Of a DNA stretch of 59,266 nucleotides, positions 1 through 59,266 are shown piece by piece; within the stretch, counting starts at the first letter, position 1; every line of letters starts with the position of its first letter. Both the position numbers and the translations under genes were made by a program. The notes below the pieces were generated by a model. That model saw only the letters and a program-made list of their open reading frames with translations. It did no database searches and had not been told where the DNA came from. This stretch comes from Eubacteriales bacterium (lineage in GTDB: Bacteria; Bacillota; Clostridia; Lachnospirales; Lachnospiraceae). The DNA lies in the NCBI GenBank assembly GCA_030526005.1, contig JAUNDP010000014.1:1-59266 (forward strand), in the 5' to 3' direction.

Positions 1-46
1 TGTTCAGTTATCAAGGTTCTTTGCTGTTCTCTGTGACAGCTTTTAT

Positions 47-75
47 ATTTTATCACAGTGTTTTCTGTTTGTCAA
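47..75 (-). promoter_or_regulatory. Sigma-A promoter, proximal of three tandem, firing out of the window
   Basis: On the minus strand TTGACA (70-75) and TAAAAT (47-52) are separated by exactly 17 bases. Downstream toward base 1 the transcript would begin with a leader ending GAACCTTGATAACTGAACA, which resembles leader/antiterminator sequence ahead of Firmicute 16S rRNA genes. The gene itself lies outside the window, so the rRNA assignment is inference. Confidence 0.75.
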
Positions 76-133
76 GAACTTTTTTTATTTATTTTTTTCA
101 GTTCTTTTCATCCGTCTCACACGCGACTTTGTT

Positions 134-162
134 AGTATATCATTTCTTTTTTGTTTTGTCAA
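134..162 (-). promoter_or_regulatory. Sigma-A promoter, middle of three tandem
   Basis: Minus-strand TTGACA (157-162), 17-base A-rich spacer, TATACT (134-139). It points in the same direction as the promoter at 47-75 and lies 87 bases upstream of it, a spacing typical of stacked rRNA operon promoters. Confidence 0.75.
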
Positions 163-199
163 CACTTTTTTATTTTTTATTTTCAAGCGTTGTTTTCAA

Positions 200-232
200 A
201 AAAGAATGATCCACCGCATCACACGATGGATC
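200..232 (-). terminator. Probable rho-independent terminator after cvpA
   Basis: The minus strand forms a 9-bp stem GATCCATCG/CGGTGGATC (one G-T pair) followed by ATTCTTTTTTG. It would end transcripts from the cvpA operon before the tandem promoters. The U-run begins a few bases after the stem, so strength is uncertain. Confidence 0.5.
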
Positions 233-234
233 TT

Positions 235-263
235 ATAATATCACCCTTTTTTTATTTTGTCAA
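235..263 (-). promoter_or_regulatory. Sigma-A promoter, distal of three tandem
   Basis: Minus-strand TTGACA (258-263), 17-base spacer, TATTAT (235-240), starting just after the cvpA stop codon. Its expected start site, near 228, falls inside the hairpin at 208-232, so promoter and hairpin may not both be functional. Confidence 0.55.
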
Positions 264-269
264 TCCCTG

Positions 270-968
270 TCACACAAAAAATTTCATAATATTGTCAAAA
301 ATCCCGATATAGATATTTGCGTCATACAATGCTGTCAGTACAGAGCTGTCATTGATCATTTTCATAATGTAGTCTCCCCATTCCGTATTTCCGAAAAGAG
401 TTACCACTAACAGAAAGAGCCATATCAAAAATAAGCTCTGTATCAGTCCCATAGCCGCCCCTAAAATCCGATTCATGCTGTGAATGACCGGGAGATGTGT
501 CAGCAATCCCAGCGCCCCTGCAATTACTTTAATCAAAATCAATGCAGCAATAAATGTTATGATATAGGAAAGGACATTTAAAATCATCGTGGCAAGAAAA
601 TGTGAAATATACTCTCCAAAACTATCTACATTCATTTTCTCATAGGAGACCGTGTTATTGTTCTCTTTTATCATCTCCTGCAAAAATTCTGGTATCTTCA
701 AATTTTCAATCCATTCAGACTCTTCTATTTTACTGCTGATCTGATCTGTTCCGCTCTTGATGAAATCTTCGCATTTCTCTTCAATCATATTGTATACAGG
801 TGTCTGTGTCTTCAAAGCATTTGAAATATGCGGTGTGGCAATGCTGACCAGAAAAATTGTAAGGATCAATGTCGTCATTGAGGCCACCATTTGAACGAGA
901 CCTTTTCGATACCCCTTCACCATAAACAGTAAAACTACCAATAAAATAACAATGCTCAATATATTCAT
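270..968 (-). CDS. CvpA family membrane protein
   Basis: A 232-residue protein with the CvpA/colicin V production protein layout: an N-terminal hydrophobic helix followed by a short basic GYRKGLVQ turn, a second helix around residues 27-45, a polar extracytoplasmic segment around 50-115, then two further hydrophobic helices around 125-150 and 165-190. CvpA proteins are inner membrane proteins of uncertain biochemical role linked to envelope stress and, in enterobacteria, purine repression and colicin V export. AAGGGG lies ahead of the ATG. It follows the DUF5711-like gene by 15 bases and is probably co-transcribed with it. Family assignment is fairly secure; function is not. Confidence 0.8.
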   Translation of the reverse strand: MNILSIVILLVVLLFMVKGYRKGLVQMVASMTTLILTIFLVSIATPHISNALKTQTPVYNMIEEKCEDFIKSGTDQISSKIEESEWIENLKIPEFLQEMIKENNNTVSYEKMNVDSFGEYISHFLATMILNVLSYIITFIAALILIKVIAGALGLLTHLPVIHSMNRILGAAMGLIQSLFLIWLFLLVVTLFGNTEWGDYIMKMINDSSVLTALYDANIYIGIFDNIMKFFV

Positions 969-983
969 TTTCTTTCGCCCCTT

Positions 984-2294
984 CTAACTCAGTCTGATCA
1001 GATCCATACTTCCCTTTGTAATCACCAGATATTTTCGGAATCCCGGTATTTTCATAATATCTGTAATCTGTTCACGATACTTCCCTTCAAATATCTTTTT
1101 CCCCTGTTTGCTGTAGATACAGAATGTATCTGCGTTATATACAATAATTTTCCCAGAGCTGAATTTTATATTCTGAAATTCCTGATCCATATACTGCTCC
1201 ATCGTTTTTTTGCCGTTCAGATTGTAGAGCTGTATCTTATATTTGTGTTCCGAAAGATCGCTCTGGAATACGAATCCCAATGTTTCGTCATCATAAAAAA
1301 TACTGACGATATCCTGATCCATATTTACCTCTGCTTTTTTCTCAGGAATCTGTTTCCCCTCATAGATGGTAAATCCATTGTCCCGAAACGCAACTGCCTC
1401 CGTATTGTTGAGATACATCACTTTTGGAACAACTGTGTTCTCATAGATCTCACTGTTCATCTCATTATTGGTCTGCGCCTTCCCCACAGATCCAAAATTA
1501 TAAAAAGCAATCTTTGTATTCATCACACCGTTTGTCATCCTTAGAAAAGAAACCACTAATTTCTGCCCATCTGGCGAGATCGAGATATCAATCGGATATC
1601 CCGATTCAGCGACAGATGTTCTGTGCTTTGCGATTTCATTTCCCTCGGTATCATACAAATTGATCCATGTCACTTCCCCGTCTTCCAATACGGCTGCCAC
1701 GACTCCCTGCGAGGCAACTTGTACTTTCTGAATCGGCAAAAGTGTCTGGAAATTTCCAATCTGTCCTTCCTCCGCGCTGTAAATATAGACCTGTGATCCT
1801 TTCTGTTCCCCCACAACAGCCATCGATCCACAGATGTCTACAATCGGAGTCTGCATACTGTACGCAGAGCTCCATAGAACAGATTCTTCATCCATATATA
1901 CGACTCCATCTGGACTATACTTTAATAATTTTCCATTCATCTCCACAAAATTTGTCGCCAGAACATCCGATCTCTCTGAAGTTTTCAGAATCTCATAATG
2001 ATTCAATATACGCATATTATTGAAAACCAGATATCCAACCACGCACATTGCGACTGCAAACAATATCAAAATTTTTTTTCTGCCCGTGATCATATTTTTT
2101 AGCTTATGCACTCCCTGCATGAATTTGTCCGAAAAAGACCGGTTCAGATAGGAAATATCCCGAATTTCATCGCTGTCTTCCAAGGCAGCTGTATATCGGC
2201 TGTGACCCGTTTCTTTTTCTTCTTTTTTTATATCTTTTTCATCAATCTTTTTTTCATCTACTTTTTTTTCGTCTGTACTTTTTTCTTCACTCAT
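984..2294 (-). CDS. DUF5711-like membrane-anchored beta-propeller-type protein
   Basis: A 436-residue protein. The first 30 residues are a repetitive Lys/Glu/Asp tract. A single transmembrane helix lies at about 74-92 after basic ITGRKK, which suggests a cytoplasmic N-terminus and an external C-terminal domain. Residues 100-436 consist of repeating short beta-strand pairs with VYIYS, ITWINLYD and IQLYNLNG patterns, consistent with a WD/PQQ-like propeller. This matches my recollection of the DUF5711 family of clostridia, which has no known function. AGGAAAAAA precedes the ATG. A promoter lies at 2405-2433 and cvpA follows closely. Confidence 0.6.
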   Translation of the reverse strand: MSEEKSTDEKKVDEKKIDEKDIKKEEKETGHSRYTAALEDSDEIRDISYLNRSFSDKFMQGVHKLKNMITGRKKILILFAVAMCVVGYLVFNNMRILNHYEILKTSERSDVLATNFVEMNGKLLKYSPDGVVYMDEESVLWSSAYSMQTPIVDICGSMAVVGEQKGSQVYIYSAEEGQIGNFQTLLPIQKVQVASQGVVAAVLEDGEVTWINLYDTEGNEIAKHRTSVAESGYPIDISISPDGQKLVVSFLRMTNGVMNTKIAFYNFGSVGKAQTNNEMNSEIYENTVVPKVMYLNNTEAVAFRDNGFTIYEGKQIPEKKAEVNMDQDIVSIFYDDETLGFVFQSDLSEHKYKIQLYNLNGKKTMEQYMDQEFQNIKFSSGKIIVYNADTFCIYSKQGKKIFEGKYREQITDIMKIPGFRKYLVITKGSMDLIRLS

Positions 2295-2404
2295 TTTTTT
2301 CCTGTTTTCATCTCTGTTATTTTTCTGTATTTTTGCAGATCTCTCTTCTGTTTTATCTGTTTTATCATTTTTTCTATCTGCCTTTGTGCAAAATGATTCT
2401 GTTT

Positions 2405-2433
2405 ATTATATCATTTTTTAATGGCGGTTGCAA
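2405..2433 (-). promoter_or_regulatory. Promoter for the DUF5711-like gene and cvpA
   Basis: Minus-strand TTGCAA (2428-2433), 17-base spacer, TATAAT (2405-2410). The leader to the start codon at 2294 is about 105 nt. The gap 2295-2501 otherwise holds only an inverted repeat AGATATCC/GGATATCT at 2452-2489 just past the LysM gene. Confidence 0.6.
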
Positions 2434-2501
2434 TTCATCTCCTCTTTATAAGAGATATCCGATTATATCCAATTTGTTTCTGGATATCTTCTCTCTTTCT
2501 G

Positions 2502-3734
2502 TTAAGGCAGAACAATCTTTTCTCCTGCCCATATTTCATCTTGATCTGTGATATCATTTAGTTCACAGATCTCTTCCACTTTGTCCAGATTTCCATAATA
2601 CTTCTGACAGATATCTGCTAACGTATCCCCATTTTTCACAATATATACAGCCTGCGATGGACGCGCGGACGATTCTTTTATATTTTCCGCTTCAGGAATT
2701 ACTCTTCTTTCATTTGCTTCCCGCATTTTTGTCTCCGTCTGCTGCTGTTTTTCACTTTCCGTCTCCGTCTGGCGCTGGCTTTCTGTCTGCTGCTTTTCTG
2801 TGTCGGACTCTGTTTCCGTTTGGGACTCTCCTTCTGTCTCCGTTTGTCGTTCTGTCATTTTTTCTGTCTCCATTTTTATCTGTGCTGATACCGGCAAATC
2901 TCTGCCATCCGGTTCCTCCGCCACTTGTTTTGAAATGTCTGTCAGCGTTTTTTCCATATTTTTCATCTTATCATAATTGTTGATGATTGTGATTCCGATT
3001 ACCAGAATTGTCATAACCAGCATGGTTCCTGCTCCATATACCCATCTGATCCCTGTTCCCTGCCTTTTTTCCTGCCTGCGTCTAAATTTTTTTCGGAAAC
3101 TCTGAATTGCCCTCTCCTCTTTCGTCTCCTCCTCCACCGATTCTTGCTTTTTATGATCCATCAAATATTCCTGCATTCCCGGATTCTGTTCATAATAGAC
3201 GTAATATCCTCCCTGATCACGTAACATCGACCCTTCCATTAAAAACAAAATCTCTTCCTGCTCTACCGTGTCTCGGATCAGTAGAACAGAATCCTCGTCC
3301 GGAAACAAATCCCGATGTTTCCGTTCCAGTTCCGCTGTCAGTTCCAGTTTTTGTCCCGGTGTGGACAGAAACCATCCGATACTGCTCAGTTGCGTAAAGT
3401 ATTTCTTCTTTTCTTCTTCCATCTTTTTTTTCTGTTCTTCACCAAATTCTCCGTCCTCGATCTCCAGTATTCCGCTGATAAAAAGATAATGGCAATCTTT
3501 CTGTACCTTTTTTTCTCCCAGAAAGACTGCCGTCTTCGTTCCTTCCGCATTTTTTGTCAGCTGTTGAAGATATGTGACCACATAGTCTTCTATGTACAGC
3601 TTCCGTTCTTTTTCTACTTCTCCGACCTGTTTTACATTTTTGGGAAGTTCAAATTCTTCTGCATTTTTTTCCTGCGCCTCATCTGTCGATTTCTCCGATG
3701 TTTTTTTTTCTTCCTTATACTTTACTTCGAGCAT
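2502..3734 (-). CDS. LysM membrane protein with N-terminal MPN/JAMM-like domain lacking metal ligands
   Basis: 410 residues from the ATG at 3734, chosen because AAAGGAG lies 9-10 bases ahead; an ATG nine codons upstream has no ribosome site. Residues 45-195 (YIEDYVVTYLQQL, AVFLGE, then GWFLSTPG at 120-127 and a later LLIRD) read like an MPN/JAMM fold in which the zinc motif HxHP has become LSTP. A transmembrane helix at about 231-251 is preceded by basic RKKFRRRQEKR, placing this domain in the cytoplasm. A Thr/Glu/Gln-rich low-complexity linker spans about 288-336 and a LysM domain (VYIVKNGDTLADICQKYYG) occupies 362-410 outside. LysM is clear; the MPN reading is inference. Confidence 0.75.
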   Translation of the reverse strand: MLEVKYKEEKKTSEKSTDEAQEKNAEEFELPKNVKQVGEVEKERKLYIEDYVVTYLQQLTKNAEGTKTAVFLGEKKVQKDCHYLFISGILEIEDGEFGEEQKKKMEEEKKKYFTQLSSIGWFLSTPGQKLELTAELERKHRDLFPDEDSVLLIRDTVEQEEILFLMEGSMLRDQGGYYVYYEQNPGMQEYLMDHKKQESVEEETKEERAIQSFRKKFRRRQEKRQGTGIRWVYGAGTMLVMTILVIGITIINNYDKMKNMEKTLTDISKQVAEEPDGRDLPVSAQIKMETEKMTERQTETEGESQTETESDTEKQQTESQRQTETESEKQQQTETKMREANERRVIPEAENIKESSARPSQAVYIVKNGDTLADICQKYYGNLDKVEEICELNDITDQDEIWAGEKIVLP

Positions 3735-3901
3735 ATCCGTCCACTCCTTTCCTGTCCTCATCCTATCATATTTTTCCCGCAGAATTTATCATTTTATGTA
3801 TACGGCAGAAAAAATATTTCGACATCTTTTCCTGTTTTATTTCCAGAATATTTTTCTTTTTTCCTGGATACACTTTAGAAAAACGAGAAAGGAATTTCAC
3901 T

Positions 3902-4489
3902 ATGAATCCAAAGTTGTCTGAAGAAACTTACTATATTAATACGGCAAAGGAAAATGCTTCTCTTTTCCTTGGCTCTTATTTAACTGCTTTATTACAGGAG
4001 CGTTCTGATAAAAATCATCTGCCTCCTGTCTTTCTGTGTATCGGCAGTGACCGTGTAACAGGAGACAGCCTCGGGCCCATCATAGGAACCCGCCTTTCTT
4101 CCCTGCTTCCTGAATATTTTTCTGTTTATGGCACTCTGGAGCGCCCCGTACACGCGCTCAATCTCTCGGACACACTGCACGATATCTATAAAAATCATCC
4201 GGACCGTCTTTTGGTCGCAATCGATGCCTCGCTCGGCACGCAAAAACATCAGGGATACATCACGGTGGCGCATGGCAGTCTTTCTCCCGGCGCCGGGGTT
4301 AATAAAACGTTGGAATCCGCAGGAGACATCTCCATCACTGGCATTGTAAATATCAACAATCGCTTTTCCCATCTCATGCTTCAGACTACACGCATTTCCA
4401 TTGTAATGATACTTGCAGAATGTATCTCCAAAGGAATCTGTCTCTCCTGTCAGAATCTTTTTCCTGAAAAAAGACAGTTCCTTTTTTAA
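3902..4489 (+). CDS. yyaC: YyaC-type spore protein (DUF1256)
   Basis: A 195-residue protein from the ATG at 3902, which has GAAAGGAA seven bases upstream; the open frame extends further left but without a ribosome site. The motifs FLCIGSDRVTGDSLGPIIG, VYGTLERPVHALNL and AIDASLG are those of the YyaC/DUF1256 family, structurally related to the spore germination protease and found only in endospore formers. The catalytic role is not established. It diverges from the LysM gene. A candidate forespore-type promoter (GAATA at 3846, GGATACACTTTA at 3866-3877) lies just upstream but is a weak match. Confidence 0.85.
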   Translation: MNPKLSEETYYINTAKENASLFLGSYLTALLQERSDKNHLPPVFLCIGSDRVTGDSLGPIIGTRLSSLLPEYFSVYGTLERPVHALNLSDTLHDIYKNHPDRLLVAIDASLGTQKHQGYITVAHGSLSPGAGVNKTLESAGDISITGIVNINNRFSHLMLQTTRISIVMILAECISKGICLSCQNLFPEKRQFLF

Positions 4490-4550
4490 CCTAAAGGAAC
4501 TGCCGGATTTTAGCTGATTTCATCAAACGCTCAGTTTTTCCGGCAGTTCC
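4475..4550. terminator. Convergent-gene hairpin region with alternative pairings
   Basis: CAGTTCCTTT (4475-4484), AAAGGAACTGCCGGA (4493-4507) and TCCGGCAGTTCC (4539-4550) can pair in two mutually exclusive ways. The first arm overlaps the end of yyaC. Either pairing could end transcription between yyaC and the transketolase genes, but no long U-run follows on either strand. Confidence 0.45.
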
Positions 4551-4600
4551 CTTACAGGATCTTCTGCAGTATTTTTATCTTATACACAGAAAATCTTATT

Positions 4601-5545
4601 TTATTTGTTCAAAAATTCTTTGATCTGACGATAAATTCCTTCTGCGTCCAGTTCATATTTATGAAGCAGTTCCAGAGCTGGTCCGGATTCTCCATATACG
4701 TCCCGGATTCCGATCTTTTTCGTCAATGTCGGCATTTTTTCACTCAGGCAGTCACAGACAGCGCTTCCGAGTCCTCCGATGATGGAATGTTCTTCCACAG
4801 TCACTACTTTTCCTGTCTCTTTTGCTGCTGCCACAATCAGCTCTTCATCCAATGGTTTGATTGTATGAATGTTGATTACTTTTACGCTCACTCCATCTTT
4901 TTCCAGCATCTGAGCTGCCTCAAGGCTTGGTGCAACCGTCAGACCGGTAGCTACAATAGTCAGATCTTTTCCTTCTTTCAGAACAACACCTTTTCCCAGC
5001 TCAAAGTGATAGTCTGGACGGTCATTGATAACCGGAACAGCCAGACGTCCAAATCTCAGATAAACAGGCCCTTCGTATTCATAAGCTGCCTTTACTGCTG
5101 CTCTGGCTTCTACATCGTCTGCCGGGTTAATCACAACCATACCCGGAATCGTTCTCATAAGCGCGATATCTTCGTTGCACTGATGAGTTGCCCCGTCTTC
5201 TCCGACAGAAATACCGGCATGAGTTGCTCCGATTTTTACATTTAAATGCGGATATCCGACTGAGTTTCTGATCTGTTCAAATGCTCTTCCTGCCACGAAC
5301 ATTGCAAAAGAGCTTACAAATGGCACTTTTCCTGCCGCTGCAAGTCCTGCCGCGATTCCAACCATATTGCTCTCCGCGATCCCGCAGTTAAAGTGACGTT
5401 CTGGAAATGCATTTTTAAACATTCCTGTCTTTGTGGCAGCCGCAAGATCGGCGTCAAGCACTACCAGATTCTCATATTTTTCTCCTAGCTCTACTAACGT
5501 ACTGCCGTAGCTGTCTCTCGTTGCAATTTTCTTTACTTCTGACAT
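4601..5545 (-). CDS. Transketolase, C-terminal subunit
   Basis: 314 residues covering the pyrimidine-binding and C-terminal domains of transketolase. The VVLDADLAAAT, FPERHFNCGIAESNMVGIAAGLA and GATHAGISVGEDGATHQCNEDIALMR blocks match split transketolases; the Glu in GIAESNM would activate the thiamine diphosphate. With the N-terminal subunit it transfers two-carbon units in the non-oxidative pentose phosphate pathway. It overlaps the upstream subunit gene by 13 bases, so translation is likely coupled, and AGGTGAAG precedes its ATG. Confidence 0.93.
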   Translation of the reverse strand: MSEVKKIATRDSYGSTLVELGEKYENLVVLDADLAAATKTGMFKNAFPERHFNCGIAESNMVGIAAGLAAAGKVPFVSSFAMFVAGRAFEQIRNSVGYPHLNVKIGATHAGISVGEDGATHQCNEDIALMRTIPGMVVINPADDVEARAAVKAAYEYEGPVYLRFGRLAVPVINDRPDYHFELGKGVVLKEGKDLTIVATGLTVAPSLEAAQMLEKDGVSVKVINIHTIKPLDEELIVAAAKETGKVVTVEEHSIIGGLGSAVCDCLSEKMPTLTKKIGIRDVYGESGPALELLHKYELDAEGIYRQIKEFLNK

Positions 5546-6372
5546 AATGCTTCACCTGCCTTCTCTAATTCTGCCATCGCTGTCTCATATTCTGCGTCAT
5601 TTGGAGCTTTTCCATGCCAGGAAACCTGATTTTCCATAAAGGAAACTCCTTTTCCTTTTACTGTTTTTGCAATAATCGCAACTGGTTTTCCTTTCACAGT
5701 CTTTGCCTCTTCAAATGCTGCGCGGATCTGGTCAAAATCATTGCCGTCTTCCAGACAAATTGTATAAAAATTAAATGCTTCAAATTTTTTATCAATCGGG
5801 TATGGGGAACATACCTCTTCTACTTTTCCGTCAATCTGAAGTCCATTGTTATCTACAATGACAGTCAGATTGTCCAGATGATTTGCACCTGCAAACATGG
5901 AAGCCTCCCATACCTGTCCTTCCTGAATTTCTCCGTCTCCCAGAAGTGTGTAGACATGATAGGATTCGTTTGAAATTTTTGCGGACAGCGCCATTCCAAC
6001 AGCCGCTGAGATTCCCTGTCCCAGAGATCCGCTTGACATATCTACTCCTGGAATATGTTTCATATCCGGATGTCCCTGAAGATAAGAGCCAACTTTTCGC
6101 AGTGTTTTTAAATCCTCTGTCGGAAAATATCCTCTATGTGCCAATGTTGAATACAGTCCCGGCGCTGTGTGACCTTTTGAGAGTACGAAACGGTCTCTGT
6201 CCTGTTTTTTCGGGTTCTTAGGATCAATATTCATTTCTTCAAAATACAAATACGTAAAAAGATCGGCTGCAGATAAGGAACCGCCCGGATGTCCTGCTTT
6301 TGCACTGTGTACACCTGTCAAAATTCCTTTCCGAATCTCATTAGCAACTTTTTGAAGCTCTAATTTGTTCAT
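5533..6372 (-). CDS. Transketolase, N-terminal subunit (ThDP-binding)
   Basis: 279 residues. The second ATG (6372) is chosen because TAAGGAG lies seven bases ahead of it; the ATG at 6378 is only one base from the ribosome site. The protein carries SAKAGHPGGSLSAADLF, FVLSKGHTAPGLYS and the thiamine diphosphate/magnesium motif LLGDGEIQEGQVWEAS ending in VDNNGLQIDG. It is the pyrophosphate-binding half of a two-gene transketolase and precedes its partner in the same transcript. Confidence 0.93.
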   Translation of the reverse strand: MNKLELQKVANEIRKGILTGVHSAKAGHPGGSLSAADLFTYLYFEEMNIDPKNPKKQDRDRFVLSKGHTAPGLYSTLAHRGYFPTEDLKTLRKVGSYLQGHPDMKHIPGVDMSSGSLGQGISAAVGMALSAKISNESYHVYTLLGDGEIQEGQVWEASMFAGANHLDNLTVIVDNNGLQIDGKVEEVCSPYPIDKKFEAFNFYTICLEDGNDFDQIRAAFEEAKTVKGKPVAIIAKTVKGKGVSFMENQVSWHGKAPNDAEYETAMAELEKAGEALCQK

Positions 6373-6414
6373 GTTCATTCTCCTTATTCTGTTATGGCTA
6401 TTACTTGCGACCCT

Positions 6415-6443
6415 ATTATAAGGGCTTTTCAGCGGAAGATCAA
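6415..6443 (-). promoter_or_regulatory. Promoter for the transketolase pair
   Basis: Minus-strand TTGATC (6438-6443), 17-base spacer, TATAAT (6415-6420), with a leader of about 40 nt. No terminator was seen between recR and this promoter, so read-through from recR is also possible. Confidence 0.65.
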
Positions 6444-6492
6444 GCTTTATTCCCCGGATCTTTCCCTGTTTTGCCTTTCCTGCCGCATATTT

Positions 6493-7089
6493 CTACAATT
6501 CAATTCTTCCTTCAAGGGCGCGCAGAAGCGTCACTTCATCAATATATTCCAGATCTCCGCCCACCGGCACTCCGCTTGCAATACGGCTCACTTTGATCCC
6601 GGTCGGTTTAATCAGTTTGCTGATATACATCGCGGTTGTCTCTCCTTCCAGGCTGGAATTTGTAGCAATGATGACCTCCTTGATCTCTCCCTGAAGCCGT
6701 TTCATCAATTCTTTCAGTTTAATCTCATTCGGTCCAATTCCCATCATCGGAGAGATTGCGCCGTGCAGTACATGATAAACGCCATTAAATTTTCCTGTCT
6801 TTTCATATGCTGCCAGATCTCTCGTATTTTCCACCACCATAATCGTACTGTGATCACGCCCCGGATTTGCGCAGATCGGACAGATTTCCTGATCGGTCAG
6901 CGTATAGCATTCCTTACAGTAACGCACTTTTTCTTTTGCCTGAATGATTGCCTCTGACAGTCCTTTTACTTCTTCCATCGGGCGGTTTATGATGTGAAAA
7001 GCCAGGCGTTGTGCTGATTTTGTACCAACGCCCGGCAGCTTTGACAGTTCCTCAATTAACTTGCTGATATAACTGCTGTAGTAATCCAT
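6493..7089 (-). CDS. recR: Recombination protein RecR
   Basis: 198 residues, the usual RecR length. It has an N-terminal helix-hairpin-helix ([19 protein letters not shown]), a four-cysteine zinc finger ([16 protein letters not shown], about residues 57-72), a Toprim domain ([16 protein letters not shown]) and the C-terminal [19 protein letters not shown] segment. RecR works with RecO/RecF in loading RecA at gaps. Its ATG overlaps the ybaB stop codon as TAATG, indicating translational coupling. Confidence 0.97.
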
Positions 7090-7445
7090 TAGAATGGGAA
7101 GCCTCCGCCCAGACCGCCAAGACCGCCTGCCAGTCTTGACATTGTAGAAGCCGCCTCTTCTTCCATTTTACGCATCGCCTCATTTGTGGCAGCCATGATT
7201 AAGTCCTCCAGCATCTCAATGTCATCCGGATCTACTACTTCTTCCTGCAGTTTCACTTTTGTGACTTCTTTCTTTCCTGACACCGTCACTTCCACAGCGC
7301 CGCCTCCGGCAGTTGCGGTAAACTCTTTTTCTTCAAGCGCTTTCTGGTTTTCCTCCATCTGCTTCTGCATTTTCTGCGCCTGTTTCATCAGATTATTCAT
7401 GTTTCCCGGCATCATTCCGCCTGGAAATCCTCCTCTTTTTGCCAT
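7089..7445 (-). CDS. YbaB/EbfC nucleoid-associated protein
   Basis: 118 residues: a Gly/Met-rich N-terminus, the coiled [24 protein letters not shown] helix, the [16 protein letters not shown] strand region and a Gly-rich tail. YbaB/EbfC proteins are small DNA-binding dimers, nearly always encoded between dnaX and recR as here. GGAGGAAG lies ahead of the ATG. The dnaX stop is only 25 bases upstream, consistent with one operon dnaX-ybaB-recR. Confidence 0.95.
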
Positions 7446-7470
7446 ATTTCTTCCTCCTGAAATTTACTTT

Positions 7471-9114
7471 TTAAAAATCTTCCACAATCACATCGGTATT
7501 GATAAACCGCTCAATGGCTTCATCCACACCGATTTTTGCAAGCGTCCCTGCGGTCAGCGCCTCATCCTCCTGAAGGATCATCCTGACCTCGACTTTTTTG
7601 CCGATTTTTTTTGCAATCAGCTCCTCCAGCTCATGCTGTTTTTCCTGATTGTCGATATAAGGTTCCGCCAGAAAATCTGCAAATACGATATACAGTCGAT
7701 TGTCGTCCTCTGAAGTGGCATTAAATTTAATCTGTGCCGAAGAAAGCACCACTTTAAATCTCCCGCTCGTCATTGCAACAATGCTTCTCCACATGGACTG
7801 CACTTGCTGCAGATCCTTTGGCGCAGCCTTATCCATGACTGTCTTTTGCGATGCCGTCTGCATTTCTCCAGAATATTCTGATCCGGCATCGGACGGATTC
7901 CACTGTGCATCCACATTTCTTTTATGCGTGTTTCCCGTATTGGGCTCAGCCATGAAAACGCCCTGTTCCATTTTCTTTTCCAGTCTGCGCACACGTTCCA
8001 GCAGAGAAGAAGGATCCCGTTCCATCTGCGGACGGCACAGCTTGATCAAAGCCATCTCTACTAAAATTCTCTTATTGGAAGCATTTTTCAGCTGATTTGT
8101 CAGTTCTGAAAAAATTCGTATAAAGCGCATCAGCGTATCCTGACGGATCATTCCTGCCTCTTCTTTGAGCTGAATCAAGTTTTCAGCCGAGACATCCAGA
8201 ATCTCCTCCATATTATCAGATGCTTTGATTAAAAGCAAGTTTCTCATATACCAGGTAAAATCATTTACAAACTGTCCCAGATCGCTTCCCTGCATGATAA
8301 TTTCTTCCAGATGTGCGATCACTCCCGCCACATCATCGTTTAAAATCTCCCGCAGAAAGCTGCTGAATACGTCTGTGTCCACAGCGCCTAAGACCTCCAG
8401 CACTTTCTCATAAGTCAGCTTCTGTCCAAGATAAAAAGAAATGCACTGCTCCATCAGACTGAGCGCATCTCTCATTCCTCCGTCCGCTTTTTTTGCAATA
8501 TAGCGGATTGCTTTTTCTTCTACCTCAATATTTTCTTTTTCCATCAGTTCCCGCAGGCGGTCGCTGATCACATCCAATGAAATTCTCTTAAAATCATAGC
8601 GCTGGCAGCGCGATAATATCGTGACCGGAATCCTGTTGACTTCTGTAGTAGCCAGAATAAAGATGACATAGGACGGCGGCTCCTCCAACGTTTTCAGAAG
8701 CGCATTGAATGCTCCTATGGTCAGCATATGAGCCTCATCAATGATGTAGACCTTATATCTTCCCATGGTCGGAGAATAAGTGACTTCATCCTTGATCTCC
8801 CTGATATTGTCCACGCCGTTGTTGGATGCCGCATCAATCTCTATTACATTCAGGGAAGTCCCTGCTGTGATTGCTTTGCATGTATCACATTCGTTACAGG
8901 GACTCCCATTTACAGGATGTTCGCAATTTACTGCTTTTGCAAAAATTTTCGCTATAGTTGTCTTACCAGTTCCTCTCGTACCGCAGAATAAATACGCATG
9001 TCCGATTCGATCCGCGTTAATCTGGTTCTTCAGTGTTGTCACGATATGATCCTGACCTTTGACATCATCAAATTCATCCGGTCGGAATTTTCTGTATAAA
9101 GCAGTATAGCTCAT
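7471..9114 (-). CDS. dnaX: DNA polymerase III subunit gamma/tau
   Basis: 547 residues. The AAA+ core has Walker A GTRGTGKT (about 45-52), a zinc module CEHPVNGSPCNECDTC (64-79), Walker B YIIDEAHML and the sensor ATTEVNRIPVTILSRCQRYDF. Domain III and a C-terminal tau extension (from about residue 385) follow. It is the clamp-loader motor and tethers the polymerase. No slippery heptamer comparable to the E. coli gamma frameshift site was noticed, so only the long form may be made. AGGAG precedes the ATG. Confidence 0.96.
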   Translation of the reverse strand: MSYTALYRKFRPDEFDDVKGQDHIVTTLKNQINADRIGHAYLFCGTRGTGKTTIAKIFAKAVNCEHPVNGSPCNECDTCKAITAGTSLNVIEIDAASNNGVDNIREIKDEVTYSPTMGRYKVYIIDEAHMLTIGAFNALLKTLEEPPSYVIFILATTEVNRIPVTILSRCQRYDFKRISLDVISDRLRELMEKENIEVEEKAIRYIAKKADGGMRDALSLMEQCISFYLGQKLTYEKVLEVLGAVDTDVFSSFLREILNDDVAGVIAHLEEIIMQGSDLGQFVNDFTWYMRNLLLIKASDNMEEILDVSAENLIQLKEEAGMIRQDTLMRFIRIFSELTNQLKNASNKRILVEMALIKLCRPQMERDPSSLLERVRRLEKKMEQGVFMAEPNTGNTHKRNVDAQWNPSDAGSEYSGEMQTASQKTVMDKAAPKDLQQVQSMWRSIVAMTSGRFKVVLSSAQIKFNATSEDDNRLYIVFADFLAEPYIDNQEKQHELEELIAKKIGKKVEVRMILQEDEALTAGTLAKIGVDEAIERFINTDVIVEDF

Positions 9115-9141
9115 TCTGATTCTCCTATCTTTTTAACGGAC

Positions 9142-10221
9142 TCAATCTCCAAAACTGATTCCTGTCATTTTTGCTTCTTTTACAATCTGTGCGTCTGGCG
9201 ATACCATTTTCAGCTTTCCTGCCACTTCCTCAAGAGGAACTTTCTTTGTCTTTCCATTTACAATGCCGACCATGTATCCATATTCATCGTTCAAAATTAA
9301 TTTCGCAGCTGCTGCTCCCAGTCTTGTCGTCAGGACACGGTCGTACGGGCAAGGACTTCCTCCTCTTTGCGTATGTCCGGGAACGGTCACACGCACTTCA
9401 ATTCCTGTTTTCTCCTGAATGGCTGCCGCAATCTCATAGGATACAGCCGGATGCGCTTTTTTCTTTAATTTTTCTTTTAAATCCTTTTTGGACAGCTTCG
9501 CATCTTCTTTTGAGATCGCTCCTTCTGCCACAGCCAGAATTGTGAATCCTTTTCCCGCCTGTGTTCTCTTATTGATTGCGGCAATGACCTTATCAATATC
9601 ATATGGGATCTCCGGGATCAGAATGATATCTGCTCCTCCGGCGATTCCGGCATGAAGCGTCAGCCATCCAACCTTATGTCCCATGACTTCTACAATAAAC
9701 ACACGGTTATGGGAAGACGCTGTTGTATGGATGCAGTCAATCGCTTCCGTCGCAATATTCACGGCGCTCTGGAAACCAAATGTCATATCCGTTCCCCAGA
9801 TATCATTGTCAATCGTCTTTGGAAGATGAATCACATTCAGTCCTTCTTCACGCAGCAGATTTGCTGTCTTCTGTGTTCCGTTTCCTCCCAGAATAACGAG
9901 ACAGTCGAGGCGCAGTTTATAATAATTCTGCTTCATCGCCTCCACTTTATCCAATCCTTTTTCATCCGGAACACGCATCATTTTGAATGGCTGTCTGGAA
10001 GATCCCAGAATTGTTCCGCCTTTCGTCAGGATACCCGAAAAATCTTTTGCTGTCAGCATACGGTAATCTCCATAGATCAGCCCCTTATATCCGTTTGAGA
10101 ATCCGTATACCTCCAGTTCATTCTCAGGCAGGTTGGATGACAACCCTTTTACAACACCACGCATCGCTGCATTTAAAGCCTGGCAGTCACCGCCACTCGT
10201 CAACAACCCAATTCTTTTCAT
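9142..10221 (-). CDS. 6-phosphofructokinase, clostridial variant
   Basis: 359 residues, of the PfkA superfamily: GLLTSGGDCQALNAAMRG at the N-terminus, LGGNGTQKTA, LPKTIDNDIWGTD, VEVMGHKVGWLTLHAGIAGGAD and VPGHTQRGGSP. It phosphorylates fructose 6-phosphate. Relative to E. coli PfkA the Mg-binding Asp103 position is Asn (GGNGT), Gly104 is kept as in ATP enzymes, and the Gly124 position is Lys (PKTIDND) as in PPi and mixed-type enzymes. The donor (ATP, PPi or both) therefore cannot be read off directly. It sits 27 bases upstream of dnaX. Confidence 0.9.
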   Translation of the reverse strand: MKRIGLLTSGGDCQALNAAMRGVVKGLSSNLPENELEVYGFSNGYKGLIYGDYRMLTAKDFSGILTKGGTILGSSRQPFKMMRVPDEKGLDKVEAMKQNYYKLRLDCLVILGGNGTQKTANLLREEGLNVIHLPKTIDNDIWGTDMTFGFQSAVNIATEAIDCIHTTASSHNRVFIVEVMGHKVGWLTLHAGIAGGADIILIPEIPYDIDKVIAAINKRTQAGKGFTILAVAEGAISKEDAKLSKKDLKEKLKKKAHPAVSYEIAAAIQEKTGIEVRVTVPGHTQRGGSPCPYDRVLTTRLGAAAAKLILNDEYGYMVGIVNGKTKKVPLEEVAGKLKMVSPDAQIVKEAKMTGISFGD

Positions 10222-10262
10222 AGTTTCAAAACACCTCGTTTTCTAATTTTATATGATAATTT

Positions 10263-10291
10263 ATTATATAATACTTTTGTTCTTACCACAA
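10263..10291 (-). promoter_or_regulatory. Promoter for phosphofructokinase
   Basis: Minus-strand TTGTGG (10286-10291), 17-base spacer, TATAAT (10263-10268), leader about 35 nt to the ATG at 10221. The -35 is a weak match. Confidence 0.5.
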
Positions 10292-10324
10292 TACTTTCAC
10301 CTTTTCTTTTTCTCTTTTTATCGC

Positions 10325-10353
10325 TTGACCTCCCTCTTGGAATCCAGTATCAT
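10325..10353 (+). promoter_or_regulatory. Promoter for pduL
   Basis: TTGACC (10325-10330), 17-base spacer, TATCAT (10348-10353), start site expected near 10360, 32 bases before the ATG. It is divergent from the phosphofructokinase promoter. Confidence 0.6.
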
Positions 10354-10391
10354 AGAATCAAAAATTTTTATTGTATAAGGGGGAAAATGTT

Positions 10392-11033
10392 ATGCCGCGA
10401 AAAATTCCTATTGAGACATCTGCCCGCCATATCCACGTCTCAAAGGAAGACTTTGAAATCCTTTTTGGCGCGGGAGCCACACTGACCTTTGTCAAAGAGC
10501 TGAGTCAGCCGGGACAGTTTCTCGCAAAAGAACGTCTGACCGTTCAAGGTCCAAAAGGACGCTTTGAGAATGTTGCAATCCTTGGACCTTTCCGTCCAGA
10601 GACGCAGATTGAGATCTCCATGACGGATGCGAGAAAATTAGGAGTGCCTGGAATGATTCGCCAGTCCGGTTCCATCGAAGGAACACCGGGATGTACGTTG
10701 ATTAGCCCGACTTCATCTCTGACACTCGAAAAAGGCGTGATTGTAGCAAAACGCCATATCCACATGACTCCAGATCAGGCAATCCGCATGAACTTAAAAG
10801 ACAATGACGACGTCTTTGTAATCACTCAGAGTTTTGAACGCGCTCTTATTTTTGCGGATGTAGTCGTCCGGGTCAGCCCGTCTTTTAAACTTGCCATGCA
10901 TGTTGACACAGACGAGGCAAATGCTTTTGCAAATGATTCTGCGCCTTACGGAACCATCTTAAAGTTATTTGACGGAAATGCCTATGATCTCCAAATGTGG
11001 GCTCAGGAGCTGGATCAGGGCATCAAACGGTAG
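10392..11033 (+). CDS. pduL: Phosphate propanoyltransferase (PduL-type)
   Basis: 213 residues from the ATG at 10392, preceded by AAGGGGGAA; a TTG-initiated longer frame at 10371 would overlap that ribosome site. The zinc-ligand motifs SARHIHVS and KRHIHM, plus FVKELSQPGQFLAKERL and GPFRPETQIEIS, identify PduL, which interconverts acyl-CoA and acyl phosphate. No microcompartment genes surround it and no encapsulation peptide is visible at the N-terminus, so a free cytosolic role, such as acetate or propionate formation in place of Pta, is plausible. Confidence 0.92.
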   Translation: MPRKIPIETSARHIHVSKEDFEILFGAGATLTFVKELSQPGQFLAKERLTVQGPKGRFENVAILGPFRPETQIEISMTDARKLGVPGMIRQSGSIEGTPGCTLISPTSSLTLEKGVIVAKRHIHMTPDQAIRMNLKDNDDVFVITQSFERALIFADVVVRVSPSFKLAMHVDTDEANAFANDSAPYGTILKLFDGNAYDLQMWAQELDQGIKR

Positions 11034-11081
11034 ATAAATCCGATACTCTCCAAAAATTTTTGTGAATCAGGAAGAAATCTT

Positions 11082-11109
11082 TTGCATTTTATCAGATTTA
11101 TGGTATACT
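11082..11109 (+). promoter_or_regulatory. Promoter for tRNA-Ser
   Basis: TTGCAT (11082-11087), 16-base spacer, TATACT (11104-11109). The tRNA begins about 86 bases downstream of the -10 box. Confidence 0.55.
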
Positions 11110-11195
11110 GTTTAAGATGATACGAAGGAATCTCCGATTATTCCGCTGCAAAGTCTTCATCCTGTGCAATTTTACAGATTGTTTCAAAAATTTAT

Positions 11196-11282
11196 GGAGA
11201 GTTATCGAAGTGGTCATAACGAGCTGCACTCGAAATGCAGTTGTCCATTCTGGGCACGTGGGTTCGAATCCCACACTCTCCG
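11196..11282 (+). tRNA. tRNA-Ser (anticodon CGA)
   Basis: 87 nt. The acceptor stem GGAGAGT pairs with ACTCTCC and the discriminator is G. The anticodon stem CTGCA/TGCAG encloses loop CTCGAAA with anticodon CGA (codon UCG). The extended variable arm and T-arm GTGGGTTCGAATCCCAC are typical of type II serine tRNA. The 3' CCA is not encoded. Confidence 0.95.
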
Positions 11283-11290
11283 TCATAAGA

Positions 11291-11346
11291 AATAGGGTAT
11301 CGCTCCATCATCTGATTTTAGATGATTTTGCAATACCCTATTTTTA
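11291..11346. terminator. Terminator after tRNA-Ser, probably bidirectional
   Basis: AATAGGGTAT (11291-11300) pairs with ATACCCTATT (11333-11342), with an inner ATCATCT/AGATGAT stem, then TTTTATTTTTT. It also serves the convergent secreted-protein gene ending at 11351. Confidence 0.8.
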
Positions 11347-11350
11347 TTTT

Positions 11351-12520
11351 TTATTTCAGTTCTGTATTCGGTTTCCATTCTATATCGGATTCTGGTTCTA
11401 TTTTCTGTGCATACAACGCGTCTGATGGAATTTTGATCTCATCCGTCTCATTTAATTTATATGAAATTTCCATTTTATACTCTGGGAAAGAAACTCCTAT
11501 CTTTGGAATCGCCGCATCTTTTTCAGAATCCAAACCATATCGCTCATATTCTACGGACCATTCTGCCAGCTCTTGTAAAAAAGCAGAGAAATCCAATCCA
11601 CTCAGATCCAGGATCTCTTTCGCCGGCAGAAATGTAGTATCATCGATATAATAGGTCATCTTGATCGGAATATCATTCATCAATTCTTCTGCCAGTTCAC
11701 ACAGCCTGAACAATTCTTCCATTTCCTCTTTGCAGATGCCTTCTGAGGCTTCTGCCGAAGAAGCTTCATTCATATCAAGGCAGAGCTGTTCTAATATCTC
11801 TGACAGACCATCGATATCATATGAGATATCTTGTTCTAATTTATAACAGGAAGCCCCATCAATCTCTGTTGGAAGAGGAGACACTGTGACGCGGTCTGCT
11901 TTTATTTTGATTACTGAGAGAAACGGTTCACACAGATCTTCCAGTTCTTCTATTTCCTGATCCGAATACAGATCCTTTGGCATATAATTGAAAAGATCTT
12001 CACCGTCAATCTCTCCTTCCGGCAGGAACAGACTTGTATTTTGTCCTGTGAAAGCCGAAAATCCGTACTTCATAATACTCATGAACTGGCGATCTGTCTC
12101 CATTGGAAAAACAGTCTTCATCCACTCGTCATTCGCACTGTCATAAAAGTAATTCTGAAAACCATTTTCGCCGGGGAAACGGTAAAAACGCAGCGTCATT
12201 GTATCCTGCATACCCGGCAGTATCACTTTCCATTTTAAATCCATTTCCATAGAACTATCATTCAGAACGGTAAAGTCACCGCTTATACGATTCAGTGCAG
12301 TCGTTGAGACCTCCGGAATGGAACCATCTTCTGAGGACAGGGATACCTGCGCTTTCATTCTGCACTCGATATTTCCACTCACAGAGTTCAGCTCTTTGAT
12401 CTGTCTTATTGCCTCAGAAGACGCATCTAAAATTTCCTGAGAAGTCAATTTGGAATCAAAACCTGTCAGCATGAAAAAGCTGTTGCCTAAAAGAAGGGCA
12501 GCTATATACTTTTTCTTCAT
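11351..12520 (-). CDS. Secreted protein, LolA/LppX-like (possibly DUF6612), paralogue 1
   Basis: 389 residues from the MKKKY start at 12520, which has AGAGGGGA eight bases upstream. It has a signal peptide (MKKKYIAALLLGNSFFMLTG) but Phe where a lipoprotein would have Cys, so it is probably released or held by other means. The rest is acidic and strand-rich with TVSPLPTEIDGASCYKLEQDISYDID and MTYYIDDTTFLPAKEILDLSG segments also found in the adjacent gene. This pattern fits the clostridial DUF6612 family (LolA/LppX-like fold), function unknown. It follows its paralogue by 34 bases. Confidence 0.6.
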   Translation of the reverse strand: MKKKYIAALLLGNSFFMLTGFDSKLTSQEILDASSEAIRQIKELNSVSGNIECRMKAQVSLSSEDGSIPEVSTTALNRISGDFTVLNDSSMEMDLKWKVILPGMQDTMTLRFYRFPGENGFQNYFYDSANDEWMKTVFPMETDRQFMSIMKYGFSAFTGQNTSLFLPEGEIDGEDLFNYMPKDLYSDQEIEELEDLCEPFLSVIKIKADRVTVSPLPTEIDGASCYKLEQDISYDIDGLSEILEQLCLDMNEASSAEASEGICKEEMEELFRLCELAEELMNDIPIKMTYYIDDTTFLPAKEILDLSGLDFSAFLQELAEWSVEYERYGLDSEKDAAIPKIGVSFPEYKMEISYKLNETDEIKIPSDALYAQKIEPESDIEWKPNTELK

Positions 12521-12554
12521 AAAAATCCCCTCTTTCCCCAACTTTGAAACATTT

Positions 12555-13532
12555 TTAGTTTAAAGAAGATACTTCTGACTCGCCTGCCTGCACACCCTGG
12601 ATTGCTTCTTCCGGAACGGTGATGCTTGGCGTATTGTTGAAGCTTAGATTGATTGTAAACATACATGGATCAAGAGAAACATTGACAGAAGTCTCCACTG
12701 GTTCTGCCTCGGAAGCATCGTTCATCTCCTGCTCCAGAGAATCCTTCATCATATTCGCATAGGCTGACATATCTGTCTGGCTCATATCCATCGTGATCTG
12801 CACCGGCATTTTTGTATCAGCATCCACATAATAGGTCAGATCCGCATGGAGTCCGTTCATCATAGAGTCATACATTTCCTGATCCCCTGTCATCATGCCT
12901 GACTGTCCGAAAAGATCCATAATCTGATCTTCATTTCCTGCAACATCAGAGCTGTCAACCGTCGTTTTCAGTTCATAACAGGAAACTCCATTTACTGTGA
13001 CCAGTTCATCCGATAAAACAAAGTCCAAACCGGAAAGCTGTTCCTCTGACATACCTGCTCCCTGCACAGCAGTAAAAGTATTCATAATTTCATTGATTGT
13101 CTGCTGTACCTCAGATGCGAGTGCCTGTTCGTACATCCACATTCCACTCTCAGAATCATAGCTGTAGAGATCGTATGCCTCTGCGTTTGGAACGGCATAC
13201 ATATCCATATTCACAGATTCTGTCATGCCCATCGCAGCTACGTCCATGGCTATATTCATAGCCATTCCCCTGTCTTCTGAAATCTTCATGCCAAAATTCC
13301 CGCCGATTCCTGTGCCGATGCTTGTAGGAACTGCATCCTCTCCGCTTCCCGTAATCATTTCTATATTCAAAACCATGTCAAATCCTGCATTAATATCAAA
13401 AGATGATACATTCTGCATCGCTGCCATAGAGTCCTGCATAATACTTTCCGGTGTTACAGCACTGTCAAAACCCGTCAGAAGCAGGAAACTTGTTCCTAAA
13501 ATAGCGCTGAGGGACAAAAATCTTTTTTTCAT
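12555..13532 (-). CDS. Secreted protein, LolA/LppX-like (possibly DUF6612), paralogue 2
   Basis: 325 residues with a signal peptide (MKKRFLSLSAILGTSFLLLTG) followed, as in its neighbour, by FDS rather than a lipobox Cys. Shared segments with the downstream gene include LVTVNGVSCYELKTTVDSSD, LTYYVDADTKMPVQITMDMS and a C-terminal Met-rich acidic region. The pair arose by duplication. GGAGGAAA precedes the ATG. No enzyme motif is visible; a lipid-binding or stress-exported role would only be a guess. Confidence 0.6.
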   Translation of the reverse strand: MKKRFLSLSAILGTSFLLLTGFDSAVTPESIMQDSMAAMQNVSSFDINAGFDMVLNIEMITGSGEDAVPTSIGTGIGGNFGMKISEDRGMAMNIAMDVAAMGMTESVNMDMYAVPNAEAYDLYSYDSESGMWMYEQALASEVQQTINEIMNTFTAVQGAGMSEEQLSGLDFVLSDELVTVNGVSCYELKTTVDSSDVAGNEDQIMDLFGQSGMMTGDQEMYDSMMNGLHADLTYYVDADTKMPVQITMDMSQTDMSAYANMMKDSLEQEMNDASEAEPVETSVNVSLDPCMFTINLSFNNTPSITVPEEAIQGVQAGESEVSSLN

Positions 13533-13822
13533 AATCGTTTCCTCCTGGGATTAAATTTATAGTCTTACTATACCATATTTCATTCTTTTATTCTACGAAA
13601 ATTGTGCAGAATATTTTTAAGATTTTCATAATTTTACTCGGCACAGCCATAAATCTTCTTCCCTTCGCTTCCAGCTATGCCTGTCACTTTGCAATGTACT
13701 CCAGATTCCATTAGAATTCTCTATCAGTATAAAAATTCTAAAATCGGACATCATACAAGAATAAAACAATCGAATAAAAGTTCCGATAAATTTGGATATC
13801 TGAGATGGTCAGGAGGATGAAC
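13533..13822. other. 290-base divergent intergenic region
   Basis: It separates the secreted-protein pair (minus) from the thioredoxin (plus). A minus-strand TATAGT near 13566-13571 could be the -10 box for the pair. No clear plus-strand promoter, RNA gene or repeat was recognised. Confidence 0.4.
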
Positions 13823-14143
13823 ATGAAAATTTTAGAATTGACAGAACAAAATTTTGAGCAATATGTGATGCACAGTGAAAAACCGGTAATCGTCGATTTC
13901 TATGCCCCATGGTGCGGACCGTGTAAATCCATGGCTCCTGTGTTGGAGGAACTTTCCTCTGAACATCCAAATTGTGCCATTGGCAAGGTGAATGTGGATG
14001 AATACCCGAATCTGGCAAGAGAGTTTCAGGTCATGTCGGTGCCAACATTTTTTCTGATAAAAAATGGAAAACCAGAAAAAAGAGTGACAGGCGCTTTAAA
14101 AAAAGCAGACTTGGAGAAATGGTGCATACAGGCAGAATCGTAA
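13823..14143 (+). CDS. Thioredoxin (WCGPC)
   Basis: 106 residues from the ATG at 13823; AGGAGG (13811-13816) gives six-base spacing, so the upstream in-frame start is unlikely. It has the thioredoxin fold with VIVDFYAPWCGPCKSMAPVLEEL, the cis-proline MSVPTFFLIKNGKP and the terminal helix. It is a cytosolic dithiol reductant. It stands alone between two terminators, with no thioredoxin reductase gene near. Confident as to family; which of the two thioredoxins in this window is the housekeeping one is unclear. Confidence 0.93.
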   Translation: MKILELTEQNFEQYVMHSEKPVIVDFYAPWCGPCKSMAPVLEELSSEHPNCAIGKVNVDEYPNLAREFQVMSVPTFFLIKNGKPEKRVTGALKKADLEKWCIQAES

Positions 14144-14181
14144 AAGAAAAAAGGCTGTAAAAACAGCCTTTTTTCTTTTAC
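14142..14181. terminator. Bidirectional terminator between thioredoxin and sdaAA
   Basis: A near-perfect palindrome with GGCTGT/ACAGCC core stem flanked by A-run on the left and T-run on the right. It terminates both convergent genes. Confidence 0.9.
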
Positions 14182-14202
14182 GATTCTTCCCTGTTTTGTC
14201 TC

Positions 14203-15069
14203 TCACAACAGATCTTGTGTGATTTTCAAACCTGTCGGTGTCGCTGCAAGTCCCCCTTCGCCTGTTTCACGCAAAGAACAAGGCATTTGTATTCCAATAT
14301 CACGCATAGCGTCAATTACTTCATCTGCCGGAACAGCAGAACGAACCCCTGCAATCGCAAGATCTGCGCTTGTGACTGCATTGACTGCGCCAATCACATT
14401 TCTCTTTACACAAGGGACCTCCACCAGTCCTGCAATGGGATCGCACGCAAGTCCGAGCAGATTTTTCAATGCAAGAGCGCTTGCATGGACAATCTCCTCG
14501 TTGTCGCCTCCATTCAGATATGCAACTGCGCCTGCCGCCATTGCGCTGGCAGATCCAATCTCTGCCTGACATCCGCCTTCTGCCCCTGAAATAAAGGCTC
14601 TGGCTGCAATGACTTCTCCAATTCCAGCCGCCACAAAAAGAGATTCCAACATCGTTTTATTCGGTATATTTCTTTCTTCTTCACATGTCAGCAAAACTGC
14701 CGGCAGAACACCGCATGATCCTGCTGTCGGAGCCGCTACGATACGCCGCATACAAGCGTTTGACTCTCCCATCTTAATCGCTCTGGCCATCACACGGCAG
14801 AGAAAATCGCCGCAGAACAGCGCCTTGTTTTCAGAAGCTTCCAGGATTTTCTGTCCGTCTCCTCCGACAAGACCGCTTGCTGACCGAAGAGACGCATCAT
14901 AAGACAGGTCCGCTTCCCTCATCGCCTGATACATGGTATTCATTTTGGCAAAAGAACTTTCTTTTGAGACCTGACGCATCGTCATATCATCCTCGACTAC
15001 GATCTCCCAAAATGGTTTTTTCTTCTGCTGCGACTGTTCTAAAATTTCTGATAAAGATCTAAAGCTCAT
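14203..15069 (-). CDS. sdaAA: L-serine dehydratase, iron-sulfur-dependent, alpha subunit
   Basis: 288 residues. The 4Fe-4S enzyme signature cysteines occur in APTAGSCGVLPAVLLTCEEE and in LGLACDPIAGLVEVPCVKRN, along with SGAEGGCQAEIGSASAMAAGA. With the beta subunit it deaminates L-serine to pyruvate and ammonia; the cluster makes it oxygen-sensitive. Its ATG overlaps the sdaAB stop region by 11 bases and has GGAGGGG four bases ahead. Confidence 0.96.
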   Translation of the reverse strand: MSFRSLSEILEQSQQKKKPFWEIVVEDDMTMRQVSKESSFAKMNTMYQAMREADLSYDASLRSASGLVGGDGQKILEASENKALFCGDFLCRVMARAIKMGESNACMRRIVAAPTAGSCGVLPAVLLTCEEERNIPNKTMLESLFVAAGIGEVIAARAFISGAEGGCQAEIGSASAMAAGAVAYLNGGDNEEIVHASALALKNLLGLACDPIAGLVEVPCVKRNVIGAVNAVTSADLAIAGVRSAVPADEVIDAMRDIGIQMPCSLRETGEGGLAATPTGLKITQDLL

Positions 15070-15733
15070 GGGACCCCTCCAAATTGAGATATGTTACTTT
15101 TAATACACCGTGCATCTGTTCCAGCCACTGAATCACAATCGGAGGAATCTCCTCGTCACATTCAATGACCATAATCGCATTTCCTCCCCGGATATCACGG
15201 TAAAGCTGCATCGTTGCAATATTAATATGCTTGCTTCCAAGCACGGAAGTGACCTCCGTCACATACCCCGGCTGATCGATATTGTGAACGATTAAGGTGG
15301 GCAGCTCGCCGCTGAAATGGACTTCCAGCCCGTCGATCTGGCAAACCTGGATTCTGCCTCCGCCGATGGAAGATGCCATCACTTCTACCGTACGTCCGCT
15401 TGTCCCCTTCATCTGCAGCAGCACCGTGTTCGGGTGAACGTCCCGCAGATCGGTACAGGAAAATTGAAAATTCAGGCCTGCTTCTTTTGCAAAAGAAAAA
15501 CTTTGCGGAATACGGATGTCATCTGGCTCCATTCCAAGCAACCCTGCAACCAGGGCGCGGTCTGTGCCATGTCCTTTTCCGGTCGCACGAAAAGAACCAT
15601 GCAGACCGATTGTAACCGATTGAATTGGCTCTCCCATCAGTCTTCGGGCAATCAGGCCGATCCGCACAGCACCCGCTGTATGAGAGCTCGAAGGTCCTAC
15701 CATAATAGGACCGATAATATCAAAAAGATTCAT
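15059..15733 (-). CDS. sdaAB: L-serine dehydratase, iron-sulfur-dependent, beta subunit
   Basis: 224 residues: an N-terminal SDH beta domain (FDIIGPIMVGPSSSHTAGAVRIG, GHGTDRALVAGLLG) and a C-terminal ACT domain from about residue 145 (LIVHNIDQPGYVTEVTSVLG). The ACT domain is thought to sense serine. It is the first gene of the sdaAB-sdaAA operon. AAAGGA lies unusually far (about 13 bases) from the ATG. A 12-bp palindrome lies in its promoter. Confidence 0.95.
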   Translation of the reverse strand: MNLFDIIGPIMVGPSSSHTAGAVRIGLIARRLMGEPIQSVTIGLHGSFRATGKGHGTDRALVAGLLGMEPDDIRIPQSFSFAKEAGLNFQFSCTDLRDVHPNTVLLQMKGTSGRTVEVMASSIGGGRIQVCQIDGLEVHFSGELPTLIVHNIDQPGYVTEVTSVLGSKHINIATMQLYRDIRGGNAIMVIECDEEIPPIVIQWLEQMHGVLKVTYLNLEGSHEL

Positions 15734-15781
15734 GAAATTGAGAGTCCTTTCCTAAAAAATAGATATCCAATATCTTTTTTT

Positions 15782-15810
15782 ATTATATCATGACAGCTGT
15801 CAAAAAAACA
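15782..15810 (-). promoter_or_regulatory. sdaAB promoter with internal palindromic operator
   Basis: Minus-strand TATAAT (15782-15787) with a poor -35 (TGTTTT, 15805-15810). The spacer contains the perfect palindrome TGACAGCTGTCA (15791-15802), extended to TTGACAGCTGTCAT, which resembles a Crp/Fnr-type site (TTGAC-N4-GTCAA). A protein bound there would block RNA polymerase. Assignment to the adjacent Crp/Fnr regulator is inference. Confidence 0.5.
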
Positions 15811-15826
15811 GTGGAAAGAAAATAGA

Positions 15827-15863
15827 TTCCAAGCTGGAAAATTAAGAAGATCCTGTGTATAAT
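15827..15863 (+). promoter_or_regulatory. Promoter and palindrome upstream of the Crp/Fnr gene
   Basis: TATAAT at 15858-15863 has no good -35 at 17 bases. TTCCAAGCTGGAA (15827-15839), a palindrome with a three-base centre, occupies the -35 region. It could be an autoregulatory site. Confidence 0.4.
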
Positions 15864-15897
15864 AGGGATATTATAAAAGAAAAAACGGAGAAAGATT

Positions 15898-16569
15898 ATG
15901 GAGATTCATGAATATTTTCCTTTTTGGAAACATCTTACAAAAGAACAGCAAAATCGCCTTTCTTATTCCATCCGTGAGAGAAAAGTCCCGAAAGGGACGA
16001 TCCTTCACAATGGAGCCGAAGACTGTGTCGGGCTGTTTGTCGTTCAGACCGGTCAGCTAAGAGTGTATACGATTTCAGATGAAGGCCGTGAGATCACTCT
16101 TTATCGTCTTTTGGAAAGAGATATCTGTCTTTTTTCAGCATCATGCATCATGAGCGGCATCCAATTTGACATCGCTGTTTCGGCTGATACCGATTCTGTC
16201 TTATATCATATTCCGCCCAAAATCTATCAGCAGCTGATGAGAGAGTCGGCAGCTGTCGCAAATTATACAAACGAGCTGATGGCTTCCCGCTTTTCCAATG
16301 TCATGTGGCTGTTTGATCAGATTCTATATAAGCGTCTCGATTCGAGACTGGCTGCATTTCTCGTGGAAGAAATGGAGTTGCAGGAGACAGACGAACTGAA
16401 GATGACACACGAAACGATTGCCCAGCATCTTGGATCTGCTCGGGAAGTGATCAGCAGAATGCTGAAATATTTTCAAAATGAAAAAATTGTAAAATTGGGA
16501 CGCAGCAGTATTTTGATTTTAGATGAGAAAAAGTTAAGAGAGACGGCGTCGGACAGCCTGCGGCTATAA
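15898..16569 (+). CDS. Crp/Fnr family transcription regulator
   Basis: 223 residues. The N-terminal cyclic-nucleotide-binding-type jelly roll (GTILHNGAEDCVGLFVVQTGQLRVYTISDEGREITLYRLLERDICLFSASC) leads via the dimer helix (about 105-145) to a winged helix with THETIAQHLGSAREVISRMLKYFQ. There is no N-terminal Cys cluster of the Fnr 4Fe-4S type, and the cAMP-contacting Arg/Ser set is not evident, so the ligand is unknown. GGAG precedes the ATG. It diverges from sdaAB and lies upstream of a thioredoxin gene; palindromes in both flanking promoters suggest they are targets. Confidence 0.9.
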   Translation: MEIHEYFPFWKHLTKEQQNRLSYSIRERKVPKGTILHNGAEDCVGLFVVQTGQLRVYTISDEGREITLYRLLERDICLFSASCIMSGIQFDIAVSADTDSVLYHIPPKIYQQLMRESAAVANYTNELMASRFSNVMWLFDQILYKRLDSRLAAFLVEEMELQETDELKMTHETIAQHLGSAREVISRMLKYFQNEKIVKLGRSSILILDEKKLRETASDSLRL

Positions 16570-16609
16570 TCCGCAATAAAAGAAGAAACCCCTTATATTT
16601 TTTCCAGAA

Positions 16610-16651
16610 TGTGACATTGTCACAGTCAAACTCTTTTTTTCTGTGTATAGT
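16610..16651 (+). promoter_or_regulatory. Activator-type promoter of the second thioredoxin
   Basis: TGTGACATTGTCACA (16610-16624) is a perfect inverted repeat around a single central T (16617). The -10 box TATAGT is at 16646-16651, predicting a start near 16658, so the palindrome is centred at about -41, the class II Crp/Fnr activator position. No -35 consensus is present, as expected for activator dependence. Confidence 0.5.
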
Positions 16652-16710
16652 ATAGACATAAAACAGAGATACAAAATGGAAAATAAAGAATAAGAAAGGG
16701 GCATGGAACA

Positions 16711-17025
16711 ATGTCAGCATATAAAATCAATAAAAGTAATTTTAAACAGGAAGTATTAGAAGAAAACGGAACAGTGATGATTGATTTTTTTGCACCATGG
16801 TGCTCACCATGCAAAATGCTCTCACCTGTTGTGGATAAAATAGCAGAAGAATATAAAGGCAGTGTCAAAGTAGGAAAAGTCAATATTGATGAAGATCCTG
16901 AACTGGCACAGGAATTTGGGGTGATGAGCGTCCCGACACTGATTGTAATGAAAGATGGAAAGGTTTTAAACCGCTCCGTGGGATTGAAATCCCAAAAAGA
17001 AATTGAAAAAATGATTCTGTCATAA
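16711..17025 (+). CDS. Thioredoxin with WCSPC active site
   Basis: 104 residues, full thioredoxin length: TVMIDFFAPWCSPCKMLSPVVDKIAEEY, VNIDEDPELAQEFGVMSVPTLIVMKDGK. The Gly of the usual CGPC is Ser, a substitution that can shift redox potential and partner choice. GAAAGGGG precedes the ATG. It is preceded by the palindrome-bearing promoter and followed by its own terminator, so it is a single-gene unit probably controlled by the Crp/Fnr protein upstream. Confidence 0.93.
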   Translation: MSAYKINKSNFKQEVLEENGTVMIDFFAPWCSPCKMLSPVVDKIAEEYKGSVKVGKVNIDEDPELAQEFGVMSVPTLIVMKDGKVLNRSVGLKSQKEIEKMILS

Positions 17026-17068
17026 ATCAAATAGAAAAACCGCAATACTGAAATCAAACCCACAAATC

Positions 17069-17120
17069 AAAAATGCAGAATTCTCATCAGGAAAATTTCC
17101 ATAGAGAATTCTGCATTTTT
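17069..17120. terminator. Bidirectional terminator after the WCSPC thioredoxin
   Basis: AAATGCAGAATTCTC (17071-17085) pairs with GAGAATTCTGCATTT (17104-17118), followed by T-run. The A-run on the left side makes it usable from the minus strand as well. Confidence 0.9.
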
Positions 17121-17140
17121 GCCATTTCCCGCCCCATTTC

Positions 17141-17425
17141 TCAAAGCCAGACATAGACGCAAAACAGAATAAATAAAAATGCCGCTCCTGCAAAGATCAG
17201 TCCAATCACAAGGCACGCTGCCATTACGCTTCGATATAAGACCCATCGCTCTTTTTTTGTCATTTCGTCCAGCGGTGATTTTCTTTTTTCTGTCTCGATT
17301 TCCTGCGGAATATCTCCCCCCATTTTTTCCCGCATCGCACGCTCTTTGTCATACCATGGCATTCCTTCAATATTCATGTTGGCGATCTGTCGCCCGTCAT
17401 CTTCAAATTTTTCTTTTTTACCCAA
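17141..17425 (-). CDS. Small single-pass membrane protein, unknown
   Basis: 94 residues beginning at a TTG at 17425 with GAGGAG about ten bases ahead; the first in-frame ATG would remove the conserved-looking start. The N-terminal 65 residues are charged (including MPWYDKERAMREKMGG) and are followed by one hydrophobic segment (VMAACLVIGLIFAGAAFLFILFCVYVWL). No known domain was recognised. It lies between a terminator and the opp operon 3' end. Confidence 0.6.
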   Translation of the reverse strand: MGKKEKFEDDGRQIANMNIEGMPWYDKERAMREKMGGDIPQEIETEKRKSPLDEMTKKERWVLYRSVMAACLVIGLIFAGAAFLFILFCVYVWL

Positions 17426-17461
17426 TTTTTATATCTCCTCTCTGCAATCAATCAAAAGTTT

Positions 17462-17528
17462 AAAACAGGAGGACCGTCGCAGTGCAATTTCACCGTGCAC
17501 TGCGGCAGTCCCCCTGTCTGTTTTTTTA
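17462..17528 (-). terminator. Terminator of the peptide-uptake operon
   Basis: Downstream of oppF the minus strand forms a long hairpin, with arms CAGACAGGGGGACTGCCG and CGGTCCTCCTGTTTT around an inner CAGTGCA/TGCACTG stem. It ends in TTTTAAAC. Confidence 0.75.
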
Positions 17529-17529
17529 T

Positions 17530-18534
17530 TTAGTCATACAGATGACAGCGGACAACGTGTCCATTGCCCATATCTTTTGGCTGCGGCGCCTCCGTCTTAC
17601 ATTTCTCCATACATTTGCTGCATCTTGTATGGAATTTACATCCTTTCGGAGGATTTGCCGGAGATGGAATACTTCCTTCCAGAATAATACGATTTCTCTT
17701 CAGATTCGGGTCCGGCATCGGAATTGCGCTGAACAATGCCTGTGTATACGGGTGAAGAGGATTTGAGAAAATATCCTTTGTCTCTCCTGTCTCCACCAGA
17801 CCTCCCAGATACATAACGCCAATCGTATCTGAAATGTGCTCTACGACAGAAAGGTCGTGAGAGATAAACAGATAAGTCAGGTTACGGTCTCTTTGAAGGT
17901 CTTTCAGCAGGTTGATGATCTGTGCCTGAATAGAAACGTCAAGTGCGGAAACCGGCTCATCGCATACGATAAATTCTGGATTCAGCGCAAGCGCTCTTGC
18001 AATACAGATTCTCTGACGCTGACCGCCTGAGAATTCATGAGGATAACGGTCTTTGTGATATTCCTGAAGTCCGCATTCACTCATGATTTTTGTGATATAA
18101 TCATCAAACTCATCCTTTGGAACGAGATTGTGCTCTCTGACTGCTTCTCCAATAATTTCTCCTACTGGAAGTCTTGGAGAAAGGGAAGAATATGGGTCCT
18201 GAAAGATGATCTGCATTTTTGTTCTCAAGCTTCTCATCTGTTTTTTATCCAGTGCGTAGACATCCTGTCCGTTGAATTTTACTTCTCCGTCTGTCTTATT
18301 GATCAGTCTTAAGATGGTACGTCCTGTCGTAGACTTTCCACATCCGGACTCTCCTACGAGTCCCATTGTCGTACCGCGCTTGATATTGAATGTGACATCG
18401 TCTACTGCTTTGACGTGACCCACGACTCTGGATACCAGTCCGCCTTTAATCGGGAAGTATTTTTTCAGGTGGGATACTTCCAGAATATTATCCTTTGAAT
18501 CTTTTTCCAAGGACATGTTCTTCTGTTCACTCAT
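17530..18534 (-). CDS. oppF: Oligopeptide ABC transporter ATP-binding protein OppF-type
   Basis: 334 residues. Walker A GESGCGKST, Q-loop QIIFQDPYSSLSPR, signature FSGGQRQRI, Walker B FIVCDEPVSALD and the switch His in FISHDL are present. The C-terminal oligopeptide/dipeptide extension carries cysteines (GCKFHTRCSKCMEKCKTEAP) that in related proteins bind an iron-sulfur cluster. It pairs with OppD to energise peptide import. The ATG has AAGGAGG upstream, and its neighbour OppD ends two bases before. Confidence 0.95.
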   Translation of the reverse strand: MSEQKNMSLEKDSKDNILEVSHLKKYFPIKGGLVSRVVGHVKAVDDVTFNIKRGTTMGLVGESGCGKSTTGRTILRLINKTDGEVKFNGQDVYALDKKQMRSLRTKMQIIFQDPYSSLSPRLPVGEIIGEAVREHNLVPKDEFDDYITKIMSECGLQEYHKDRYPHEFSGGQRQRICIARALALNPEFIVCDEPVSALDVSIQAQIINLLKDLQRDRNLTYLFISHDLSVVEHISDTIGVMYLGGLVETGETKDIFSNPLHPYTQALFSAIPMPDPNLKRNRIILEGSIPSPANPPKGCKFHTRCSKCMEKCKTEAPQPKDMGNGHVVRCHLYD

Positions 18535-18535
18535 C

Positions 18536-19696
18536 CTATTTTACCTCCTTTTTCTTCTGATCTGCATAGCGATAGCAGCTAACCACATGCGTTGGTGAAA
18601 GCTGTATTTCCTTTGGATATGGTCCGGAACACTGTTTTACACACATCTCACAGCGGTCTTTAAAGTAACAATAGTTCGGCATATTAATCGGGTTTGGAAC
18701 TTTTCCCGGAATACTGTAAAGACGGTCAATCTCTTTTCCTACGACTGGTTTTGAGTTCATCAGACCGATTGTATATGGATGGGAAGGATTTGTAAAAATA
18801 TCCTGTACCGTTCCCTGTTCCACAACACGTCCCGCATACATAACGACAACGTAATCCGCCATCTCTGCGATAACGCCCAGGTCATGCGTGATCAACATGA
18901 TACTGGAATTGATTCTGTCTTTCAATCCGCGCAGCAGATCGAGGATCTGTGCCTGAATCGTCACATCAAGAGCGGTTGTCGGCTCATCTGCAATGATCAG
19001 TTTCGGGTCACATGCCAGTCCGATTGCAATACAGATTCTCTGTCTCATACCACCGGACAGCTCGTGTGGATACATTTTGTAGACACCTTCACAGTTTGCG
19101 ATTCCGACAAGCTGAAGCATCTCGATCGTACGCGCCTTCACCTGTTCCTTTGTCATGGAAGGATTGTGAAGCTGAATGACTTCATCTACCTGATCTCCGA
19201 TTCGAAATACCGGATTTAAGCTTGTCATCGGCTCCTGAAAAATCATGGAAATCTGATTTCCGCGCAGACTCTGCATCACAGAAGATGGAGTCTTTGCGAT
19301 ATTGTAGCATTTTCCATCAGCCTGGAAGCGGATTTCTCCGCCTACCGTCTGACCCTGCGGACGCTGTACCAGCTGCATCAGCGATAAACTTGTAACTGAC
19401 TTTCCACATCCGGACTCTCCTACGATTCCGACTGTCTTTCCTTTCGGAACATTAAAGCTGACTCCGTCCACCGCTTTTGAAACTCCTACATCCGTGAAGA
19501 AGTATGTCTGAACGTTGTCGAACTCAACGACATTGTTGTCGTCTTTCATTTTTGTTATATATTCTTCTTCCGGAATATGTTTGCGTTTTCTCTGTTTTTC
19601 AATCTCATCTGTAATCTTTCGATTTTCTTTTGAGATGCGTCTTGCTTCTTTTCCGGAGATATAATTTGCGTTTTTCTTTTTACTGAATAATCCCAT
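18536..19696 (-). CDS. oppD: Oligopeptide ABC transporter ATP-binding protein OppD-type
   Basis: 386 residues. Walker A GESGCGKSVTSLSLMQ, Q-loop MIFQEPMTSLNP, signature LSGGMRQRI, Walker B LIIADEPTTALD, switch LITHDLG, and the C-terminal extension with cysteines (YCYFKDRCEMCVKQC). About 58 extra charged residues precede the ABC domain (from MGLFSKKKNANYISGKEARR), longer than typical OppD. It forms the ATPase heterodimer with OppF. Confidence 0.95.
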   Translation of the reverse strand: MGLFSKKKNANYISGKEARRISKENRKITDEIEKQRKRKHIPEEEYITKMKDDNNVVEFDNVQTYFFTDVGVSKAVDGVSFNVPKGKTVGIVGESGCGKSVTSLSLMQLVQRPQGQTVGGEIRFQADGKCYNIAKTPSSVMQSLRGNQISMIFQEPMTSLNPVFRIGDQVDEVIQLHNPSMTKEQVKARTIEMLQLVGIANCEGVYKMYPHELSGGMRQRICIAIGLACDPKLIIADEPTTALDVTIQAQILDLLRGLKDRINSSIMLITHDLGVIAEMADYVVVMYAGRVVEQGTVQDIFTNPSHPYTIGLMNSKPVVGKEIDRLYSIPGKVPNPINMPNYCYFKDRCEMCVKQCSGPYPKEIQLSPTHVVSCYRYADQKKKEVK

Positions 19697-19704
19697 GGTT
19701 TCAC

Positions 19705-21447
19705 CTACCTCTTCATCTTCGGGTCAAACGCATCACGCAGACCGTCACCTACAAAGTTGAATCCTAATACAGTCAGCAGAATCAGGCATCCGGCTGGAAT
19801 CCATACAAACCAGTAGTTCGTCAATACATAGCTGTCATTTACCGCATTTACGATATTTCCCCATGAAGCATATGGGAATTTTACACCTAATCCAAGGAAA
19901 CTTAAGGTCGCCTCCATCAGGATAACAGAACCTAATTCCATTGTGGAAATTACGATGATCTGAGGAATAACGTTTGGAATCAGATGTTTCATAATTCTTC
20001 TGCTGACACGGATACCAGTTGCCTCTGTAGCGATCATGAATTCCTGTTCTCTCAGAGAAAGGATCTGACCTCTTGTCATACGCGCAATCGTTGTCCATCC
20101 AATCAGTCCGAGGATGATACAGAGCATAAAGATACGGACTCTAGGATCTACCTGCATATAGTCCATGACAGATCCTAAAATCAGGTACAGCGGCATAGAT
20201 GGAATACAGATTACGATATCTACGATACGCATCAGGATGGTATCTACCCATCCGCCAAAGTATCCGGCGATTCCTCCGACCAGCATACCTAAAACAATCT
20301 CAATCAGGATAACGACAAATCCGATCAGAAGAGAGATTCTTCCTCCGTACATCAGACGTGTCATCATATCCATACCGTTTCCATCTGTTCCCAGCCAGTG
20401 TTCCTTTGATGGGGATGCAAACGTATCATTCAAATGTGTCTCTGTATTTTTCTTAACCGTATACTGATTATCTCTTACCTGAATGCGGTATTCTTCCTCT
20501 TTTCCTTCTGCACTTGCAAAAGTGAGCGCTGTCTCTCCGCTGCTTACTGCTCTTTCAATCTCTCTTCTCAGATCGAGACTGAGGAAGTCTGATTTCTGGA
20601 TCATGTTCATCACATAGTAGGAAACATACGCATACTCTTCTCCGTCTTTGGAAATCATTGCTGAATCTGTTTCCTTGTCCACATCCAGTTGATACGTCTC
20701 TCCGTCCACAGTTATGGATGTCTCCCCGGCATCGATTGCTTTCTCTGCTGCAAACTGAAAATCATATGTCATTTCAGTATCTGAGGAAGCAGTTGAGAAT
20801 ACTTTTTTTGTTGCCATTCCCAGATTCTCCACAACGGAAATCATATACTGTTTTCCTTTTTTGGAAATCTGATATTCTGTATCACCGACCTCAGCAACGG
20901 CCTTGTCATTATCGATCGCTTCCGCAATCGCCTCTTTCGCTTCATCAGTCAGCGGAACGCTTCCGCTCTCATTGAATCGATAATTTCCTTTTAATGCCAG
21001 CGCAGTTGCAATCTGTGAACCGCCGGCAATCGAATAAAATTCTTCTCCTTCTTTTATCAGATAATACGTCGTACTATTTGCCTCAAATGATTCTTCTCCA
21101 TTATCGGCCGCTTTTGTCAGTGCAGAAACAATAGAGGAAGGAAGTTTTTTCCCTTCCATAGGAATCAGACGATATGCACTGTTTTTCGTCACTCCAACAT
21201 AATCTTTTAAAATGGTATCTGTCTTACGGAATACCTGATCTTCTTTATATGGGGTCAATGCTCCCCCTACAAATGCAAACAGGAACATACAAACCAAAAT
21301 CACCAGACCGACCATGGCAAGTCTGTTTCGGAAGAATCGTTTTGCAACCATTGCTCCCGGTGAAAGTACTTTTACTCTCTGTTCATCATCCAGGGATTTT
21401 GAAGTACTTATGTGTTTATTTTCGGCTTTTGTGTCTTCTTTTTTCAT
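19705..21447 (-). CDS. oppC: Oligopeptide ABC transporter permease OppC with large repeat-containing extracellular insertion
   Basis: 580 residues, against about 300 for ordinary OppC. TM1 (about 43-63) and the C-terminal half from PSKEHWLGTDGNGMD (346) onward are standard, with the EAA-like loop around IATEATGIRVSRRIMKHLIPN. Between them, residues about 75-342 form an insertion in the first external loop. It contains four imperfect modules (about 104-140, 166-204, 227-275, 291-331), each a short helix with GE or ND followed by a YxI..G..Y strand pair. This loop faces the substrate-binding side, and the cognate OppA has no lipid anchor. AAGGAG precedes the ATG. Confidence 0.93.
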   Translation of the reverse strand: MKKEDTKAENKHISTSKSLDDEQRVKVLSPGAMVAKRFFRNRLAMVGLVILVCMFLFAFVGGALTPYKEDQVFRKTDTILKDYVGVTKNSAYRLIPMEGKKLPSSIVSALTKAADNGEESFEANSTTYYLIKEGEEFYSIAGGSQIATALALKGNYRFNESGSVPLTDEAKEAIAEAIDNDKAVAEVGDTEYQISKKGKQYMISVVENLGMATKKVFSTASSDTEMTYDFQFAAEKAIDAGETSITVDGETYQLDVDKETDSAMISKDGEEYAYVSYYVMNMIQKSDFLSLDLRREIERAVSSGETALTFASAEGKEEEYRIQVRDNQYTVKKNTETHLNDTFASPSKEHWLGTDGNGMDMMTRLMYGGRISLLIGFVVILIEIVLGMLVGGIAGYFGGWVDTILMRIVDIVICIPSMPLYLILGSVMDYMQVDPRVRIFMLCIILGLIGWTTIARMTRGQILSLREQEFMIATEATGIRVSRRIMKHLIPNVIPQIIVISTMELGSVILMEATLSFLGLGVKFPYASWGNIVNAVNDSYVLTNYWFVWIPAGCLILLTVLGFNFVGDGLRDAFDPKMKR

Positions 21448-21462
21448 ACTCCTTCTCCCTTC

Positions 21463-22449
21463 TTAGTTTACTCTGACACGAGGATCAGCCACTGCATATA
21501 AAATATCAGCAAGCAGTGTTCCCATTAATGTCAAGAATGCGATAAATGTCATATAGAACATTGTAAAAGGAATATCTCCTTTTGTCAGACACTGATAGGA
21601 AGTATAGCCAATACCTGGAATCTGGAACAGTGTTTCTGTGATCAGAGCTCCTGAAAACAGAGCTGGCAGCTGGTTCGCAAGAATTGTGATGATTGGAATC
21701 AGAGTATTTCTGAATGCGTGATGATTGATAACACGGCTCTCCGGCAATCCCTTAGCGCGCGCTGTACGAATATAGTCTGCGTTTAATACCTCCAACATAT
21801 TCGTTCTTGTATAACGCATCAAACTACCGATCTGAACAATCAAAAGAGTGGTAATCGGAAGAACCAGGTGCTGTGCGATATCCATGACTTTTCCAAACGG
21901 ACTTAACTGTTCGTGCATACGTCCTACGACGCCGTACAAGTCAAACCATCCCAGCTTAATTGAGAAAATATATTTTAACAGGGTTGCAAAGAAGAATGAC
22001 GGCAGCGAGATACCGATCAAGGCAAACACGGTGATTCCATAATCCACCTTGCTGTATTGCTTTCGCGCCGCCAAAATTCCAAGCGGCACCGCGATTCCGA
22101 TTTGCAGAATAAATGCAATCAAGCCAACGGCAAACGAATACCAGATTACTTCTTTGAATTTCTCTGTAACAGGTTTATTCCACTCCCAGGAATCACCGAA
22201 TTCACCGCGGATCGCCTGTCCTGCCCAGTGAAAATATCCCGGTACGATAGATTTGTCCAGTCCATACGCTGCATTGAGTTCTTCTACCAGTTCATCATAT
22301 GATTTCGCTCCTGGTTTTTCTGACATCGTCCTTGCTTTTGTCTCTACGAAAGAAGATGGCAGGCAGCGTTCAATGGAATAGATAATGAAGGAAACAAAGA
22401 ACAAGATTACCACAGACAGCGCTAATCTTCGAATAACAAATTTTTTCAT
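21463..22449 (-). CDS. oppB: Oligopeptide ABC transporter permease OppB-type
   Basis: 328 residues from the ATG at 22449 (AAAGGA six bases ahead; the TTG two codons upstream overlaps that site). Six predicted membrane segments, the typical N-terminal RRLALSVVILFFVSFIIYSIERCLPS, the EAA loop region YIRTARAKGLPESRVINHHAFRN and C-terminal LLADILYAVADPRVR. It partners OppC. Two hairpins lie between it and oppA upstream. Confidence 0.95.
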   Translation of the reverse strand: MKKFVIRRLALSVVILFFVSFIIYSIERCLPSSFVETKARTMSEKPGAKSYDELVEELNAAYGLDKSIVPGYFHWAGQAIRGEFGDSWEWNKPVTEKFKEVIWYSFAVGLIAFILQIGIAVPLGILAARKQYSKVDYGITVFALIGISLPSFFFATLLKYIFSIKLGWFDLYGVVGRMHEQLSPFGKVMDIAQHLVLPITTLLIVQIGSLMRYTRTNMLEVLNADYIRTARAKGLPESRVINHHAFRNTLIPIITILANQLPALFSGALITETLFQIPGIGYTSYQCLTKGDIPFTMFYMTFIAFLTLMGTLLADILYAVADPRVRVN

Positions 22450-22470
22450 ATCCAATCCTTTCTGTTTACT

Positions 22471-22544
22471 GTAGGTGAAGCGAGGGGAAAGAAATTCTCT
22501 CCTCCCGTTTCACCTACATTTGGGCCCGTCCAGGCGGGCCCAAA
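22471..22544 (-). other. Tandem stem-loops in the oppA-oppB gap
   Basis: Hairpin A: GTAGGTGAA (22471-22479) with TTCACCTAC (22509-22517). Hairpin B: TTTGGGCCCG (22519-22528) with CGGGCCCAAA (22535-22544). Neither is followed by a U-run on the minus strand. They probably stabilise the oppA message or partially attenuate read-through, giving excess binding protein over permease. The remaining bases of the 152-base gap hold nothing recognised. Confidence 0.65.
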
Positions 22545-22601
22545 CCATCAGTTCCTTATGTCTTTTCTGTTATTTTTAATGCCGAACTGCTGCATTATTT
22601 T

Positions 22602-24839
22602 TTAGTTCATTTCAATCAGAGCAATATCTTTTACCCATCTGTAGAATGGTGTTGAATCTTTTGTAAAGGAATCTGCATTGACACGTTCTGGGCTGTATAC
22701 AACACAGTTCTGTCTCTGATAGATCGGAACCTCTACACCCCAGTCGATTACGATATCGAGTGCCTGTTTGTACAGAGGTTTTCTGTAAGCCTGGTCATCG
22801 CTTGTTCTTGCTTCCAGAATGATTTCATCCAATTCTGGATCTGCGATGCAGTAGTGGTTACTTGGCTGGTTACTAGCGTAAACCTGATACATATCAGGAT
22901 CTGCATCTGCTGCCCATGCTGCTGCCCACAGTTCTGTTGTATGAGCGCTCATGCTGTCATATAACTGGCTTGTATCACTTAAATCGTTGATGATTAATTC
23001 AATTCCGATTTCTCCCAGAGCTTTCTTTGCGTCTGCAATGATACCAAAGCTTGGATGATCTCCTTTTCCGTCTGCACCGATCATCATTTCATAGCTCATC
23101 TTAGCGCCTTCTGGAGCTGCAACAGCTTTGCCGTTTTCGATTGTATATCCAGCTGCTTCTAAGTATCCTAAAGCTGCCTGTTTTGCTGCTTCATATTTCT
23201 GTTCTGCTGTCATATCAGCTGTGTAGATATCGTTTCCGTCTACGTCTACAGAATAAGCTGTTCTGTAATCAGCATCTGATTTTTTAGGAGCTGCCCAGGA
23301 AGTATTGGAGATTGGGTAGTCGATAACAGCAGCTGCTTCTCCGTAGTAAGAATCAATGTTTACATCACGGTATACAGAAATTACAGTAGCGATTGCTTTT
23401 CTTAAGTTCTTGGAAGCGTCAGATCCTGCATCTCCTCCTACGTTTACAGTAGAAGCGTTAATTCCGATATAACCATATCCCAGGTTATCTGTTGTAACTG
23501 TGTTGATGACATCACCGTTCAGTTCTCCGTTTCCGTTGATGTCGCCGATCTGCTCAAATGCAGATTTACTTCCGTCTGGGTCAGAGATATCTGCTGTACC
23601 CTGCTGAACTGCTGGGATCTTATCAGAATCATCTGTCTCTTTTAACTGAATATTTTTTGTCTTTGGAGAGCCTAAGAAGTAATCTTCGTTTGCTTCCAGA
23701 TAAACGATCTTGTTTTCATATTTTACAAATTTGTAAGGTCCGTATCCAAGAGGTTTTGTAGATTTTTCTTTCATTGCAGAAAGGTCTCCTCTTGTGAAAC
23801 CAAACTGATTATTTTCGTAATCATACATGCTCTCGTCACCATAATAGTGCATTGGCACGATACCGAAATTGAAGCGATATGGTGTAGTAGCGTCATATCC
23901 GTTTAATGTGATTTCTACTTCATAATCGCCTAATTTCTTAACGCCTTCGATGTTCGGAACTTCTTCTCCTTCACCGTTTGCTTTCATTTCTTCAACTAAG
24001 TATGTCTCAGCTACGCTTGCTGCCTGAGATGCAAGTGTCTCTTCATCTCCGTAGTTTGCGCCCAGAGTTGCATAATCTCCATCATACATTGCAACTACAT
24101 CTGCGATTACTTCTTCCTGAGTCTTTTCGCCTGGATCATATGCTTCGTCTAAAGCGTAAGATGCAACATACAATTCGATTGCGGATCCCATTCCGAATCC
24201 TTCATAGTTTTCTTCACACCATGCCATCTCAGATGTCAGGAGTGGAGTGATTACCTGATCTACAATGTTTGTCTTTAATCCTTCTGGCATTTCTTCCAGA
24301 GCTGCTGCAACTTTTTCTTCTGTAACAGAATCTGCTGCTGTGGAGTTCGCACGGTAATTCTTTAATCCTTTGATGTTCTGCGCATATAAAGTCTGGTTTC
24401 CATCATAGCTTGGATCACACAGTGCGTAGATTGTAAAGATTACGTCATCTGCTGTCAGGTTTACACCGTCTGTAAAATAAATGTCATCACGCAGTTTGAA
24501 ATTGTAGACTGTCTCATCTGTCTCTTCATTTCTTGTCATTGTGACATCTGCCATTCCATAGTAAGTATAATCTGTTCCATTATACTCTCTTGTTTCTCCT
24601 TCGATTCCGTTCCATACAGGCAGACCGCTTCTGTCCAGCGTCAAAAGCCATGGTGTAATGATATCTGCAACATCATTGTCATAAACCTGCTCTGCGAACA
24701 GAGGTGAAAATTTTTCATTGAAGTTTGTTACTCCAACAACAAGCGGCGTATCTTCTGCTGCATACGCCATGCTTCCTACCATACCGGCTACCATTGTTCC
24801 GGTCAGTAAAGCGGACACCAGTTTTTTGGTTCTTCTCAT
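22602..24839 (-). CDS. oppA: Oligopeptide ABC transporter substrate-binding protein OppA-type, no lipobox
   Basis: 745 residues of the SBP_bac_5 type: EKFSPLFAEQVYDND, FKLRDDIYFTDGVNLTADDVIFT, GYGPYKFVKYENKIVYLEANEDYFLG, WAADADPDMYQVYASNQPSNHYC and the C-terminal VYSPERVNADSF. It captures peptides outside the cell. It is longer than usual because of an insertion at about 165-300 between the first strands and the VEITLNGYD region. The signal peptide ends MAYA-AED with no Cys, so it should be cleaved by signal peptidase I and not lipid-anchored, which is unusual for a monoderm. AAAGGAGG precedes the ATG. Confidence 0.93.
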   Translation of the reverse strand: MRRTKKLVSALLTGTMVAGMVGSMAYAAEDTPLVVGVTNFNEKFSPLFAEQVYDNDVADIITPWLLTLDRSGLPVWNGIEGETREYNGTDYTYYGMADVTMTRNEETDETVYNFKLRDDIYFTDGVNLTADDVIFTIYALCDPSYDGNQTLYAQNIKGLKNYRANSTAADSVTEEKVAAALEEMPEGLKTNIVDQVITPLLTSEMAWCEENYEGFGMGSAIELYVASYALDEAYDPGEKTQEEVIADVVAMYDGDYATLGANYGDEETLASQAASVAETYLVEEMKANGEGEEVPNIEGVKKLGDYEVEITLNGYDATTPYRFNFGIVPMHYYGDESMYDYENNQFGFTRGDLSAMKEKSTKPLGYGPYKFVKYENKIVYLEANEDYFLGSPKTKNIQLKETDDSDKIPAVQQGTADISDPDGSKSAFEQIGDINGNGELNGDVINTVTTDNLGYGYIGINASTVNVGGDAGSDASKNLRKAIATVISVYRDVNIDSYYGEAAAVIDYPISNTSWAAPKKSDADYRTAYSVDVDGNDIYTADMTAEQKYEAAKQAALGYLEAAGYTIENGKAVAAPEGAKMSYEMMIGADGKGDHPSFGIIADAKKALGEIGIELIINDLSDTSQLYDSMSAHTTELWAAAWAADADPDMYQVYASNQPSNHYCIADPELDEIILEARTSDDQAYRKPLYKQALDIVIDWGVEVPIYQRQNCVVYSPERVNADSFTKDSTPFYRWVKDIALIEMN

Positions 24840-24854
24840 AATTCTAATCCTCCT

Positions 24855-25406
24855 TTAATTTTTAGATGAAGGCAAGATGGTAAACTCCACCCCATCTATG
24901 TTTCTTTTATTTCTAATAACCAGCGCAAAGTTTACTGCACAGATTACTAAAAATCCACCTTCCCGCAGCCATTCGTGACCTTCCAGTCCGCTCTGAACCA
25001 TTCGGATCACCATGAAAATAGTCTCTGCGATCATCAAATAACCTAACCCCCAGATCATACCTCTGAGACTTCTTCTGAGCCGGACAATCGACTTTTCATA
25101 TGTCGGAAATTCCATCTTTTCTGACGCCCTGTTGAATGTAAAGGCACCCATCACAAAATAAATCCCCGGAAAAAATAAAATGGCATACGGAAGTACCACA
25201 TAGAACATTCTGCTACTCGGCGTATTTAAAAGCCCTGCCGCAAAGTGAAGCGCCATAAAAAGAACGGCTGAGATAAAAAATTCTTTTCTGGCTGTCTTTT
25301 CTTTTGTTATCTTGTAGTAGTCACCCGTATAGATGATGTTGCGGATTTTTTTGTTATTTTCTCCGCGTATCGTCTCTGTCCGGTATTGATTGATATATTT
25401 TTTCAT
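24855..25406 (-). CDS. Four-helix membrane protein of the opp operon, unknown
   Basis: 183 residues. After about 45 polar residues come four hydrophobic segments (about 45-62, 68-90, 117-137, 150-166). A short cytoplasmic RLRRSLRG stretch lies between the second and third. No family was recognised. Its ATG overlaps the oligoendopeptidase stop codon (ATGA), so translation is coupled, and it ends 16 bases before oppA. The position suggests a role in peptide uptake or assembly of the transporter. Confidence 0.7.
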   Translation of the reverse strand: MKKYINQYRTETIRGENNKKIRNIIYTGDYYKITKEKTARKEFFISAVLFMALHFAAGLLNTPSSRMFYVVLPYAILFFPGIYFVMGAFTFNRASEKMEFPTYEKSIVRLRRSLRGMIWGLGYLMIAETIFMVIRMVQSGLEGHEWLREGGFLVICAVNFALVIRNKRNIDGVEFTILPSSKN

Positions 25407-27082
25407 ACGATTTTTGACAATTTCTCTTCTAATTTCTCTGCAATCATCTTCATGCTGCCGTCCTCAAATGGCACTTTCAGTCCCACTTCTTTCAGCATAT
25501 TTCCATAAAAATCACTTGCGGAAAGTCTGCACAGCTTCAGATAGCTGCTCCATGCCCCCTTGTAGTCCTCGTCCATCCAGATTTTGTACTGGAACGCACA
25601 CGTCTGGGCAAGCACATAATCAATATAATAGAATGGTGAACGGTAAATATGCTGTTGTTTCTGCCAGATTCGTCCCTCGTCAAAGAAAGAGTCTTCATAG
25701 GACAGATACGGACGGTATTCATTTTCCAGTTTTCTCCACACTGCATGGCGCTCCTTCGGCGTCATATCCGGATTTTCATACACAATGTGCTGGAATTCAT
25801 CCACCATTGTACCGTATGGAATAAAAATAATCGCATCTTCCAGCTGCATTTTCAGGAAATCCTGATACCGTTCGCCAAAGAAGCTTTCCATCCACGGGTC
25901 TGTGAAGAATTCCATGGACATGGAATGAATCTCTGCTGTCTCCATCGTGATATCTCTGTGCTCTTTTATCGGGTCCATCCCGGCAAGATATCCCTGAAAT
26001 GCGTGACCGCATTCATGCGTGATGACATCGACGTCTCCGCTTGTACCGTTAAAGTTTGCAAATACAAACGGCGCCTGATAATTTGGAAGATATGTCATAT
26101 ATCCGCCGCCTCTTTTTGTCTTTCTGCCCAGAACGTCAAACAGCTCATTTTCGATCATAAAATCCATAAATTCTTTTGTCTCTTCTGACAACTCTGCGTA
26201 CATTCTCTGTCCGCATTTCAGAATCTCTTCCGGTGTTCCGACCGGTTTTGGATTGCCCTGCGGGAAGTACACGCCTTCTTCTTTATGTGTCAGTTTTTCC
26301 AGGCCAAGACGTTTTTTTCTTCTCTCATGCACTCTTTTTACAAATGGCACAAAATCTTCTTTGACCTGTCTGCGGAATTTTTCTACTTCTTCCTGACCGT
26401 AACTGTTGCGGTTCATTCGATAATATCCCAATTCCACATAATTTTTATACCCAAGCGCTCTTGCCTGAGCTGTTCTGTTCTTGACAAGCTGATCGTAGAT
26501 CTGATCCAGTTCTTCTCCGATGCTCTCAAAGTAAGCAATATACTTCTGATATGCACGGTTTCGAATCTCCTGATCCGCGCTCTGCAGATATGGTGTCATC
26601 AGAGAAAGGTTTAAAACCTCGCCGTCCCACTCAATCTGTGCAGAGGCAAGCAAGTTGGAGTACTTTGTCGTCAATGCATTTTCTTCCTGCATCAGTCCGA
26701 TAATTTTCTCATCAAATCCTTTGTTTGCAAGCTCCATGCTCTTAAATGCCACATGACCAATCTTTTCTTCCAGATAGTCTCTGTATGGGGACTCAAATAA
26801 CATCTTCTGATATTTGATCACCATATCTTTGTATCCTGGCATGGAAGCATCATAGTAATCATTCTCTTCTTTATAGTACGCATCTGCAGTATCCCCGTCA
26901 TGGCGGATCTCTGCCAGAGTAGAAAATGTTTCCACATCATCTGTCAGGCTGTAATACTTTTTGTGAATTTCAAACTGTTCTTCTCCGCTCTGCGCATTCT
27001 GAAATTCTTTCATCAGATCCTGAAATCTGTTCTGAATTTCCGCAAAGTCGACACGTTTATACGGCATGTCCTGAAATTTCAA
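25403..27082 (-). CDS. M3 family oligoendopeptidase (PepF-like)
   Basis: 559 residues. The zinc site is HECGH (in VITHECGHAFQGYL, about residue 350) with the third ligand in TAEIHSMSME, as in thimet-type M3 peptidases. No signal peptide, so it should hydrolyse imported peptides in the cytosol. The start is TTG at 27082: AGGAGG is eight bases ahead, while the next ATG is five codons further in. It is the first gene of the unit that continues into the membrane protein and oppABCDF, linking import with degradation. Confidence 0.93.
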   Translation of the reverse strand: MKFQDMPYKRVDFAEIQNRFQDLMKEFQNAQSGEEQFEIHKKYYSLTDDVETFSTLAEIRHDGDTADAYYKEENDYYDASMPGYKDMVIKYQKMLFESPYRDYLEEKIGHVAFKSMELANKGFDEKIIGLMQEENALTTKYSNLLASAQIEWDGEVLNLSLMTPYLQSADQEIRNRAYQKYIAYFESIGEELDQIYDQLVKNRTAQARALGYKNYVELGYYRMNRNSYGQEEVEKFRRQVKEDFVPFVKRVHERRKKRLGLEKLTHKEEGVYFPQGNPKPVGTPEEILKCGQRMYAELSEETKEFMDFMIENELFDVLGRKTKRGGGYMTYLPNYQAPFVFANFNGTSGDVDVITHECGHAFQGYLAGMDPIKEHRDITMETAEIHSMSMEFFTDPWMESFFGERYQDFLKMQLEDAIIFIPYGTMVDEFQHIVYENPDMTPKERHAVWRKLENEYRPYLSYEDSFFDEGRIWQKQQHIYRSPFYYIDYVLAQTCAFQYKIWMDEDYKGAWSSYLKLCRLSASDFYGNMLKEVGLKVPFEDGSMKMIAEKLEEKLSKIV

Positions 27083-27138
27083 ATTTCCTTCCTCCTGTCA
27101 CTTTGTGAATAGTCATATTTATTACAATTTATTATTAT

Positions 27139-27170
27139 ACCATCCATACTCAAAAAAAGGCAAGCTATTA
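27139..27170 (-). promoter_or_regulatory. Promoter of the pepF-opp operon
   Basis: Minus-strand TTGCCT then TATAAT with an 18-base spacer (about 27139-27168). The leader to the TTG start is about 50 nt. Confidence 0.5.
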
Positions 27171-27193
27171 TCCAGCAAAAATCGACACTATAT

Positions 27194-27236
27194 ACAAAAA
27201 AAGCACTGATTTTCTATTCCCTTTGAAAATCAGTGC
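27194..27236 (-). terminator. Terminator of the SRP RNA gene
   Basis: GCACTGATTTTC (27203-27214) and GAAAATCAGTGC (27225-27236) form a perfect 12-bp stem, followed on the minus strand by T-run (A-run at 27195-27202). Confidence 0.9.
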
Positions 27237-27265
27237 CGCACTCTTTTTCTGCATTTTTATATTTA

Positions 27266-27531
27266 ATCCGTGCGCCGCACTTTGAATCTCCACCACAAGC
27301 GTTACCTCTACAGTTAACTCAGCCCAGGCGCCCTCACGGCACACAAGAGCTTCTGCTTAGTGCTGCTTCATTCCTGACCTGACACGGTTCACAGATTCCT
27401 GTTGCGTAAGACCCAGACGTCAACGCCACTTATAAAGGGCAGCCTCACAATGCAAGACCCTCGGATTAGCATCACTCCTGCTAGAGCGGATTGCAGGTAC
27501 AGGGCACCGCTAGCTCCCCAGCTGCACGGAA
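27266..27531 (-). ncRNA. ffs: Signal recognition particle RNA, large bacterial type
   Basis: Reading the minus strand, the 5' part has GGGGAGCTAGCGGTGCCCTG and CTGCAATCCGCTCTAGCAGG as in Bacillus scRNA. The central domain has GTGTCAGGTCAGGAATGAAG with the conserved GGAA tetraloop, and the 3' end GCACGG closes with 5' CCGTGC. The length of about 265 nt indicates the Alu-containing form. The pair closing the tetraloop appears to be A-T where C-G is usual, a compensated change. The ends are estimated from the closing helix. Confidence 0.93.
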
Positions 27532-27562
27532 ATGTTATGACATCTTAATTGCTGCGACATTA

Positions 27563-27591
27563 ACTATAACCTGTTTTTTTCTTTTTGTCAA
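27563..27591 (-). promoter_or_regulatory. SRP RNA promoter
   Basis: Minus-strand TTGACA (27586-27591), 17-base spacer, TATAGT (27563-27568). The start near 27556 would give about 25 nt of 5' leader to be trimmed. Confidence 0.75.
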
Positions 27592-27614
27592 CTTGATTCT
27601 TTTCATTTTTCACT

Positions 27615-28121
27615 TTATTCCATGCCATTTTCTGCTGTCTTTTCCAGATTTTTTTTCTGTTTTTTCTTTTTTTCTCTCAGTTCCTTAAAGAAATTTGTCA
27701 GCATCTGGCTGCACTCTTCCTGACAGACTCCTCTTGTCACCTTCACCTGATGATTAAAACCTTCCATTTCCAGTAAATTCAAGACGGACCCGGCACATCC
27801 GGCTTTCGGATTCATGCTCCCCACTACAACTTCTGTGACTCTCGCCTGCACAATCGCTCCGGCGCACATCGGGCACGGCTCCAGCGTGATGTACATCGTA
27901 CACCCCTCCAGCCTCCAGTCTCCCAGTCTTTTGCTTGCTTTTTTAATTGCAATGATCTCTGCATGAGATAATGTATTTTTATCCGTATTTCTTCTATTAT
28001 ATCCACGGGCAATCACTTTTCCATCATATACAATCACACATCCGATCGGAACTTCATCGAGCGCATATGCTTTTTTTGCCTGAGTGATTGCCTGTCTCAT
28101 ATATTTTTCTTCTGTTGTCAT
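27615..28121 (-). CDS. tadA: tRNA-specific adenosine deaminase
   Basis: 168 residues. The zinc deaminase motifs are HAEIIAIKKAS (catalytic Glu) and PCPMCAGAIVQARV. Together with DEVPIGCVIVYDGKVIARGYNR and NPKAGCAGSVLNLL they identify TadA, which makes inosine at the wobble base of tRNA-Arg(ACG). A Lys-rich tail (KKKKQKKN) ends the protein. AAGGAAT precedes the ATG. The adjacent SRP RNA gene, same strand, is a common neighbour in Firmicutes. Confidence 0.95.
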   Translation of the reverse strand: MTTEEKYMRQAITQAKKAYALDEVPIGCVIVYDGKVIARGYNRRNTDKNTLSHAEIIAIKKASKRLGDWRLEGCTMYITLEPCPMCAGAIVQARVTEVVVGSMNPKAGCAGSVLNLLEMEGFNHQVKVTRGVCQEECSQMLTNFFKELREKKKKQKKNLEKTAENGME

Positions 28122-28181
28122 GTCTGATTCCTTTTTTCTTTGTCTCTATTTTAATTTTACTTTTTTTCCACAGACTCTATG

Positions 28182-28210
28182 TTGCTCTATCTTCTGCCAT
28201 GATATATACT
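28182..28210 (+). promoter_or_regulatory. Promoter for the NrdG-like activase
   Basis: TTGCTC (28182-28187), 17-base spacer, TATACT (28205-28210). The leader is about 100 nt and contains a possible ten-residue, leucine-rich reading frame at 28264-28296. Confidence 0.55.
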
Positions 28211-28317
28211 AACAGAAAAAAATAAAAAAGAAAATATTTTATTTCCTGCATCAGAAAGGAGAAATGGCGCTCCTCCTGCTTTCTTTATACAGCTGAGGGA
28301 ACGCCTGAGTAAAATTT

Positions 28318-29013
28318 ATGAAAATACATGGTTTTAACAAACTGACGCTTTTAGATTACCCGGGGCACACAGGAGCTGTCCTTTTTCTGGGACACTGTAA
28401 TTTTCGCTGTCCTTTTTGCCAGAACAGCGCTCTTGTTGTCGCCCCCGATCAGGAACCTGTCTTATCCCTGGATGAAATTTTTTCTTTTCTGCTGAAACGG
28501 CGCGGTATTCTGGAAGGCGTATGTATCAGCGGAGGAGAGCCGACACTCGCCCCAGACCTGAAAGAGCTTGCCACAAAACTAAAATCGATGGGCTATCTCG
28601 TCAAGCTCGACACAAACGGTTCCCGCCCTGACGTTGTAAAATCACTCGTGGAATCTCATTTGATCGACTATGTTGCAATGGATATCAAATCCGGCAAAAA
28701 ACGATATCCTGTGGTCTCCGGATGCCCTTCTGTCTCTATGGAGGCAGTAGAAGAATCCGTCGATTTTCTTCTGCACTGCGCCATCCCATATGAATTTCGC
28801 ACAACCGTCGTCCAGGAACTGCACACAGAGGAGGATTTCTTTTCGATCTCTGACTGGATTCTGGGATGCAGCCAGTATTTTCTGCAGTCATACAAAGATT
28901 CTCACAGCGTTTTGCTTCCTGGATTTCACAGCTGTACCTCAGAAGAGCTGCACCGATATCTCTCTATCGTCCGCCAGAAAATTCCTCACGCGCAGCTGCG
29001 TGGCGTAGACTGA
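28318..29013 (+). CDS. Anaerobic ribonucleoside-triphosphate reductase-type activating enzyme (radical SAM)
   Basis: 231 residues. The radical SAM Cx3Cx2C motif is CNFRCPFC (about 24-31), then GGEPTLAPDL as the SAM-binding GGE motif. MKIHGFNKLTLLDYPGHTG at the N-terminus is typical of the NrdG2-type family that installs the glycyl radical on class III ribonucleotide reductases or related enzymes. No reductase gene lies nearby, so its client is unknown. The ribosome site is poor (GAGGG about 15 bases away). Confidence 0.85.
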   Translation: MKIHGFNKLTLLDYPGHTGAVLFLGHCNFRCPFCQNSALVVAPDQEPVLSLDEIFSFLLKRRGILEGVCISGGEPTLAPDLKELATKLKSMGYLVKLDTNGSRPDVVKSLVESHLIDYVAMDIKSGKKRYPVVSGCPSVSMEAVEESVDFLLHCAIPYEFRTTVVQELHTEEDFFSISDWILGCSQYFLQSYKDSHSVLLPGFHSCTSEELHRYLSIVRQKIPHAQLRGVD

Positions 29014-29085
29014 AACTTTTCTGTATCAGAACTTTCCGTTCCCGGCTGTTGATGCTCTTGAACGCCTGAAGCGTCTGAAACTTCT

Positions 29086-30063
29086 TTATATCAAAACTCT
29101 GCACCAGTAGCCAAACGGTTTTTCCTCGGTCTTGTTTGATTTTGCCGGCTTGAATCCGGCAAAGCCAAATCGGGCTGCCACAAAGTGTTCCTGTCTCTCA
29201 TATACGCCTGGTATGCCCAGAACCCATCTGCCGTCCTTTGTTCTCCCCAGAATCAAATGGCGATAATTATAATAGCCATGCAGCAAAAAACTATTTCTGC
29301 CAAGCCGCCACTCCTCCTGACATACCAGCATCAGATCTTTTGGAGAAATCTGTACGCATTCTTCGATCTCCTCATCTGAAAATGGATCTGTTCTCGGAAA
29401 AGAAGCGACAATCGTATTCCACCTCTCTTCCTTGCTTTTGGGGCGTTTTTCTTCATCCGGCACGCAGTCTGGTTCACTTGGCATCCCATTCTCCGCCTCA
29501 TTTTGTATTTCCTGCTGTGATTTCTCTTTCCTTCTGTCTCTGTTCCGCTCTTCTGACTGCTCTTGGAGATCGTCTGAAGGCCGCAACTCATTTTTTGTCT
29601 CCTCTGAAACAACGTCTTCTCTTTCTTCCTCTGTCTCTTCCATTTCCAGAGCCTGTACCTCACTCTTTTTTTCAGGCAGTTCTGTGACAAATTTGTCTAA
29701 AAAAATGGGCTCTTCATCCCAAGCAGTCGCATATGTGCGCCCTTCCGCCCCCTGAATAAAAAGCCCCGTGATTTTTCGGAATGGATAGTCTGTACCTCCG
29801 ATTTTTTCTGAATCCGTCATGATCCTCAAATCCAGTCGCTGTCTCTGCGTCTGTCCTTCTCCCAGCAAAATGCCGAGCAGCCATCCGTCTTCACGAACCA
29901 GACCGTAAACTTTTACTTTTGTCTCCCGCCCCGTGTTCTTGATCATGAGCTGGAGTTTACAGATTCCATTGCGAACCTCCACTTTTGTAAATCCTGCATT
30001 ATATTGTTTTATTCCATTTACATATTCGTATATGTAGGCGATAAAACGAGAATAGTCCGTCAT
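29086..30063 (-). CDS. Uncharacterised protein (possibly DUF6128)
   Basis: 325 residues from the ATG at 30063 (another ATG lies two codons upstream). Residues 1-130 (FIAYIYEYVNGIKQYNAGFTKVEVRNG, then a strand-rich VYGLVREDGWLLGILLGEG region) form one domain. About 135-210 is an acidic Glu/Lys/Arg/Ser low-complexity linker. The last 110 residues (SPKDLMLVCQEEWRLGRNSF, HLILGRTKDGRWVLGIPGVYERQE) form a second. The pattern fits a Lachnospiraceae family I recall as DUF6128. No signal peptide, membrane helix or catalytic motif is evident. The zinc-ribbon genes lie upstream. Confidence 0.55.
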   Translation of the reverse strand: MTDYSRFIAYIYEYVNGIKQYNAGFTKVEVRNGICKLQLMIKNTGRETKVKVYGLVREDGWLLGILLGEGQTQRQRLDLRIMTDSEKIGGTDYPFRKITGLFIQGAEGRTYATAWDEEPIFLDKFVTELPEKKSEVQALEMEETEEEREDVVSEETKNELRPSDDLQEQSEERNRDRRKEKSQQEIQNEAENGMPSEPDCVPDEEKRPKSKEERWNTIVASFPRTDPFSDEEIEECVQISPKDLMLVCQEEWRLGRNSFLLHGYYNYRHLILGRTKDGRWVLGIPGVYERQEHFVAARFGFAGFKPAKSNKTEEKPFGYWCRVLI

Positions 30064-30114
30064 ATTCATACCTGCTGTTTCTTTTTATCTCATCCTATGA
30101 TAAAAACGGATGGA

Positions 30115-30378
30115 TTATTCCTGACACGTCCTTATCTTCTCGCCGCATCTCGGACAGTAAAGTGCATTTTCGGGCAGTTTTGCGCCGCAGTAAATGCAAT
30201 ATTGTATGCAGCTTCCTGTCTTTCTGCCGCAGTATGCACAGTATCGGACTTCTTCTTTCTCTTCCTCATGTTCCTGTACTTCCTCACACGGTCTTCCGCA
30301 ATGCCTGCAGAATTTTGCATCTGCCTGAAGCTGACTGCCACAGTAACTGCACGTTTTTTTATTGTTTGCCATGCACAT
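30115..30378 (-). CDS. Triple zinc-ribbon protein
   Basis: 87 residues with 14 cysteines, arranged as successive CxxC knuckles: CSYCG/CRHCG, CAYCG, CIQYCIYCG and CPRCG. This gives two full ribbons and perhaps a third. A short Glu-rich linker (EVQEHEEEKEEV) separates the first from the rest. It probably acts as a protein-protein adaptor. AAAGGA precedes the first of two ATGs. It lies just upstream of the uncharacterised gene and downstream of two related zinc-ribbon genes on the same strand. Confidence 0.7.
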   Translation of the reverse strand: MCMANNKKTCSYCGSQLQADAKFCRHCGRPCEEVQEHEEEKEEVRYCAYCGRKTGSCIQYCIYCGAKLPENALYCPRCGEKIRTCQE

Positions 30379-30467
30379 ACATTCCTTTCCTGCTTTTACC
30401 TTCTGACTGCTTCGTCAGAAAAAGCATCCTGTCATCCCTTTTCTATCTTATGTATGACAGACAGAAT

Positions 30468-31067
30468 TTATCCGATCTCAAACTCAGACGGATCAATTCC
30501 TTCCTCTTCTTTTTCGGATGCCTGACGTTCTTCCCCATTTTCCTTTCCTTCTGCATCGACTGTCTGCTCTTGGATTTCTTTTTTTTCCTCTTCCGTCTGT
30601 TCTTGTGCTGTCTGTTCTTCCTCTGCTGCTTCCTCTGCTTCTTCTTCCTCAGAAAGATCTGTGACAACCGCCTCAGCGTCCACGGTCGTCTGTTCCAGCA
30701 TCTGAGAATCGTCTTCTCGTTTTGTTCCGCACATCATACAGAAATTGTCTGTGATACGCATCTCAGCTCCACAGTTTTTGCATCTGCAAATTCCCTTTAA
30801 CGTATCAATCTGTTTTCCTGCCTCAGCAATCTCTGCTTCACTGTTTCGGATCTTTTCAAACAATTCCTGTATATCCGGATCATCTGAAACGCCTTCTTGT
30901 TTTTTATAATATAATTCACCGACCTGTCTCATGTATTCCTGAATACTCTCGCTCAGTTCTTTGATCTGACTGTTCAGTTTTACTGTTCCGGATACCTGCT
31001 TTGCTTTCTGTTCTACTCCCTTTCCGGTAGAACTAATTGTATTTGTCAGCTTATCTAAAAATCCCAT
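30468..31067 (-). CDS. Coiled-coil zinc-ribbon protein, paralogue A
   Basis: 199 residues. An amphipathic start (MGFLDKLTNTISSTGKGVEQKAKQ) leads into a long helical region to about residue 95, then a C4 zinc ribbon (CKNCGAEMRITDNFCMMCG). A strongly acidic Glu-rich tail ends the protein. It shares its whole layout and the NSxI, EYM, LYY landmarks with the next gene upstream. GGAGGAAC precedes the ATG. Function unknown; cytosolic. Confidence 0.7.
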   Translation of the reverse strand: MGFLDKLTNTISSTGKGVEQKAKQVSGTVKLNSQIKELSESIQEYMRQVGELYYKKQEGVSDDPDIQELFEKIRNSEAEIAEAGKQIDTLKGICRCKNCGAEMRITDNFCMMCGTKREDDSQMLEQTTVDAEAVVTDLSEEEEAEEAAEEEQTAQEQTEEEKKEIQEQTVDAEGKENGEERQASEKEEEGIDPSEFEIG

Positions 31068-31132
31068 AATGTTCCTCCTGTAAAATTCTTAAACTCTTTT
31101 ATCCTGTATATCTTATTTTTCCGCAGAATCTT

Positions 31133-31642
31133 CTATTCCTTATCTTCCTCTGGATTTGCCTCTTCCTTCTCTTCACCGGACGGCTCTGTTTCGTGGAAAG
31201 TTTCAGCTTTCTGCTCTGCGTCTTGCGCTATATTTTCACACGATTCTTCTTTCCGTGTCTCTTCTGTCTCCTCAGGATGATCCGCTTCCATCTCCCTTGG
31301 CGTTCCGCATCTGCTGCAAAACAGATCTTCTTTTCGCAGCGGAGCTCCGCAGCACTGGCACGTCGTTTTCTTTTTCTGCTCTTCCAGTTCTTTCTGCGCT
31401 TTTCGGATCGCTTCCTGAGATTTGTGAACTCTGTCGAACAGTTCTTTGTAGATACCTGTTCCTTCCCCTTTTTGTTCCTCATAATACAGACGCCCGATCC
31501 GCTCCATGTATTCTTTCACAGCATTCTTTTCTTCCCTTATTGTGCTGTTCAGCCTCATACTGTCAGACACTTCTTTTACTCTCTGCTCCGCTTCCTTTCC
31601 GGCTTCTGTCAAAAGGTTGTTTAACTTTTCAAAAAAATCCAT
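31133..31642 (-). CDS. Coiled-coil zinc-ribbon protein, paralogue B
   Basis: 169 residues. MDFFEKLNNLLTEAGKEAEQ starts a helical region, then a C4 ribbon (CQCCGAPLRKEDLFCSRCG) and an acidic tail, matching paralogue A in order and spacing (LNSTIREEKNAVKEYMERIGRLYYEEQKG here; LNSQI, EYMRQVGELYYKKQEG there). AAGGAGG precedes the ATG. It is the first gene of the zinc-ribbon run; co-transcription with the following genes is likely. Confidence 0.7.
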   Translation of the reverse strand: MDFFEKLNNLLTEAGKEAEQRVKEVSDSMRLNSTIREEKNAVKEYMERIGRLYYEEQKGEGTGIYKELFDRVHKSQEAIRKAQKELEEQKKKTTCQCCGAPLRKEDLFCSRCGTPREMEADHPEETEETRKEESCENIAQDAEQKAETFHETEPSGEEKEEANPEEDKE

Positions 31643-31873
31643 ATTTTTTCCTCCTTATTAATTGGATACTTCCTTGTTCTCTCTGATTTTTCACAAAATT
31701 TTCTATTTTCCTCAAAATCAGAAATCCCCTTCCCATTTTTTTCTTTAAATTTCCCACTCTTCTATTTCAGTATACCTCAAAACAGAATCGTATTCAATTT
31801 TTTCTCTTGTGAAATCATCAAAATTTTGTATTGTGACATAATGTGCTATAATAAAACAGTGAAAGGAGGAATC

Positions 31874-32245
31874 ATGATGTCGGACGAATCTCAAAAAACA
31901 GCTACGCCGCCCTTTTATCTTCATGCAGATAAAAAGCTGATTGAGTCAATTATGAATAAGCTTCCTACAGATGAAGAACTTTTTGACCTGTCTGAATTAT
32001 TCAAAGTTTTCGGCGATTCTACAAGAATTAAAATTTTAATGACCCTTTTGGAAAGTGAGATGTGTGTCGGCGATCTCGCCAATCTTCTCTCATTGACTCA
32101 GAGCGCCGTATCTCATCAGCTTCGTGTCTTAAAACAAAGTCATCTTGTTAAATTCCGCCGGGAAGGAAAAACGATTTTTTATTCTCTGGCTGACGATCAT
32201 GTCATTACTATTTTGAATCAAGGACTGGAACACGTTGCAGAATAA
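31874..32245 (+). CDS. ArsR/SmtB family metal-responsive repressor
   Basis: 123 residues from the ATG at 31874 (AAAGGAGG at 31862-31869; the adjacent ATG at 31877 is equally possible). It is a winged helix with GDSTRIKILMTLLESEMCVGDLANLLSLTQSAVSHQLRVLKQSHLV. The C-terminal helix reads DDHVITILNQGLEHVAE, which places Asp, His, His and Glu exactly as in the SmtB/CzrA alpha5 zinc/cobalt site (DxH-x10-HxxE). The alpha3 cysteine site is incomplete (EMCVGD). No metal transporter gene is adjacent. A TATAAT lies just upstream (31847-31852). Confidence 0.85.
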   Translation: MMSDESQKTATPPFYLHADKKLIESIMNKLPTDEELFDLSELFKVFGDSTRIKILMTLLESEMCVGDLANLLSLTQSAVSHQLRVLKQSHLVKFRREGKTIFYSLADDHVITILNQGLEHVAE

Positions 32246-32248
32246 TTG

Positions 32249-32289
32249 GAAACTGCCCTGTCATTTCATATAGACTCAGGGCAGTTTTA
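32249..32289. terminator. Terminator between the SmtB-type and HPr-like genes
   Basis: AAACTGCCCTG (32250-32260) pairs with CAGGGCAGTTT (32277-32287), 16-base loop, usable on both strands. Confidence 0.8.
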
Positions 32290-32299
32290 CATTTTTCTC

Positions 32300-32539
32300 T
32301 TATTCTTCATAAATTTTCACAAATGGCTTGACGCTGTCAATAATATCTTCGTAGTCTTCTGAATGAATCTGCATCTCAATATTGGGAGTTGAAGATAAAG
32401 CAAATGCACTGATAATAGATTTTGCATCCACAAGACAGTCTTCTGTTTTTAAATCAATCGGACAGTCAAACCGGTTGATGGCATCGACAAAATTTACAAT
32501 ATCCTGTGCTTGTTCAAACATGATACCAAGTGTTTTCAT
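32300..32539 (-). CDS. HPr-fold small protein lacking the phosphorylated His
   Basis: 79 residues with the HPr-like order: strand, helix (EQAQDIVNFVDAINRFD), CPIDLKTEDCLVDAKSIISAFALSSTPNIEMQIHSE, final helix. The segment VDAKSIISAFAL matches the HPr Ser46 region. The site corresponding to HPr His15 is not His: the N-terminal strand runs directly into the helix. Such HPr-like proteins of clostridia are regulatory or of unknown role. AAGGAAGG precedes the ATG. It is a single gene. Confidence 0.65.
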   Translation of the reverse strand: MKTLGIMFEQAQDIVNFVDAINRFDCPIDLKTEDCLVDAKSIISAFALSSTPNIEMQIHSEDYEDIIDSVKPFVKIYEE

Positions 32540-32729
32540 ATAACCCTTCCTTTCCTGTTCTGTTTTTCATAATGGATTCTGATCCATATTCTCCCCTCTA
32601 TCTTATTAATTTTTCGCAAAAAAATCTATGGAAATTTGTTAATTTTTTCATTATTTTTCTTTGCGATTGCCTTTTTTCTTTGGGCAAGCTATGGTAGTAT
32701 TATAGTACACTAATAAAGGAGGATTTTTC

Positions 32730-34043
32730 ATGGAGAAAAAAATTATTCAAGTTGAGGACAAAGTCCCGTTTCGTCTCCTGGCGCCGCTCAGTATTCAGCA
32801 TATGTTTGCGATGTTCGGCGCCTCTGTTCTTGTTCCATTTATTTTCGGAATCAACCCGGCAATCGTTCTTTTTACGAATGGTGTGGGAACGCTGTTGTTC
32901 ATTCTGATCACAAAAGGAAAAGCCCCTGCTTATCTGGGGTCTAGTTTTGCATTTCTTGCACCGGCAGGAATCGTCATCACAAAATGGGGATACTCTTATG
33001 CGCTAGGCGGTTTTGTTGTTGTAGGTCTGTGTGGATGTATTCTGGCTTGTATCATCTATAAGTTCGGCACAAAATGGATCGATATCGTGCTGCCGCCTGC
33101 AGCAATGGGACCTGTTGTCGCTCTGATCGGACTGGAGCTGGCTGGAAGCGCCGCATCCACAGCCGGAATCTTAAAGACAACTTCCTATACGCTCGATGAG
33201 GCAACTGGACTGTACAGCCAGACAGTAACGCCTGTGGCAATGAATTCTTTTCTTGTCTTTTTGATTACCCTTTGCGTCGCAGTTTTTGGAAATGTGCTTT
33301 TTAAAAAATTTCTGTCTGTCATACCGGTTCTGATCGCTATCATCGCCGGATATGTGTCGGCAGTATTTCTCGGTGTCATCAGTATGGATACGATTCGTGA
33401 GGCTCTTTCCGCACCGCTGTTTTCCATTCCTGAATTTCAGCTCCCTCACTTTCAGCTTGACGCCATTTTGATTATTCTGCCTGTCATTCTTGTGATTGCC
33501 TCAGAGCATATCGGGCATCAGGTTGTCACCAGTAAGATTGTGGGCCGTGATCTTCTCAAAGATCCAGGACTGCATCGCTCTCTGTTCGCAGATAACTTTT
33601 CCACGATGCTCTCCGGACTGGTTGGTTCTGTCCCAACTACAACATATGGCGAAAATATCGGCGTCATGGCAATGACAAAAGTTTATTCTGTCCGTGTCAT
33701 TGCAGGTGCAGCCGTACTTTCTATCTTATGCTCTTTTATCGGTCCTATGTCTGCTTTAATCAATACGATTCCAGGACCTGTTATCGGCGGAATTTCTTTC
33801 CTGCTGTATGGTATGATTGGAACGTCCGGTATCCGCATTATGGTCGATGCAAAAGTAGACTACAGCAAGAGCCGAAATCTGACGCTGACCTCCGTTGTGT
33901 TTGTCACCGGTCTTTCCGGAGCTGCCATCACTCTGGGCGACGTGGAGCTGAAAGGAATGGTGCTCGCCTGCATCGTAGGAATGATTCTTTCCCTTCTGTT
34001 TTATATTTTTGATAAATTGAAACTGACGAATGACCGTGATTAG
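32730..34043 (+). CDS. uraA: Uracil/xanthine-type permease (NCS2 family)
   Basis: 437 residues and about 12-14 membrane spans. QHMFAMFGASVLVPFIFGINPA, LGSSFAFLAP, VVLPVILVIASEHIGHQ (the substrate-contacting Glu in ASEHIG) and GLVGSVPTTTYGENIGVMAMTKVYS are typical of UraA/PyrP uracil:proton symporters. AAAGGAGG precedes the ATG. No PyrR attenuator was recognised in the leader. It is a single-gene unit. Confidence 0.93.
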   Translation: MEKKIIQVEDKVPFRLLAPLSIQHMFAMFGASVLVPFIFGINPAIVLFTNGVGTLLFILITKGKAPAYLGSSFAFLAPAGIVITKWGYSYALGGFVVVGLCGCILACIIYKFGTKWIDIVLPPAAMGPVVALIGLELAGSAASTAGILKTTSYTLDEATGLYSQTVTPVAMNSFLVFLITLCVAVFGNVLFKKFLSVIPVLIAIIAGYVSAVFLGVISMDTIREALSAPLFSIPEFQLPHFQLDAILIILPVILVIASEHIGHQVVTSKIVGRDLLKDPGLHRSLFADNFSTMLSGLVGSVPTTTYGENIGVMAMTKVYSVRVIAGAAVLSILCSFIGPMSALINTIPGPVIGGISFLLYGMIGTSGIRIMVDAKVDYSKSRNLTLTSVVFVTGLSGAAITLGDVELKGMVLACIVGMILSLLFYIFDKLKLTNDRD

Positions 34044-34063
34044 CGTCTTTCTTCAATAGTTTC

Positions 34064-34127
34064 AAAAAGGAGCATTGCCTCGCAGTCAAAGATCAAACGA
34101 TCTGACTGCCGTGCAGCGCTCCTTTTT
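34064..34127. terminator. Bidirectional terminator between uraA and the first B12 importer
   Basis: AAAAAGGAGC (34064-34073) pairs with GCTCCTTTTT (34117-34126), with an inner GCAGTC/GACTGC stem. T-runs are available on both strands. Confidence 0.85.
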
Positions 34128-34144
34128 TATCCGCTCTTTTCTAT

Positions 34145-34894
34145 TTACAGATAATCAATATATAGTTTTCCCTCGCGTTCAAATAATTCTGCTTCCACAC
34201 CATACAGCCTTTTTATCATCTCTTTTTGGATCACTTCCATCGGCTTTCCAGAACTGTAAACATGCCCTTCACACAGCGCATATACCCTGTCACAGAATTT
34301 TGCGGCAAAAGACAAGTCGTGCAGCGCTGTCAGCACTGTCTTTTTCGAATTTTTCAAAAGCTGGAGCGTTTTCATCTGACTCCCGATGTCGAGATGGTTC
34401 GTCGGCTCGTCCAAAATAATCATCTCTGTCTGCTGCGCCAGCGCTCTTGCAATTAAAACTCTCTGTTTTTCTCCTCCTGACAGACTTAAAAAACTGCGGT
34501 CGTGAAATGTTTCCATTCCAACCATTTCCAAGGATTCTTTTACAATCATCCGATCCTGATCGTTTGCACTTTCCATCAGTTTCTTTCTAGGATACCGCCC
34601 CATCTGGACAACTTCTGCCACTGTAAAATCAAAATTGGCATTATTTTCCTGCGATACCACAGCAATTTTCTGCGCCATCTGCCGATTGCTCATATGGAGC
34701 ATCGATTCTCCGTCCAGAAGAATCTCTCCAGAGTCTGGTATCAGCATTTTATAGATATTTTTCAGCAGCGTTGATTTTCCGCTCCCGTTTGGACCGATCA
34801 CTCCGACAAACTCTCCGTCATTTACGTCAAGAGAAATATTCTGTATTAATGTCTTATGGCGTACCTTGTATGTCAGGTTTTTTACATTCAGCAT
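34145..34894 (-). CDS. Cobalamin-type ABC importer ATPase, system 1
   Basis: 249 residues. Walker A GPNGSGKST, Q-loop VVSQENN, signature LSGGEKQRV, Walker B MIILDEPTNHLD and switch TALHDL. It is of the FecE/BtuD type. It follows the permease by 11 bases and is the last gene of a riboswitch-controlled operon, which is why corrinoid is preferred over iron-siderophore as substrate. TAGGAGG precedes the ATG. Confidence 0.9.
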   Translation of the reverse strand: MLNVKNLTYKVRHKTLIQNISLDVNDGEFVGVIGPNGSGKSTLLKNIYKMLIPDSGEILLDGESMLHMSNRQMAQKIAVVSQENNANFDFTVAEVVQMGRYPRKKLMESANDQDRMIVKESLEMVGMETFHDRSFLSLSGGEKQRVLIARALAQQTEMIILDEPTNHLDIGSQMKTLQLLKNSKKTVLTALHDLSFAAKFCDRVYALCEGHVYSSGKPMEVIQKEMIKRLYGVEAELFEREGKLYIDYL

Positions 34895-34905
34895 CTTTTT
34901 TCCTC

Positions 34906-35967
34906 CTAAGATTTGTTGCCGAAAGAGTATCGCCGCACTTTAATCATCCATAAGAAGAACGGTGCTCCTATAATTGAGGTGATAATCCCGATTGGTATTT
35001 CACCGGGCGCGTCAAACATGCGCGCGCCCACATCGACCCATATCAGGTAAATTCCTCCTGTCAGCACAGAAAGCGGTATCACTCTCTTATGATCGGCTCC
35101 GACAACAGCTCTGACAATGTGAGGAATTACCAGACCTACAAATCCTATGGAACCTGCCACTGCAACAGACACTCCTGTCATCAGCGCAGCTACAAATACA
35201 TTCAGTTTGCGTACAAAATTTACATTGATTCCCAATGTGACTGCACTGCTCTCCCCCATCATCAGCGCATTCATGGAATTTGCTGCTGCATACAGAACAA
35301 TAATTCCAGGGATAAAAATCAGCGCAAGCGGTATCAAATCCTTCCATTCTGCCCCTGCCACACTTCCAAGCATCCAGAATGTCACTTCTCGAACCTTAGA
35401 GTCATCCGGCGTCTTGTATACAATAAAATTTGAGAAAGCAGTAAACATCGCAGAGACAGCTGTTCCAACAAGCACCAGTTTAATCGGCGCAATATCCCGC
35501 CCTGTCTTTGCCAAATAATATACAATTAAAATGGATACCATCGCGCCGCCAAATGCTCCCAGAGACGTTGCATACTCTCCTAAAAATGATAATGCCCCCG
35601 TTGCCATCGCCAGCACAGCTCCGCACGATGCCCCGGAAGAAATCCCAAGCACATACGGGCTTGCCAGTGGATTTTTTGTAAAAGCCTGCATTGCCACTCC
35701 TGAAACACTAAGGCTGATGCCCACCAGAACACCGAGCAGTACTCTTGGCGTCCTCAAAAACCAGACAATATTTTGTGTGCTGTTTGAGATATCTGAGATG
35801 TCACCGATTCCAAACATTTTATAAAACATCACTCTCCATACAGTCTCAAACGGAATACTGACTGGTCCGATTCCAATACACAGCACAACAGACAGGAGCA
35901 GTACGATAAAAAGAACGCCGCATGAAAATACCATATGGTTTTTTACAAAATCACAAAATTTCTTCAT
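34906..35967 (-). CDS. Cobalamin-type ABC importer permease, system 1
   Basis: 353 residues of the FecCD/BtuC family with about ten membrane helices. Markers: LRTPRVLLGVLVGISLSVSGVAMQAFTKNPLASPYVLGISSGAS, GSIGFVGLVIPHIVRAVVGADHK and the C-terminal GEIPIGIITSIIGAPFFLWMI. It forms the transport channel with the ATPase and binding protein on either side. The ribosome site is weak, so translation may be coupled to the upstream gene, 14 bases away. Confidence 0.92.
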   Translation of the reverse strand: MKKFCDFVKNHMVFSCGVLFIVLLLSVVLCIGIGPVSIPFETVWRVMFYKMFGIGDISDISNSTQNIVWFLRTPRVLLGVLVGISLSVSGVAMQAFTKNPLASPYVLGISSGASCGAVLAMATGALSFLGEYATSLGAFGGAMVSILIVYYLAKTGRDIAPIKLVLVGTAVSAMFTAFSNFIVYKTPDDSKVREVTFWMLGSVAGAEWKDLIPLALIFIPGIIVLYAAANSMNALMMGESSAVTLGINVNFVRKLNVFVAALMTGVSVAVAGSIGFVGLVIPHIVRAVVGADHKRVIPLSVLTGGIYLIWVDVGARMFDAPGEIPIGIITSIIGAPFFLWMIKVRRYSFGNKS

Positions 35968-35981
35968 TTTTATTCAAGTTT

Positions 35982-36962
35982 CTATTCAAATAACTCTGGA
36001 TAGAATCCTTCTGCAAATTTCTCAACGGTGTCAGCCACGCGTGTACTTGCGAACACTTCCGGAAGCGTGATAACGATAAAACGATCTTCCTTGATCGCTG
36101 TCACATCTGCCAGCGCCTCATTGTTTTTCAGGAATTCTACTTTTTCGTCGGCTGTTGTATCGCCGTAATCATTAATAATAATAATTTCCGGATCTCTTGC
36201 AACGACTTCTTCCCAACTTACCGTGTTCCATGTCTTCTCCAGATCTTCAAAGATATTGACGCCTCCTGCATGGCGGATTAATTTTGATGTAAAATTGTTT
36301 CCAGGTGTATATGCTCCTCCGTCCATCTCCATATCAAAGTTAAAGACACGAATCGGATCGTCATAGTGAATCTTTACTTTCTCTTCTACCGCTGCCACTT
36401 TCTCTTTCATTCCGCTTACAATCTCTTCTGCTCGATCCTGCACCTGAAAAATTTCGCCCAGGTTGTAGAAGTCCTGATATACATCTTCCAGGTCGCAGCC
36501 CAGTTTATATCCTTCTATTGAAGAAAGGGACATGATCCCATATTCCTGCAGTTCTGTATGTGTAGCAATATTGCTGTCTGAATCACCAAAAGCAGAACTT
36601 CTTCCATAGATAAAATCCGGGTTCAGATCCAGAACAACTTCCAGACTTGGATATTTCTCGGCAATCACAGGCTTTGACTCATATTCTGCTCTGTATTCCT
36701 CGGAAACCTGGGCATTATTGTAACACGTTGCAATAATCTTATCGCCAAGTCCAAGAGCCATCAGCTGTTCTCCCGTATTCGGGTTCGTACTCAGTACTCT
36801 CTCTGGTACATGATCAAATGTTACTTCTTCCTCATTTTTTGTGACGAGTGTAAATGGAAATGCAGAATCTCCCTGGGACTCCTCCTGTGCAGATACATTA
36901 GCAGCCAAAATCATACTTCCTGCTGCAATCAGTGCCAGACATGTTTTGATGTGTTTTTTCAT
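35982..36962 (-). CDS. Cobalamin-type ABC importer binding protein, system 1, no lipobox
   Basis: 326 residues from the ATG at 36962 (GAAAGGAG about nine bases ahead; a GTG one codon earlier is possible). It is a type III periplasmic-binding fold (FecB/BtuF): PERVLSTNPNTGEQLMALGLGDKIIATC, LNPDFIYGRSSAF, WEEVVARDPEIIIINDYG. The signal peptide ends NVSA-QEES with no Cys, so no lipid anchor is predicted. It is the first gene of the operon and is preceded by a cobalamin riboswitch. Confidence 0.88.
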   Translation of the reverse strand: MKKHIKTCLALIAAGSMILAANVSAQEESQGDSAFPFTLVTKNEEEVTFDHVPERVLSTNPNTGEQLMALGLGDKIIATCYNNAQVSEEYRAEYESKPVIAEKYPSLEVVLDLNPDFIYGRSSAFGDSDSNIATHTELQEYGIMSLSSIEGYKLGCDLEDVYQDFYNLGEIFQVQDRAEEIVSGMKEKVAAVEEKVKIHYDDPIRVFNFDMEMDGGAYTPGNNFTSKLIRHAGGVNIFEDLEKTWNTVSWEEVVARDPEIIIINDYGDTTADEKVEFLKNNEALADVTAIKEDRFIVITLPEVFASTRVADTVEKFAEGFYPELFE

Positions 36963-37049
36963 CACTTTTCTCTCCTTTCAACTTACCTTTCTGCCCTTTT
37001 CCCGCTTTTTTATGCGAATATTTTTATTCATAATCTATATATTCATTCC

Positions 37050-37099
37050 AAAAAAAAGAACAGGAAACAGCGAATTTAAAGTTTTGCCATTTCCTGTTG
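37050..37099 (-). terminator. Riboswitch expression-platform terminator, system 1
   Basis: On the minus strand ACAGGAAA (37090-37097) pairs with TTTCCTGT (37060-37067), followed by CTTTTTTTT. It lies between the aptamer and the first gene, as expected for B12-triggered termination. Confidence 0.8.
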
Positions 37100-37164
37100 T
37101 ATACGGAAAAAGCCTCCCATAGTCTTATCTACAGCAAGCCTTCAAATGTATTGACGTGACCCGC

Positions 37165-37320
37165 ATCAATCGCATTTTCCATTTCACAATCCGGTCTTCT
37201 GGCTCATGGATCATCACACTTTTCCCCTTCCCAGCTTTCGCCAGTGGTTTTTGAAAAATATTCCCCATTTACAGCGGCGGCACCGCACAGGATTTGCACC
37301 TGTTTCCCATTTTATCGCAA
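37165..37320 (-). promoter_or_regulatory. Cobalamin riboswitch, system 1
   Basis: Minus-strand GGGAAACAGGTGCAAATCC, then CGCCGCTGTAAATGGGG, CTGGCGAAAGCTGGGAAGG and the B12-box-like AGCCAGAAGACCGG (about 37191-37205). These are the ordered conserved blocks of the cobalamin aptamer, with the box slightly divergent from AGCCAGGAGACC. It is followed by the terminator at 37050-37099 and the importer genes. Confidence 0.9.
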
Positions 37321-37338
37321 AATTTAAATTCTATATTT

Positions 37339-37367
37339 ATTTTATCTGATTCCATTTTATTTGTCAA
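37339..37367 (-). promoter_or_regulatory. Promoter of B12 importer operon 1
   Basis: Minus-strand TTGACA (37362-37367), 17-base spacer, TAAAAT (37339-37344). It abuts the stop codon of the PAS/GGDEF/EAL gene with no terminator between. Confidence 0.8.
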
Positions 37368-40300
37368 TCAAAGGACCGGACATTTGATATAATGAGCCTC
37401 AAAATCACGTTCCGGAAGCGGTTTATTTAAATAATACCCCTGAATCGTATTACAGTTCATAGTTCTGAGTATATCCAGCTGTTCTTCTGTCTCCACTCCT
37501 TCTGCGACACAGATGATATCCAGTTTTTTACATAGATCAATAATATTTTCCACAACCATTCTGGCTTTGCTGTCATGATAAATGTCACTCACAATGCGCC
37601 GGTCTAATTTTAATGAAGTCAGATTTAAAGAATACAAGACATAGATATTGCTGTACTCTGATCCAAAATCATCTAGCGCAATTTTATATCCTTCAGTAAT
37701 AAACTGATTTACAATATCCTGGAGACTGGCATTGTCAATAGAACTGATTGTCTCTGTCACTTCGATTTCAATCAATTCTTTTGGGATATCGAAACATTCT
37801 GTGATACGGTTTGTCTCTGCCAAAATCCCCGGTTCCAAAATAGTTGTCCTCGAAAAATTCAGTGAAATCGGGAATGGTTTCCATCCTGCGTCCATCCACT
37901 TTCGGATCATTCGACACACATCTTCCAGCACAAACAGATCTACATATCGAATCAGTCCAGCTCTTTCAATTTCAGGCAAAAAGCGCCCCGGAGATATAAT
38001 TCCTTTTTCTTTATGAGCATATCGAACCAGCGCTTCCGCGCCACAGATCTCCTTTTCTTTTGCTGTCGCCTTCGGCTGCAAAAACGTACAGAATCTTCCA
38101 TTTCCAATCGAATTTTTCAGTCCTCTTGTCATCTCCAGCATCGTTTTATCCTTGCTGCTGTAATCCTGATTTCTCTTCTTGTTCACAGCGACCATCAATT
38201 TTTCCTCTATTTGCCGCTGCAGCCGTTCTACGGATATCGCGTGTTGTTCCCACACTTTCTGGATCACAATCCATTTTGGATATAACTGTTTGATTTCTTT
38301 CTCCAGCCGTTCACAGCGATGCAGAAAATTTTCATATGTCATATCAGGACATATACCTAAAAAGGATGCCCCGCTGATCCGATAGCAGGAGTCCTTTCCA
38401 AAAATTTTCGCCATCTGTTCCGACGCAAAAATTACAAGCTCATCTCCGCGCCGGACTCCATACTTTTGATTGTATCTTTTCAAATCTACAATGTGAACGC
38501 CGACCATGCCAAGAGCGGAGCACACCTCTACATCCAGGTTCTCTTTCTTCTGTCTGAAACGATTATAATTGAAAAGTCCTGTCTTCTGATCACGGCAGAC
38601 GGCATTTTCATAATTTTTCTTCAGTTCAAAAACGCTCTGTATATGATGGATAGCTGCTGCAACTGCTTCCAGTGTTTTCATCGTATTTTTATTGCAGCAT
38701 ACATCTTCCAGCATAAGACATCCCGTCCGTCTTTCCTGTTTCATAATCTTTGTCAGTAGGACAGCGCCTGGAACGCTTCCCTTCCCATAATAATTTTGAA
38801 GCTGCGGATATCCCGGACTTTCCTCTGTATCAATCAGAATACTGTTTTCCGGCATCGCCAGTTCCAAAACTTTTTCCAGCCATCCATTTTCTCGCTTTTT
38901 CTCCAGGCCATCGTCTGCTGAAAGGCTGTCCATTCTCCAGACCATCGTCTCTTTCAGTTCTTTTTCTTCTTCCTTTGTAAGAAAGAGGACGCAACGAGCA
39001 TGATAAAACTTCCCAACGTAAGCCATACACGATCGAAGCACAGACTGTAAATCTTCTCCTTTTTCGATGTTGCTGTAGCACTCTTCCATAAAGATATAAA
39101 GATTTTCATCTTCACTCCCACGGTTTCCATCAAATGATCGCTCTCGCAGACGGATTTCTCTCACAATCTCCCCCTCTTTCAGGGCAAGTCTCTCCTGCAC
39201 ATACATCAATTTATTGAATCTTGGAATGAAACATTCCCATGCGCACGCTTTTTCAAAATGGACTCTCGCATTGCAGAATGGGCACGGCTTCTTTCGATTA
39301 TAAAGCAGCTCATAACACTTCAGGTTCGTCTTCATCGTCCCTTTCATCCCCAAAGCAATCTGGCCTGTCACGTTCATGTAGATAATATTGTAGTCTTTCA
39401 TCTCCACCATAAATTCAATTTCCATGCCAGAGTCCAGATTTTCAATTTCTCTGTAAAAAAGCATCATATTTTTTCCATTTCTCTTTGCAGTGTCAAGAGA
39501 ATGAAGTGCGCACTGATACATCTGATCATATGTCATATCATCTGAAAAACGGTAGACCATCCCGGCAGATACTGTCAGGTGAATTTCATACTGCTTTATT
39601 GTATACCGACGGCACAGCGCTGATCGGATTTCCATCGCCAGACGATAAATCTCCTGATCCGATTTCATATTATAGAAGAAGACAGAAAAGACGTCTCCAT
39701 TGTGGCGCGCCGATATGCACGATGCCGGTATTCTGCTTCTGATCTCCTGACTCATCTGCCTTAGAATCGTATTTCCTGCCAGATAGCCTCCCGTGCGGTT
39801 TACTTTATTAAAGTTATCTACATCCAGCAGCATAAGAGCGCTGACTCCCTTATTTTCTTTTTCATTTTTTAAAATATTCTGAACCAAAAGTTTCGCTGTC
39901 GCATGACTGTAGAATCCGCTCACCTCATCGATCTCCACTTTTTTCTGGAGAGCCAGTTCTCTTTTTTTCTGAAGATCTATGTTACGGGCATATCCAAACA
40001 GAATCGGTTCTTCCCCGTTCGGTGATCTCATAATTCTCATATTCAGCATCACCCACAGGATCATTCCGTCTTTTTGTTTCTGACGAAATTCAAAGTCTGG
40101 AATCGGATACATCGTCTGTGCATATTCATAGATTTTATCCAATGTATACGCCTGAAACCGTTTACAGTCGTCTTCATTCGCAATCGTCTCTTTTATTTTT
40201 TTGAAAATCTCAGGATAGCCCAGATCATGAAGTCCTTCCTTCATTTTCTGTTGGCTGCACTCCCATACTTCTTCCAGATAATTTCTTCTGATATTGATCC

Positions 40301-42977
40301 GAAAACTAAAAAGCAGATCTCCCTCCAGCATTTCTCTCATCATCTCTTCTTTGAATGCGCCGATCTCTGCCTCTTTCTGTGCCGTCACATCCTCGGAAGC
40401 TCCTACTGCCCAGATTGTCCTGCCATTCTCACTTTGAGCGGATGTATAAGTAATCTTTTCCCACCAGTATTTGTCCCTGGAATCCTTTCCCCTCACCTGC
40501 ACTACTGCGCTTACCTCTTTTTCTCCTTCCCGGACTCTTTTATACATTTTTCGTATAGCAGAAATACTCTCAGGATGTATATATCCTTCCTCAATTAAAC
40601 TCTCCGGAATATTTTCTATGACCTTTCCATATCCTTGAAATTCCTGTGAGTCATTCTTCTGAATGATTCTGTTATTTTTCACATCATATTCCCAGAGCTT
40701 CAGCCGTGTATGCTTTTTTGCAATCGCAAAAAGCTGTTCCGTGCGGCGCAGGCATTCTTCTAACTCTCTCTGTTTTGTGATATCTCTCACCATTCCAAGC
40801 ATGGCAAACGATCCATCTGGAAGAGTTGTGATCTCTGCATCCGCATGAACCCAGGCGATCCTGCCGTCCCTTTTTTTTATTCTATACTCCAACACGATCT
40901 CGTCTTCCTTGTCCTGAAGCCACTTTTCGATCTGTTTCTGGACGTCTTTTCGATCTGGCTCATACACCAGTAGCATCGCAAGATTATTTCTCTCATCTCC
41001 CATCTGTTCTTTTGTGTATCCATGAATTTTATAATATTTCTCATTCGCATATATTAAAGGAAAACTCTCTGTGATAGAAGCTTTAAAAATTCCATCCATA
41101 CTGTTTTTTTTGATAAACCGCATTTCCTGTTCATTCTGAACTTCATGTGAGATCTCTACGAAAAAGGATAAAATCATTCTGCGCCCATCATCGGCTGTGA
41201 TATATTTTCCTTTTTCATAAGCCCAGATTACGCTTCCCCCATTGCATAAAATGCGATATCGTATTTCGTAGATTTCTTTTGCCTGCAGCTGTCCTGCAAT
41301 CTCTTCTTCCACCATTTTTTGATCATCTGGGTAAATCAGTCTGCCAAAATCGCCGCCCGTCGTTTCATAAAATTCTTCAAATGTATACTGCGTATATTCC
41401 AAAACAGCATGGTCCAGACAAAGCAGAGGAAAGCCCGGCTCGTCATACACAGCCAGAATTCCTCCTGGAATATATTGATTTAAGAAATCCAAAAGCTGTT
41501 CTTTTATATGGGACTTGTTCTCTTCCTGCATCTTCTCTGCAAAGTAAAATACTTTGTTTCGATCGGATTGTGCAAATTTTTCTTTCTTTTCTGTCGCCTT
41601 TCTTTTTCCCATGTAATACTCTGTATAAATCATGGAATTGATAAATAATTCCAGATCGCTTTTCTTTGAAGACGCCAGGCTGCCGCCGCTTTCTTCTGAT
41701 TTGTTTCCTCTGTCCAGATTTTGAATTACCCCGGCAAACAAGTCCGGATTTCCCCATTCATTGCGAATCATTTTCCCTTTGCACAAAAGATGCACCCAGA
41801 CTCCATCTGTGTTTTTTGCTCTGTAGGCAATCGTATGGCGTTCTGCTCTTCCATCGGCAATCTCCTGATTACTTCGTAAAAACATCATCTCATCATCAGG
41901 ATGGATTCTTTCTCCCCAGAATGCAGCTGCATTCGACACGATCTGACCCGGCAGTCCAAAATCAACTACCATTTTATGAGAGTACATAAATTCTCCTGTT
42001 TTTAGATTTCCCACAAACATATAACCGTCAATACTCTCTGATAATGCTTCAAATAAGTAATCTTTATTATATTGAAACGGAGGGATCTCGACCATTCTCG
42101 TCTTTTGTTCCTGAAAGCGTTTTCTTCCTTTCATAATATGGTAGTTTCTCTTTTGTATATACATCTGTGTGTCCGCAATCGAAAGTACATCAGAGACGCT
42201 TAAGTTTCCTCCTGCATAAATGCTGGCAAAGCCATAGCTGAAAGCCACGCCGTAGCTCATCCCATTTGCAATGCTTCTCTCCTCCAGAAGATCAAGTATT
42301 TTTTTCATCCATCTGTCTGCCTGCGCTACCGTCTTGTCCACGAACACAATAATGAATTCATCCCCACTCAATCGGAAGATAAAGTCGCCTTCTTCCAGTT
42401 CTTTTTTTATATTTTGCGCCACAAACTGCAAAAGACGGTCTCCTTCCAAATGACCGTACGTATCATTGACCCATTTCAATCCATTGATATCATACAACGC
42501 AACGGTAAATTTATCGTCGTTTCCCATCTGTCTTAAGATTTCATCCAGACGTCTTTTCCCTGCATTTCTGCTCCATACGCCTGTCAGTTCATCAATGGAA
42601 ACTTCTTTTGACAGTTGAATTTTATCTGTGATATCAATCGAATTTTGGATATGGTAGATACGTCCGTTCCAGCTTTCTATACTGTCATAATTAATATATG
42701 TTCTTCCTGTGACTGCATTTTTCTGTTCCCACACATAAACTTTTTTATCTCTCGATTTTACCAGCTGATCAATCTTACAGAACTCGCATCTTTTTGTCTT
42801 GTCTTTCTGAAGCACCTTCCAGCATATCTTTTCTTTTTTATCATCCAGTTGAAATGTTTTCTTCATATAATCATTTATATATACGATCTCATCTGTCTCT
42901 ATATCTGTGATATAAATATTGATATGCGTCTGATTTAAAACCTTCTGATAAAATTCGGAATCAAACATATATTCCAT
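37368..42977 (-). CDS. Giant multi-PAS / GGDEF / GAF / EAL cyclic-di-GMP protein
   Basis: About 1,869 residues from the ATG at 42977 (a TTG two codons upstream is closer to GAGGAG). Layout, approximate: Cys-bearing PAS 5-118 (C54, C66, C69); GGDEF 125-285 with SGDEF at 206-210; PAS domains 300-425, 500-615, 620-740, 750-870, 880-1005; degenerate GGDEF 1015-1180 (HNGDVF); second Cys-PAS 1190-1285 (C1223, C1234, C1237); GAF 1295-1455; degenerate GGDEF 1462-1605; EAL 1625-1871 with EALVR, DDFG and EGVET intact. An RxxD inhibitory site is missing before SGDEF. No membrane helix, so a cytosolic sensor; net phosphodiesterase activity with one possibly active cyclase is likely. It sits between two B12 riboswitches. 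Confidence 0.92.
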   Translation of the reverse strand: MEYMFDSEFYQKVLNQTHINIYITDIETDEIVYINDYMKKTFQLDDKKEKICWKVLQKDKTKRCEFCKIDQLVKSRDKKVYVWEQKNAVTGRTYINYDSIESWNGRIYHIQNSIDITDKIQLSKEVSIDELTGVWSRNAGKRRLDEILRQMGNDDKFTVALYDINGLKWVNDTYGHLEGDRLLQFVAQNIKKELEEGDFIFRLSGDEFIIVFVDKTVAQADRWMKKILDLLEERSIANGMSYGVAFSYGFASIYAGGNLSVSDVLSIADTQMYIQKRNYHIMKGRKRFQEQKTRMVEIPPFQYNKDYLFEALSESIDGYMFVGNLKTGEFMYSHKMVVDFGLPGQIVSNAAAFWGERIHPDDEMMFLRSNQEIADGRAERHTIAYRAKNTDGVWVHLLCKGKMIRNEWGNPDLFAGVIQNLDRGNKSEESGGSLASSKKSDLELFINSMIYTEYYMGKRKATEKKEKFAQSDRNKVFYFAEKMQEENKSHIKEQLLDFLNQYIPGGILAVYDEPGFPLLCLDHAVLEYTQYTFEEFYETTGGDFGRLIYPDDQKMVEEEIAGQLQAKEIYEIRYRILCNGGSVIWAYEKGKYITADDGRRMILSFFVEISHEVQNEQEMRFIKKNSMDGIFKASITESFPLIYANEKYYKIHGYTKEQMGDERNNLAMLLVYEPDRKDVQKQIEKWLQDKEDEIVLEYRIKKRDGRIAWVHADAEITTLPDGSFAMLGMVRDITKQRELEECLRRTEQLFAIAKKHTRLKLWEYDVKNNRIIQKNDSQEFQGYGKVIENIPESLIEEGYIHPESISAIRKMYKRVREGEKEVSAVVQVRGKDSRDKYWWEKITYTSAQSENGRTIWAVGASEDVTAQKEAEIGAFKEEMMREMLEGDLLFSFRINIRRNYLEEVWECSQQKMKEGLHDLGYPEIFKKIKETIANEDDCKRFQAYTLDKIYEYAQTMYPIPDFEFRQKQKDGMILWVMLNMRIMRSPNGEEPILFGYARNIDLQKKRELALQKKVEIDEVSGFYSHATAKLLVQNILKNEKENKGVSALMLLDVDNFNKVNRTGGYLAGNTILRQMSQEIRSRIPASCISARHNGDVFSVFFYNMKSDQEIYRLAMEIRSALCRRYTIKQYEIHLTVSAGMVYRFSDDMTYDQMYQCALHSLDTAKRNGKNMMLFYREIENLDSGMEIEFMVEMKDYNIIYMNVTGQIALGMKGTMKTNLKCYELLYNRKKPCPFCNARVHFEKACAWECFIPRFNKLMYVQERLALKEGEIVREIRLRERSFDGNRGSEDENLYIFMEECYSNIEKGEDLQSVLRSCMAYVGKFYHARCVLFLTKEEEKELKETMVWRMDSLSADDGLEKKRENGWLEKVLELAMPENSILIDTEESPGYPQLQNYYGKGSVPGAVLLTKIMKQERRTGCLMLEDVCCNKNTMKTLEAVAAAIHHIQSVFELKKNYENAVCRDQKTGLFNYNRFRQKKENLDVEVCSALGMVGVHIVDLKRYNQKYGVRRGDELVIFASEQMAKIFGKDSCYRISGASFLGICPDMTYENFLHRCERLEKEIKQLYPKWIVIQKVWEQHAISVERLQRQIEEKLMVAVNKKRNQDYSSKDKTMLEMTRGLKNSIGNGRFCTFLQPKATAKEKEICGAEALVRYAHKEKGIISPGRFLPEIERAGLIRYVDLFVLEDVCRMIRKWMDAGWKPFPISLNFSRTTILEPGILAETNRITECFDIPKELIEIEVTETISSIDNASLQDIVNQFITEGYKIALDDFGSEYSNIYVLYSLNLTSLKLDRRIVSDIYHDSKARMVVENIIDLCKKLDIICVAEGVETEEQLDILRTMNCNTIQGYYLNKPLPERDFEAHYIKCPVL

Positions 42978-43059
42978 TCTCAAATTTCTCCTCTTGTCTG
43001 TTCATTCACTACCGTTCTAAACCAATTAAATTACGGTAGAATATATTATATCATAAAGA

Positions 43060-43088
43060 TTGACAGTATATGATATTTCGACTAGAAT
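43060..43088 (+). promoter_or_regulatory. Promoter of B12 importer operon 2
   Basis: TTGACA (43060-43065), 17-base spacer, TAGAAT (43083-43088), start expected near 43095, just ahead of the riboswitch. It overlaps the likely minus-strand TATAAT (43045-43050) of the PAS/GGDEF/EAL gene, so the two divergent promoters may compete. Confidence 0.75.
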
Positions 43089-43119
43089 ATATTTATCATA
43101 CTGATCAAAGTTTTCAAAA

Positions 43120-43280
43120 AGAAAAATTTTTGAAATTAAAAGGGAATGCAGTGCAAATCTGCAGCAGCCCTCGCTACTGTAAGAAGGACAAATCATGAGA
43201 ATTATCCACTGAAAAATGATTTCGGGAAGGACATGAGGAGGTTGAATTCGAGCCAGGAGACCTGCTTTGATTCAGATTGT
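43120..43280 (+). promoter_or_regulatory. Cobalamin riboswitch, system 2
   Basis: AAAAGGGAATGCAGTGCAAATC, GCCCTCGCTACTGTAAGAAGG, CACTGAAAAATGATTTCGGGAAGG and the canonical B12 box GAGCCAGGAGACCTGC (43250-43265) occur in order. Confidence 0.95.
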
Positions 43281-43344
43281 ATATCTTTCGATGGGAAGGA
43301 TATTCAATGGAGCCATTGCCCTTAAGGGTCTCTTTTGGATACAG

Positions 43345-43378
43345 ACACTCTCTCATTTTATGAAAGAGTGTTTTTTCT
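43345..43378 (+). terminator. Riboswitch expression-platform terminator, system 2
   Basis: ACACTCT (43345-43351) pairs with AGAGTGT (43365-43371), extended by CAT/ATG, followed by TTTTTTCTTTT. The importer genes follow. Confidence 0.85.
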
Positions 43379-43419
43379 TTTCTGTCAAATATCTTTTACT
43401 TTTAAGGAGGAAATGAAAA

Positions 43420-44517
43420 ATGAATTACAAAAGGGCTATAAAACAAATGTTTTTAGGCGCAGCTACACTTATCGGAGTATTTTCCAGTTCTTGTTCTGTC
43501 TGGGCTTCTGAACCAGTTACAGATTTTACAGATTCTTGCGGGACACAATTTCATTTAGAAAAGCCGCTGGAAAAAATCATTGTTTTGAACCGACAGACCG
43601 CTGAAGCTGTTAAAATTCTTGGAGCCGAAGACAAAGTAATTGCTACTGGAGATACTACTGTGGAGAACAATTCTTATCTTGGTTATAATGATCTTCCTGA
43701 TATGGGTGACACCGGTGAATTAAACTTGGAAGCAATCATTGCGTTAGATCCAGACGCCGTATTTGTTCATACCAACAGAGCAATGGAACTTGAAGACACT
43801 TTAACTCCAGCTGGCATCGAAGTGATCCGTATCGACAATTATCAGCCTCAGAATTTCGATGAGGAACTGCTTTTGCTTGGATCTATTCTTGGTAAAGAGG
43901 AGCGGGCAGAGGAATTCTTAGAATATAAAAATACAATAGAACAAGACACAGCTTCCAGAGTCGCTCAAATTGACGATTCCAAGAGAAAAACAGTGATGGC
44001 GTTATCTGTAGGTTTCATGAATAGTCAAGGCGGTTATCGTATTTTTCCATGTATGAATATAGACGGAGACATGGGTGTAGGTGAAGGATATTCTACCATT
44101 CTTGCTGGGGGCATAGACGCCTCTCCTGAGATTCAATACGATCCTGCCATAGGAGATACTACTATTCTAGTAGATGAAGAATATGCTCTTTCTTGTAATC
44201 CTCAAGTAATTACCCTTCATGGAACATGGCTGGGAGGATATAATTGTACAGATGAAGCTGACTTCCAGACGGTTTTGGATAATATCTATGATATTTCTTC
44301 TATTTCTCAGACAGATGCTGGCAAAAACAAGGAAGTTTATATCTTCCATACAGATTTTCTTGGGGCTTCAAAAAGACATATTGGTGTTTTACAACTTTGT
44401 AAATATTTATATCCTGAAGAATTTTCCGATATAAATACAGAAGAATATGCAGAAGAATATTTTGAAAACTGGCTGAACACAGAATACAAAGGAATTTGGT
44501 ATTATGCAGCAAAATAG
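43420..44517 (+). CDS. Cobalamin-type ABC importer binding protein, system 2
   Basis: 365 residues of the FecB/BtuF type: EKPLEKIIVLNRQTAEAVKILGAEDKVIATGD, MGDTGELNLEAIIALDPDAVFVH, LLLGSILGKEERAEEFLEY and a C-terminal domain with FPCMNIDGDMGVGEGYSTILAGG. The signal peptide ends near VWA-SEP; Cys25 lies in FSSSC, which is not a standard lipobox. AAGGAGG precedes the ATG. It is the first gene after the riboswitch, and its end overlaps the permease start by 14 bases. Confidence 0.88.
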   Translation: MNYKRAIKQMFLGAATLIGVFSSSCSVWASEPVTDFTDSCGTQFHLEKPLEKIIVLNRQTAEAVKILGAEDKVIATGDTTVENNSYLGYNDLPDMGDTGELNLEAIIALDPDAVFVHTNRAMELEDTLTPAGIEVIRIDNYQPQNFDEELLLLGSILGKEERAEEFLEYKNTIEQDTASRVAQIDDSKRKTVMALSVGFMNSQGGYRIFPCMNIDGDMGVGEGYSTILAGGIDASPEIQYDPAIGDTTILVDEEYALSCNPQVITLHGTWLGGYNCTDEADFQTVLDNIYDISSISQTDAGKNKEVYIFHTDFLGASKRHIGVLQLCKYLYPEEFSDINTEEYAEEYFENWLNTEYKGIWYYAAK

Positions 44518-45562
44518 ACAAATTCATAAGAAAGGACGTCTTCAAAGCATGGCTGTATTAATTACAGCTATGCTTTTTATCACAATTTTTATCATTAGTA
44601 TCCATTGCGGCTCCGTCCCTATTTCTGTTACTCATTTGATAAAACAATATGTGATCCAAAATTATGATTCAAATTTTCAGAATATCTCTTATATCTTTTT
44701 TCAGGTACGTCTGCCTCGCATTGTATTATGTTCTCTTACAGGAATTGCGCTTGGACTAAGTGGATGTATTATGCAAAACTTACTTAGAAATCCTTTGGCA
44801 TCTCCATTTACTCTGGGTGTCTCAAATGGAGCGTCATTTGGAGCGGCAACTGCCATGGTTTTAGGCAACCTATTTATTCAGAAAAATTTTCTTTTTTCAG
44901 GATATTCTCTCGTCGCTCTGAATGCCTTTCTATTTGGATGTATTTCTCTTGGTATTGTTTGTCTTGTCGCAAAATTCTGTAAAAATAATATCAATATTCT
45001 GGTTCTGACAGGAACTGCTGTAGGCAGTCTTTTCTCGGCAGGAGTCTCCATTTTAAAATATATTTCTTCATCAGAAGCACTTAAAAATTTAGATATCTGG
45101 CTGATGGGAGGATTTTGGGGAGCAAATTGGAAGGCTGTAGCAATTATTTTTCCTTTTATTTTGATTTGCCTTTTATTTACAGTAAAACTGGCCTGGGATT
45201 TTAATGCCATGAATGCTGGTGAAGATATCGCTGCAACGCTGGGCGTTCGTGTCAAGTACTTAAAAACGATTTCATTGATATTAGTTACCCTTGTCTCCTC
45301 TATCTGTATCGCATTTTCCGGTGTAATCGGCTTCATCGGGTTGGTGGCCCCGCATATTGCACGAAGTTTAGTTGGGGTGGATAATCGAAAACTGATTCCA
45401 GAATCAGCTATGATTGGCAGTATTATTTTACTTGCTTCTGATACGGTAGCGCGGACTATCCTATTGCCCAAAGAACTCCCTGTCGGTATTATTACTTCAT
45501 TAATAGGGGTGCCTTTTTTTATCTACATTTTAACCAGAAAGAAAAAAATATGGGGAAATTAA
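44504..45562 (+). CDS. Cobalamin-type ABC importer permease, system 2
   Basis: 352 residues of the FecCD/BtuC family: FFQVRLPRIVLCSLTGIALGLSGCIMQNLLRNPLASPFTLGVSNGASFGAA, FSGVIGFIGLVAPHIARSLVGVDNRKLIPESAM and C-terminal KELPVGIITSLIGVPFFIYIL. About ten membrane helices. AAAGGAA within the preceding gene serves as ribosome site. The codons are visibly more A/T-rich than those of importer system 1. Confidence 0.92.
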   Translation: MQQNRQIHKKGRLQSMAVLITAMLFITIFIISIHCGSVPISVTHLIKQYVIQNYDSNFQNISYIFFQVRLPRIVLCSLTGIALGLSGCIMQNLLRNPLASPFTLGVSNGASFGAATAMVLGNLFIQKNFLFSGYSLVALNAFLFGCISLGIVCLVAKFCKNNINILVLTGTAVGSLFSAGVSILKYISSSEALKNLDIWLMGGFWGANWKAVAIIFPFILICLLFTVKLAWDFNAMNAGEDIAATLGVRVKYLKTISLILVTLVSSICIAFSGVIGFIGLVAPHIARSLVGVDNRKLIPESAMIGSIILLASDTVARTILLPKELPVGIITSLIGVPFFIYILTRKKKIWGN

Positions 45563-45563
45563 T

Positions 45564-46349
45564 ATGGAGTTAAAAATTGAAAATTTAAAATCGGGATATG
45601 GTGAAAAGACAATCATTAAAAATATTTATTTTACAGCATCTGCTGGAAAAGTAACTGGAATTGCGGGACCTAATGGAGTAGGAAAAAGCACATTATTAAA
45701 ATGTATTGCCGGACTCCATAAAATCCAGGATGGAAAGATTTTAATAGATGAGGAAGATTTACTTTCTATGGATCGAAAAAAAGTTTCTAAAATTCGCTCC
45801 TATGTTCCTCAGAAATCTCAATTTTCTTTTCCCATGACGACTGAAGAATTTGTCACACTTGGCCGCAGACCTTATGTAAATTGGTCTTTAACAAAAAAAG
45901 ATTATGAGATAATTGAAGAAACGCTTTCTTATCTTAATATTAATCATCTGCGTGACAAATATGTGGATGAGATTAGCGGAGGAGAATATCAAAAAGTAAT
46001 GCTTGCCCGAGCTCTTGTCCAAGAACCAAAAATACTTTTACTGGACGAACCGACTTCTGCATTAGATATTCGTCACCAGATTGAAGTTATGCAGATTCTT
46101 CGAAAAATTTCCAGAGAAAAAAACTGTATTGTTCTTTTAGTAATGCATGATCTTTCTCTGATTTCCAGATTTACAGATCAAGCTGTATTTATGCAGGATG
46201 GAAAAGTTACTGCTTCTGGAAATACTTCAGCGATCATTACAGAAGAGCTTATTGAAAATGTTTTTCATATAAAAGTCAAGTTGCTGCAGACACAATTTGG
46301 AAAAATTATTATTCCTTTGGAGGAGAAGATGGAATGCATTACGGAGTAA
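45564..46349 (+). CDS. Cobalamin-type ABC importer ATPase, system 2
   Basis: 261 residues. Walker A GPNGVGKST, Q-loop YVPQKSQFSFPMTTEEFV, signature ISGGEYQKV, Walker B ILLLDEPTSALD and switch LLVMHDLSL. It is of the FecE/BtuD type. It starts two bases after the permease stop and overlaps the methyltransferase gene by 16 bases, so all four genes are probably translated from one coupled message. Confidence 0.92.
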   Translation: MELKIENLKSGYGEKTIIKNIYFTASAGKVTGIAGPNGVGKSTLLKCIAGLHKIQDGKILIDEEDLLSMDRKKVSKIRSYVPQKSQFSFPMTTEEFVTLGRRPYVNWSLTKKDYEIIEETLSYLNINHLRDKYVDEISGGEYQKVMLARALVQEPKILLLDEPTSALDIRHQIEVMQILRKISREKNCIVLLVMHDLSLISRFTDQAVFMQDGKVTASGNTSAIITEELIENVFHIKVKLLQTQFGKIIIPLEEKMECITE

Positions 46350-47185
46350 ACATGGAAAACTATGGTGAAAAATGGCGCGAGGCCATGCGAAACTGGTCCG
46401 GAGAGTACAGTCAACGTACAACAAATGATGGGGAAGAACGTAAATTTTGGCATGAATTTATGAAAAATCGTTTGGAATATCATCAGGATGAATATGCGAA
46501 ACCTATTGCCGCAGAAATGAAAAAAATTATTCTTCCATATCATCCTGACAGTATTCTTGAAATCGGTCCTGGTTGGGGAAATTATACTTTTGATCTTGCC
46601 AATATCTGCAATAATATGTACTGCACAGATATTTCATCTGATGTTTTGTCATATATTATAAAAAACGGAAAGAAAAAAGGAAAAAATATTCATACTATTG
46701 AATCGAAATGGGAAGATTATAATGCCGTATCATGCGACGTTGTCGTGGCTTTTAACTGTTTTTATAGAATGATGGAGATTGAAAACTGTTTAAAAAAGAT
46801 TAATGACACAGCTCAAAAATTATGTGTAATTGGCATGACGAGCGGTCCAGAACAGCCTTATTATAAAGAGATAGAAGAAAAACTAGATTTAAAAATTAAT
46901 TATCATAGACTAGATTATATTTATCTTGTCAATCTTCTTTATCAACTTGGCATTGATTGCTGTGTCAAAATCATCCCGTTGAAAAAAACGTATTTTTTTA
47001 ATTCATTACACCATGCAGCGGAGCAAGAAAGCCGCCGTATTTTAAGCGGTCAATATACTCTGACTCAGATCGAACAAATATTAGAAAAATACCTTCATAA
47101 AGATTTATCTGGTAAATATTTTTATGAACACCATTTTTTTGGCGCTCTTTTATATTGGGAACCTAAAAATAACCGCCAATATTGA
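46334..47185 (+). CDS. SAM-dependent methyltransferase of the B12-controlled operon, substrate unknown
   Basis: 283 residues. The class I SAM-binding motif is SILEIGPGWGNYTFDLA with the acidic loop MYCTDISSD and motif DVVVAFNCFYRM. An N-terminal helical region (GEKWREAMRNWSGEYSQRT, RKFWHEFMKN) precedes it and a C-terminal lid (QYTLTQIEQILEKYLHKDLSG) follows. The ATG at 46334 has GGAGGAG upstream; ATG 46352 is an alternative. No similarity to CobA, CbiE/T or other corrin-ring methylases is apparent. Its place as last gene of a cobalamin-riboswitch importer operon suggests modification of the imported molecule or a related metal ligand. Confidence 0.8.
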   Translation: MHYGVNMENYGEKWREAMRNWSGEYSQRTTNDGEERKFWHEFMKNRLEYHQDEYAKPIAAEMKKIILPYHPDSILEIGPGWGNYTFDLANICNNMYCTDISSDVLSYIIKNGKKKGKNIHTIESKWEDYNAVSCDVVVAFNCFYRMMEIENCLKKINDTAQKLCVIGMTSGPEQPYYKEIEEKLDLKINYHRLDYIYLVNLLYQLGIDCCVKIIPLKKTYFFNSLHHAAEQESRRILSGQYTLTQIEQILEKYLHKDLSGKYFYEHHFFGALLYWEPKNNRQY

Positions 47186-47243
47186 TACTGGTTCGCAAAA
47201 AACTGACTAAATAATTATATTTCTTATTCTACCGGCGCAAAAA

Positions 47244-47300
47244 GATTCCCTGCAAAATCTTTTTCGATTTTGCAGGGAATCCCTCTTATATTTCTTTTAC
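47244..47300. terminator. Strong bidirectional terminator between B12 operon 2 and beta-galactosidase 1
   Basis: GATTCCCTGCAAAATC (47244-47259) and GATTTTGCAGGGAATC (47266-47281) form a perfect 16-bp stem with a six-base loop. A T-run follows on the minus strand, T-rich sequence on the plus. Confidence 0.92.
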
Positions 47301-47328
47301 TCTATTGATCTGTTCTATCCTTTTGTTC

Positions 47329-51927
<4,599 letters not shown>

Positions 51928-52060
51928 TTATTGTTTTCTTTTTAATCATCGGGTATATTTTATCAAACTATTTTTTGTTTTTCATTAAAATAAAATTCTA
52001 AAAATTATCCTTTTTTACTAATTTTTTGTCTTTTTTTAAAAAACTATTATCAGAAACATA

Positions 52061-52105
52061 AAAATATGTACTTTTTGATTGTCATAGTCAAAAAGTACAT
52101 ATTTT
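52061..52105. repeat. 18-bp perfect inverted repeat with 9-base loop
   Basis: AAAATATGTACTTTTTGA (52061-52078) and its complement TCAAAAAGTACATATTTT (52088-52105). It lies about 155 bases upstream of beta-galactosidase copy 1. It could be a terminator/attenuator or a regulator site. Confidence 0.8.
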
Positions 52106-52369
52106 ATATAGATTTACACTATTTTTTATACAATATTTTTCATTATTTTTTCTCTGTCTTCAATTTTATTGCATTTTCCCATAATATACGATCTTTTTCG
52201 CATCATAATCGTCATATTATTCCTAACGCAGAACTTTATTTTTTACAAGTTCAATTCTTTCGTATATATTTTTATAAGCAAAGTATATTTTTTATATTTA
52301 TTATCATTTTCTACTATTTTATTTCATCAAGATCTGCTTCTGTATAGAATTTTATTTTCCCTCAAATCT

Positions 52370-52418
52370 ATAAAAAAACAGAAACAGCCAACCAAAATTG
52401 GTTAGCTGCTTCTGTTTA
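52370..52418 (-). terminator. Terminator of beta-galactosidase copy 2
   Basis: On the minus strand AACAGAAGCAGCTAACCA pairs along 18 positions (two G-T) with TGGTTGGCTGTTTCTGTT, followed by TTTTTTTAT. Confidence 0.92.
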
Positions 52419-52458
52419 CTATAACAATAAGAGGGAGGTAAATATCACTTTTCACCTG

Positions 52459-57337
<4,879 letters not shown>

Positions 57338-58861
57338 TCAATTTTTTGCTGCAAATTTCTCTACTTCAATCTGTTTTTGATATTCTTTTGGCGATAAAGA
57401 ATACGTCTTTTTAAATACTTTTGAGAAATAAGACGGAGAATAATAGCCAATCTGATTGCTTACTTCTCCCACACGCACTCCATCTTCCAAAAGCTGCCGT
57501 GCTTTTTCCATCCTTACTTTTGTCAGAAAATAACCTGCCGTCTCGCCAAGTTCTTCCTTAAACATTTCATTCATTCTATTCACTCGTATTCCGATCGACT
57601 GAGCGATATCTTCCACGCTCAGATCCGGTTTTTTATATTCCACGATAATCTGCCGCACTGCTTGGTTGATATACTGTGAACATCCCATTTCTTCCTTTTT
57701 GTAAGCCAGAAGTTCCCTGCACTTATTTCTCAGCCATCTGATCGTTTCTTTAACTGTCAAGAATTCCTGGCTGTCCCCGTCATGCAGTGTAAACACTTCT
57801 TTATCATGAATATTCAGTACCTTATTATCATATTTTAAAAAGATCGTCATGATCTCCCGCACTAATGATGTAAAGCTCCTGAAATCTGAGTTTTTCAGTA
57901 CCGGCAAGAATAAATCAGATAATTCTTTCAGACAAGTATCCAAACATCCTTCTTCCAGAGATATCCTAAAATTTTCCAGAGAAATTTCTCTGTTTTCATT
58001 CTTTGGCTTTTCATAAAACAGAGAATCCATCACTACGCCTTCTCCCTCAAAATATCTCTGTTCAAACAGCCATTCCATTTTCTGATAATTCTCGTAGCAC
58101 ATATCCATTTTTGTCATTCTACACAGTAAAAATGATGAGAAGCTCTTTCCCAACTCTTTATGCAGATTTTCTTTGAGCTCGTATGCTTTCTGATTTGAAT
58201 CCACATTTCCTTCATAAAAGCAGAGATAGCGGTATGGTGCCAGATAGACCAAATATGAAATATCAGCATCCCTTCTTATAATTTCCATCACCTTTTTCGG
58301 ATTTGCCGCTTCTTCACGGACTGGCATAATCTCTTCAAACTCAGAAGGCATATGATCTTGTTCCAAAACCATAAAATCCATTCTCTTCGGAAACATCTCC
58401 TTCAAAATTTCCTGATCCAGCCCATACTTTCCAAGAAAATAATTACTGATCTGACATTGAAGCATACATTTTTCTAAAAACTTCTGAAGATCTAATTTCT
58501 TTGCCGTTCTTTGTAAGATTCCCTTCCATTCCCCCAACGCAAGTTCCTCTTTTATGTAATATCCCTCTGCATGTAAGTCTAATGCTTCTTTTGCTTCTTC
58601 ATAAGATTTTTGTCCCAAAAAAATCAGCGCTGTTTTCGGAGCCTCCTTTCGTATTTTTTTCGCTAACGTAAACCCATCCAAGCCCGATAGATCTGTCTCT
58701 AAAACGACCAGTTCCGGTCGATATTTTAAAAAAAGCTCCCATGCTGCTTTTCCGTCATCTGCTGTCTTAATCATTTCTACCGAAGCACTTTTTAAAAAAT
58801 CCGTTTTTTGACATTCTTCTGTCATCTTTTTTGTTTTCACGCCAAGTAAAACTGAAATCAT
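57338..58861 (-). CDS. AraC-type response regulator with degenerate receiver
   Basis: 507 residues from the ATG at 58861, with GGAGG four bases upstream. Residues 1-120 have a CheY-like receiver pattern (ADDGKAAWELFLKYRPELVVLETDLSGLDGFTLAKKIRK, YYIKEE). The phospho-acceptor position is Glu55, the N-terminal acidic pair is absent (ISVLLGVKT) and the switch Thr/Ser is Gly; only Lys104 remains. About 150-395 is a YesN-like middle region. The last 100 residues have two AraC helix-turn-helix motifs (LSVEDIAQSIGIRVNRMNEMFKEELGETA and VGEVSNQIGYYSPSYFSKVFKKTYSLSPKEYQ). No sensor kinase is adjacent. It likely controls the galactosidase genes downstream. Confidence 0.9.
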   Translation of the reverse strand: MISVLLGVKTKKMTEECQKTDFLKSASVEMIKTADDGKAAWELFLKYRPELVVLETDLSGLDGFTLAKKIRKEAPKTALIFLGQKSYEEAKEALDLHAEGYYIKEELALGEWKGILQRTAKKLDLQKFLEKCMLQCQISNYFLGKYGLDQEILKEMFPKRMDFMVLEQDHMPSEFEEIMPVREEAANPKKVMEIIRRDADISYLVYLAPYRYLCFYEGNVDSNQKAYELKENLHKELGKSFSSFLLCRMTKMDMCYENYQKMEWLFEQRYFEGEGVVMDSLFYEKPKNENREISLENFRISLEEGCLDTCLKELSDLFLPVLKNSDFRSFTSLVREIMTIFLKYDNKVLNIHDKEVFTLHDGDSQEFLTVKETIRWLRNKCRELLAYKKEEMGCSQYINQAVRQIIVEYKKPDLSVEDIAQSIGIRVNRMNEMFKEELGETAGYFLTKVRMEKARQLLEDGVRVGEVSNQIGYYSPSYFSKVFKKTYSLSPKEYQKQIEVEKFAAKN

Positions 58862-59169
58862 TTTTCCTCCCATAAGACTCTCTATAGATCACTCTTTGTG
58901 TATAGCTCTATAGGATTTCTGTATAAATTTGCATTTATCCCGATTTTTCATATTTATTATATCATAATATTGCTTAAAAACCTATCTATTTTTTTGCATT
59001 TTACCGATAAATGCTCTCATTTTTTTGTTACTTCACATTTTATTTTGTGATATTTGCACAATCTTAATGTCTTATACCGCCTCAAAAGGAATATCCAATT
59101 TCCAATCCGGGAGTCCGTTCTCTTAAAATCACCCACTCTCAAATGTCTTTTTCATTCAAAAAAAAGCAT
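58862..59169. other. Upstream region of the AraC-type regulator
   Basis: Contains a minus-strand TATAAT (58958-58963) without a good -35. Nothing else is recognised up to the tRNA terminator. Confidence 0.4.
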
Positions 59170-59210
59170 AAAAAAAGACCGGAAATCCTCGATTTCTCAA
59201 GGATCTCCGG
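59170..59210 (-). terminator. Terminator of the tRNA-Pro transcript
   Basis: Minus-strand CCGGAGATCCT pairs with AGGATTTCCGG (one G-T pair) around a short loop, followed by TCTTTTTTTATG. Confidence 0.9.
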
Positions 59211-59226
59211 CGCCCCTGCCAAGGAG

Positions 59227-59266
59227 TCGAAGCGACGGGATTCGAACCCACGACCTCTGCGTCCCG
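59227..59266 (-). tRNA. tRNA-Pro (anticodon probably CGG), 5' part beyond the window
   Basis: The minus strand begins at the anticodon: CGG, then G37, A38, stem CGCAG, variable loop AGGTC, T-arm GTGGG-TTCGAAT-CCCGT, acceptor 3' strand CGCTTCG and discriminator A. The positions of G37 and A73 fit proline. The first anticodon base is the last base of the window, so its identity depends on U33 lying just outside. CCA is not encoded. Confidence 0.85.

Follow-up and report, generated by a model that had tools for sequence, protein, structure and literature searches.

The locus described here poses the question of why the OppC subunit of a peptide permease should carry a very large outward insertion, and whether that insertion serves the binding protein OppA. 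The window, by which we mean the whole 59,266-nucleotide stretch that was analysed (contig JAUNDP010000014.1 of assembly GCA_030526005.1, from a member of the Lachnospiraceae), contains a minus-strand oppABCDF operon at positions 17530-24839, with genes for a small membrane-type protein and an M3 oligopeptidase upstream.

17530..18534, minus strand: oppF ATPase (Pfam and NCBIfam matches)
18536..19696, minus strand: oppD ATPase (Pfam and NCBIfam matches)
19705..21447, minus strand: oppC, 580-residue permease subunit with the outer arm (ORF, OppC_N, BPD_transp_1)
21463..22455, minus strand: oppB, 330-residue ordinary partner permease (ORF, Pfam, chain alignment)
22602..24839, minus strand: oppA, 745-residue binding protein; signal peptide present, no lipobox (Pfam, signal region)
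24855..25406, minus strand: 183-residue membrane-type protein, upstream of oppA (no family above cut-off)
25403..27082, minus strand: M3-family oligopeptidase, PepF-like (Pfam)

The presence of an oligo_HPY ATPase pair, a binding protein and a second permease identified the operon as one for a peptide ABC importer. OppB aligned over nearly its full length with ordinary chains of DppB and OppB; the B subunit has no insertion. The order oppA-B-C-D-F was found in 90 of 92 loci bearing the OppC repeat modules described below. Among the 75 module-bearing loci whose upstream sequence extends for 1 kb or more, 30 have a match to the 183-residue protein there; a match to the oligopeptidase stands upstream in 26 of the 70 that extend for 2.2 kb or more. 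Elsewhere in the window, adjacent genes at 47329-51906 and 52459-57030 encode GH2 beta-galactosidase-like proteins of about 1525 residues each, with nearly identical domain sets that include Laminin_G_3 and NPCBM, and a gene at 37368-42983 encodes an 1871-residue protein with PAS, GGDEF and EAL domains.

Two Pfam families marked the permease as a member of the OppC/DppC group: OppC_N on residues 29-73 (48.3 bits; cut-off 23.9) and BPD_transp_1 on residues 387-580 (89.9 bits; cut-off 26.4), with no Pfam family above its cut-off between them. The closest NCBIfam model was Opp4C (NF045476), whose 335.9 bits fell below the 350-bit cut-off for membership; this 278-position model has no room for the modules. 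The HWLGTD motif begins at residue 350, and PDB chains of OppC and DppC aligned only from about residue 336-347 onward. The distance from TM1 to HWLGTD is 284 residues in the window OppC versus 40-53 in relatives without modules, in agreement with an earlier note on this DNA, which had put the ordinary length at about 40. Its description of a 580-residue OppC with a large insertion between TM1 and HWLGTD was likewise borne out by the ORF, Pfam and the alignment. It had placed the insertion at residues 75-342; the location was right but the limits were slightly off, as the loop spans residues 66-349 and the modules residues 103-349. The TM1-TM2 loop of OppC-type permeases faces outward, and the loop was divided as follows.

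20401..21252, minus strand: complete TM1-TM2 loop, OppC residues 66-349 (47-loop alignment)
21142..21252, minus strand: loop lead-in (PYKEDQVF...), residues 66-102, whose second half aligns with a module end
20953..21141, minus strand: module 1, residues 103-165 (hhalign, module HMM)
20773..20952, minus strand: module 2, residues 166-225 (hhalign, module HMM, 47-loop alignment)
20584..20772, minus strand: module 3, residues 226-288 (hhalign, module HMM)
20401..20583, minus strand: module 4, residues 289-349 (hhalign, module HMM)

In this genome OppC_N also detected five other OppC proteins, whose frames have 274-307 residues versus 585 for the frame of the window OppC. The loop has a net charge of -19, close to the median of -20 (range -34 to -2) for 104 loops with duplicates counted. 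We rejected a sequencing artefact or frameshift as the source of the insertion, since the loop was long in 51 of 53 loci from a genome scan (including L082, whose oppC is broken into two frames and shows it in the first) and its dN/dS was low. The two exceptions were L080, whose loop is short, and L081, whose contig begins past the loop. In two pairs, with dS above 1 and hence as rough values, loop dN/dS was approximately 0.09-0.16 versus 0.03-0.07 for the OppC core; a third pair gave no computable value. Both computed pairs show the loop to be under purifying selection.

The loop of the window OppC consists of four degenerate modules of about 60 residues, each a helix followed by strands. When modules were cut from the 47-loop alignment at hand-set boundaries, all six pairs scored 82.8-98.1% in hhalign, versus at most 6.1% for 12 reversed-profile controls. 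A self-alignment free of set boundaries, using a profile of 28 four-module loops, gave an off-diagonal at a shift of about 64 (174 columns, 99.5%) and a second at about 124 (97.6%); a third at about 187, which places module 1 on module 4, was weak at 2.5%. One reversed and five shuffled profiles reached at most 0.9%. In a cruder test, which compared the 28 loops at fixed offsets without gaps, 64, 63, 124 and 123 came out on top, and this result did not exceed shuffles, 25 of 300 of which reached the observed score. With only the window sequence, 124 was the best gap-free offset, and 72 of 300 shuffles reached its score. Because the profile tests pass and the gap-free and single-sequence tests fail against shuffles, we conclude that the repeats are clear at the profile level and too divergent for proof from one sequence. 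Four imperfect repeats had been proposed from the letters alone, and the hhalign pairs and profile self-alignment confirmed them. The module consensus is roughly SxxFKxAAxxAIxNGExSFEADGxTYxLxxxG....I...GExVAxASxxV; simple propensities, a crude guide, read it as a helix and then strands, which agrees with the helix and strand pair suggested previously.

The profile search that had been proposed for the loop returned no described family above cut-off. For the window loop, three Pfam families appeared at E≤0.1, all below cut-off, and no NCBIfam family matched. Across the 47 loops, with E values up to 0.1, any one Pfam family was found in at most three members (best single E 0.00052) and any one NCBIfam family in at most four. 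Solved structures gave no meaningful match to the loop profile (best E 0.22) or the module profile (0.041). In the family libraries searched, Pfam and NCBIfam, the module is thus undescribed as judged by sequence comparison. In 150 genomes of the family the module gave 44 matches at E≤1e-3, every one in OppC; 36 were position-checked and the remaining eight are OppC of the window and its congener. There were nine weaker rows (E 0.001-0.01), and the four examined sit in FeoB-like or other frames without OppC and were taken as chance matches. The occurrence of modules in proteins other than OppC was therefore rejected for these 150 genomes at E≤1e-3. Acidic extracytoplasmic modules in tandem, in variable copy number, might suit a spacer or wall-facing domain, and we considered whether the arm positions or spaces the importer by attaching to the cell wall or to some other partner in the envelope. 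We regard this as unlikely, since neither Pfam nor NCBIfam has a family that the window loop matches above cut-off, and the modules occurred only in OppC at E≤1e-3 in the 150 genomes.

The scan just mentioned covered one genome per species and yielded 53 loci, which include Blautia, Robinsoniella, Herbinix, Kineothrix and Lachnoclostridium as well as Pseudobutyrivibrio, Christensenella, Pseudoflavonifractor and Solobacterium. Since some of the scan patterns fall within the loop, this set is biased toward arm-bearing systems; searches with the OppA core are free of that bias. The sample counts used differing queries and E limits: loop queries matched 17 of 200 genomes of the family and 2 of 398 of the phylum, and OppA-core queries matched 44 of 397 genomes of the family, 28 of 391 of the class, 39 of 200 of a different family and 5 of 33 of a different order. 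The OppC arm is real and common to many Clostridia.

The loops fell into classes by length. Three-module loops have 215-230 residues and four-module loops 260-294, although the first two copies were weak or missed in four rows of 260-267 residues; two loops of 252-257 residues resemble three modules with an enlarged last module. The longest loops, of 324-427 residues, have degenerate copies and a period nearer 73, so that 'five' modules denotes a length class rather than a copy count. Loops of the moduleless class have 40-53 residues. In three-module relatives about one period, corresponding to module 2, is absent in register in the 47-loop alignment. On a tree built from OppB and the OppC core, with the loop excluded and L082 omitted, the module class changed at least eight times, and the deepest module-bearing branches carry four modules, which establishes that copy number has changed. 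The moduleless L080 is nested in a module-bearing clade, a 23-row group with support of 99 (long branch, quick tree), and from this position we conclude that it lost all modules secondarily. Its short loop retains pieces of the two ends of the long loop. The L080 locus (5992-6939 and 6955-8820) has neither OppC modules nor an OppA insertion, and OppD and OppF lie in one 621-residue frame. Two other loci have genes broken into two frames: oppA in L119 (2489-4960) and oppC in L082 (3174-4954).

Such turnover bears on whether the repeats amount to a tolerated elaboration, serving to stabilise the loop without any dedicated partner. The eight or more changes in module class, the complete loss in one lineage and the faster evolution of the loop than of the core would all suit this explanation. 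However, arrays of at least 200 residues have been kept across a broad clade with dN/dS well below 1 in the computed pairs, and we consider it improbable. We are more doubtful still that the arm captures or guides peptides as a second receptor besides OppA. The upstream peptidase gene at 26 of 70 loci and the inferred position of the arm above the channel mouth are compatible with such a role, yet sequence comparison turned up no receptor-type family for the loop, and oppA adjoins in every system where the contig reaches it, whether with three, four, more or, in L080, no modules.

The earlier note had observed that the OppA of this operon lacks a lipobox, and had suggested that the insertion retains this unlipidated protein. 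The first point was upheld by a reading of the signal region, which contains no cysteine. We therefore called lipoboxes, by a pattern with hydrophobicity limits rather than a trained predictor, in two sets of systems. In the first set 68 of 84 callable arm-bearing systems had a lipobox and 16, the window among them, did not; all 29 further callable arm-bearing systems of the second set had one, for a total of 97 of the 113 module-bearing systems whose OppA start could be read. The check that had been suggested, co-occurrence of the insertion with lipobox-less OppA, thus gave the opposite outcome, with the arm found mostly beside OppA bearing a lipobox. The first survey excluded rows without OppA on the contig (L034, L057, L058, L067, L068, L069, L073 and L081), rows without OppC beside OppA (L120, L123-L128, L145 and L148) and duplicates (L085, L088, L091, L093 and L139); it retained one near-identical pair, L051/L053, and 11 of its rows were uncallable for lipidation. 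The second survey comprised 38 stretches, among which L199 duplicates L064, L207 and L223 were uncallable, and L218-L222 have no OppC within the stretch; L212 was dropped as its frame lacks a signal peptide, and counting it as unlipidated would give 29 of 30.

Among the 16, two arm-bearing systems (L129 and L130) have an OppA that starts with a long hydrophobic segment and a linker, with no evident cleavage site, and perhaps this segment is an uncleaved membrane anchor. OppA relatives without a recognisable OppC in the stretch (L120, L123-L128 and L218-L222), some of them in stretches that stop at a contig edge, are perhaps orphan binding proteins.

Could the arm nonetheless substitute for the lipid anchor by holding secreted OppA at the cell surface? 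The window and its nearest kin (WIN, the window system, with L070 and L084; L032, L033, L039 and L079) combine the arm with an OppA without a lipobox, and all seven callable moduleless relatives in the first set have one. Against this stand the 68 of 84 and 29 of 29 arm-bearing systems with a lipobox. Lipidation changed at least eight times on the OppB and OppC-core tree, and seven independent pairs differing in lipidation showed no trend with module number. The window genome itself also speaks against it: Lgt is present, and five of its seven other family-5 binding proteins have no clear lipobox, the other two being doubtful, yet all seven adjoin ordinary OppC proteins of 269-303 residues. 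Only 2 of 11 family-1 and family-3 matches have a clear lipobox, a third pattern hit there looking false as it lies inside a hydrophobic stretch, and two siderophore-type binding proteins in the window (35982-36965 and 43420-44517) have no clear one. More broadly, at loci L155-L160 and L175-L185 of this genome, many binding proteins of families 1, 3 and 5 and of the siderophore type have no clear lipobox, and clear lipoproteins are few. The missing anchor is common in the window genome and unconnected to the arm. In pneumococcus, one report describes harm to several importers on loss of lipid attachment (PMC3404074). We rejected compensation for an unlipidated OppA on the counts, the tree and the comparison within this genome, and the proposal that the arm retains such an OppA, contradicted by 97 of 113 systems, appears very improbable.

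OppA has an insertion of its own, which in part accounts for its length of 745 residues.

23967..24335, minus strand: OppA insertion, residues 169-291 (alignment; absent in L080 and L044)

The best SBP_bac_5 stretch found with Pfam starts only at OppA residue 286, after most of this insertion. L080 lost the OppC modules and the OppA insertion of about 120 residues alike. L044 has four OppC modules and an OppA without the insertion, and among seven outgroup systems without modules, six (L147, L149-L152 and L154) have an OppA insertion of 170-172 residues, the OppA of the seventh being cut off. Since L044 and the moduleless outgroups carry one without the other, the two features are separable. 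In the first set 36 of the 38 systems that have fewer than four modules had an insert no longer than 126 residues, versus 1 of 43 four-module systems, at a cut-off picked after seeing the data. About four of five independent pairs agreed (p 0.125, or 0.0625 at a cut-off of 131). Of the 20 new three-module systems in the second set, 7 had an insert of more than 126 residues, and this spread within three-module systems alone weakened the link between insert length and module number, which we treat as a lead only; the set cannot repeat the contrast between three and four modules because it contains no clear four-module system, two loops of 251-256 residues called four-module by length looking like three modules with an enlarged last one. 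One possible though doubtful arrangement is that the module array and the OppA insertion would be the two halves of a latch, with OppA parked as a resident receptor and module number setting the reach or strength of the latch through loss or gain of whole modules.

Enlarged outer domains on binding-protein-dependent permeases offer precedents for a docking role. AmiC of the Ami importer is a B-type subunit and AmiD a C-type subunit, and MalF of the maltose importer belongs to a different importer family. The AmiC insertion lies in the B-type subunit, whereas here it is OppC that has the insertion and OppB is ordinary at 330 residues. In an AlphaFold model of the pneumococcal importer, as far as the available sections of the paper go, residues 31-278 of AmiC make up two extracellular domains, for which a role in clamping the binding protein is proposed, and the TM1-TM2 segment of AmiD touches lobe 2 of that protein (PMC11192437). 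The two domains of Streptococcus pneumoniae AmiC, ECD1 and ECD2, resemble the OppC arm by description as a large outward insertion near the permease N-terminus, but those sections describe no repeat modules for them (PMC11192437). According to the portion available of a study of E. coli DppABCDF, a TM1-linked scoop motif of DppB fills the DppA cleft (PMC12136057); like the OppC arm the scoop is an outer element after TM1, and it docks into the binding protein, but it has about 30 residues and belongs to the B subunit, in contrast to the C-subunit arm with its roughly 250 residues of repeats. A segment of the P2 region of E. coli MalF, an extra periplasmic region on one permease subunit, contacts MalE in the part of the source at hand (PMC3150292), whereas the window loop gave no match in Pfam above cut-off.

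The position of the arm, together with the DppB, AmiC/AmiD and MalF precedents, leads us to favour the view that it is an outer docking or clamping platform for OppA, a reading to which we give an even chance. In the model that we infer for the fold of the arm, its contact with OppA and its effect on uptake, tandem helix-plus-strand modules of about 60 residues between TM1 and TM2 would form the outer arm of OppC. The modules would have arisen by internal duplication, and whole module periods would have been gained and lost over time. The arm would stand over the permease and bind OppA, adding to the small OppA contacts of ordinary Opp and Dpp permeases, and, judging by its position, it may reach one lobe of OppA. 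The repeats, the restriction to OppC, the gene order, the peptidase upstream, the low dN/dS and the double loss in L080 are consistent with docking. However, the loop changes faster than the OppC core, a pattern that does not point to a closely conserved interface. By position and precedent, docking or gating appears to be the likeliest function of the arm.

Peptide permeases with an enlarged outer domain are already known in kind. Our searches of the open literature, which mostly leave subscription papers outside, returned no description of an OppC with an insertion or extracellular loop of this sort, and the portion available of a survey of Bacillus subtilis transporters names no such arm (PMC11466899). 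As far as these searches reach, the novelty lies in the C-subunit location, in the tandem arrangement and in the undescribed module. The counts for lipidation show no necessary link between enlargement of the permease loop and absence of the lipid anchor. Should the arm dock OppA, the C side of the permease would have been enlarged across a broad set of Clostridia by a module undescribed in the libraries searched, and the natural variants with no, three, four or more modules would provide a series for the effect of an enlarged dock on peptide uptake.
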